A stretch of DNA of 53,126 nucleotides, from assembly GCA_009602725.1 (NCBI GenBank), contig WELB01000020.1:1003701-1056826 (forward strand), given 5' to 3'. The DNA comes from Spirogloea muscicola (taxonomy: Eukaryota; Streptophyta; Zygnematophyceae; Spirogloeales; Spirogloeaceae). The notes under the pieces are model-generated. The model was not told the DNA's origin, made no database searches, and saw only the letters and a list, made by a program, of their open reading frames with translations. The position numbers were made by a program, and so were the translations under genes. Below, piece after piece: positions 1 through 53,126 of this stretch. Each line of letters starts with the position of its first letter. Position 1 is the stretch's first letter.

Positions 1-384
1 CCTGGCGCGGCGTGCAGCGGCCCGCCGCCTCGGGCAGCAGGGCGAGCAGCCCGGCTTCAACGTAGCCGGGTCCCTCGCTCAGGTGTTCCGTATGTGTTTG
101 GCCGTCTCGATGCAGCGGTCCCTCGCCTTCGCGGTTCACTTGCGCGCAGGCCGAGCTTTGGCGGCGGCCTCCGGCTTCCGTCAGGGCGACGTCTTTCCAC
201 CAGCTAGCTACTCGGATCTGCATCTCCTGTCTAGAGGTTACTGAGCGTTCCCTGGCTGATGTCTTAGTCCTAGTCGTTCGCACTCAAGCTCCCTCAGACC
301 TTGTCCATTCCTCTAGGCTGGCATTTCCCAGCCACCAGTCAATCTGGCCGCGCTTTCTCTCTTCAACGCGCTGGCCGTGCTATG
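1..384 (+). mobile_element. Family A retroelement 3' end, cut by window edge
   Basis: An open frame from base 2 to the TGA at 242-244 encodes the C-terminus of a non-LTR retroelement ORF: GSLAQVFRMCLAVSMQRS, then HLRAGRALAAAS, ending YSDLHLLSRGY-stop. The same tail recurs many times in the window. The 3' UTR follows and contains a hairpin at 316-333 (GGCTGG/CCAGCC). The copy ends near 384, where an inverted family A copy begins. Protein upstream of this tail lies outside the window. The frame is intact here, but an isolated tail is not a functional gene. Confidence 0.75.
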
Positions 385-995
385 AAGAAAGTGCTCGCCC
401 ATTGAGAATAGGGGCTGGAAAAGCCAGCCCAAAAACAGAAAAAGGATGAACAGAGTACGAGAAGGGGCCCAGGGAAAGCGCTAAGAAAAACAAGCACACA
501 GAGAAACAAAGCAGCTACGAATTACTCAGTAACCTCGGCTAAGCAGCCGCAGGTCGGATACCTAGGCTCGTGGAAGTGGGTCCCCTGGCCACAGCCAGAG
601 GCAGCAGCGAGGCCTCTGCCGGCACGAAGGTGCAACGCCCGGGCCAGAGACCTCTGCAGCGAGACGGCCAGGCGCATTCGATACACTTGCGCCAGCGACC
701 CGGCTGCAGGAAAGTCTACCGGCTCCCCATGGAAGCGACGGGCGATGGTGTGGCCAGCGAGCTGGGTGAGCAGCTCGAGCCACCGAGCGCCCAGCGCCCC
801 ATGGATGTCAAATGCCAACGGGAAGAACTCGTCTTTCCGCGGATGGTCTGCGTACTTCAGCTCTTTAGCCCGAGCAGCGCAGGCGACCGCAAACCCAGCC
901 TTGGTGGCACATTGGGCTGGGTGTGAGCGGTCGTAGGCATCAGTGGTCACCACGTCCAGGAGAAGACGTGGCCCGCCGGCCTGTGGGGTGGCCAC
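385..995 (-). mobile_element. Family A retroelement 3' fragment with RLE motif
   Basis: Read on the minus strand, the frame from 995 encodes GGPRLLLDVVTTDAY. This matches the second half of the restriction-like endonuclease core (G-G-x-P-R-x-x-x-D-V-V) seen in the longer family B copies. It continues through GSLAQVYRMRLAVSLQRS. A frameshift near 560-570 moves the reading frame off the expected SDLRLLSRGY tail, whose ancestral stop is at 526-528. The 3' UTR hairpin at 412-430 is a perfect 7-bp stem (GGGCTGG-AAAAG-CCAGCCC). The terminal motif GTGCTCGCCCATT follows at 391-403. It is 5'-truncated and dead. Confidence 0.75.
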
Positions 996-1280
996 CAGGT
1001 CTACACGCCGGGCGTGGAGACCGTCGGCCCTTTCCTGGCCGTGCTATGGCTGTTGCTTCCGGGTCTCGGCAGAGTGCCGCTTTTCCTGCTCAGAGTTACT
1101 CTGATCTGCTGTTGCTCACACGTGGATACTGAGCATCCATCTGCATCTCCCTCTGCACCGTCTTGCACTTTATGGTGTAGTCCTTTTTCGGCACTTCTTT
1201 CTTTGGCTTTGACTGTTGTCCATTCTTTTTGGGTTGGCTTTGCCAGCCCCTCTTCTCTATGGGCGGGCACTTTCTTTCCT
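996..1280 (+). mobile_element. Family A 3' end, short copy
   Basis: About 45 codons ending SYSDLLLLTRGY with TGA at 1130-1132 are followed by about 150 bases of 3' UTR. The hairpin at 1231-1249 (GGGTTGG/CCAGCCC, one G-T pair) is followed by ATGGGCGGGCAC and a T-rich end near 1280. Its 5' junction abuts the 5' end of the inverted copy at 385-995. Confidence 0.7.
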
Positions 1281-1560
1281 TCAACGCTCCCTCGCTCATG
1301 CCGTCCACTTGCGGGCGGGCCGTGCTATCGTTGCTGCTTCCGGGTCTCGTCTGCCTGCATCTTTTCCAGCTTCGACCTACTCTGACCTGATGTTGCTCAC
1401 CCGCGGGTATTGAGCTTCTGTGGTTCCCTTATGTCTAGTTGTCTAGATGCCTAGCTGTGTGTTTCCCTTCTTTACGGCACCTGTTGTGGCCCTTTGGATT
1501 TTGTCCATTCTTTTTTGGCTGGCTTCTGCCAGCCCTTCTCTTCTATGGGCGAGCTCATTT
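1281..1560 (+). mobile_element. Family A 3' end, head-to-tail copy
   Basis: This copy begins exactly where the previous one ends, inside the protein tail (LQRSLAHAVHLRAGRA). It ends YSDLMLLTRGY with TGA at 1411-1413. Its hairpin is at 1517-1534 (GGCTGGC-TTCT-GCCAGCC), followed by CTATGGGCGAGC. The clean junction helps define the 3' terminus of the family. Confidence 0.7.
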
Positions 1561-1690
1561 TCAATGTTTCTCGCTCCCACGACAGTTGTTCCCTCAGCAT
1601 ATGTGCACTCTTGGTGCCCTCGCCCTTCAGGATTAGCTCACTTCCATCGACTCTTTTGTGGGGCTGGTATATCCCAGCCTCGCCCCGTTT
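1561..1690 (+). mobile_element. Family A-like degenerate 3' UTR
   Basis: There is no coding tail. The order of a C-rich block (about 1620), a T-rich block (about 1650) and the hairpin GGGCTGG-TATAT-CCCAGCC at 1661-1679 repeats the family A 3' UTR layout. It is probably a third head-to-tail copy. Confidence 0.4.
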
Positions 1691-1739
1691 CGGACAGCTG
1701 CTTTTGCCAAAGAGGGGGCCATGCCTGAGGATAGGCCAG

Positions 1740-2824
1740 CCAAGAGAAATTGACAGTCCCAAGGGGATGGAATCTGCTACGCACACGCTACGCTGATGGC
1801 GACCAGGAGTGGGGGCTAAATTACCCCAAGTCGGCAGCCGCAAGTCAGAGTAGCCTACAGCCGGAAAGCTGTCACCCTGGCGAGACCAGAAGCGGGAGAC
1901 ATAGGGCGGCCTGCCCGCTCGTGCAGTACAGAAGCTGAGAATGCTGGAGCGAGACTGATAGGCGAATTCGGAACATCATCCTCCCTTCTTCAGCGTCTGG
2001 CTCAGCAGGTTGACACGCACCGCCGTAGACGAAAAGGCAGATTGAGGCATGCTAGCGTTCCGCAGGCGATACTTGCGTGTTACAGGATGCGGCTCTCGTT
2101 TGCTAAGCCAGCAGCGTGTGCAGGCTTTGGCCCTTCCCCAGCGTGCTTGGTGGGACCTAGCTTAGCGTGCCGGGCGCGCAGTAAGCCACTTAACAATTTT
2201 CCTCTGCGGTTGTCCGGCTTCCAAACTAGCGTGTCCAAGTGCGATGTGCAGACTCGAGATTGATGTAATCCACCTCCAGCTGTGCTTGTGCCCTGTGACC
2301 CCTCAGCCCTCTGAGCCCAGGGCTTCAGTTTCTGTGGCATTCTACTCCCACGGCCATGTTGCAGTGCCAAGCAGTGATATGAGCGTCGACGCCAAGGCAG
2401 CTTGGTGAGCCCGTGGTTGCCCTCCCCTGCAGAATTGGCAGTGTGGGCCCCTGCCGCCTTTGCACGTACACCGTCCACAGTGTACCCCACTTTTGCACCA
2501 GCCGAAAGCATTCTGTCGCCGAATGAAATGACGTGCACAAAGTGCAGCCATGCACCGGCACTAGCTGTTTTGGAGAAATTGCTATGTGACGTCTGGTACT
2601 TACAATCAAGTCGATGAATGAAGCAGTATGCATGTGAAGACGAGCATCGTGATTGTTGGTAAGTGATTGTATCTTCAGGGTGTGAGGGATGCATGACTAG
2701 AGACTTTGCTCTCTCTAACAGTAAAGGGTGTTGCTTCAGTAATAGTTGACTTAGTAAAGTACATCAAGCAGGATTGGCTGTGGGAGTGTCGAGCAGAGGG
2801 CGACGGCCGAGAGCAGTGCCTTAG
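1740..2824. other. Region without recognised gene
   Basis: No recognisable domain, tRNA or repeat was seen. The longest open frame is 204 codons on the minus strand (2694-2080). It has no familiar motif and an unremarkable composition, so it is treated as chance. Confidence 0.4.
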
Positions 2825-3960
2825 AGGTGCTAGCGCAGTGACGGTTCTATTGGCTTTGCTCAGTTAAAGTAACCCGTGAGGTCGCACGTACAGATCATGA
2901 AAGGGAGCACAAAGTCATGACATTGGTACCAAGGCCTTGGGTGACCTTCAAATACCCGCCCAACCTTTCATGACAAAGGACAGCCCTGCCCATTCTGGCT
3001 GGCGGCACATCTTTCAAGCAAAAACGTTTCCTGTCAGCAACCTTTTCACCATGCTACTCTGAACTCTACCTTGTATGCCCAGGGCGTACGTAAACAGGCT
3101 ACGCTTTTGAGGTAGAGTAAAGTGCCCACATCGGAAGGGAGTCCACGAAGTGAAGCTCTCCAGCGAGGCCCCACAGCTGTGCCGCCTGGCTTGCTCATAC
3201 AGTGCAGTTTTGAAGCCCCTAATCTACCATACACAGCTCAATGTGCGAGGAAGGCATACTGAAAGCGGCTATTGGATGACACGCAGCAGAACGCCAGTTT
3301 AAATGAAGGCACATGAGCAGACTAAGTTGTGCATTAAATGTCTGCTTTGCCAAAGAATGTTACTTCTGGGCACGGAATGGGGATGAAGGTTTCATATTCC
3401 ATCAAGAGCTACGACAAGGGGGTGCGCTATCCTCTGGTGTATTATCTGCTGACAGCCTTGCTTGTCAGTCAGCCTCGACAACAACGTCTAGGAATACCAG
3501 GAGCTAGCTGCAATAAGTACAAGGGCTCGAGAAAAGGACTCAGTAGGTAAGGCTCAAAACAAACAGCTCTTCCAATGTGAGGCAATGGCTATATCAGGCC
3601 AGCTCGAAAGTGCCCCACTTGAGATTGTCCCGAGGGCGGAAACTTCCTATTTGTCCGGTGGTAGCAGATTCTATTTACGGCCAACAAGCGGGGACAGCGC
3701 ATGAGTGGCTGCTGCAGCTTGGCTCTGTGCACATCGATACTTTGAACGCCCCGCAGGACGTTGCCGCATGGAGCTGCAACAGAGAGCAGGCTGCCACAAG
3801 ACTAGGGGAAATGGGCGAATTCCCGTTCCCTCAGGTGTCGCTTAAGATTTAGATTTAGGCATTCAGGTCAGGGCCCAAAGAAGCACGACTGACAAGATCA
3901 CCGCCATCGATAATTCCATTGCCTGGGGGCAATGGCTGTGGAACATATGAAGTAGCTCTT
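2825..3960. repeat. Segmental duplication, copy 1
   Basis: This stretch matches 7285-8945 in order and orientation. Shared landmarks include GGGAGCACAAAGTCATGACA, GAAGCCCCTAAT/GAAGCCCCTCAT, GACACGCAGCAGAA, AAGAATGTTACT, GACAAGGGGGTGCGCTA and CTCTGTGCACATCGATACTT. Reading frames are not conserved between the copies, so it does not look protein-coding. Copy 1 lacks the family A fragment found inside copy 2. Confidence 0.75.
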
Positions 3961-4391
3961 TGAAGGAAGAAAGAGAGAATCTGCTCGGCCAATGTAAGGC
4001 GATGGCTGGGAGGCCAGCGCAAAGGAATGTGTAAGAGGCGAGGGCTGTGAAAGGCCGGCTCCAGGAAAAGGAAGACTCTTCAGGAGAGGGCAATGGCTTT
4101 CATTGGCCAGCCCAGAAAATGAAGGCGCCAGAGAAGGAAAGCGCGGCCAAACTGACTGGTGGCTCTGAGAGGCCAGCCCAAAGGAGCCAGAAAAGAGAAG
4201 AAGCACACTGCGACTCAAGTGGCCACTGGGTGCTCAATATCCCATGTCGAGCAGCCGCACCAAGAGCAACAGCGCTTCCGATATTGACTGGTGGCTGTGA
4301 GAGGCCAGCCCAGAGGATTGTACAGGGTCGGGAGGGGCCGGATGGCACAAAATTCAAGAGACCAAGTGCTAAGACGGCAGCACGGGGGCTC
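3961..4391 (-). mobile_element. Array of family A 3' UTR hairpins
   Basis: At least three units of the family A 3' UTR are read on the minus strand. The hairpin signature TGGCT-N-GGCCAGCCC recurs near 4083-4112, 4157-4185 and 4279-4310. The first-after-stop segment ACTCAAGTGGCCACTGGGTG lies at about 4213-4232. The last unit belongs to the coding tail that ends at 4392. Confidence 0.6.
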
Positions 4392-4732
4392 TCAGTAATG
4401 TCGAGTCAGTAAGTGCGAGTCAGCCTGACTAGCAGGCGGATAGACGTCGCCCTGACGAAAAGCGGAGGCCGCAGCTAAGGCGCAGCCTGCACGCAAGTGG
4501 ACAGCGAAGGCAAGGGACCGCTGCAGGGAAGTGGCCAAGCCCAGCCGGAACACTTGAGCAAGGGACCCGGCGGCATTAAAGCCAGGCTGCTCGTTCTGCT
4601 GCCATCGACGGCGAGCCGGACGAACTCAGTCCCCCGCTGGGTGATTGGCGTCTTCGTGTTCCTTGACGCTTGCGGCTTGGCGGTCTTGTGGACCTTGTTC
4701 ATTTCCTCGTATTCAGTCCTTCGTGCGGGCAT
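4392..4732 (-). mobile_element. Family A retroelement tail, degenerate
   Basis: Read on the minus strand from about 4640, the sequence encodes RWQQNEQPGFNAAGSLAQVF, continues with SLQRSLAFAVHLRAG, and ends ADSHLLTRHY with TGA at 4392-4394. This aligns closely with the tail at 1-244, with the conserved R-G-Y changed to R-H-Y. An in-frame stop and frame changes upstream of about 4620 show it is decayed. Confidence 0.65.
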
Positions 4733-4739
4733 CTAAACA

Positions 4740-5324
4740 GCCATTGCCCTTTTTTATCGCATGCGCCTGTCAATTCCGCTGCAGAGTCGATGACAATTTC
4801 TAATCGCCGGAAACTGCTTGCCTTCTGATAAATTTTAGTGACCGAAGTCGTCATTCAGGCCATAAAACAATATCGTGGGTCGCCCTTAAACACGGCCTTT
4901 GAGCAACTGCTCGGCAGTGTGTGATCACATTACGCTTGCGCAGCTGTCAGCCATTGGGCTCACACCCAATCGCCCCTTCACCACATGAGCGGCTCGTGCA
5001 CTTGGGTGCAGCTCTGCCCATCTCTGATGTCCTCGTCGCAGCTTCCAGCTTCCCGCGCCATCGCAGTGGGCGCAGCTCTCGTCGGTCTTGCATGTCCCAG
5101 TAATGTAACGTTTGTACTAATATCCAGGAGTTGGCAAGCACACGGTGCCCGCTGTCTTGCTGCTGTCGAGGTTGGCACATTCTCCGGCGCTGCCCAGACA
5201 TGACGTGACTTGTTTGAAGGTGAGAGAGGTATCGACATTGCAAGGAGCACAATGGTGAATGACCAAGAAGGCTGCGTTGTAAGACTGTGGTACTTTTCAT
5301 AAGTGCGGCAGGTGGTGTGGCTAG
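4740..5324. other. Region without recognised gene
   Basis: The short open frames have no known motif. No tRNA or repeat was noticed. Confidence 0.4.
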
Positions 5325-5487
5325 CCTATCGGTCTCAGGCTACACTGGCCTTGGGATCGAGGGTGGAGGGGGAGCCAAATGGGCCAAAGAGCCTGCTCCA
5401 AAGAAAACAGAACCATACTTTCCGACCAAAGATAAGCGAGCGGAGGGCTGAAACCGAGTAGCTTTACTCGGTCAAGTCTCTTCCTCT
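5325..5487 (+). repeat. Dispersed repeat R, copy 1
   Basis: It closely matches 51605-51757, with shared blocks such as CAGGCTACACTGGCCTTGGG, AAATGGGCCAAAGAGCCTGC and GCGAGCGGAGGGCTG. It ends where a GCC-rich tract begins. At the other copy the match ends where a retroelement ORF begins. Confidence 0.65.
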
Positions 5488-5494
5488 TAGCCGA

Positions 5495-5610
5495 TTTGCC
5501 GCCGCCACCGCCGCCGCCGTCATCGTGGTCGTCGTTGCTGCCATTGTCGCTGCCATCGCCGCTGCTGCTGTCGTCGGCGCTGTCTCCGCCGCCGCCACCG
5601 CTGAACAACC
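5495..5610. repeat. GCC/GTC trinucleotide-rich tract
   Basis: Imperfect GCC, GTC and GCT triplets give low-complexity open frames on both strands (poly-Ala, poly-Pro or Asp-rich). The overlapping frames are best explained by the triplet bias. An exon cannot be excluded. Confidence 0.55.
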
Positions 5611-5809
5611 AGCGGACATCGAGCGAGCGTCCCGGACGGGCCAGGAAGGCACGGGCGGGCGCGTTAGGTCGACTGCTGAAGTGCCTTCCACTGGTGAACT
5701 CCGTCAACCGGTACGTAAACCGGTGCGTTGGATAGATGCACGTGATCTTGCTCTACCCTCAACGGTTGTATTGAGTGCATCTTTGTGAGCATACAGTACC
5801 GACAAAAAA

Positions 5810-5940
5810 CCCTTCATTCGGCGCCGATGGGTTACTGGCTCTAAGACCCTCCATTGGGCGTGAAACTGGGTACTGTCTGAAGTCTCGTAGTCGGGCATGA
5901 AACTGCTTACTCTCTGAAGTCCCTTAATTGGGCGTTATCA
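5810..5940. repeat. 37-bp minisatellite, about 3.5 copies
   Basis: Units lie at 5810-5846, 5847-5883 and 5884-5920, with a partial unit at 5921-5940. Shared features are a start of CCCT(C/T)(C/A)ATT, GGGCGTGAAACTG, then TTACT and CTGAAGT. The copies diverge by several bases each. Confidence 0.7.
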
Positions 5941-6289
5941 GATTTTCCGTTACTATTCTAAAGACCGATACTGTCACTGACACTGTTGCTGTGACGGTTA
6001 CTGGGCACTAGCTTCGGATCTAGTCCTTGCATCACTGTTGTTTGCTTGGTGTCTCCGCTGCCTCTTCACTAAGATTGGAAATGCTCCATCACAAGCCTCA
6101 ATGACCTTCTCATTCCGATTCTACACTGTCTATCTCATCTCAAAGCAAGTAATGTCCAATTTTCTCGTGTTCTATGTCCCTTTCACAATGTTTAGCGTTG
6201 CCGGTCATGTCGACTCCATCTTGCCACCTGAATTTCACACAACTCTATCCTATCGACGTTAAAAAGCAAACGACACCAGGTGGCATGAC

Positions 6290-6640
6290 AAGTCTCCCCG
6301 GATAAGGTAGGCCTCGGGCACCCATCGGACTTACTCCAAATCTGAGGCCACGCGGTGCGCCCGTGCGCCCTAGCCATGGCTGCCACCCACATTGGGTGAG
6401 GGCGGAGCCTGTGCTTTCTGACTGATTGTCTAACATCTAAATCTGTCTGCCGCCATGAGCGCATCTGCATCTGAGCCGCTGCGACGAGGTCGATCTGCTG
6501 GGCCGCCGCCTCAACGAGGGCGATCTATTGGACCTGTGGACAAGGGCAAACGTCCAATGGAGGAGCTCGACTGGAGGAATGCAGACTCTGGGAACGCTGT
6601 GTACAACATACAGGGACACGTACAGGAGCAGGTATAAGAC
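6290..6640 (+). repeat. Repeat S copy 1 with short RGRS-rich ORF
   Basis: It matches 32330-32680 over about 340 bases. The open frame 6455-6637 (60 codons) starts MSASASEPLRRGRSAGPPPQ, repeats the RGRSxGP motif, and continues through an EELDWRNAD block to an early stop. The second copy (32502-32822) has a longer 106-codon frame, so this one is probably truncated. Function is unknown. A small RNA-binding, Gag-like or ORF1-like protein of a retroelement is possible, based only on repeated RG/RS content and copy number. Confidence 0.5.
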
Positions 6641-6809
6641 CGCACAGCCCAGGAAAGTTTCAGGGAGAGCCACTTCTACTCTTCCGAAGATGGCAGGGGC
6701 TGTGTGAGAGAGAGACTCTTCAATTGGAGGGCGATGTGCACAGAGTGCCTCGTGGCCAGAGAAAAGAATGAAGAAAGGTCGAATGTGCCAAGAGAAAGCG
6801 TTACAAGTA

Positions 6810-6917
6810 GAAGTGCTCGCCCTTTCTTAGCGCTTCCCCTGACCCCCTTCTCGTACTCTGTTCATTCTTTTTTGGGCTGACTTTTCCAGCCCCTATCCTC
6901 AATGGGCGAGCACTTTC
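6810..6917 (+). mobile_element. Family A 3' UTR and terminus
   Basis: AGCGCTTCCCCTGACCCCCTTCTCGT is followed by TTCATTCTTTTTTG, the hairpin at 6874-6893 (GGGCTGA-CTTTT-CCAGCCC) and the terminus CAATGGGCGAGCACTTTCT. No coding tail precedes it. It is tail-to-tail with the next element. Confidence 0.6.
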
Positions 6918-7195
6918 TGCATAAAGGATAGGGCTAGGAAAGGCCAGCCCAGAAGAATGAACAAAGTTCGAAGGGGCCAGGGGAAGCGCCAAAAAGGCAA
7001 GCACAGGAAGAAGCGGCTGCGAAAAACTCAGTAACCCCTGCTAAGCAGCCGCAGGTCAAAGAAAGTGGCTCCTGGTACGGATCCCCTGGCCAGGGCCAGA
7101 GGCAGCAGCGAGGGCACGACCGGCACGCTGATGCAGCGCGCGGGCCATGGACAACTGCAGCGAGACGGACAGTGCATGCAGTACACCTGCGCGAG
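6918..7195 (-). mobile_element. Family A 3' end, inverted
   Basis: On the minus strand the ancestral stop is at 7028-7030, after an LLSRGY-like tail. A degenerate QRS/ARALHLRAG region lies upstream, and a hairpin (GGGCT/AGCCC type) at about 6930-6950 lies downstream. It forms an imperfect palindrome with 6810-6917. Confidence 0.6.
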
Positions 7196-7264
7196 CTAGA
7201 AACCCGCTACCCACTACCAGGAGCCGATTTCTCCGACCTGCGGCTGCTTAGCAGGGGTTACTGA
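7196..7264 (+). mobile_element. Family A coding tail, very short
   Basis: The sequence encodes FSDLRLLSRGY with TGA at 7262-7264. It abuts the inverted copy on the left. On the right it meets duplication copy 2 within about 25 bases. Confidence 0.6.
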
Positions 7265-7284
7265 GTGTATCGTAGCTGCTTGGT

Positions 7285-8945
7285 TCCAGACAGACGTGCT
7301 ACTGGCTTTGTTCGCCAAAAGTATGACCCGTGAGGTAGCATGTACACGTCAAGGGAGCACAAAGTCATGACACTGGTTCCAGGCCTTGCGTGACCTTCAA
7401 GTACCGGTACAACCCTTTCATGATAGAAAGATAGCCCTGCCCGTGCTGGCTAGCGACATATTTCGCAGATGGAAATGTATGCTGTCAACAAACTTTTGAG
7501 CATGCTACTTCTGAGCTCTACTGTCTTTGCCCAAGGCATACGTAGACAGACTAAGCCCAAAAACTATCAACGATACAAGCTCTCTAAATGGAGATTGGCA
7601 GCTGTCTCCGTCTCCCAACGGTCGCCACTCTCCAGCAGCTTTTCCTTGTCATACAGAAGCTCCTGTTGAGGAAAGCACAATGTAAGCAACCGTCATGAAG
7701 CTGGCATGGCTTGCAACCTTTAGTGCCCCGAGGAAATATACTACTTGATTGCAACGCGAGTGTACCAAGAGGATCTGTAAGTGACAGCTCACTTCATGAG
7801 TTTCAGTTGCAAAACTTGAAGGGGCCTTTCCACAATCGCGTCAACAGGGCAAGCCTCTTGGCAAATCCACAGTAGATGCACTTGGTCATGTCAACATCAT
7901 GTCTTGTTGTTCTTCGGCTTTTGTAGTAAGGTGAAGTGCCCACTTCAGAAGGGAGTCTAGGTAGAGAAGCTCGTCAGCGAGGCCCACAGCTGAGCCGCCT
8001 GGCTCGCTCGAATGGTGCGGTTTGAAGCCCCTCATCCGCCAAACACACCTTGATGTGCGTGGCAGGGATACTGAAGAGGCTGTTGGATGCGACACGCAGC
8101 AGAAGGCCAGCCAAACGAGGCACATAAGCCGACTAACTTTGCATTATATTTCCCCCTTTTTCCAAAGAATGTTACTGCTGGGCACGGAGTCGGGAGAAGG
8201 TTCCGCATCACATTAGGCATTCAGCCTCAAGACAAGGGGGTGCGCTACCCTCTGGTCGTTGATTTGCTAACAGCCTTGCTTGGCTGTCAGCCTTGAGATG
8301 AAGGTCTAGGGGTCTATGAGCTAGCTGGAAAAAAAGTACAAGGGCTCGAAGGAGCACTCTGTAGGTAAGAGCTAGAATGAAACAGCTTTTCCTTATGTAT
8401 GGTTATGGCTGCCATGTATTAGTCCAAAAGCGCCCCAATCTTTGCAAGAGAGTAAAACTTTTCCATTCATAAAAAGGAAGACTATCAGTAAAGGGCGATG
8501 GCTGTGATTGGCCAGCCCCAGAATAAAGAATGGGCACTTCGAAGGGGCCAGAAAAGCCTTCAAGCTTGCATCGACTCAAGTGGCCACTGGGTGCTCAATA
8601 TCCCCTATCAAAGAAGGGTCCCGGGCGGGGGGGTACATCTCATTTGCCTATAGCAGCGATCTACAGATACGGCCAACAAATGCAGACGGCTTCCGATGAT
8701 TGCATATAAACGGCTGCCGCAGCTTGGCTCTGTGCACATCGATACTTGAAGAATCTGCAGGACGTTTGCCGCATGGAGCTGCAACAGTGAGCAGGCTGCC
8801 ATAGTGGGTGGAAAGCGGCGACACGGCAATCTTTCAGGTGTGGCTTAGGGCTTAAGATTTATGGCGGAGGATTAAGCCTGGGCCCTAGAGAAGCACGACT
8901 TAGAGGTCACCGCCACCGAAAGTCCATTACCTCGGAGCAATGGCT
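7285..8945. repeat. Segmental duplication, copy 2 (contains an insertion)
   Basis: It is co-linear with 2825-3960. Relative to copy 1 it carries extra sequence at about 8480-8620. This is a family A 3' UTR in minus orientation, bearing GGCGATGGCTGTGATTGGCC and CTCAAGTGGCCACTGGGTGC. The pair therefore gives an empty site and a filled site. Confidence 0.7.
8480..8620 (-). mobile_element. Family A 3' UTR inserted in duplication copy 2
   Basis: It contains the hairpin GGCTG-TGATTGG-CCAGCC (about 8498-8516), GAAGGGGCCAGAAAAGC, and the first-after-stop segment ending in TGCTCAATATCCC. There is no coding sequence beyond the stop region, so it is a very short 5'-truncated insertion. Confidence 0.6.
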
Positions 8946-9001
8946 GTGAGAAGTCCAAAGCTTTCTGAAAAGGCGGGGCTGTTGAAGAAGAAAGACTATC
9001 T

Positions 9002-9240
9002 AGTAGAGGAAAGACGCTTTCAGGAGAGGGCGGTGGCTGGGAGAGACCAGCCCAGAAAAAAGAGTCAAAGTCCGAAGGGGCCAGGGAAAGCGCTGAAGCA
9101 CACACGGAAACAGTGGAGGGCGATGGCTGAGACTAGGCAGCCCAAGAAGAAGACTATCGAGTCCTTTTCCAGAGACGGGTGGGGGCCAGAAAAGCGCTAC
9201 AGCACACAGCGACTCAGTAGCCACTGGGTGCTCAACATCC
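9002..9240 (-). mobile_element. Two family A 3' UTR units, inverted
   Basis: Two successive units carry GGCGGTGGCTGGGAGAGACC and GGCGATGGCTGAGACTAGGC, each followed by GGGCCAG(A/G)AAAGCGCT and CACACA. The second ends with CACTGGGTGCTCAACATCCC at 9240. A plus-strand family B copy starts there directly. Confidence 0.65.
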
Positions 9241-9950
9241 CCTTCCACAATGTCCTACGAGACGCCCTGGCGGGCTTGATGCGCGACGCCGGCTACCGCG
9301 CCATTGTGGAAGTAAGCAATGTAAAGCCCATCACCACGGATTTCCAGGGTGGCCATCACCGTCGCACCCTGGACATTGTGGGTGTACAACCTGGCGGAGG
9401 TCCACGAGCCTTGGTGGAAGTGGTGGTGCCCGAGGCATACAAGAGCTCCGCTTCCACACACATTGCTGGCCACGCAGTGGGAGGTGCTGAGCAGAGAAAG
9501 CTCCGACACTACTCTGACTACCCCCGCAGCGACCACCTTCTCCCGGCCGCAATCGACACTTTGGGCTGCTTGGGTCCTCGCTTCCATACCCTACTTGAGA
9601 ACATAGCGAGTATTGGATATGCACGACGCGAAGCTATGCTTCCAGCCCAGATGGGTATGCCGGCAGCCTATTTGCCATTTTTGCGATGTCGAGTGTCAGC
9701 TTGTCTGCAGCGAGCTCAGGCTCATGCGTTGCATCAAAAAGCTGGTCGAGCCTTGGCTGGTAGTTCAAGAGCTTGTCGATTGCCGTCCGGTATTCGAGCA
9801 TCAGTTAGCGACCTCTATGTGCTGACTCGTGGTTACTGAGCGGGTCAGCTTAGCAGCAGGTGACGTACGTTTGTCAATGTGCTTGCCTTTGTACTTGGCC
9901 ACACATGGCCTCCCCATCTTTTAACACACACGTTTTCCTGTTGAGCAGCC
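9241..9950 (+). mobile_element. Family B RLE retroelement, 5'-truncated, intact tail
   Basis: The frame 9241-9839 is open and encodes HNVLRDALAGLMRDAGYRA, then RRTLDIVGVQPGGGPRALVE and VVVPEAYK. This is the RLE core: R-x-L-D, 14 residues, then an acidic residue followed by V-V-V. The position of the second acidic residue is Glu here and Asp in the other family B copies. The protein ends SDLYVLTRGY with TGA at 9837-9839. The zinc finger and RT are missing by 5' truncation. The 3' UTR has the family B hairpin at 9897-9910 (GGCCA-CACA-TGGCC) and runs to about 9950. The open frame extends upstream to 8940 only because the inverted family A UTR happens to be open. Confidence 0.8.
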
Positions 9951-10096
9951 GCACAAAGAATACGACAATGTCCAGACCCTACGGAGGGCGGAATGGCTGT
10001 GAAAGGCACTTGGGGGGGTGAGTGGCGGCCCTCATCATCACAGGCAGCGGGAGAAGCGCCGCATTGCGCGGCGCGGCCGGCGGCGCCGCCGTCGCC

Positions 10097-15976
<5,880 letters not shown>

Positions 15977-16800
15977 CAGAGGAAGGCCGACTGACCTGGG
16001 AAGCACTTTGGCACCTTGATGGTCGCTGTTACTTGCCATCCACACTGCCTCTGATTCCAATCTTAAGTTTAACTAATTCGACCCTCCAATTCGCATAGAA
16101 GGTCTCTAATGTCCTTTGATTGCTGTTCCTTTGGGGCCATGATTGACAACAAGCTGTCCAGCCGTGGACCTCGCTCTGAGGATCTTCTATCTGCGTTGTG
16201 TTATTATTTTACATTATTTGTTCTTGAAGCACTCAATAGTTGTGAGAATTGATCAATTGATCTTTTGGGGCTCTGTGAAAGTGGTCTTTGCTAAAGATTG
16301 GGGCGAATTTTTATGCCAGTACACATTCTCACTTGGATAAGCAGCCACAGTCATCACTGTTTAGCAACTCCATGTAAAGTCTTAGAGCTCAATGGACTAA
16401 TGCATTGAGTTTTTCCAAGAGTGGGTTGCCTAGGAAGTTGTACTGCTTTTGCTGCAGGGCACCCACCGCCTGCTGGTGTATAGTCATATTCCCTGCAATT
16501 GCCGACGCTTATGCAGATGCCATATCCTCCTCTTGCAAACTTTTGGAATCTTATGTTGGCAGCGGAAATTATGCTCATCATACAGATTCCGTGGGAGGTC
16601 AGTTCTAACTGATGGCACACTCAGGCGGGCTCTGCGAGATGCCTTGCTGGTGCCTGCCCGCAGTCAAGCAGGGCGAAGTCAACCGGCTGGGAGTCCAAAA
16701 GCCGTCGGTGGTGGTCAGTCAGCCCGTCCCGAAGAAGAAGACCGCGGCTGCTTAGCGCATGTATATCTTATTCGAAACAGAGACGGCGAGCATCAGCTCC
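15977..16800. other. Intergenic, possible terminal exon
   Basis: No clear gene. A sequence after an AG at about 16660 reads VKQGEVNRLGVQKPSVVVSQ and then PVPKKKTAAA-stop near 16755. This could be the last exon of an unrecognised gene, but no partner exon was found. Confidence 0.25.
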
Positions 16801-16805
16801 ACCTG

Positions 16806-16974
16806 ACCGCACACAGAGCTTTCGCGCACACAGCGCCGCCCAGCCGCACACAGAACCGCCGTGCACACAACGCCGCCTTGCCGCACACAGAGCCGCCGCG
16901 CACACAGCGCCGCCTCGCCGCACACAGAGCCGCCGCGCGCACAGCGCCGCCTAGCCGCACACAGAGCCGCGAGA
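16806..16974. repeat. 37-bp minisatellite, about 4.5 copies
   Basis: Units lie at 16806-16842, 16843-16879, 16880-16916 and 16917-16953, with a partial unit to 16974. The core of each unit is GCCGCACACAGAGCCGCC followed by GCGCACACAGCGCCGCC. Because 37 is not a multiple of 3, the repeat is open in more than one frame without being coding. Confidence 0.8.
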
Positions 16975-17034
16975 TTGTTCGGGGTTCATGCAATCTGCCG
17001 GGGCCTCCCTTATCTCTTAACACTCTTTGGGGCA

Positions 17035-18045
17035 CAATCCAGACTGGTTACGGCAGTGGAAGACGAACGCCGCAGAAGGTTGAGGAGGCTGCCAGAGATT
17101 CAGAACAATCCGAGGAGCTTGGCAAGACTCACTTCTCTGGCCACACCTGGTGCCACTGACTGGATCACCTCTCCCCCCGTCGCCAACGCCTTCAGCATCA
17201 GCTCCGAGGCCTTTCGGACATCGCTTCATCTCTTCCTCGGCCTCCCACCTAATTGCCTCATTGGGGTGCGCCAGTGCGAGTGCGGCTTCCGTGCAGAGGG
17301 TGCTGTGCTCGCCACTCACATGCTGAGATGCCCCACTGGACCAGAAGTGGTGGGCATTCACAACCTCCTTCGCGATGCCCTGGCGGGCTTGATGCGCGAC
17401 GCCGGCTACCGTGCGGTCGTGGAAGTCAACAATATCATGCCTATCACCACGGACGCCCAGGGACGTCATCATCGCCGCACACTTGACATTGTGGGCGTGC
17501 AACCTGGTGGAGGACCACGGGCCCTGGTCGACGTTGTTGTTACGGAGGCATATAAAGGCCCAGCATCAACACACATTGCTGGGCACGCAGTGGGCGGAGC
17601 AGAGCAAAGAAAACTGCGGCATTACTCCGATTGCCCCCAATGCGATCAACTCCTGCCAGCTGCAATCGACATCTTTGGCTGTCTGGGTCCTCGCTTCCAC
17701 ACTCTGCTTCAAAACACTGCCAATCTAGGCTACACTCGACGCGCAGATGTGTTTCCGGCTGAGATGGGCTTGCCAGCTGCATATCTGTCGCTCTTGCGAC
17801 GTCGAGTTTCGGCCTGTTTGCAGCGTGCTCAGGCTAGTGCCTTGCACCAGAAAGCTGGGCGAGCTCTAGTAGGTGGCAGAAGGGCTCCGTTCCTGGCATC
17901 TAGTATTCATGCATCGAGTAGTGACCTTTATGTTTTGACCTGTGGTTATTGAGCGGGTCAATCTGCTGTAGGTTATGTAGATTTTTAGATGTGCTTGCCG
18001 TCGTACCTGGCCATTTGGCCTACATTTCTTTCTAATACACGATCT
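17035..18045 (+). mobile_element. Family B RLE retroelement, 5'-truncated, tail frame intact
   Basis: The open frame to TGA at 17950-17952 covers the end of the RT ORF. It begins with VTAVEDERRRRLRRLPEI and NPRSLARLTSLATP. Next is a C-x-C...H-x3-C zinc finger (QCECGF...HMLRC, 17275-17331). The RLE core RRTLDIVGVQPGGGPRALVD and VVVTEAYK follows. The tail is SDLYVLTCGY-stop, where R is changed to C. The RT domain is absent by 5' truncation. The 3' UTR hairpin is at 18009-18020 (GGCCA-TT-TGGCC). The frame runs open through the preceding minisatellite, which is probably coincidental. Every zinc-finger and endonuclease residue I can identify is present. Confidence 0.85.
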
Positions 18046-18159
18046 CTCTTAACACACACGCGTTCCTTATCTGGGGAGACTCTCATCGGCCAAGCACAAC
18101 GGGCTGAAAGGGTGATTCTACCGACCCACTGATTCACCATTCTTCTACACGCAACACCT

Positions 18160-18240
18160 TCTGCGCCATCCGGCCCTTTCGGACCTTGTAAATTCCTTTG
18201 GGCATGGCCTCTCAAAGCCACTGCCGTGAATATAGAAAAG
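18160..18240 (+). mobile_element. Degenerate family A 3' UTR
   Basis: CATCCGGCCCTTTCGGACCTTG and AAATTCCTTTGGGCATGGCC follow the family A order, with a weak hairpin ending AAAGCC. No coding part is present. Confidence 0.4.
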
Positions 18241-18264
18241 CTGTATTCTTTGATTGCTGGCCGG

Positions 18265-18330
18265 AGAAAGACAGAGAGAAAGCGCGCGGTGCACATGAAA
18301 TTGAAAGGGAGGCCAATTCTAGCTTAAGAG
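18265..18330 (-). repeat. Class C terminal box, copy 1
   Basis: GAGAAAGCGCGCGGTGCACA, then GAAATTGAAAGGGAGGCCAA. This matches the boxes at about 38230, 38360, 40170, 40370 and 50400, with the stem CAATT(T)C/GAATTG. Confidence 0.55.
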
Positions 18331-18469
18331 AACACACAGCTCTCCAAATTACAGAGAGGTAGAGAGGCGCAAAGCCCTGCTGCTGCCTGCTGCTCCAGCC
18401 CGTCCCTGCAGACCGTCGCTGCGAGAAATTGCCGGCTGTGTGTAAAACCTGAATGGTATTCCAATGTAC

Positions 18470-18615
18470 GGCAGTGGCTGTGAGAGGCCAGCCCGAGGAA
18501 TGTACAAGGCTCTGTGTGAGCAGTCAGTGGCTACTCCTCTGAGTGGCCTAGTGGCCATTTCAATCGCTGTGGGCTTCAGCGCTTTTCTGGCCCCTTCGAA
18601 TTTTGTGCGGTCTAA
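18470..18615. mobile_element. Back-to-back family A 3' UTR pieces
   Basis: A minus-orientation hairpin (GGCTG-TGAGAGG-CCAGCC at about 18477-18495) is followed by a plus-orientation first-after-stop segment ending CTTTTCTGGCCCCTTCGAA near 18600. It abuts the 3' end of the long minus-strand family B copy. Confidence 0.5.
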
Positions 18616-21024
18616 AGTTCGAGGAAAACGTGTGTACAAAGAGATGGGGAGGCCATGTGTGGCCAAGTACAAAGGCAAGCACATTGACAAATGTACGTCG
18701 CCTGCTGCTAAGCTGACCCGCTCAGTAACCACGAGTCAGCACATAGAGGTCGCTAACTGATGCTCGAATAGCGGACGGCAATTGACAAGCTCTTGAAATA
18801 CCAGCCAAGACTCGACCAGCTTCCTGATGCAAAGCATATGCCTGAGCTCGCTGCAGACAAGCTGACATTCGACGTCGCAAAGATGACAGATAGGCTGCCG
18901 GCATACCCATCTGGGCTGGAAGCATATCCTCGCGTCGTGCATATCCCAGACTCGCTGTGTTCTCAAGTAGGGTATGGAAGCGAGGACCCAAGCAGCCAAA
19001 AATGTCGATTGCGGCCGGGAGAAAGTGGTCGCTGCGGGGGTAGTCAGAGTAGTGTTGGAGCTTTCTTTGCTCAGCACCTCCCACGCGTGGCCAGCAATGT
19101 GTGGAAGCGGAACTCTTGTATGCCTCGGTCACCACCACATCCACCAAGGCTCGTGGGCCTCCGCCAGGTTGTACACCCACAATGTCCAGGGTGCGACGGT
19201 GATGGCGACCCTGGGAACCCGTGGTGATGGGCATTACATTGCTTACTTCCACAATGGTGCGGTAGCCGGAGTCGCGCATCAAGCCCGCCAGGGCGTCTCG
19301 TAGGAATTTGTGGACGCCCACCACCTCAGGGCCTGTGGGATACCGCAGCATGTGGGTGGCTAGGTCTCCGCTCTCCGCACGGAAGCCACACTCACACTGA
19401 ATTACTCCTATCAGGCAGGTCGGGGGCAGGCCCAGGAACAGCTGGAGAAGTGTCCGGAATGCTTCAGGGCTGATTTTGAATAGCGTTGTGGATTGCGTGT
19501 GAGGTGAGCCAATCGGATGCTTCAGGCGTTGCGAGCGATGTGAGACGTGCCAGACTCCTTGGATTGGTCTTGATATCCGGCATCGTCCTCAACGCCTTGC
19601 GACGCTCGTCCTCAACTGCAGCAACGTGTCTGGCCTGTGCTGCTTTGTCTGGTGCTTGAGCAAGCGCCGAGAAGGGGGTGAGGAGGGGTTGTAGGGAGGG
19701 GAAGGAGCAGAGTGCTGACTCCCGGATGCTCCTCAATTGCACTTGGAATGCCAAGGAGCCTTCCTCCACCTCGGCTGCAGGGCAGGCCAGGCAAGGGAAG
19801 CGCAAGGGAAGAAAGGAGGCAACCTGGTGCCAGCAACCGAGAAAGGCTGCCTGCGCCGTCTGTTCAAGTGACCGGCAGCCCAGGCCGCCCATTCGTGTGG
19901 GAAGGGATGCCTGCAGGGAGGATGAAGGTGAGGGGAAGGATGGGTGTTGAATCAGGGAAGCCAGGGTTTGCAGGAGGGAGGTGTCGAACTCCTTGTACAG
20001 CTCGCCCACCATGTCCGTTGGGGCGACTGTTCGCTGCAGGTAGCCAGCTCGTTGAGCAATGCAGTGAGTAAGGATGGCCAGCGCCAGCTGCGGATCTCCG
20101 AGGAGAAGAAGGGAGGGAAGGGGGGCAAGGTGTTGCTGCAGACGTTCACGAAGTCCTCCGCAACGTGGGATGGAGTGCCAAGGGGACCTTTGAGAACAGC
20201 CAGCCCATTGGCAGGGGTCTGGCAGCCTGGTGGGAGCTGGAGGTTGGTGGGGAGGCCGTGTGGTAACCATGCCACGCTCTTGGTGGGGCAAACCCGCAGG
20301 CCCATTGTGCTCAGTTCGTGTACGAGCAAGGGGTAAGTCGCCATGACTGCTGACGGTGGGGCGACGATGTGTGTGTCGTCGGCGTAGGAGGGAAGGAGGA
20401 GGTTGGGATGCAGGCTCTGGGTGCGCCGTAGTGCCCGGGAATGTGCCAAGGCGGAAAGCATGGAGCTGAGGAGATCTCCCTGGCGTGTGCCACTTGTGGA
20501 CCATAAGGTCGTCCAAGACTCCTCCGAACGCCACAGCAGCCGCCCTGGCCGGCCATAGGCCTTGAGGAAATATGGAATCAAGGACGGGAAGTGATCACTC
20601 AGCTCCTCCATGATAGCGCTGCGCTCCACAGTGTTCAATGCGTTGGCTATGTCCAGTCCAAGGACCATGTGTGATGGGTTGACATCCAGTGCTGCACGGA
20701 GCCCGTGGACGAGGGCCTCTGCCCCGCAGGACATGCCAGCACCAAACTGGTGGGGTGAAATTTGGGTGGACAGCTGGGACTTTAGCTCGCCGCACAAAGC
20801 CTTGGTCACCAGCCGCATGATGACTTCGGCCATGGCGATGGGCCTCACACCACCTGACGACTTGGCCAGAGCCAGCAGGTGGCTGGAGGTGAGAGCGTCG
20901 GCGATGCGCGGGGGAATGGTGGCTCTGGTGATGTGCCGGCAGGTGGAGAGGAGCAGGGAGAAGCTTCTTTCATCTCCATTTTGGAAAATGTCCCGTAGGT
21001 GCTCGAAGAGCCATCCATGTTTTC
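18616..21024 (-). mobile_element. Family B retroelement: RT, zinc finger, RLE (broken)
   Basis: This is the longest copy that lies wholly inside the window. Read on the minus strand, it starts at WLFEHLRDIFQNGDERSFSL (about 21018). It then shows RT motifs: LALAKSSGGVRPIAM, the first catalytic Asp in VLGLDIANALNTVER, a damaged GTRQGDLLSSML, and the active site YADD at 20375-20386. Thumb/linker sequence follows (VGELYKEFDTSL, NPRSLARLTSLATP), then the zinc finger, the RLE core RRTLDIVGVQPGGGPRALVD, and SDLYVLTRGY-stop at 18722. Frameshifts near 20165 and near 19465 split the ORF into three pieces. The last zinc-finger Cys is Tyr (19340-19342). The 3' UTR has the GGCCA/TGGCC hairpin near 18652-18668. 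Its 5' end is cut off at a family A UTR. Confidence 0.88.
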
Positions 21025-21190
21025 CGGGCTGGCCTCTCACAGCCATCGCCCTCTACTGGAGGCATCTTCCGTCATAGGGTACATTGAGTAGTCAGTGGCC
21101 ACCACCACTAAGTGGCCACTTGAGTCGCTGTCTGCTTCAGCGCTTCTCTGCTTTCCAATTGCTGTGACGAGCTGGTCATAGGTGATAATC
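21025..21190 (+). mobile_element. Family A 3' UTR pieces
   Basis: A GGGCTGG-CCTCTCA-CAGCC hairpin at about 21026-21045 is followed by a second first-after-stop segment (AGTGGCCACTTGAGTCGCTG) and GCTTCAGCGCTTCTCTG. It marks the point where the family B copy is truncated. Confidence 0.5.
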
Positions 21191-22640
21191 TATCTGTGCT
21201 TCTTCTCCCATACAAAATCTGTGTCACAAAGGTCAAGAGAACGGAAATGCTTGTCGCTCAGACCTAGATTCCAAATCCTGAACAAATTTACTATCAGACA
21301 GTGTTCCAAAAACAAGGACAGCAGATTGCAACATGTAAGCGTGCTGGAGCTCTTCTTCTACTTAACAGATAAGCCTCAGTGTGAGCTTTACTATACAATT
21401 TGCAATATCAGCAGATGCCAATTGAAGCATTGGCTCTGTACAGGGACTGTTGTCCTCCATTTTGAGACCTCAAGGCGCACATACATGGATTCTTAAATTA
21501 CATGTTTTACAACTGGCCTACACTCTTCGTATTATACTCTCAAGAAGCTTGTAGCTATGATGCTTGACCTGAGTCCATCAAATGATATTCCAGGTCATGG
21601 TAATCAACTGATATTGATGCTCTGAGTGCCTCCAACTCTTCATCACTGTGCTCCTCATTACCCTCTGCAGGATCTCTGTTTGCAGCCTGCAAGTTGTTGA
21701 GGTTCACCTGCTCACTGGGTGGCCAGCATCAGTGTCAATCTGTTCCTCTTGTCGACTGTCGAGCTTGTATGTCAGCACACATGTCACACGCATCGCTCCA
21801 TCTGCCACTTATGTGTACTACTGGATTGCCAAATTACACCGTCTAAGTACAACCTCTAGAGGCTTAAACACGCTTGCAAGCTGTACAAAAATGTGCAGTA
21901 TACAGTCTGAACAAGAGATTGCTATCAAAGCATGCCCTTCATGCGCGTGCATTTGAGGAGTACCTGAGGTGCAGTCTTGCCATCAGGACTCGTGGCCTCA
22001 CTCATGGAAACAGGTTCCTCGTGAATGTTCTGCTTCTGGTCAGTGTGACCACTCTGTTAACATTAAAATGCAGCATGCTTCATGCCAACACAAACAGCAC
22101 AAGGTGCATGTATGGTCCACCTTGACACAGTCTGCTGAGGAGAGTAAGCAGCAATATTGTGATTACTTGTGCCAAACAGCAGCCCTTCTTCAATGTCAGT
22201 GCTACAACTAGAAGCCCACAGCTGCATTAATGTCTCAGGTGAGAGGCACTGTTGCTTGTAAGCTTGTAGATATCTATGAAGAGGGTGGCAACTGCTAGAA
22301 GAGGCTGTGGGCAACACCCTCTTACCTCTGTAGCAGAGCTTGTTAAAGTAGCAGCTGGCTGGCTGCAGCCCATATACTCTGCGTTGTCACTGATATTCTG
22401 TTCTTTCTTCAATGCAATCAGCGCAGTTTGAGGCATCGTCGAAGGCAAGGCAAATTGACCCTGCTTTTCACCAACCACATGTGGCATCAATATAGGGCCT
22501 CCCAAACTTTGTCACACATAGCTTCCGCACTTGTATGATCAACAAGTCCCATGCACTTAGATTAAGGTATGATCCATCAAGAGCCGCAGATGCACAGTTT
22601 ACGCCTGCAGCTACAGACGTGATTCTTTAGCTCTTATAGT
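21191..22640. other. Region without firm gene; possible Cys-rich exon
   Basis: Mostly AT-richer sequence without known domains. After a TTTGCAG at about 21690, a short frame reads CKLLRFTC and later CQSVPLVDCRAC, with GTATGT following. It resembles the first Cys-rich exon of the LRR genes (Cys, seven residues, T-C, then closing Cys). A further Cys/His-rich frame at 21969-22211 has no clear match. Both are weak. Confidence 0.25.
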
Positions 22641-22735
22641 GACCTAGCGGATACTGCCGCTTGGCAAAGGACAGTGCATAAACATGCCGACAAACGACAC
22701 AATAAATGTAATAATTCCAGGAATCTCGGCTACCT

Positions 22736-23249
22736 TGAAAAGGAGTATAGGACTCATCAAGTCCACGTCCTGCATTTCAATTGCTGCTTCCCTTTGTACC
22801 TCATGATCCGTATCAAACAAGTTCACCAAAGCTCGTCGTGCAGCTGCAGAAGATGACTCCGCACCGCCACTGCTTCTTGGTCTGGACTTCGATTTGCCTT
22901 TTGGGCCTCTTTTCTCTGACTTATTCCCGAACAGTGCCGCGCTCACGTGCTCTGGAAGTGTCCTATTCAGCAGTAGTGCGTCGTTGGGGAAGCTTGCCTG
23001 AAGCATTGGCGGCTGGGCTTCCTTTGCGCATATTTTGCACAGGATATAAGTGGCCTGTAGATCGCCAGCAAGGCCCCACAGGAATGAGTGGCTGAATGTA
23101 GCAAGTAAGCCTTGACAGTAGGGACATAAATATGTAGCAACAGCCGTGCCAGTAAGTCTGATCACGATGCTGCTACCCCTAGCATCCTTGACCGAGAAGA
23201 GCGTCTTCATTTCACAGTTATTTGCAAGACCCCCAGTAGACAGAAGCAT
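22736..23249 (-). CDS. Possible exon, CxxC-containing, unknown
   Basis: A minus-strand frame of about 170 codons from 23249 to a plausible donor (TTCAAG|GTAGCC) near 22736. It contains CPYC and, later, CKIC, a possible zinc-binding pair, and a basic/Ser-rich stretch (KRGPKGKSKSRPRSSGG). It lies downstream of, and on the same strand as, the NAC-like exons, so it could be a later exon of that gene. I do not recognise the domain. Confidence 0.35.
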
Positions 23250-23369
23250 ATGGAATCACGAGAACATGAACAAGAAGGCTTAATATTACGTAGGACATAT
23301 TAGTGGCTCCAGGACAGCTTGGACTTAAAGTAGGAAGAAAGAAGATAACGAACTTATACAGTCATGCAC

Positions 23370-24278
23370 TGAAACCAAGGACTGGGCTTTTAAGGTCATA
23401 TTTAAGTTCATCGGATTGACCCATCTCACACCACACCGGTCTGAGCATGAGAGGAATAGGACGTACTCCATTTGGTGCTGACTTCTTTCCCATCAATTCA
23501 AATTCATACATAGTCCACTTATGCCTCATCCAGTCACTCCTCCATGCATTCATTGTCTGATCAGTCAGGGAACTCCCGTCCAACAAGTACGTGTAGGTCC
23601 TCCTTGTGCCTGCCGCTCCAGCAGACCTCACCTCAACTGCTTTACCTCCCGCGTTCTTCCAGCGGCCACATCCTGCGGAACGATCTGAGTCGCTCGCTCG
23701 CTCGCTGTTGATGCCCCACTTTGCGGTTGGAGAAGGACTCAGGTAAATAAAGTCGTGATTTCCTCGACAGTCTTCGGCTGCGCGTTCCAAGCCAGATGGC
23801 TTGCATGAGGAGGACAGGATGATGTGCCACACACAGTGACACTGGGTATCGGCACACAAAAACTAATGGTACAACTTGAGGACGTATCTTTGAGAAAGGG
23901 TTTAAGAGAAGTAGATTATGATAGTGCAACTGCGGATTGGACAAGTGGCTACTGTGACAGGAGTAGCAATGCCCATGCTATTGAGTCTGAGCCATGCAAT
24001 GAGCACCAATAGCGGTAGTAGCATGTGGTGCCCAGACCTGGCAGCTGCCAAGGGGGCCGCTCATAGACATTCTTGTACGGAATGAGTAGCGAGAGCTGCA
24101 AAAACCATGCTGTTTGGTGAATGCTTGGCCAGTCTGTCCTCTCAGCCAGGTGTTGGATCAGCTCTGCAGCAGTGTATACAAGCCGAATGCCTGGTACTCG
24201 CTCGCCCTCGAAGCCTGGGTCACGAGATTCCAGTACTTTGCACACGAAGCAGACACCCGCATGCTCGCTTGTCGCCAA
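23370..24278 (-). CDS. NAC-like transcription factor domain (partial model)
   Basis: NAC proteins are streptophyte DNA-binding transcription factors. Exon 24038-24278 (minus) encodes PGIRLVYTAAELIQHLAE and YERPPWQLPG. This resembles NAC subdomains A-B (PGFRFHPTDEELV...PW.LP), with a GT donor right after LPG. A second exon from about 23815 encodes DFIYLSPSP, GINSER, GCGRWKNAGGKAVEV, GTRRTYTYLLDG, and then DWMRHKWTMYEFEL. This resembles NAC subdomains C-D (YFF, GYWKATGKD, G-KKTLVFY-G, WVMHEYRL). The acceptor of exon 2 and the 3' end are uncertain. The start Met at 24278 is the first in frame. The match rests on motif order, not a search. It is divergent and may be a relative rather than a true NAC. 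Confidence 0.55.
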
Positions 24279-26689
24279 ATCTCTTCACCACACGTTGAAA
24301 CAAGCCCAAGTGAGCAGAGGTGAAGACGACCAAGGTGGACTTAGTCCACAAAGTGAGAGTGATACTCATAGCTGAATCAAGTACTTCCACAGGATCAGAC
24401 TGATTGTGCAGTGTGTATCACAATGTTGACAGTTGACACAAAGGAGGAGGGCAGGCGTGCATGACATGTCTTGCCTCAAGTGCACCTTTCCTTTTTGGCC
24501 TTTGCAGGGGCAACAAGTGTTGCTGATACAAAGACTGCTCCCAGGGCGGCCATGACTTAGAGCTACAAGGTGATCAGAGCTGTGAGGATAGGCTCACACA
24601 AGGTCCTAGGCAACTATTCTCAGGTAATCCTCACCTCATAAATTGATGGCTCAAAAGATCACAGTAGTAACTTGTAGGAGAGGACCTCCTCTCGTGCTCG
24701 CTGCAGCCTCAGCGCTAGCCCAAGCGAGGGCAGGGGAACGGAAGGGCGCAGCTCCGTCTCGGCCGCTCGGCGGACGGCCTGAGGCGAGTGAAGAGAGTGT
24801 CGAGTGACGGAGGGCCTGAGTCGCCAGAACGGCCTTATGTCGGGCCAGTTTTGAACGTGGGTAGCGCTTATATATACTGTTATAAACTGTCACTGCACAT
24901 TGCACTGTCACACCCCCCCTGGTGATATGTTCTGTGCTCACTGTGACTGGAGCTTGTCTCTGATGTGTCAGCCATCTCTGCTGCAACAACCTTACAGGGG
25001 CAATTCCAACAAGCATCACCCAGCTTACCAACCTTGTCATCCCTTTAGTATTCTGTCTACCTTGACAACTCTTTGAAGGATCCCTCTGATGAACCCCTCA
25101 ACTTGATATTAGCAGTGCGTTTAGTCACACATCATGACCCCTCAAAACACAAATTCTTCTGATTAGCAGGTTTGCTTACAATTTGCAGCATTCTGGACCG
25201 CAATGGCTTCACAGGCCCATTACCATCCGACATGAGTTCCATGACGCAGCTCCAGAAAAAATGTAAGACAATAGCCAGGCAACAACTTGTCTGTGTCAGG
25301 AAGCCTATTACGACCTATTTCTGACGTGTTGCTGAGTAGCAGGATCCCAGCTATGAGCGGGCCTCAATGCCCAATGCTCTCTAAAGCATGATCCAACAAA
25401 CACAAGCATGACATTTGGAGCAGAAAGTATGTCCTGTTTGAACTGTTATAAAGTGCTCTAGCTCATTCTTTGAGGCACAGTCACTGGACACCTGTAATCG
25501 AGGCACGTCGTTAACATGGTAGATGCACGTTACTTGTGTCGCAGCCAGATTGCGCACAACAACTTGACCGGCAAAGTTCCCTATCCATTTCCTGCCGACG
25601 GCGGAGATGTGATCACACACTTGTATGACTCTAGCTATTCCTTTTGCTACATCACTGTCTGCTTCACAGTGGCAAGAAAGTTACACCGTCGGCTTGCTGA
25701 GGACAACCAGTGGTGAATGTTCTCTTGCAACTGTTGTTCAAGCAGATGCTCTCTGAGTAAATTTACTGACCTCCTATGTGTAATGTCTTCACACAGCGAC
25801 CTTTCATACAACAACCTTGACGCCGACTTCTTCCCTCAAGGACTCATATAATCCACCAACTTGGAAGTCATGTATGTTCCACTGCTGAAGCAGAGCACAG
25901 CAATAATTTGCTTTTCGCTTGAGTACCTCTTGACATACCACTTGTAGTTGTCCGGAGGTCTGAGGAAGCCAGCATGGGGTGTGTAAGCAGGACAAGTAGA
26001 GTTACAGTGACGCTATCATCACATGACCATTGCTAATCACGCTTGACCTGCCGATATTGCGCAGAAATTTGGCAGGAAACAACTTCATTGAAACATTATA
26101 TACGCATTTTGGAGACTTGAAGGTTTTACGAAAATTGTAAGTTACAGATTGCACCATTTCAGAACCTCCTCAACAGTAACATGTCCATTGAAGTGCTCCT
26201 GCAGCTACGTCTTTTGTCGCTTGCTCCCACTTGCAGGGTGGCACAGAAGCTAATGTTTGAGCAACTGCATAGTTTGAAGAAGTTCCTCCAACAGTCCTCA
26301 ACGTCCAATGTTGCGTGTTTCCACTTGCTGAGCGACACCAATAGCCTGATGCTTGATCATGACTGAAAATCACTCGCTGCTTTTAAATGTGACAGTGATG
26401 TCTCACACAACAATCTTCAGGGAGGGTTTCCGAGGACATTACTACGTCCGTATGTGCATCCCAACTTGACCTGGATAGACGTCTCATACAACTACATGGT
26501 AGGCCCTCTGTATGGCCCAGCGCCCAGCAACGGCACAGTCCCAAATGGCACACGGGTTTTCACTGCCAACAATTGCTTCAATACGACATATGCGACACAT
26601 CAAAGGCCAGCTTCAGTGTGCAAAGCACACAATATGCCCCCACGTGAGAGCTGAACCCCCCCTCTCCCTCCCGCTCTTTTCTCTCTCAC

Positions 26690-27065
<376 letters not shown>

Positions 27066-27176
27066 NNNNNNNNNNNNNNNNNNNNNNNNNNNNNNNNNNN
27101 NNNNNNNNNNNNNNNNNNNNNNNNNNNNNNNNNNNNNNNNNNNNNNNNNNNNNNNNNNNNNNNNNNNNNNNNNNNN
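27066..27176. other. Assembly gap (111 N)
   Basis: A run of N bordering the CT microsatellite, so the true repeat length is unknown. Confidence 0.99.
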
Positions 27177-28299
27177 CCCCCCGTACTTTGGCCTCTCTTC
27201 CCTCCCCCTCTCCCGTCGCGCTCCTGAATCTTCTTTGGTTGTTTTCCTGCCTCTCTCCTTCTCCTTGTTGCGTGTCTTTGTGCTTTTACTATGTCAATCT
27301 CTCCTCATAACCGAATGTTGCTTTCACACCCCAATCTATCTGTCTCTTCTCCTCTACCTCTACCACTCTCTCTATCAAGAGCAGCGTGATGTCACTCGTG
27401 TTTGTGCAGCCTGCATTCCTGGACAAGCCCACTACACCTGCCAGAATCTGGGGTTGAGTTATGATCCTGCATACGCATGCATGGGTGGAGGTTGCAAGTA
27501 ATCTCCATGACTCAGAGGACTTTTCCGCATGATCTGCTGCCAACATATGATGATTATGATGTTAAAGGGCTCCGGAGCTTAAACACTCAGCTGTGCAATG
27601 AGAATGGTCCCTGTCCAAAGTACATTACAGAAAATGATGTTGGAAATTAAAGCCCTATCAAGATTATGTGGAGGGACACCATGCATTGTCACTCACATCC
27701 TCTGTGTCACATCATATGTAGTTCTGAAGGAGTATGTGATGTGGTGGCTTTTGAGAATGGCATTGCTTGCTACAGTACCAGCTATTCCTCGGATTGCGCA
27801 AAACTTCATTGCGAGTGAGTTCCTAGTAGCCAGAAGTTAGAAGTAGCACCTTGCAACCTGGATTTCATTTGTCTGCTTGCTCTTGCACAGGCTCGTACAG
27901 GCACTGTGATGCTTGCTTGGACTTTCTTGCGCTCTGTTCTGCATGTTGGCCTAAAATCCTCTCACTAGCAGCTACACGAGCACAGTCCTACTGAGGCATC
28001 CTTGACGTTCTGCCACGCCTATGGCACAAGCACTTGATAACTGCTCTAATCCCTTCATTGTGGCCAACTTGGAGTTGGCTTCTGGATTGTGCCTGATACT
28101 TGTGCATGTTACTCCATGTAATTAAGCATTCAATGCCTGCAGGGATGGACAATGTACAGCAGAGTACATCTACAGTGCCTATAGTGGCCAGAAGTGCAGG
28201 CCACAGGGATGTCCCAATGACGATGATACCTGCTAATCTTTGTGTGATGGTGAAGGCCATTGTCAGCCCAATTACCGAGTAGACACTTGTGAGCCGTAC

Positions 28300-28680
28300 T
28301 TCTGATCCAGCTGCAGGAGGTCACGAGGGGCTCAATGACTACATGAACAAGCAGTCTCTTTGTGCCTGCTTCGTGGACTTACACGTGGGTCAGCTCCCTG
28401 TGGGCTGGAGACCCTCGAAGGCATTATCTTGTTATGCCTAAGCGTAATATATTGCTGCAATAACGAGAATACGTGGAAAGTATGACACCATCACCAATCG
28501 GCTATTACTTCCAATTAGACAACTATAGCTCCGCAAGACAGATGCTGTGCTTGACAATAATATGGCGCTTTCGGCTTAAGCTCTGCTTGATGTCTCTCTT
28601 GGCTGACGTGCTCATCCTTAAGCACCTATGCGCGGCCACACACAAGTTCACTCCTCATAGTACAGGTCGTGCAATACATT
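28300..28680. other. Region without recognised gene
   Basis: It follows the end of the LRR pseudogene. A short frame continuing past the stop reads CDGEGHCQPNYRVDTCEP up to about 28296, possibly remnant Cys-rich coding sequence. Nothing else is recognised. Confidence 0.3.
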
Positions 28681-29030
28681 GGTGGCTAGTTGGTGTCGAT
28701 CTGATAAGGATGGTGACGTGGTTGCACACGTAGACGTATAATATTGACTGACTAGTCTGGTGTGATGGGATTTGAAAGTATGGCACTTTCAGCTTAGCTT
28801 CGGTCAACAGGCATGTACTCTATCTGCCCGGGCCAGAAGCGGCTTCTGTGCACATAGGCAATCATCCTGCCGCTCCCGTCGCACAAAGAGAAGCCCAAAT
28901 AATAACCCAGAAGTCCATAAGCCCACTTTGAGGGTCGTAACGCACCCCGACGAGTTGTGGTAATTGCCGGCTAGGCAGAGGCGGGGTAATGGTGGGTACA
29001 TGGTAGAGTGATGGTCCCAGGCCGGGCCGC
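28680..29030 (+). repeat. Dispersed repeat D, copy 1
   Basis: It shares ordered blocks with 50000-50260 and 51040-51520: GTGTCGATCTGAT-AAGG, GCACACGTAGAC, AAGAGAAGCCC, CCCCGACGAG-TGTGG, CCGGC-AGGC and GGTCCCAGGC. It could be an LTR or the 5' part of an unidentified element. No terminal repeats were established. Confidence 0.45.
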
Positions 29031-29395
29031 CGATCTGGTGGAATTGGCGGAGTCGACGCAGTCACCTGTCACCACATCGGCGATTATGCGGGGACCACCG
29101 CCGAGCGGGATGGCGACCAGGTCGGCGCGTAGAGTATGGGGCTGGCCGTCCGCGCCCAGCTGGATGGGCGTGATTGAGGCGTTTTCCGCAGCCACCTTGA
29201 ACACCCCCTGCATACCATCTCGCAGGAGGTCGTGGGAACCGGTCCGCGCGCCCCCGTGCACGCAACGGAGCGTATGCGCAGCCAGCTCCGCGAGTCAGCG
29301 TGAGTAGCATCGCACTCGCCCTGAGTGACGCCCACGAGGCAGGGAGGGAGGAGGCCCACGAGCCGGTGGACGGCCGTCCTGAAGACCTCATCGGG
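28970..29395 (-). mobile_element. RLE retroelement fragment (third coding lineage)
   Basis: On the minus strand: FRTAVHRLVGLLPPCLVGVT, a zinc-finger remnant, GSHDLLRDGMQGVFKVAAEN, then LRADLVAIPLGGGPRIIADV. The spacing D-x14-D and the GGGPR block match family B (LDIVGVQPGGGPRALVD). Residues differ enough to be a separate subfamily. A frameshift near 29300 separates the zinc-finger part from the endonuclease part, and the C-terminal tail is lost. Confidence 0.65.
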
Positions 29396-30330
29396 CGTCT
29401 TCAGCGCAGGACACTGAGCTTTCCAGTGCCCAGGCTGCTCGCAATAATTACACAAGTCTCTAGAGCCCCCAAACACTACCTGTCGTCCTCCTTGATCTTC
29501 GGTACCTGACCTGCCACCAACAGTTCTATGGGTCTGGTCGATCAATACTGGCTCCTTGAATCGGCTCTCTTGTTTCTTACTTGGGAACTTGCTCACCTCC
29601 TGTATGAGCTTGGCGGGTACGATCTCCAAGCTTCTCATGTCCCCGTCCATACAATCAAGGAAGGTGACGACAGTCTTGAATTTATGTATGTCCCTCAGGC
29701 TGTTCAACAAAATTGCAATTTGAAAGTTTTGATAGGATCTTCATTTGTTTTCAATGCCTCAAGTTCATCAACAACTCGCGTGAAATCCAAGAGATGCTCC
29801 GCCAGACTCGTGTCTTTGTCTATCTTCAAATTGATCAATTGAGAAGGACGCAGTGGTCTTCGCCTTTTCTGATGAACTACTCAGATCAACATCGCCTCAC
29901 ACAGATTCTTCCATCAGATTGCGCAGCGGAAGCATGGAGGAAGTCAGTGGCGTACTACGAACCCGCTGGCTCACAGAAAGCTGCAGCTGCAGCAAAGGTT
30001 GATCAATTTGAAGATGATCCGCAAACTCGTGTCTCCGTCCATAATCGACTTAATTTATCATTGCTGCAGCTGCGGCATTTTCTGAGCCAGCAGGCTCGCA
30101 GTACGCCACCAAATTCCTCAACGCTTCCGCCACACTATCTGATGGAAAGATCTGCGCCAGGTGGTGATGATCCAATCTGTTCATCAGAAACACGAAGACC
30201 ACTGGATTGTACTCCTTCCACTCCTGACAGGCATTGGTTGCCGTGTCAGGTGCTGGCTGCTCCCCCGGAACAACGCCCCACAGGCCATGTGCCCGTAACG
30301 CTGTCTCCACCGTTACCTTCCACATGCGCC
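29396..30330 (-). mobile_element. Ty1/copia-type Gag remnant with zinc knuckle
   Basis: Minus-strand pieces in order: MWKVTVETALRAHGLWGVVP (30325 onward), ACQEWKEYNPVVFVFL, SVAEALRNLVAY, then INLKIDKDTSLAEHLLDFTR, then VVTFLDCMDGD and LEIVPAKLIQEV. The zinc knuckle CNYCEQPGHWKAQC (C-x2-C-x4-H-x4-C) follows near 29440. This is the layout of a plant copia Gag. Stops and frameshifts (for example after FKLQFC near 29715) and an inverted duplication at about 30000-30060 interrupt it. No protease, integrase or RT was found. Confidence 0.7.
29852..30212. repeat. Inverted repeat inside the Gag remnant
   Basis: The left arm (about 29852-30000, + strand) reads LTQILPSD-AAEAWRKSVAYYEPAGSQ. The right arm (about 30060-30212, - strand) reads LAQIFPSDSVAEALRNLVAY and then CEPAGSE. 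The DNA arms are clearly alike (for example CTTTCCATCAGAT/TCTTCCATCAGAT and GTGGCGTACT). The centre is at about 30000-30060. Confidence 0.7.
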
Positions 30331-30591
30331 AGTCCTCCCCTCAATGCCAAAAATCAGTCCTCTGATACCATGTTGACGTGGAGAGGATGGCACCGCCACT
30401 GTGCCAACGTCCAAGCCGGCAAGAATAGTGTCAGCAGCAGCAGTGGGACCAGCAGCAGCAGCGCCTGCAGTGGCGACGGCAGCGATGGCGGTCCTGACGG
30501 CTGCGGCAGCGGCGAGCTAGACGTCGCGGTATCCGATGGCGTGCGCCCTAGCGAGTGCGAGGGGTCCAGCCCCTCCAGCGCCTCTTCTCTA

Positions 30592-30972
30592 TGAGGAAGA
30601 AAGTGCTCGCCCATTGAGGATAGGGGCTGGAGATGACAGCCCAAAAAAGAATGAACAAAGTACGAGAAGGGGGCCAGGGACGCGCTAAGAATAACAAGCA
30701 CACACAGAAATAAAGCAGCTACGAATCACTCGGTAACCCCTGCTAAGCAGCCGCAGATCAGAGATGCTAGGCTCCTGGAAGTGGGTCCCCTGGCCAGAGT
30801 CTGAGCGCGCACCTTCTTCTCCAGCCGCTCCAGCCCTGGACCCGGCGGCGCGCCCTAGCGCCGCCACCGTCGATCTACGGGCCGGCGCCAAACCCGACGG
30901 TGGAGATTGAACAAGTGCTGACTCCTCGGGCTTGCCCGCAGCATACGCATTGACATGTTGTCCTGCCAACAC
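30592..30972 (-). mobile_element. Family A 3' end with lost stop codon
   Basis: The minus-strand frame from 30972 ends GTHFQEPSISDLRLLSRGY. The ancestral TGA is CGA (30730-30732 on +), so the frame reads on for 14 residues to 30685. Only the last few dozen codons are retroelement, and the GC-rich sequence upstream of about 30810 is unrelated. The hairpin is at 30624-30642 and the terminus GTGCTCGCCCATT at about 30604-30616. Confidence 0.65.
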
Positions 30973-31276
30973 AAGTGCTCACGAAGTATGTATAAGAGAA
31001 TTCTTTCGAAGGCCAGTTCGCACAAGTACGTCCCAAGGGGTGCTCGCACTCTGTCCTGAAGTCTTGACAATGATGGAAGTTCTGTAGAAACTATATACAC
31101 TTGATCACGTGTGGGTCTGACGGACAATGATGGGCTTCTGACGACGCCCAGCATGGAGGATGAGCGTGTAGGGGTGCACGTGAGCTGGCCGTGGTCTACG
31201 CAGTCCACATGGTCTACGCAGCTGCGCGCAGTCTACGCGGTTGGCCCGCTTGGACGAATTGCAGAAGCCCTTTCTC

Positions 31277-31560
31277 AATGGGCGAGCACTTTCATCTTTC
31301 TGAGGGGCGATGGCTGTGAAGGCCAGGCCAAGAGGAGGCGAGTATGCTGACCCTCCGCAAGAAGAAGGACGCTTCCAGGAGAGGGCGGTGGCTGTGAGAG
31401 GCCAGCCCAGAAAAAGGAATGAACAAAGTTCGACGGGGCCAGGGAATGCGCTGAAGCACACAAGGAATCCAGTAGCTACGAGACACTCAGTAACCCGCGC
31501 CATAGAGGGCGATGGCTGTGACTGGCCAGCCCAGACAGAAAACATGTACGAAGTTCGACG
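31277..31560. mobile_element. Family A termini and inverted 3' UTRs
   Basis: A plus-strand terminus (CAATGGGCGAGCACTTTC, about 31277-31294) is followed by inverted 3' UTR units. These carry GGCGATGGCTGTGAAGGCC, GGCGGTGGCTGTGAGAGGCC and GGCGATGGCTGTGACTGGCC, each with GAACAAAGTTCGA(C) or a related block downstream. Confidence 0.6.
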
Positions 31561-31564
31561 AAGG

Positions 31565-31900
31565 GAAGCAGGCCAATGTAATGCGGCAGGCTCTCTCGGC
31601 CAGGTGGTTCGCATGCGCCTGTCAGTATCGCTGCACCGGCAAATGGCACGCGCGTTGCATCTGCGTGCCGGTCGCGCTTTGGCTGCAGCCACTGGCCATA
31701 GACAGGGGACCTGCTACCGGGAAACTACTTCCTCTGACCTGCGGTTGCTCACAATGGGATATTGAGCACCCACTGGCCACTTGAGTCGCCGGGAGCTTTA
31801 GCGTTTTTCTGGCCCCTTCGAATGCTGCTCATTCTGATTCTGGGCTGGCAAGTACAGCCATCGCCCTGTACTGGAAGTGCCACTCTTCGCCAAAAAGGAA
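31565..31900 (+). mobile_element. Family A 3' end, complete tail and 3' UTR
   Basis: The frame encodes GSLGQVVRMRLSVSLHRQMA and HLRAGRALAAATGHRQGT, ending SSDLRLLTMGY with TGA at 31763-31765. The 3' UTR begins GCACCCACTGGCCACTTGAG, then TTTTTCTGGCCCCTTCGAA, then the hairpin at 31843-31859. This copy links the coding tail to the UTR segments found alone elsewhere. Confidence 0.75.
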
Positions 31901-32329
31901 TGGACAAGGCTGTTGGGGCATCACCTTGACGCCCTTCACAGTGGGCACCGCCCCTGTATCAGACTGATTCCCAGACACCCACCCCCATGCACAGTCATGT
32001 TACCAAAATCTGCCTGCCGCAGCCTCAATGCCAGTCATCACCACCCATCTCGCATCATTAGCAGCAACATCTCCCCGTTTAGTCCTCGCTTGGGCTTAGC
32101 AACATAAACCTCATCCCATAGGACCAGATGAACCGAAACCACCTCCTCATTCTCCCGCCTGGTAAGATAGCTAGCCCGTAAGAAGGGCGAGCAGAGCGCA
32201 GAGCCCAGCTTACGCCAAGGCAAAGTGAGTCGGAAAGGCAGGGATGGGGGCTGCAAATGTTGAGTATTGTAATATGTTGAATCGGCGGGTCGGGGTCGGT
32301 GACCATCCCGCCCGTCTCATTGGGCCCTT
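31900..32329. other. Region without recognised gene
   Basis: The short frames have no motif. Nothing is recognised. Confidence 0.35.
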
Positions 32330-32822
32330 AAGAGTCTCCCCTGGATAAGGGAGGCCTCGGGCACCGGTCGGGACACACTCTACATCTGAGGCCACGCGGC
32401 CACGCGCCCGTGCGCCCTAGCCATGGCTGCCATCCACCTTGGGTGAGGGCGGAGCCTGTGCTGTCTGACTGTCTGTCTGAGATCTGAATCTGTTTGCCGC
32501 CATGAGCACATCTGCATCTGAGCAGCTGCGACGAGGTCGCTCTGCTGGGCCGCCGCCTCAACGAGGGCGATCTGCTGGACCTGGAGGACGTCCAATGGAG
32601 GAACACGACTGGAGGAATGCAGACTCTGATAACGCTGTGTACAACCCACAGGGACAGGTGCAGGAGCAGGCACAAGAGCACGCAGCTCAGGAACACTTTC
32701 AGCAAAGGCATCATAGCAACAACGTCGAAAGGCAAAGGTTGAAGAATAGAAGAAGGATGCGGCTGCAAAATTCCAAAAGCGGTTGTGGAAGCCAGCCAGG
32801 TGCAGACAAAGGGTTTTCATGA
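32330..32822 (+). CDS. Repeat S copy 2: 106-codon RGRS-rich protein
   Basis: ORF 32502-32822 starts MSTSASEQLRRGRSAGPPPQ and has three RGRSAGP-type motifs. An EEHDWRNADSDNAVY block follows, then a Gln/Glu-rich helical stretch with HFQQRHHSNNVERQRLKNRR. The untranslated 170 bases upstream and the first two thirds of the ORF are repeated at 6290-6640. Conservation of the start codon and RGRS motifs across copies suggests a real protein. The RG/RS and basic content suggest nucleic-acid binding. I do not recognise the family. It may be an ORF1 or Gag-like protein of a retroelement. Confidence 0.45.
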
Positions 32823-33151
32823 CCATATTAGCAGAGCCACATGCTAATCCGCTACAGGCTAGGCAAGGTCCAAGGGTCCAAGGGTGGGCTGAAAATCTTT
32901 CCCCCCCTCCGCTTTCATTTTCTCCCTGGATAGCCGATGTGCTTCAAATCCACACGGGCCCTATCGGCACTCATGTGATAACGGCACTGACTGTCGACAA
33001 CTCGTCCACAAGCCATCAAAGGCAACCAATGGTCTATCCCACCAACAGTCTACCCATTGGTCTGGTCCCAACAGTCTACTATTCACTGCACTAGTCTTCA
33101 ATATTGGTCTCACTTCATTTTTCAAGCAGCAGCGGATTGTCAAGGTGGCCC

Positions 33152-36100
33152 CTAAGGATAACCGTATAGGTTGCACACACTACCCTCGCATTGGCCACTG
33201 TAGTCTTGAAAGTAGCAGGGGCCATTGCCGGAAACGCAACTTCCTTGGTTGTTGCAGACGGAGCAGCACCCAAGATGACATGACCCATCGCAAAGCGTGT
33301 CGACCAGCTTGTAGCTGTCAATCTGGCATATGCCCTCACTGCAAAGGTGGCATTATATCAGTAAAGCTGGAGCACAGGTCGTGACTAGTGAGCATCTTTA
33401 CAGCTCAAGCTTTGTTCCTATCCATGAAATTCAACATGACAAGGAGCTATTGTGCTTCAAAGTCCTGCAGTAATGACCCTTGGCGCAAAGGCTGTCAGTA
33501 TGACGGCAAAGTACAATCAAATTGGCGCAATCCGAGGCCTTTGTCAGATACCTGCACTTGCCATTGACGCAGTCGGGATGGATTGGTCCCTTGATGTCAG
33601 TTATGTCGCAAGAAGTGCCGTTTGGCAGAAATTTTAGCATGCACTTGCCACTCCTGTGACATTGACCACCCAGGATGCATGCTCAGTTGGTGCTAAGCTC
33701 TCATCTCAGGTCCTCCGCGTGCCAAAATCACAGATGGATGCAACCTGAAGCAGGCTCATTTGTGACTTCCTGATTCTGGCCGAGGCATATCAAAGATCCA
33801 TGTAATTCACAGTTTACACAGTCTTGTGGCCTACATGCACGAAGCAGTAGCACAGCCCTTGTACTCAGTAAGGGGACCATCATTCAGTAAGGCACGCGCG
33901 CAATCAGTGCCATCTGGAAGTGGAGAGACCTGAGCACAGGTGCCATTCCTACATGAGGAAGAACCAGAAGCTTCATATCAGTAGCTGGACCACATGTTGA
34001 TACATATGTCAGTGGCGCATGTAGCACATGTGCAACACAGCTGAAGGTATTCCGCAGTCACACAGTTGCATGCAATGGTTTCAGGAGAGCATGTGGCACT
34101 CCATGATCCTCCCACGACATGGACGGTCATTCACCTGCACTTCAGCACGCTGCAGAATCATCCTCAGGGACATAGTCGCAAGGTTTTCTCGCATTTGCAG
34201 CGTAGTCGTACCGGCAGTGTCCAGCACCACTGCCAACAAAGTGTCACCCGTATCAGAGCCTGAAAATCATGCTTATGGGAAGTCCGGTGCTTTGACTTTG
34301 TCAAAGTAGCACATTCCAACAACCAACCAATACTTGAGTAAACCTTCTCATAAGATCAGAAGCAGATGGTGGCGGGCTCACTCGCACGCTCCGTTCGGCT
34401 CGCAATGGTTGTAATTATCAATATGCAAGGAGCAAGGAGAGCCCGCGGAATGCAAGCTCATGACCACACATGACCCGTTCCTGTTGAGGATGAAAATCAA
34501 GCCAGCAGCTAGCTTGTGAGTACGTGGCGCTAAGCAGATAGTCATGCTTGCATGCCCAACGACCTGAAGACAACAAACTACTGCTTCTCAGGGGACAACA
34601 TGGAGACCAACGTCAGGACCAAGTTCAGCCACTCGTTTGGCCCACTTCAATCTATCATGATCACAAGTCAGAGCTGCCCATCACTGCAAGGATCATGGGC
34701 AACACGGCTATCGGGATGAAAGTCAAAGAAGATGGGTAAACGATCTTGCTCATCTCAATGCACTGACCGGCAACCGAGATCGGCGCAATCATTGTCAAGT
34801 CCAGGCAAAGAATCACAGAAAGAAGGGTAAGGATCCACAGAAGTAGCCCGTGCACATCGGAAGGAAGGAACAAAGTTCACAGTGCTGAAGACACGCAAAG
34901 ACAAGAACACGATAAGGTCATACTTACTGAAGCACCCTACTAGTACATAAGAAAGGATTCGCTGGCAGGAAATTCGCGCCATATTCAGCATACAAGAGAT
35001 GCTGAACAGATTTTCCTGTCAATTGATACTTGCAGCTGATAAACGACCATGCAACAGCCCAAAAGCGTGTTCAAGTTCTGCTTGCAGTCAAGGACTTACT
35101 CGCAATATGCATAGGCACACGGGTATCGGCTACGAGCTGGAGTCGAGTCAAGCAGATCAGGCTGCCAGTTCCGGCAAGTAAATTTGTAGCTATCCGGCGA
35201 GCAGGCTGCACATGCCCAGAAAGAAGTCCTACTAAGAGTCTAGCTAGCACTTCGATCTGTCTTGGGAGATACCAACAGATGCAGAGCACCTCTGCATGAG
35301 CGGCCTGATCATCCTTCACATACTTCAGAGTGAAAGCACGCAAACTGTTGTCATCTTGATGCAGGGCGCTTCATGCACTTCATGAGGGTTCACAAGTAAT
35401 GGACGGTGAGACGAGGGGTGTGAAGGAAGTTAAGCAGCACCCACTGGGTGCAGGTAGGCCCGCACAGACTGAAGCTGGCCTCTGGTATTTCGCCGGACGG
35501 TCCAAGCAGTTGAAGTTGGCGTGGACAACAGCGCGCCCCTCTTTTGTGGCATTGGGTGCTGCCCCAATGAAGTAATTTCTGGAGATATCCACCCATGTCA
35601 GGTTCTGGGTTGAAGCAAAGAAGTCCAGCCTGAAAGCTCCTTGGAAATTGTTGTACAAAATGTCTCTGCCACCATCAATCAACAAGCGTGGCTTAGAACA
35701 AGAGCTCCCATTTTTGAGGAGAAAGAGAAGTGATTTCAATCGGTTGGGCATGACATAGGTTCGCTCTGTTGCTCCTTACAATTTTTGCAGCTTTGTAAGG
35801 TATGCAAAGGGTTTTATCCCCAACCCCAGATCTGGCAGCACCCCTTCAAATTGATTCCCTGCAATGTTGCTGCAGAAAGCAGGAAACTCGCAGGCATTCA
35901 AGTACAGTGAATCAGCAGCGCAGTCCGTCTATGATGCAAGCATGCACATCCTGTCTAGTCCTTCACATGCCCACTTTCAAGAGAACAACCCCTGCAACCA
36001 TCAAATCGTGATGCAAGTGGTGTTGTGCAGACTTCCTGACAATGGCAGCAGTGAGCAGCAATGGATCGCTTTGGCGATCAAGGATCTTACAGGACTTGCA

Positions 36101-38605
36101 GATTCCTGCATTTAAGCAGCTGGTCTGGGAAAAAGTATGCAGTGAGGTTGTTGTATGAAAAGTCCCTGATGTGCCAATGCATCATATACTTTGCCGATCA
36201 GCCATGTCAGCATCGAGTCAATTTTCAGAGCAAAGAAGCTCGTCAAACAGTTTGTCTGTGGGCACCACTATGACCACAGAAAGTAAGTTGCTTGCATCTG
36301 AAAAGCTCATGCAAGGCAAAGGGAAGCTACTCTCTGAGTCATACACGTGGGTGAGGACATCATTGAAGGTAATCATTCCGGTTGGAGTAGTGAATATGCT
36401 CGTCAATCCGTATGGTACCTGGGTTGGGCCCGTCAATCTGTTATGTGCCACTTGACTGCACATGCAACAGCACACCACTCAGGGGATCTAGCTGGCCCAT
36501 TGGATGCGCATATGTGCACCACCCCTATCATCCCAGTCATTCTGCAGGAGCCAGAAACCCCTGGTACCATGTGAAGGATAACGTGTCGCTAAATCATGCA
36601 TTGAAGAAAGCTCAAGCTACAGCCAGGGCCTATTGCAAGTGCTTGATTCTCACATTTTCTGCAGCGCAGACATGGTGGATAGGCGGGGCAAGTCGCCACT
36701 GAGGCTGTTGTTATCCAAAATTCTGTAGAGGTGCAAGAAAAAGAGGGAGTCGAGGTCATAGCAAAATACATGAAGGCCGACAAAGCTAATAAGCTGGAGT
36801 AGACGTTGCGCTATAGTTGGAGGGTGGTGTTTATGCAAGATCACAGCACTGAAAGTCTCAAAGTAAGTTGTTTTAGGGAAAGCCAACACGCACAAGATGA
36901 CAAGTCGGTAGAGTCGGGTGATGGTAGCCGGTACGCTGCCGGTGAGGTTGTTACAGCAGAGATGGCTGGTTTGTCGAGCACAAAAGGTCCAGCCAAGCAT
37001 GTGAAATCAGGACAAAGAACTAGGAATGTACTAATCAGGATACTGCAAGTCTTGCTCCTCAGGTGCCCACAGTGGAGCAGCATAGGCACCTACAGGCTCA
37101 CTTAAAATTTTGTGACGCCACACCTAGGAAGATGTCATGTAGCAGAAGCTTCTATCTCAGGGTATTATATCAACAGTATGTGCCTTCGGGTCAGGACAAC
37201 ACTTGCGCCTAGTATGCTATTGTGAGATACGCCTTACAAGAACTCACAGCAGGGTCAGCGCAGATAGCTGCCCAATGCTATCTGGAATACTCCCACTTAA
37301 GAAGTTATGGTCAAGGTTCCTGCAGGCAATCATGTGACAAAAGCACAGTGACTTTGCTTATCGACTATCTGAACACTCAAAGTAGTCCTCAGGACAGCAC
37401 ACAAGCACGCCAAAAAAAGGTGAGCAGAGCTTGATTTCCATACAAAAGGTCCAAGTGGGCGAGGTTGCCAATTGTAGAGGGAATCACTCCGGAGAGCCGA
37501 TTGCCATAGAGATGCCTTGCACAGCAGGTACAAGAGGTGTGCTTGTTAAGCCCCACTGAAGCGATCACACAACTAGCTAAAGAATTACAGGAAACACCAG
37601 CTTGTGGATGGCTGCTGCCACGAGAACCTCGTAAGTACTGCGAGCAGGTTGACGGGACAGCAGTGTCTCACAAGCGTGTCAGGCCCGTCAGGTTGCCAAT
37701 GGAAGCAGTGATGCTCCCGTTGAGGTTGGCGTTCACGACCACTCTGTGTACGCACGGGCTTGCTTCATTTGGCATCAACCCCACGCCAAGGCTGACAAAG
37801 GTCTGCGGAGCTCGAAGTGTGCACTTCTGTGGACCGGGGAGGGTTCAGGGAGCCCAACGGCCAATGCCAGCACAGTATTCAAGGAGCGAGCAGGCCGCTA
37901 TCAATGGAGGATCTGGCCCATTCTGAGCACCCTCAAGGGCCAGCATGTGGCAGGGCATGATTAGACTCACAGCGAGGAGACGCGGTTGGTGCCCGGGTCG
38001 CACTCGATGCCGTACCAGGCGCAGTGGCCGCCGGTGGAATTGCAGCCGGCGCAAGGATTGGGGCCCACCCAACTCGACAGAATGCTGGGATTGTGCACAC
38101 TAGCCTTGAAGCTTTGCAGGGCCGCAACTGCAGAGCAGATTACGGGCGGCGCAGCGTCAGGCGCGTGGCAAAGTGATGGCAAACTACCAAAAGAGATAGT
38201 TTGGAGTGTCTCTTCGCGACGGCAGGCTGGCGAGGAGGAGGAGAAGGCGCGCGGCGCGCCTGAAATGGAAGGTTGGCCAACCCATACCCAGTGCATTGTA
38301 CAGGCGAAAGCTAGTGCAAAAGTGGGACAGCTTGAAACAAAGCCCGATGCTGAGGTGGCCGCAAGGAGAAGGTGCGCTGTGCGCATGAAGTGAAAGGTGG
38401 CCAAACCAAGCCAACCAGCTGTTGAGGCAAAAGCTAACGAAGACTCACGGTCTGGGTGCAGGGCGAGCAGACGGCGGCCGATTGGGAGCGCAACTTCGGG
38501 CTGGCGCACAGTAAGATGCGGCTGCTGCAATTGGGAGATGGGGGAGTCGGCGGCGGCGCCGGCGGCGAGGAGGGCGGCGGCGGCGAGGAGCAGCAGCGCC
38601 GCCAT
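33152..38605 (-). CDS. LRR/Cys-rich secreted protein gene L1 (18 exons)
   Basis: Exons (minus): 38449-38605, 37971-38127, 37672-37743, 37444-37515, 37248-37319, 36894-36965, 36654-36722, 36345-36455, 36091-36165, 35780-35869, 35445-35665, 35100-35205, 34768-34884, 34382-34480, 34135-34229, 33835-33948, 33552-33653, 33152-33338. Exon 1 is a signal peptide (MAALLLLAAAALLAAG). Exon 2 is a plant LRR N-cap (LSSWVGPNPCAGC...CAWYGIECD). LRR exons of 72 nt in phase 2 follow (VVVNANLNGSITASIGNLTG). Next come six or seven Cys-rich exons, mostly ending in Cys plus two bases (CSPDSYKFTC, NGSCVV, GAGHC, NGTCAQ, GKCMLKFLPNGTSC). A stop (TAG, 33152) follows the last module. No transmembrane or kinase exon was seen. 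Exon 34135-34229 is 95 nt where the paralogue has 96, giving a frameshift. Restoring that base makes the model 663 codons exactly. It is a decayed gene or carries a sequence error. Confidence 0.82.
38225..38415 (-). repeat. Two class C boxes inside L1 intron 1
   Basis: Boxes at about 38229-38290 and 38355-38410 each read GAGAAGG(C/T)GCGC followed by GAA(A)(G)TGGAAGG or GAAGTGAAAGG and GGCCAA. They match the class C terminal box at 40170-40215. This indicates two retroelement 3' ends within a host intron. Confidence 0.5.
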
Positions 38606-38689
38606 GGCGGCTGGCGGGTGGGGAGGTGCGACTGGGAGTGAGCGGAGGTCGGGGGGCTGGCACCAAGCTCCCCATTATGTACTTGCCTT

Positions 38690-38712
38690 TGTACTCGGCC
38701 ATTTGGCCTTCG
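38690..38712 (+). mobile_element. Family B 3' UTR hairpin remnant
   Basis: CTTTGTACTCGGCCATTTGG and CCTTCG form the family B hairpin (GGCCA-TT-TGGCC). It is joined directly to an inverted family A end, 85 bases upstream of the L1 start codon. Confidence 0.5.
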
Positions 38713-38875
38713 TTTGTTCGAAGAAAGCGCGGCCAGATTGACTGGTGGCTGGGAAAGGCCAGCCCAAAAGAATGGACAAGGTCTGAGGGAGCTTGAGTGC
38801 GAACGACTAGGACTAAGACATCAGCCAGGGAACGCTCAGTAACCTCTAGACAGGAGATGCAGATCCAAGTACACG
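38713..38875 (-). mobile_element. Family A 3' end, near-copy of 205-370
   Basis: On the minus strand it reads GGATCTGCATCTCCTGTCTA, GAGGTTACTGAG, and then a 3' UTR almost identical to 245-370, including the hairpin GGCTGG/CCAGCC. Only about 9 codons of coding tail remain (DLHLLSRGY). It lies about 100-270 bases upstream of the L1 start codon. Confidence 0.7.
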
Positions 38876-39028
38876 AAATCTTCATTCGCTGTGGTCGCTT
38901 GCACTGGTGGTGATTAAGTGATTATCCTACGGAAAGCATTTGGGAAAGCGCTTTTGGGCCCCTTCAGGCCTTGCCAGTTCTGTCCGGGCTGGCTGTTTTA
39001 GGGGAAGCCGCTTCGAAGAGGGCTAAGC

Positions 39029-39056
39029 TTGGGTGTTTGGTCTAGTGGTATGATTC
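39029..39056 (+). tRNA. tRNA-Pro 5' half (truncated)
   Basis: GGGTGTTTGGTCTAGTGG followed by TATGATTCT matches the acceptor 5' strand, D-arm and start of the anticodon stem of plant tRNA-Pro. The A-box-like GGTCTAGTGG is intact. The sequence stops before the anticodon and continues into a family B 3' UTR (TTTGTACTTGGCCACATGGC). No 3' half was found nearby. It is a broken tRNA gene or a chimeric insertion, not functional. Confidence 0.65.
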
Positions 39057-39220
39057 TTTGTACTTGGCCACATGGCCTCCCCATCTCTTAATACACCCCT
39101 CTTCTCTATGGGCGGGCACTTTCTTGATACTCACGTTTTCCTTTGGGCGAGCTCTTCTTCTTTGGGGCGGTGGGCCTCGTCTGCTCTTGGACGTGGTACT
39201 GATCGACGCATACAAGAAGG
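39057..39220 (+). mobile_element. Family B and A fragments, mosaic
   Basis: A family B hairpin (GGCCA-CA-TGGCC, 39064-39075) is followed by CTCTTAATACA. A family A terminus (CTATGGGCGGGCACTTTCTT) comes next, then a family A RLE fragment (GPRLLLDVVLIDAYK, about 39174-39218). Each is cut short at its 5' end. Confidence 0.55.
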
Positions 39221-39470
39221 GGGCCAGAGGAAGCCAGAGGAAGCGCTAAGAAACCAAAGCAGACAAAGAAAGAAAGCAGCTACAAATCACTCAGTAACCC
39301 CTGCTAAGCAGCCGCAAATCAGAGAGGCTAGGGTCCTGGAAGTGGGTCCCCTGGACAGAGCCAGAGGCAGCAGCGAGGGCTCTCCCGGCACGAAGGTGCA
39401 GCGCACGGGCCATGGACCTCTGCAGCGAGACGGCCAAGCGCATGCGATACACTTGCGCCAGCGACCCGGC
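39221..39470 (-). mobile_element. Family A 3' end running into gap
   Basis: On the minus strand: AGSLAQVYRMRLAVSLQRSM, then ALHLRAGRALAAASG, ending PSLSDLRLLSRGY with TGA at 39291-39293. The frame is intact up to the N gap. The 3' UTR lies at 39221-39290 and is shortened by the adjoining RLE fragment. Confidence 0.7.
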
Positions 39471-40019
39471 NNNNNNNNNNNNNNNNNNNNNNNNNNNNNN
39501 NNNNNNNNNNNNNNNNNNNNNNNNNNNNNNNNNNNNNNNNNNNNNNNNNNNNNNNNNNNNNNNNNNNNNNNNNNNNNNNNNNNNNNNNNNNNNNNNNNNN
39601 NNNNNNNNNNNNNNNNNNNNNNNNNNNNNNNNNNNNNNNNNNNNNNNNNNNNNNNNNNNNNNNNNNNNNNNNNNNNNNNNNNNNNNNNNNNNNNNNNNNN
39701 NNNNNNNNNNNNNNNNNNNNNNNNNNNNNNNNNNNNNNNNNNNNNNNNNNNNNNNNNNNNNNNNNNNNNNNNNNNNNNNNNNNNNNNNNNNNNNNNNNNN
39801 NNNNNNNNNNNNNNNNNNNNNNNNNNNNNNNNNNNNNNNNNNNNNNNNNNNNNNNNNNNNNNNNNNNNNNNNNNNNNNNNNNNNNNNNNNNNNNNNNNNN
39901 NNNNNNNNNNNNNNNNNNNNNNNNNNNNNNNNNNNNNNNNNNNNNNNNNNNNNNNNNNNNNNNNNNNNNNNNNNNNNNNNNNNNNNNNNNNNNNNNNNNN
40001 NNNNNNNNNNNNNNNNNNN
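39471..40019. other. Assembly gap (549 N)
   Basis: A run of N with a retroelement tail on each side, probably a collapsed repeat. Open frames spanning it are meaningless. Confidence 0.99.
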
Positions 40020-40215
40020 CGTGGCGGCGCTCCAGCTCCCCAAGTTAGCTTGTCAGATTTGTTTGTGCTCACCCGTGGGTACTAATGTCATCTTAGGTAC
40101 CTTAGATTAGGTCTCCGTATTATGTAGCCTTGTTTAGTCTGCACTCGACTCTGCCTGAACAATGTATTGGCTTGAATTGGCCTCCCTTTCAATTCATGCG
40201 CCCCGCGCGCCTTCT
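40020..40215 (+). mobile_element. Class C retroelement tail and 3' box
   Basis: After the gap the frame encodes GAPAPQVSLSDLFVLTRGY with TAA at 40083-40085. About 90 bases later comes the class C box (GAATTGGCCTCCCTTTCAAT, then TCATGCGCCCCGCGCGCC). It contains the stem GAATTG/CAATTC. This ties the class C box to an S-D-L-x-x-L-T-R-G-Y tail. Confidence 0.6.
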
Positions 40216-40367
40216 CTCTCTTTGGGGGAGGGCGGGGAAGCCGGGTCTGCCGGCGGCGGCTGCCGGCCCGCTTGCTGCGGGGTGACCGTGGCACATTTCA
40301 GATCCGCCAGATCCGCCTCCCGCCACTTGGCCGGCCTTGGCTGGCCGGCGCCCAGTCCGGCCACCTG

Positions 40368-40432
40368 CAGGAAAAAAGGCGCGCAGTGCGCATGCAATGA
40401 AAGGGCGGCCAATTGAAGCCTACATCGTTGAT
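40368..40432 (-). repeat. Class C box, inverted copy
   Basis: AAGGCGCGCAGTGCGCATGC and AATGAAAGGGCGGCCAATTG, the reverse orientation of 40170-40215 with several differences. Confidence 0.5.
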
Positions 40433-40469
40433 AATGAATGAAAGTGTCTCTCCCAAAGGAGTGTGTATC

Positions 40470-41125
40470 GAGTGATGGAGAGCCTGAGTGGCCAAGTACG
40501 AAGGCAAGCACATGCACAGATGTACATCAGCTGCTGCCAAGCTAAACCGCTCAGTAACCACGAGTCAGCACAAAGAGGTCGTTAATCGATGCCCGGACAC
40601 CGAATGGCGATCGACAAGCTCCTGTGCCACCAGCCAAGGCTCGACCAACTTTTGGATGTCAAGCATGAGCCTGAGCTCGTTGCAGAGAGGCTGACACACG
40701 ACGTCGTAAAGATATCAAATAGGCTGCCGGCATGCCCATCTGGATGGAAGCATATCCTCATGTCGTGCATATCCTAGACTTGCAGTAGGTTATGGAAGCG
40801 AGGACCCATGCAGCCGAAAGTGTCAATTGCTGCCGGTAGGAGGTGAGCGCTGCGGGTGTAGTCAGAGTAGTGTCAGAGCTTTCTCTGCTCAGCACCTCCC
40901 ACTGCATGGCCAGCAATGTGCATCGATGCGGAACTCTTGTCCGCCTCCGTCAACACCACATCAATCAAGGCTCATGGACCTCTGCAAGGTTGTACACCCA
41001 CAATGTCCAGGGTGCAACGGTGATGGCGTCCCTGGAAATTGGTGGTGATGGAAATTATATGGCTCACTTCCACAACGGCGCGGTAGCCGGTGTCGCGCAC
41101 CACGTCCGCCAGGGCTGTCGTGCGC
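40470..41125 (-). mobile_element. Family B RLE retroelement, decayed
   Basis: On the minus strand: VVRDTGYRAVVEVSHIISIT, then RRCTLDIVGVQPC-like sequence with GGGPR damaged, continuing in other frames to an SDLxVLTRGY region with the ancestral stop near 40552. The 3' UTR carries GGCCAAGTAC...AAGGCAAGCACA. There are multiple frameshifts and the 5' end is truncated. Confidence 0.6.
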
Positions 41126-41960
41126 TGTCCAGTCGGTGTTCGATTCGCGTCGGTGCTGACTCGGACGCGGAGGTGGCTGCACGCGTAGAGAATCAAGATA
41201 GGTCATCCATCAGCTTGGTGTGCAGAGAAGATGCGAGCGCGGGACCTCCCCGCTGTAGTCAGAAGTGGTGCCCAGTTGGTCGCTGGAGTACCACCTGGCG
41301 ACGGTTCAATCCAGATGCCGCCCAAGCACGCTTGGGGGCGACGTTCGACTTCGATTGGCCCCAGTCCCGCCGGACGCGGGCGCCCAACACCCAATCGCCT
41401 AGCCGTGCCAGTCTGGCCACGGCGTGCAGGCATGATGCCGCCCATGGCAAACTACTGACACCGATGAGCAGTGCCATCTGGCCACCCAGACCACACAAAG
41501 CCCCTCATAGACCGAGAGAGCTCATGAATGCGCGTCGAAGGTATGATTTGCCTCGATGAGCCGTGAGAAATCGGCTAGGCAGTGGTGGGGGAAATGGTAG
41601 GTGGTGGTAGGTGCGAGTCTCGGGCTGCACTGGCCTTGAGACCTGGGGGACCAGATGGGCCAGATGGCCCATCCCAACAAACAATGTAGTTCCTTACTTT
41701 CTTTGACCAAGCATAAGGCAACTTCCGCTGAAGAGCCTAATCCGGGTAGCTCCGCCTCCGGTCGCGTCAGACCGGCTCACACTCGGTAAGCCGCGAATAC
41801 CGCGACCTTGTGTGTGCAGAGTGCAGCCTCGAACATTGTCTCGAGCTGCTCAGAGGCTGTCACATACTATTACTTCAGCATCCGTCGTGTACGGCATTCC
41901 TTGACTTCGTCTCTGATTGTGGTTCTAAGCGTGTGACTTGTCTTCCAACCATCTTCACTA
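41126..41960 (+). repeat. Dispersed repeat D, copy 2
   Basis: It shares with 50000-50790 the blocks GGTGGCTGCACGCGTAGA, CACTGGCC(T/G)TGAGAC-type and AGATGGGCCA, and the run from GACCGGCTCACACT through GACCTTGTGTGTG, CTCGAGCTGCT, TCGTGTACG and TTCTTGACTTCGT to GTGTGACTTG. No coding potential is evident. Confidence 0.55.
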
Positions 41961-42216
41961 AATAATGAAGTTTTCTTAATTCTAAGTTCTGGATTGCCAA
42001 CCACGTCATCTGTTGGTTACTTCTATTCTGTTATTTTCTGTCAATGCCAATGTTGCTACTTATTTTCCCGCAGACCTACTTTTCACCTCATTTCCTTGAG
42101 TGTCCACCACGTAGAGTCGGATTCGTTGCCGACTTCCATACTGATCTGACTTATCGACGCAGTCTATCGGGCAGCCGACATCATCTAGCACGGCGACGCT
42201 CTGCGCCCGGGCATGA
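41961..42216. other. Region without recognised gene
   Basis: AT-richer sequence following repeat D. It may be part of the same element. Nothing is recognised. Confidence 0.3.
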
Positions 42217-42415
42217 CACGCCCACCACCTCAGGGCCTGTGGGACAAAGAGAAAACTTCCGTGTATGAGAAAGAAATGGAGGCCAAATGGCCAAGTACAA
42301 AGGCAGGCACATCTAAAGATCTTCATGACCTACAGCAGAATGACCCGCTCAATGACCACGGATCAAAACATGAAGGTCACTACTCGATGCATGAGCAAAG
42401 AAAAATGCGTGTATA
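42217..42415 (-). mobile_element. Family B fragment with internal deletion
   Basis: A 24-base piece matching the region just after the zinc finger (CCCACCACCTCAGGGCCTGT, compare 19318-19340) is joined to a decayed family B 3' UTR. The UTR includes the hairpin GGCCAAATGGCC (42283-42294) and a damaged stop region (GACCCGCTCAATGACCACGG). Confidence 0.5.
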
Positions 42416-42893
42416 TTAAGAGATGGGGAGGCCATGTGTGGCCAAGTACAAAGGCAAGCACATTGGACAAATGTACGTCACCTGCTGCTAAGCTGACCCG
42501 CTCAGTAACCACGAGTCAGCACATAGAGGTCGCTAGCTGACGCTCGAATACCGGACGGCAATTGACTAGCTCTTGTGCCAGCAGCTAAGGCTCGACCAGC
42601 TTTCTGATGCAGAGCATACGCCTGAGCTCGTTGCAGACAGGTTGACACTCGACGTCGCAGAAATGACAGATAGGCTGCACGGCATACCCATCTGGGCTGG
42701 GAGCATATCCTCGCGTCGTGCACATCCCAGACTCGCTATGTTCTCGAGTAGGGTATGGAAGCGAGGACCCAAGCAGCCGAAAGTGTCGATTGCGGCCGGG
42801 AGGAGGTGGTCACTGCGGGGGTAGTCTGAGTAGTGTCGGAGCTTTTTCTGCTCAGCACCTCCCACTGCGTGGCAAGCAATGTGTGTGGAAAGA
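42416..42893 (-). mobile_element. Family B RLE retroelement 3' end
   Basis: The minus-strand frames (42865 onward, then a shift near 42690) encode GGAEQKKLRHYSDYPRSDHL, AAIDTFGCLGPRFHTLLEN, and the tail ASDLYVLTRGY with TGA at 42502-42504. The 3' UTR lies at 42416-42500 with the hairpin GGCCATGTGTGGCC. The RLE core is missing because the copy starts downstream of it. A frameshift (MPCSLS) interrupts it. Its 5' end meets an inverted family A UTR. Confidence 0.7.
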
Positions 42894-43140
42894 GCAAAGA
42901 GGGGCTAGCAAAGCCAGCCCAGAGAAGAATGGGACAATATCCAAAGGCCACGGGAAAGGTGCCGTAAAGGGGGAGACTACGCAACTGGACACGAAATGAT
43001 GCAGGATGGAAGCCCGCTGATTCACCATGTAAATGCGATCAGTAGGGAGAAAGTGCTCGCCCATTCAGCATAGGGGCTGGAAATGCCAGCCCGAAAAAGA
43101 GTCAACAGAGGACAAGAAGGGGGCCAGGGGAAGGCGCTAA
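42894..43140 (-). mobile_element. Two family A 3' UTR units, inverted
   Basis: Hairpins at about 42901-42919 (GGGCTAG-CAAAG-CCAGCCC, imperfect) and 43074-43092 (GGGCTGG-AAATG-CCAGCCC, perfect). Downstream blocks are GGGGGCCAGGGGAAGGCGCT, and the terminus GTGCTCGCCCATT lies at 43052-43064. Confidence 0.65.
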
Positions 43141-44091
43141 GGGGGGAGGAGGAGGGGGGGACTGCCGCGGCCGCTGACGCCTTCCTGACTCTCGCCGCGG
43201 GTGTCCTGACGCGCGTCCGCCCGACGCTGTGAGTACGTCAATCCGTCCCCGACCCGAGCGGGAGAACGACCAATCCGAGACAAACCCGACCCGAGAACGT
43301 CAAATCCACCCCCTCCCTTCCACCACCTTCGTCGTGCCTTTGTGCATGCAGCCCATCGTCCCTGACCGTCCGCAGCTCTTTCCGGATTAGTCAACCATTC
43401 GTCACGGCACCTGTTCATAAATGAATCAGTACTGGGTCAGATCTGCGCGAGTCATGTGAGGTACCTCGAGCGGCACAATTTGGCCACGATACAATCCACT
43501 CACTCTCCCTCTCTCTCTCAACGGGCCATCTAGAGCGATGAGCCCTCTGTCAGGAGTCCTTATGCTTGTGCTGCCTGGTCTGCAGGTAGCCATTGGACAA
43601 GCACCATGATCATGTTTGCCGGTCATTCAGACTTGTCTCTGCAACACGCAATTCCTGCACTACTTGGTCCGTGCATCCCACGATTCTCTCTTATCGTCGT
43701 TGTGCAGACGGCACAGTCGTGCCATCGACTCCTCACACGAGCTAAGCATGTGACTATCTTACATTCTGCAGGCCCTTGTTGAGAAGGTCATGTACTTCCG
43801 GCAACTTGCCGAGTACCTTTCACTTTTCCCTTGCAGTGGATGATGGACAACGATGGGAGGGCTCTTGTCACCGAAGTTTGTGCTCCCACTAAGCAATGGT
43901 GTGGTGTGGAGCAGCCTCTTTGACCATGAGGACTCTTTGATACTATAGCTCTGCATAGAGATGCCAGTCATAATTGGAGACGGTTTGAAGGGTGGGCGGC
44001 ACCGATTTGTCAATTGACTGGCCTGCGTTTCTCACAGGTCCTCTAGACCTTCATGATGCTAGCTGCATCTTCCTCTGAAACAATACCTCAC
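43141..44091. other. Downstream flank of LRR gene L2
   Basis: GC-rich to about 43400, then mixed sequence containing the presumed 3' UTR of the minus-strand LRR gene. No other gene was recognised. Confidence 0.3.
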
Positions 44092-47000
44092 TTATGGGTC
44101 CAGGATGCAGGTAGTGCCCGAGCACTGGCCATCGTAGCCATTGATATTGCACGGACCACCAGTGTCAAAGTGGCACATTCCGTTTTCGTTGCAGAAGGCG
44201 CAGCAACCATGAGGACACGGACCTCCGCAAGGCGTGTCAACTGGCTTGTAGCTGTCAGTCTGGCATTTTCCCTCACTGCAAAAATTGGCAACGTGTCAGG
44301 TAAGATGTGAGCGGCATAAAAGCTCAGCTTTGCTTTCTACCATGAAGGAAACTATCAGCGTGACATGACAGCTTATGAGTACAGGTCTTCTCAAATCATG
44401 AGCCCCTACGCGCAGGCTGTGGCAGTAAAGTGGCAAGATACATTTGAAGTACTGACTTCCAGGTCTTAAGGCAATACCTGCACTTGCCGTTGACGCAGTC
44501 GGGATACAATCCTGTGTTGATGCCAGTTATGTTGCAAGGAGTGCCATTCGACAGGAATTTCAGCATACACTTGCCATGCCTGTGATGTGGCCCACCCAAG
44601 GTGCAATAGTCATGCTCAACTGGTGGATCCTAAGCTTATGTCCTCACAGGTGCCAGGAAATGTTTGGCTGGACATGTATGCTGATTGATGAGCTATGCTT
44701 ACTTGTCAAGTCCGTCTACTGTGTGGAGCACAATGACTATGTTGGCTTACAGCTTACGCAGATTTGTGACCTACATGCACGATGCAGTAGCACAGCCCTT
44801 GTAGTCAGCAAAGGGGCCCGGGACGCTGTTTATAACGTCCAAGGCATGTGCGCAACTGGTGCCATCTGGAAGTGGAGAGATCTGAGCACAGGTGCCATTC
44901 CTACAAGACAAACAACCTCAGCTCTGACTCAGTAGCTCGTACACATGCTGGTGAAAAAGTCATGCTAATTACTGGCAGAATGCGCCACAACATCTGCAGA
45001 ACAGGTGTTGCCAAGTTCACAGTGCGCATGCATTGGTCACAGAGACTGTGCCGTTGCATGTCCTCGCTAAAAGCTTGGACATCAGATACACCTGCACTTT
45101 TGCACACTGCAGAAGTCGTTCCCAGGGATGTAGTCACAAGATATATTGTCCTTTGCACCGTAGTCGTAAAGGCAGTGTCCAGCACCACTGCCAACAATGT
45201 CTCACCAGTGTCACAGCCCAAACGGCATGCTTCTGGCAAGTTGGATTTCCTTATATGCTCGTGACACATGAGTTGAATGCACTGCACTGCACTGCATTGA
45301 CTCTTCGACGATATTCGTCGACAATGGAGGCGGCTTTACTTGCACACTCCATCCAGCCAGCACTGGTAGTTCTGGTATTCAGTTATCAATAAGCAGGAAG
45401 AGTTAGCGGAATAGTTGCTCGTGACTGCACATGATCCATTCCTGTACAAGAGGACCACCAAGCCAGCAGCATCTCTGTGAGCAATTGAGAAAGTGGTCAT
45501 GCCAGCACACCCGATGAAGTGAAGATCATCTGCTGTGCAAGTTGCCAACTTGACACCACGTGACAATCAGAGCCAGTGCACTACCTAGCTAACTATCTCC
45601 TGCACAGGGGTGGCCAGCTGCTCAACACCAGAAACACACAGCTATAAACAAGAAGGTCAAAGGACTAGCTCAATCGAGAGCACTGACCGGCAGCCGAAAG
45701 TGGCGCAAGAGGAATCAACTCCAGGGACAGAAGGGCAACGTGAGCCGTCCCCAAGACTAGCCCTTGTGCATTTCAAGGTCCCAGGGCTAGAGAGGCGCCC
45801 AGACAAGCATCAGTCAGGATCACTAGACATCCCTGGTAATGGATGTGAACAATAGTACTATCAGGAGCATGCGGTTCACCAGCAAGCAAGCAAGAGGTGT
45901 CTGCACCTGATGCATGACCGAGCAGTTGCGCTCAACAACCTCTGCAGTGGTGTTTGCAGTTTGGAGCTTACTTGCAGTATGCATAGGCACACGAGTTTTG
46001 GATAGAAGCAATTTCGTAACCAGGCAAGCCTGGCTGCCAATTCTGGCAAGTGAGGTTATAAGGGTCGTTATAGTCTGGAATGCATGCTGCACATGCCCAA
46101 CAAAGAGAATATAAACCAGCACTATGTCTGTGACAAAGAACTTCCTAAAGTTGCAGAGCACTCTGCATGGACTGGCAAAAACAGTCTGGACTATTATGCA
46201 TACTCAAGGAGCCTGCTCTGTCTACTTCCAAACTTCGAATAGCTCCATGCATCCACGAGACTCTACAAGGAAAGAGCCTAATAGCTGAATAAATGGGCGC
46301 ATGCAGGGACGAAGAGATCCTGAGAGATGGGTGTTGAGGTGGTTGAGGGCAGGAGGATGGGAGGGGAGGAGAACGGGGCAGGACGAGATTGGTGATGATA
46401 GTGGAGATGGAGCATTTGTAGCGCCCACCTGGTGCAGGCACGGCCGCACAGACTGAAGCTGGCCTCTGCCACTTTGCAGGGCGGTCGAAGCAGTTGGTGC
46501 CGGTGTGAACAGGTATCCCCTCGATTGTGACATTGGGTGCTGCCCCGACGAAGTAATTATCGGTGACATCCAACCACGTCAAGTTCCGGGTTGAAGTGAA
46601 GAAGCTCAGACTGAAAATGCCCTGGAATTTGTTGTGGGAAATGTCTCTGCCACATCATTAATTGTGGCCAATGAGAGTGGCTCATTGAAGGGGGGCCCTA
46701 CACTGAGGTGAAAGAGAAGCATTTCACATTGGTTGGGAATTGCATAATTCAGTGATGTCTCCCTTACAATTTCCTCAGCTTTGTGAAGGTGGTAAAGGGC
46801 TTCTGCCCTCCCGACCCTGAATCTGGCAGCGCCCCTCCAAAAGTGTTTCCTGCTATGTTGCTGCAGCAACCAGGAGCCTCGCAGGCAATATGTACAATTG
46901 CATCAGCAGCGCATTCTGAGCCTTGCTGCTGGCTGCACGTTACATACAAGTGATGTCAACCTAGCCTTCTATAAGTCAAGCACGAGGATTTCTGACGCCT

Positions 47001-49454
47001 GGCAGCTTGAAGCACCCTCAAGGACAGGAACCCCTGCCATTGTTCTGATGCATTTGATTTTATTGCTGGGAACAGCGCCAGTGAGCTGCGGTATTTCTTG
47101 TCATGCTAAGGCAATGAAGGACCTTACAGGACTTGCAAGTTGATGCAGCGTGTCAGCAGGTCTGGAAACAATCCAGTGAATCTGTTGTATGAGAAATCCC
47201 TGAAAGTAGCGGTGCAACATAGACTCTGCCAATTAGTGATGCTCTTGAAGACCATGTATGCATCTCGCCAATTTTTAAGCAAGTAGCCTCCCTCATATGG
47301 TTGTCTGTGGGCAGCTGATTATCAAGTGGCAGCTTGCTTGCATTTCAGAAGATAAGCAATGTAGGAGGAACATTGAAATTTGTCCAAGTCATACACGGTT
47401 GTGAGGATATTGTTGCGATAAACGGGTCCGCTTGGCACAAAGATGGGGCCTGTCAATTGATTGTGTGCCACTTGACTGCAATTGCGAAGTACACCACCCA
47501 TGAGTTTATCATTTATCAATCGGATATACATATGTGCATGATCACGTTGTGGATCTGCAATGCTACAAGCCTTTGGCATTCCGTATCGTGTCAGATTATA
47601 GTCAAAATGTCATGTGATGCCTGAGTCACATATTCACGTGCGGACAGAGCTCACGAAACAGCCAGCGTCTGCATGTGAAGTCTTGATTCTCACACTTTCT
47701 GAAGCGCTTGCATCTGTATGTTGGGAATGGTGCCATTAAGGCTGTTGTAGTCTAATATGCTGTGGAGGTGCAGGGGAGAGATCGTGTCAAGAACAACGCA
47801 GAAACACGAAGGCCAGAGCTCATGGATAAGAAGCTGGAACAAAGAGATTGCCGAGCTAAGTTGAAAATTGCAAGATCACAGCATCAACCATCTCAAGCAA
47901 GGTGTGAAAACTAGCAACGTACAGAATGACAAGTCTGGAGAGTTTTGTGATACTGGGTGGTATGCTGCCCGTGAGGTTGTTGCAGCAGAGATGGCTGACA
48001 CACACGGCACAAAAGACCAGTCAAGCATCTGCTAAAATATCAGGGCAGGGCACTGGGATGGTCAGAACGACATTGTAACATTGTCTCGTCTCACTTGCAT
48101 GCTTCCTAGACGCCCATAATCAAGTAGCGTTGCCATGTACCAGATTCAACTTTTTTAGTAATATCAATATGTAGGAGGAGGTCATGAAAGATAATAAGCT
48201 TAAACATTTGTCTTTTATATCCATCTATTGTATGTGCCACTAGGACAGGAAGTTCTAGCTCAGTTGCAGAGTGTATGTATGCAGTCAACATCAGACTGAG
48301 ATCTACACACGAGAACTCACAGCAGGGTGAGCACAGAAAGCTGCCCGATGCTCGCTGGGATACTCCCACGTAAGAAGTTATGGTCTAGGTTCCTGCAGGC
48401 AACTCTGTCAACTCTGTGACATGAGCACCAATGCCTTGCTCTTTTGGGCCACAACGCACAGAACAATGCGGGAGCCCAATGAAGAAGGTGAGTGTAGATT
48501 GATCTCGCACAGAAGGTCGAGTCGGACGAGGTTGCCAATAGTAGAGGGAATGCTTCCCGTAAGCCGATTGCCATAGAGATACCTTGCGAAGCACACGCGA
48601 GGAGTGGCATCAGATGCTCGTCAGTGTATCTCATTTACGACATTATTTACAAGTATAAAAGGAACCAGCATGTAAATGGCTGCTGGCAAGGGGACTACAC
48701 TGTAAGTACTGCGAGCAGGGTGATGGGGAGAGCAGTGACTCACAAGCACGTTAGGCCCGTCAGGTTGCCAATCGAGGGGGTGATGCTCCCATTGAGGTTT
48801 GAGTTCACAACCACTCTGTCAATGCACGAGCTCGGCTGCACTTGCATCAAGCAACGTGGACGGACGACAAAAGTCCGCGGACCAAGGGGGACTTAAAGAG
48901 CCTGGTGGAGACGGCGGAGTCAGAGGCGGCACCCTCCTGAAGTGGGCGGGCAAAAGCCCGCCACCAACCTACTCACAGCGAGCTGACACGATTGGTCGTC
49001 AGATTGCACTGGATGCCGTGCCAGGCGCAGTTGCCCCCCGTGGAGTTGCAGGCGGCGCAAGGGTTGGACCCCACCCAGCTCGACAGCACCGGCGGATTCA
49101 GCACCGCGGCCTTGAAGTCCAGCAGGGCCGCCACTGCAGGGCCCGCTCCCGGCAGTGGAGGCTCAGCAGCTTTCTGTGCAGGCTCTTCGAGCAAACAGGT
49201 CCTCAGCTAACGAGTAGGTCACTGCTCTCTAAGAACATCACAGAGCGGCTGTGAGAGCCAGCCGGGTGCATGCAGAGGGTGATTATGAGTATATTCGCGG
49301 GCAGGCAGGGGTGCCAGCGGACGCACGGTCGGGGTGCACTCCGAGCAGGCGGCGGCCGGGCGGGAGCTCTGCGAAGGCGGCGGCGGCGGCGCCGGAGTCG
49401 CCGGCGGCGCGGCGACGGCGGCGGCGGCGAGGAGGAGGGGGGCGGCGGCGCCAT
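44092..49454 (-). CDS. LRR/Cys-rich secreted protein gene L2 (18 exons)
   Basis: Paralogue of L1. Exons (minus): 49327-49454, 48977-49133, 48744-48815, 48511-48582, 48321-48392, 47923-47994, 47694-47759, 47395-47475, 47128-47199, 46768-46860, 46429-46646, 45972-46086, 45688-45786, 45340-45441, 45092-45187, 44775-44900, 44478-44579, 44092-44275. It has an LRR N-cap (LSSWVGSNPCAACNSTGGNC), 72-nt LRR exons (LCCNNLTGSIPPSITKLSRL), the cap-like exon ending QRPASVCAAVPAP, and Cys-rich modules CIPDYNDPYNLTC, CTRASLGDGSRC, NGSCAVTSN, GAGHCLYDYGAKDNISC, NGTCAQISPLPDGTSC, GKCMLKFLSNGTPC and EGKCQTDSYKPVDTPC. It ends ILDP-stop. Exon 1 is 128 nt where L1 has 157. The Ala/Leu-rich signal-like stretch and the RRLLGVHPD end are in different frames, so a base is missing or the start lies elsewhere. 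All other exons keep frame. Likely an extracellular protein; ligand unknown. Confidence 0.83.
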
Positions 49455-49499
49455 GGCGGCGGAGGGAAACGGAGCTGCTGTGAGAAGTGGCGCTCCCAG

Positions 49500-49590
49500 T
49501 CAATGGGGGCAGGGGCTGTGAGAAGCCGGCCCAAAAAGGATTGACAAACGGTTCGAAGGGGGCCAGAAATGACGGAGGGGCCTGAAGCGC
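49500..49590 (-). mobile_element. Family A 3' UTR upstream of L2
   Basis: GGGGCTGTGAGAAGCCGGCCC (imperfect hairpin), then AAAAAGGATTGACAAACGGTTCGAAGGGGGCCAGAAA, the inverted family A UTR layout. It lies about 50 bases upstream of the L2 start codon. Confidence 0.55.
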
Positions 49591-49734
49591 AGTGGCAGAA
49601 CAGGGGGAGGATGGACCGTCCCGCAGCTACGACTGAGCTAGCTGCCCGTGGGATTAAATGAGCGGCCAGGTGCGCACACAGGGGTTGTGGTTCACGACAT
49701 GATTAGCGGTCCACATCAAATGGCCCGGGGGGGG

Positions 49735-49780
49735 GGGCGGGGGGGGTCGGGGGTTCGACTCCCGCCGGCCCCCAGCTGGC
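49735..49780 (+). tRNA. Possible tRNA 3' half (B-box)
   Basis: GGGGGTTCGACTCCCGCCGG contains a perfect B-box/T-arm (GGTTCGACTCC) with a five-pair stem (one wobble pair), followed by a C-rich acceptor-like strand. No 5' half or A-box precedes it, only a G-rich run. It may be a tRNA relic, a SINE piece or chance. Confidence 0.3.
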
Positions 49781-49999
49781 TGCCGGCCCTGGATTTTGCG
49801 GGGGGGTGCGTGCCCGGCCCACAGAGCGCCGGGGGCCACCCCCTCGCCACCGTGGCAATCCAGCTGGCGCCGGCCCAGCCACGTAGGACCGCGTCAGCGT
49901 GTCAGGGCCACGGCGGCCTCGACTCGCGGGGGTGGCGACTGCCCCACAGTCACCGTCAGCGGCACTCCGTCGGTGGCTCGTTCGCGCCGATTCGACAAA

Positions 50000-50790
50000 G
50001 GTGGTGATGTGGCGGTACACGTGGACAGAACCGGTGGACTTAACATCGGTCTGGTGTGAAGAGAGTCGCGACCAGGCTACCTCCGGCACCTCGTCGCCGC
50101 GATGTGCCGCCCGAATCGCTCAATGAGAAGCCCGAAGAGAAGCCGAGAAGCCATCAAGCCCGCTTCAAGTGTGACCCACCTTGACGAGTGTGGGCGGGTA
50201 CCGGCCAGGCTAGCGTCTGGTAATGGTAGGTACTGGTGGAGGTGACGGTCCCAGGCAACACTGGCCGTGGGACACGGGTGCCAAATGGGCCAAGTGGCCT
50301 GGCCCCCAGAGAATGTGATAATTTGCCTGACCGAGCATATCGGGTCGGGAGAACCGGGGCCGAGCATCTTTTCGGCCGAGTCTTTCATTCTCACCATTGG
50401 CTTGAATTGGCCTCCCTTTCAATTCATGCGCCCCGCGCGCCTTCTCTCACCAGAAGTGGCCCCAGCGCCGCCGCCGCCGCCGCATTGTCGACGGGCGTCT
50501 TCGCCCCTGTCGCGACACGCCAAGGAGACGTTGGGCTCATAAGGGCAGCCGCGCATCTAGAGATACTCCGTGAAGCTCCGCATCCGATTGCGTGAGACCG
50601 GCTCACACTTAGTATGCTGCGGAGACTGTGACCTTGTGTGTCTCTAAAGTGCAGCATTCACACATCGTCTCGCTCGAGCTGCTTAGAGACTGTTGCACAT
50701 TCTTGCGTCAGTAGCCCTCGTGTACGACATTTCTTGACTTCGTTCCGCTTTGTGGTACTAAGTGTGTGACTTGCCTCCCACCTTCTTTAC
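50000..50790 (+). repeat. Dispersed repeat D, copy 3 with class C insertion
   Basis: It is co-linear with 28680-29030 in its first part and with 41580-41960 in its last part. At about 50395-50555 it carries extra sequence beginning with the class C box (TTGAATTGGCCTCCCTTTCA, then ATTCATGCGCCCCGCGCGCC). Over about 45 bases this is identical to 40172-40216. No open frame is shared between copies. Confidence 0.6.
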
Positions 50791-51039
50791 CTTGAGAGTC
50801 AATGAATCATCCTTCACACTTTGCTCCATGTCATCTGTTTTCACCTCTAACTTTTACACTACGCTACTTCGTTTCCAGACTTTATTTGTAAATTCTGCCT
50901 GCCGCGTAGGCCCTGACACGTCACTGTTTCGTCTCAACCTGAATCATTGACGCTAGTATGGCAATCAGCGCTGTGTGGCACGACACCGCCCTGGTTTATT
51001 TTTGCCAGGTCCGCTGTCATGAGACATCCCGTTAGTGGC

Positions 51040-51520
51040 TTATTGATGTCGATCTGACAAGGCATGTGAGGTGGCTGCGCACGTGGACATCCGAGGCACG
51101 TTATCAATCAGTCCAATATGAAACAGGATTTGCGGAAACGGCACCTCCAGCTCATCCCTGGTCAGGTAAGTGCTCATTCGCAGCTGCGTCGTCGGTCCGA
51201 CATCGGCGGGCAACCTCATTCGGCCATGCCAATCGCTCAACAGAAGTGCCGCTGAGCCGTCGATGACATCGGCGGGCCAACCCCATCCTACCGTCTCAAA
51301 CACTCAAGTGCGTATCTGCCGCAAGGCTGTGAATCTGGCATCAAAGGGCAGACCCCATCCTACGCCCGACGAGGAGCCGAAAAGCCCTAAGGCCGCTCCA
51401 ATGGGATGTCCCATCCTGACGACCGAAGGCGGGTACCGGCCAGGCTAGCAGCGGGTGAAGGTGAAAATTATGAGGGAATAGCAATCCCAGGCTACACTGG
51501 CATTGGGGAGTAAGGGTGGA
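51040..51520 (+). repeat. Dispersed repeat D, copy 4
   Basis: Shared blocks are GATGTCGATCTGACAAGG, GGTGGCTGCGCACGTGGAC, GGCGGGTACCGGCCAGGCTA and CAATCCCAGGCTACACTGGC. Confidence 0.5.
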
Positions 51521-51547
51521 GGGAATTACGTGCATTGGAAACAAACG

Positions 51548-51590
51548 AAGGCCCAATGGCCAAGTACAAAGGCAAGCACATCTAAAGAGA
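51548..51590 (-). mobile_element. Family B 3' UTR fragment
   Basis: GGCCCAATGGCCAAGTACAA then AGGCAAGCACATCTAAAG matches the inverted family B 3' UTR (compare 42282-42316). Confidence 0.5.
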
Positions 51591-51604
51591 AAGCAGCAAT
51601 AGCG

Positions 51605-51757
51605 CTCTCAGGCTACACTGGCCTTGGGATGAAGGGTGGAGAGAGGAGCCAAATGGGCCAAAGAGCCTGCTCCAGAAATAATGCCATTCCTGCCGACCGG
51701 CACATGCGAGCGGAGGGCTGGGACCGAGCAGTTCTACTCGGTCCAGTCTCCTTCCCT
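51605..51757 (+). repeat. Dispersed repeat R, copy 2
   Basis: It closely matches 5325-5487 and ends abruptly at the start of the retroelement ORF. It is either the insertion target or a 5' UTR carried with one copy only. Confidence 0.6.
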
Positions 51758-53126
51758 AAGCCTTTGCGCGTGCAAGACGCTTTGGCAGAGCAGGAGAGCT
51801 CTCTCGAGCCGCTCAGGCCCTCTGCCCCGACCCCTTGGCAGCAAACAATGAGGCCACTGAAGCCACCTTGCGCCAGCTGCATCCTCCTCCTCAGCACCCT
51901 CTTGAGCCCTGGGTTGGCGAGCTCCCCACTCCTCTTGAACTTTCAGCAGATGCGCTCCGCACGGCCCTCACCAAAGGCCCCCGAATGGTGTCTGGAGGCC
52001 CTTCTGAATGGCTCTTCGAGCACCTTCGGGACATCTTCCAAAATGGAGACGAAAGAAGCTTCTCTCTGCTCCTCTCCACCTGCCGGCACATCACCAGAGC
52101 CACCATCCCCCCCCGCATCGCCGACGCTCTCAACTCCAGCCACCTGCTGGCCCTGGCCAAGCCGTCAGGTGGTGTCAGGCCCATCGCCATGACAGAAGTA
52201 ATAATGCGGCTGGTGACCAAGGCTTTGTGCGGCGAGCTAAAGTCCCAGCTGTCCACCCATTTTGCACCCCACCAATTGTGCTGGCATGTCCTGCGGGGCA
52301 GAGGCCCTCGTCCACGGGATCCGCGCAGCGCTGGATGTCAACCCATCACACATGGTCCTTGGATTGGACATAGCCAATGCATTCAACACTGTGGAGCGCA
52401 ACGCCATCATGGAGGAGCTGCGTGATCACTTCCCCTCCTTAATCCCCTATTTCCTCATGGCCTATGGCCGGCCAGGGCGGCTGCTGTGGCGTTCGGAGGA
52501 GTCTTGGACGACCTTATGGTCCACAACTGGCACACGCCAGGGAGATCCCCTCAGCCCCATACTTTTCGCCTTGGCACATTCCCGAGCACTACGGCGCACC
52601 CAAAGCCTGCACCCGAACCTCCTCTTCCCCTCCTATGCAGACGACACACATATCGTCGGCCCACCGTCAGAAGTCATGGCGGCTTATCCCTTGCTCGTAC
52701 ACGAACTGAGCACAATGGGCCTGCGGGTCTGCCCCACCAAGAACGTGGCATGGTCACCACGCCCCCTCCCCACCAACCTCCAGCTCCCACCAGGCTGCCA
52801 GACCCCTGCCAATGGGCTGGCTGTTCTCAAAGTTCCCCTTGGCACACCATCCCACATTGCGGAGGACTTGCGTGAACGCCTGCAGCAACACCTTGCCCCC
52901 CTTCCCTCCCTTCCCCTCCTCGGAGATCCGCAGCTGGCGCTGGCCATCCTTACTCGCTGCATCGGTCAACGAGCTGGCTACCTGCAGCGGACAGTCGCCC
53001 CAACGGACATGGTGGGCGAGCTGTACAAGGAGTTCGACACCTCCCTCCGGCAAACCCTGGCTTCCCTGATTCAACACCCATCCTTCCCCTCACCTTCATC
53101 CTCCCTGCAGGCATCCCTTCCCACAC
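51758..53126 (+). mobile_element. Family B retroelement, RT domain, runs off window
   Basis: The frame begins ARARRFGRAGELSRAAQAL, then LRQLHPPPQHPLEPWVGELP and WLFEHLRDIFQNGDERSFSL. RT motifs are LALAKPSGGVRPIAM, VLGLDIANAFNTVER (first catalytic Asp), TGTRQGDPLSPILFAL and YADD at 52634-52645. After the RT it stays open to the window edge through VGELYKEFDTSLRQ. A 2-base deletion relative to the minus-strand copy, near 52275 (HFAPHQLCW), shifts the frame between finger and palm. Otherwise this is the best-preserved RT here, with intact catalytic motifs. The zinc finger and RLE should lie beyond 53126. The upstream end meets repeat R. Confidence 0.87.

Follow-up and report, generated by a model that had tools for sequence, protein, structure and literature searches.

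Two genes on the minus strand of the window (the whole stretch of 53,126 nucleotides analysed here), L1 (38605..33152) and L2 (49454..44092), are best read, with moderate confidence, as encoding secreted, non-kinase, wall-associated proteins that resemble the LRR-extensins (LRX) and combine a conserved LRR face with a disulfide-rich stalk grown by exon duplication. They would be members, possibly damaged, of a large streptophyte-alga family, with a predicted layout of signal peptide, LRRNT_2 cap, about ten plant-type LRRs, LRX-type C-cap (NC..QR..C), a stalk built of four-Cys modules of about 30–40 residues each, and a Cys-rich terminal domain. Once secreted, the protein would bind one conserved partner, a peptide or a wall polymer, through its LRR face; the modules would form independent two-disulfide knots, and the stalk would serve as a spacer of defined length for the LRR head within the wall or mucilage, a task that falls to the extensin domain in land-plant LRX.

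Gene models of L1 and L2

Exon models confirm that L1 and L2 share the same 18 exons, as had been proposed in the initial annotation, with GT..AG introns of 114–342 nt. Exon 1 of L1 (38449..38605) encodes the signal peptide and a linker, GRRLLALHPD, and joins exon 2 in phase 1. The start region of L2 (exon 1, 49327..49454) is 128 nt long as assembled, with an ATG that does not read in frame into exon 2. The LRR N-cap lies on exon 2 (L1, 37971..38127; L2, 48977..49133), where Pfam LRRNT_2 matches L2 and the equivalent exon of the paralog L041. Exons 3–10 (L1, 35780..37743; L2, 46768..48815) are LRR exons, all of phase 2-2. Exons 3–6 are located at 37743–37672, 37515–37444, 37319–37248 and 36965–36894 in L1, where each is 72 nt long, and at 48815–48744, 48582–48511, 48392–48321 and 47994–47923 in L2; exons 7–10 follow at 36722–36654, 36455–36345, 36165–36091 and 35869–35780 in L1 and at 47759–47694, 47475–47395, 47199–47128 and 46860–46768 in L2. 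The donor of exon 8, which measures 111 nt in L1 and 81 nt in L2, was set at GT|GTATGA by aligning L1 and L2 with nine paralogs. The final LRRs and the C-cap (NCLDRPAKYQRPASVC in L1, NCFDRPAKWQRPASVC in L2) are found on exon 11 (L1, 35445..35665; L2, 46429..46646), which ends in phase 1.

The Cys-rich tail begins with exon 12 (phase 1-2; L1, 35100..35205; L2, 45972..46086) and continues through the modules of exons 13–17, which are located at 34768..34884, 34382..34480, 34135..34229, 33835..33948 and 33552..33653 in L1, and at 45688..45786, 45340..45441, 45092..45187, 44775..44900 and 44478..44579 in L2. Exon 18 (L1, 33152..33338, with a CC..C motif; L2, 44092..44275) contains ten Cys and the stop codon. 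The junctions from E2/E3 to E17/E18 are in phase 2 in 15 of 16 cases, with a frameshift in L1 exon 15 set aside in the L1 count; the remaining one, E11/E12 (35445/35205 in L1, 46429/46086 in L2), is in phase 1, in agreement with the earlier description of a phase-2 series with one phase-1 junction from the 3′ end of the N-cap onward.

The frameshift arises in L1 exon 15 as assembled, which has 95 nt compared to 96 in L2. This defect and the one in L2 exon 1 may reflect either assembly error or pseudogenes; in some assemblies, errors of one base in length are frequent. The frame defects of the two genes as assembled count against the reading preferred here.

LRR half and C-cap

Judged from its sequence, the LRR half is of ordinary plant design: it matches Pfam LRRNT_2, LRR_1 and LRR_8, as expected for a plant-type LRR domain with an N-cap. 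Its best matches among PDB sequences are LRR kinases, with LRX2 far lower in the list. Residues 3–227 of 325 are also matched by the polygalacturonase-inhibiting protein (1ogq), a plant LRR protein without a kinase that is not known to carry a Cys-rich tail.

The C-cap motif NC..QR..C aligns with that of the LRR-extensin LRX2. A C-cap profile matched LRX2 (6qxp) with profile positions 7–46 of 51 aligned to chain residues 296–337 (E 4.1e-8), and LRX2 alone was aligned through the cap among the best 60 of 68 matches; of the other 59, 55 reach no further than position 23, and the remaining four stop between positions 30 and 34. Exon 11 of L2 by itself aligns with 6qxp over residues 2–68 of 72 (E 1.4e-5); LRR kinases outscore 6qxp over the LRR part of this query, and PSKR1 (4z5w) is aligned over residues 2–70. 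A composite cap query did not recover the LRX match. The proposed link to LRX thus rests on one short cap motif.

The concave LRR face is nearly invariant and is the most conserved non-framework part of the domain. In 14 overlapping pairs, the β-strand x residues of LRR exons 3–6 show 4 amino-acid differences in 162 codons, compared to 129 in 594 codons at other non-framework LRR sites of the same pairs, with mean entropies of 0.43 and 1.36 bits respectively. Gene conversion in tandem arrays could also explain the conserved concave residues.

Comparison with LRX and other LRR proteins

In land plants, LRX proteins connect the cell wall with growth signals; they bind RALF peptides and form dimers. 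The algal proteins share with LRX (LRX2, 6qxp) plant-type LRRs, the NC..QR..C Cys cap and an apparently kinase-free C-terminal part. LRX ends in a Ser-Hyp extensin domain, after a short Cys-rich hinge (PMC7357788), whereas the Cys-rich part of L1 and L2 consists of six tail exons and one terminal exon in phase-2 register; exons 11–18 of both genes contain no Ser-Pro-Pro run, in contrast to an extensin domain with its Ser-Pro3-5 repeats. An SPPPP linker after the cap, a further likeness to LRX, is present in one divergent relative, in which the C-cap is followed by a VPVPPPPSPPPPSPPPPP linker (SPPPPSPPPPP) and then by Cys-rich exons. The cap exon of this relative matches 11 genomic sites, its own among them (E 1.4e-25 or better), and its terminal exon was found by tblastn (E 2.5e-5); its modules were assigned mainly by eye, the module profile matching weakly (best domain E 0.0015 and 0.062).

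LRX was absent from four algal genomes in one survey (PMC4769139), and a secretome study named one LRX1-like protein in Penium (PMC6027541). The occurrence in an alga of a large family that joins an LRX-type LRR cap to a different tail, Cys-rich and modular by exon, is relevant to the origin of the wall-sensing design. It is possible, although we hold this only tentatively, that the family represents an algal branch of LRX-like wall sensors dating from the divergence of zygnematophytes and land plants or earlier. In this branch the extensin anchor would have given way to a hitherto undescribed two-disulfide module, one on each symmetric phase-2 exon, and the stalk would be of adjustable length, made longer or shorter through duplication of exon units.

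LRR exons of 72 nt in phase 2 have already been published for rice kinases (PMC3050792) and brown-algal ROCO proteins (PMC11378527). In the rice LRR-kinases, each such exon carries one LRR, with the split falling on the first Leu of xxLxLxx, as here; in the present family, in contrast, a kinase or transmembrane part was not found and the phase-2 series runs on into non-LRR Cys-rich exons. Similarly, the LRR exons of brown-algal ROCO genes (72 bp, PMC11378527) and the LRR exons of Tetrahymena (90 bp, PMC6564038) show one repeat per exon, phase 2 and exon duplication. Those two reports describe LRR exons; in the present family it is two Cys-rich exons that were shown to be duplicated as a unit, and the LRR face has been conserved, not diversified.

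The Cys-rich tail

Exons 12–17 of L1 and L2 are 95–126 nt long and encode four Cys each, except that exon 15 of L1, with its frameshift, has three; the length range given originally therefore stands, and the count of 4–6 Cys is reduced to four. Almost all were said to close on a Cys codon followed by two further bases, which holds for 6/6 exons in L2 and, in frame, for 5/6 in L1. A module profile gave 93 matches in 22 genes (20 paralog loci, L1 and L2). After four matches without a terminal Cys were left out, GT lies exactly two bases past the last Cys codon in 88 of 89, the exception being the frameshifted L1 exon; this count is partly circular, because the training modules were chosen by their Cys codon plus two-base end. 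Among modules outside the training set, which include many close paralogs of those used for training, the proportion is 39/40. In an alignment of four tails, 29 of 36 Cys columns are invariant, compared to 74 of 212 other gap-free columns. The four invariant Cys of the module profile are partly due to the Cys-based choice of modules and are no measure of conservation.

The tails of L1 and L2 have no Pfam match at E≤10, and searches of Pfam, NCBIfam and PDB sequences returned nothing significant, consistent with the first description of the tail as unrecognised. The 34 single modules hit five scattered Pfam families, one module each (best E 0.065). The same description saw a faint resemblance to disintegrin or EGF spacing, for which no significant match was obtained. 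An ADAM/ADAMTS Cys-rich or disintegrin origin was rejected, with one of the 34 modules matching an Adt-1-like model at E 0.14; the resemblance of the NGTxC....C..GxC pattern of the tail to ADAM-type motifs concerns a few residues. EGF models had no match, and a module has four Cys versus six in an EGF unit. NCBIfam matches of whole L2 (XopAE, XopAC, XopL and a NEAT-LRR model) fall on the LRR part, far under their cut-offs, and signify merely LRR. Searches with two short peptide patterns per set gave 18 matches in prokaryote contigs and 19 in viral ones, and tblastn confirmed no tail relative. The tail module may be a new small disulfide domain; candidate roles for the tail are those of a stalk, of an inhibitor and of a toxin-like domain.

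Exon duplication in the tail

The number of modules varies among paralogs, and an A-B-A-B exon series is present in L039 and, more weakly, in L043, with A-B occurring once in L044 and L050. Within-gene likeness of modules was tested by Cys-fixed shuffles (400 each). The observed score was reached by 0/400 shuffles for modules B/D and B/E of L044, and by 0/400, 1/400 and 2/400 for E13/E16, E14/E16 and E15/E12 of L2 respectively; 15 of 18 other L2 module pairs are not clearly above the shuffles. These sequence likenesses support extension of the tail by duplication of exon units, and the A-B-A-B series shows how duplicated symmetric exons lengthen part of a protein. Since the modules E13–E17 are symmetric 2-2 exons, gain or loss of a module keeps the reading frame.

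The initial annotation had proposed duplication together with shuffling. Duplication is borne out by these data; movement of modules into other proteins was not seen among 77 matches to L2 tail exons, all of which map to the same strand as an LRR C-cap exon and no more than 4.5 kb downstream of it. Of 19 matches to terminal exons of the long type, however, 9 have no C-cap match in the roughly 6 kb upstream of them, and these nine may be exceptions.

The family in the genome and selection

The 153 Mb genome contains dozens of relatives of L1 and L2, clustered and partly in tandem arrays. Its GRAS genes and an 18S end support a streptophyte alga, probably a zygnematophyte and so a close relative of land plants; a chlorophyte origin was rejected on this evidence. 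Tail dN/dS is 0.27–0.66 in 12 of 13 paralog pairs and 0.90 in L1/L031, and the tail is less constrained than the LRR half in 12 of the 13. None of the comparisons, 14 for the LRR half and 13 for the tail, gave a whole-region dN/dS above 1. The clustering of dozens of copies in arrays, damaged copies among them, a less constrained tail and a variable number of modules could be explained by soluble immune-type LRR receptors or decoys that form a diversifying recognition repertoire; for the brown-algal ROCO genes, tandem duplication and exon gain have been proposed to create new specificities. We regard such a repertoire as rather unlikely here, as the concave LRR face is the most conserved rather than the most variable non-framework part and no whole-region dN/dS exceeds 1.

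Stops occur in L031 and L036, and L041 differs in exon length. Together with the frame defects of L1 and L2, the stops in L3 (see below) and the high L1/L031 ratio, these would fit a dying or dead cluster in which L1, L2 and L3 are pseudogene remnants. However, the located exons of L032, L034, L047, L044 and L050 are open (not every exon was located in each), and the tail ratios of the other 12 pairs are 0.27–0.66; we consider the remnant explanation very improbable, and it is unlikely that the whole family is dead. Between L2 and L041, identity is 0.936 in LRR exons, 0.954 in tail exons, and 0.911 and 0.923 in introns, with gaps mainly intronic. The exon/intron split in this pair is weak and, with L041 length differences in exons 2, 12 and 18, is not proof.

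Secreted or membrane-bound

The maximum 19-residue mean hydropathy of the L2 tail is 0.57, and hydropathy indicates no transmembrane segment in it; no hydrophobic stretch was found in the L2 tail or in the two long-type ends, L044 and L050. The last exon ends in a stop in L1 and L2 (exon 18) and in L044, L050 and L039. Among 125 candidates scored of 772, the PF07714 match nearest to the loci read is C244:16019-16282, on the same strand and 7.4 kb past the L050 terminal exon, and no other was found near these loci. This match, the LRRNT_2-LRR head typical of LRR kinases and the kinases that top the PDB matches would suit a receptor kinase or receptor-like protein of which only the extracellular part was recognised, its transmembrane or kinase exons having gone undetected. 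Given the stops, the ends of L044 and L050 and the scarcity, among the candidates scored, of PF07714 matches near the loci read, there is little chance that this is so. Because hydropathy revealed no transmembrane segment and the candidates scored gave no kinase match close by, the predicted products of the L1/L2 family are more likely secreted proteins than LRR receptors.

L3 and other remnants in the window

L3 (plus strand, 24972 to about 28290) had been described as having the same exon order. It is a 5′-truncated, stop-bearing relic of a related subfamily rather than an intact third gene: pieces of exons 6, 9 and 11 are kept, followed by a first tail exon (27391–27495), a module (27722–27814) and a terminal exon (28147–28290), with no match for exons 2–5 and with in-frame TAA codons in exon 9 and in the last exon. 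Rfam and tRNA scans of the window gave no matches. At 4950..5191 on the minus strand, a terminal exon of the long-tailed subfamily stands on its own, with a broken reading frame.

Gene structures

Exon models of L1 and L2, two LRR genes with a Cys-rich tail, were built on the minus strand, with the E8 donor set by aligning nine paralogs with L1 and L2. Both genes contain the same 18 exons, as the initial annotation had claimed: a signal peptide (E1), an N-cap (E2), LRRs (E3–E10, of which E3–E6 are 72 nt long), a C-cap with the NC..QR..C motif that ends the LRRs (E11), one module in each of E12–E17 and a terminal exon (E18). The introns, tabulated with exons and phases, are GT..AG and 114–342 nt in length. 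The phase-2 rule likewise holds, with 15 of the 16 junctions from E2/E3 to E17/E18 in phase 2 and E11/E12 as the sole phase-1 junction in both genes. The tail exons had been credited with 4–6 Cys each; four were found in each of E12–E17, so that the lower figure stands and the higher ones do not. L1 exon 15, with three Cys in frame, lacks one base relative to L2 exon 15 and is thereby frame shifted. E18 contains ten Cys in L1 and L2.

L2 exon 1 is out of frame with exon 2; at that place, the signal-peptide exon of the paralog L041 is open. The exons located in L034 and L047 are also open. L3, a truncated relative on the plus strand, had been given the exon order of L1 and L2; no match to exons 2–5 was found, and stops are present in exon 9 and the last exon. 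A long TC microsatellite (window about 26790–27065), followed by N to 27176 (an assembly gap), lies inside L3. At 4950–5191 (minus strand) lies a lone terminal Cys-rich exon from the long-tailed subfamily, its frame broken; exon queries found no other exons of its gene nearby.

Modules and exon duplication

The module follows the pattern xGxC, about 8–11 residues, [GT]xC, a variable stretch, C, 3–5 residues, C, two bases and the donor. A module profile gave 93 hits, of which four without the terminal Cys were set aside. The proposal that these exons close with a Cys codon plus two bases is borne out by a GT at exactly that position in 88 of the 89 remaining hits, and in 39 of 40 modules outside the profile training set; L1 exon 15 is the exception in both counts. 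A phase-2 acceptor is within reach in 87/89 modules.

Within-gene similarity was assessed with Cys positions fixed, by counting how many of 400 shuffles per pair reached the observed score. In the paralog L044, these counts were 0 for modules B/D, 0 for B/E and 3 for D/E (15 or more in the remaining 7 of 10 pairs). In L2, they were 0 for E13/E16, 1 for E14/E16, 2 for E15/E12, 7 for both E13/E12 and E16/E17, and 9 for E17/E18 (25 or more in the other 15 of 21 pairs). Modules 1–4 of L039, scored against the single A and B modules of L044 and L050, are ordered A, B, A, B, with z scores of 3.8–8.3 for A rows and 5.8–9.0 for B rows; module 3 also scores 4.2–4.4 against B. The same order appears more weakly in L043 (first A row 1.3–2.7, other rows 3.8–6.7). 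Judged by sequence similarity, the A-B-A-B series is a duplicated two-exon unit, and the exon duplication suggested initially is thus supported by this series and by module pairs exceeding the Cys-fixed shuffles.

Exon shuffling, in the sense of modules moving to other genes, finds no example among the 77 L2-tail exon matches: each sits at most 4.5 kb downstream of a same-strand C-cap exon. A C-cap lies no more than about 6 kb upstream of 10 of the 19 long-type terminal-exon rows; the other 9, including the relic in the window, have none at that distance and are located at C20:1147674, C137:1416, C75:353681, C357:38169, C238:114696, C289:111341, C69:659951, C99:65671 and C20:1008742.

Similarity to known proteins

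The tail, described earlier as unrecognised, remained so: the whole L1 and L2 tails had no Pfam match at E≤10, and single modules gave scattered weak matches only. A search of the open-access literature, in which most subscription papers are missing, turned up no LRR protein described as having an exon-modular Cys-rich tail. Phase-2 LRR exons are reported for rice LRR-kinases (72 nt, PMC3050792), brown-algal ROCO genes (72 bp, PMC11378527) and Tetrahymena (90 bp, PMC6564038). PMC4769139, PMC6027541, PMC10762512 and PMC10868138 were also consulted.

The LRR half matches Pfam LRRNT_2 and LRR. In the PDB it is closest to plant LRR kinases, and LRX2 ranks far lower; the LRR-extensin (LRX) architecture is described in PMC7357788. 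With a profile built on 14 C-caps, the LRX2 structure (6qxp) alone aligns through the cap among the best 60 of 68 PDB matches. L2 exon 11 aligns with 6qxp over residues 2–68 of 72 (E 1.4e-5); LRR kinases outscore it over the LRR part, and PSKR1 also aligns (2–70). With a composite cap as the query, LRX did not appear among the matches.

A divergent relative on contig C81 contains LRRs, NCF..QR..C, VPVPPPPSPPPPSPPPPP, Cys-rich exons and a CC..C terminal exon. The module profile matches it weakly, with best-domain E values of 0.0015 and 0.062, and its terminal exon matches that of L2 with E 2.5e-5. If this reading is right, the tail would be tied to LRR genes of a second subfamily, which would also have an extensin-like linker. 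A further locus, L054 (G000:C16:953500-955700), is an intronless open frame in which LRRs and an NC..QR..C cap are followed by a new N-cap and LRRs, repeatedly; its predicted product is several whole LRR domains in tandem.

No transmembrane-like stretch was found in the L2 tail or the ends of L044 and L050. Kinase-domain (PF07714) scoring covered 125 of 772 candidates, and the match nearest to an inspected locus was found 7.4 kb past the L050 terminal exon, on the same strand.

Conservation and proposed function

LRR dN/dS is 0.17–0.45 in 14 overlapping pairs, and tail dN/dS is 0.27–0.66 in 12 of 13 computable pairs, the other being L1/L031 (0.90); the L031 tail contains stop codons. Tail values are nominally above LRR values in 12/13 pairs, which overlap and are in some cases distant (dS up to about 0.7). 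Among the gap-free columns of the L2, L034, L032 and L046 tails, 29 of the 36 that contain Cys are invariant, versus 74 of the 212 others.

Across 20–22 copies of exons 3–6, LRR β-strand residues (x of xLxx) have a mean entropy of 0.43 bits, against an average of 1.36 bits at the remaining non-framework positions (Mann-Whitney p 2.7e-4, approximate since the sequences are related). Codon differences in the dN/dS pairs number 4/162 and 129/594, respectively. In 20 of 21 copies, all but L040, LRR exon 6 (e.g. window 36965–36894) carries a pair of neighbouring Cys on the concave face. The conserved LRR face suggests one shared partner, not a repertoire of specificities.

We propose that the signal peptide encoded by L1 exon 1 would direct secretion and that the LRR head may bind this one conserved partner. 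Judged by their Cys spacing, the modules probably form small disulfide units of a stalk, which would keep the LRR head within wall or mucilage. Duplication of symmetric exon units, shown at the sequence level for one subfamily, would alter stalk length, and such a change may be beneficial. A G.RLL..H.D linker is conserved past the signal peptide in exon 1 of 11/22 genes; its RRLL resembles a subtilase S1P cleavage site.

Family size and genomic distribution

The Spirogloea genome is triplicated. The searches covered 153 Mb in 471 contigs, and gave at least 57 matches to the L1 N-cap exon at E≤0.001, L1 and L2 included (at least 26 reaching 1.5e-17 or better), at least 42 to the L2 C-cap exon at E≤0.01, at least 77 exon matches to the L2 tail and at least 19 long-type terminal-exon rows, two of them overlapping. 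Twenty paralog loci were inspected, plus two small ones later. Four or more modules were detected by the profile in 17 of 22 genes (the 20 loci, L1 and L2); two were found in L036, one in L033 and none in L035, L048 or L049, the L035 contig ending early.

A gene cluster occupies 0.98–1.15 Mb of C20, where the window spans C20:1003701-1056826, and additional copies are found on C99 and C453. The C99 counterparts of L1 and L2 keep order and strand, with silent divergence of 0.07–0.14, and may be a homeolog from the genome triplication, not an allele. GRAS (PF03514) has 92 matches in the genome, which by eye frequently form groups of three similar loci; the 14 control genomes have none. GRAS is present in zygnematophytes and land plants and is not known from other algae. 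The 3' end of the genome's 18S looks streptophyte-like. The source is probably a zygnematophyte, perhaps Spirogloea. The size of the S. muscicola genome is given as 174 Mb in PMC11096116.

Other elements

An 18S rRNA fragment on contig C33 (L051) is split, by eye, by a repeat also found in the window, and this rDNA copy looks broken. Three long open frames in the window, at 16807–17952 (plus strand), 18722–21052 (minus strand) and 51482–52425 (plus strand), resemble, by eye, reverse-transcriptase and associated fragments of non-LTR elements.
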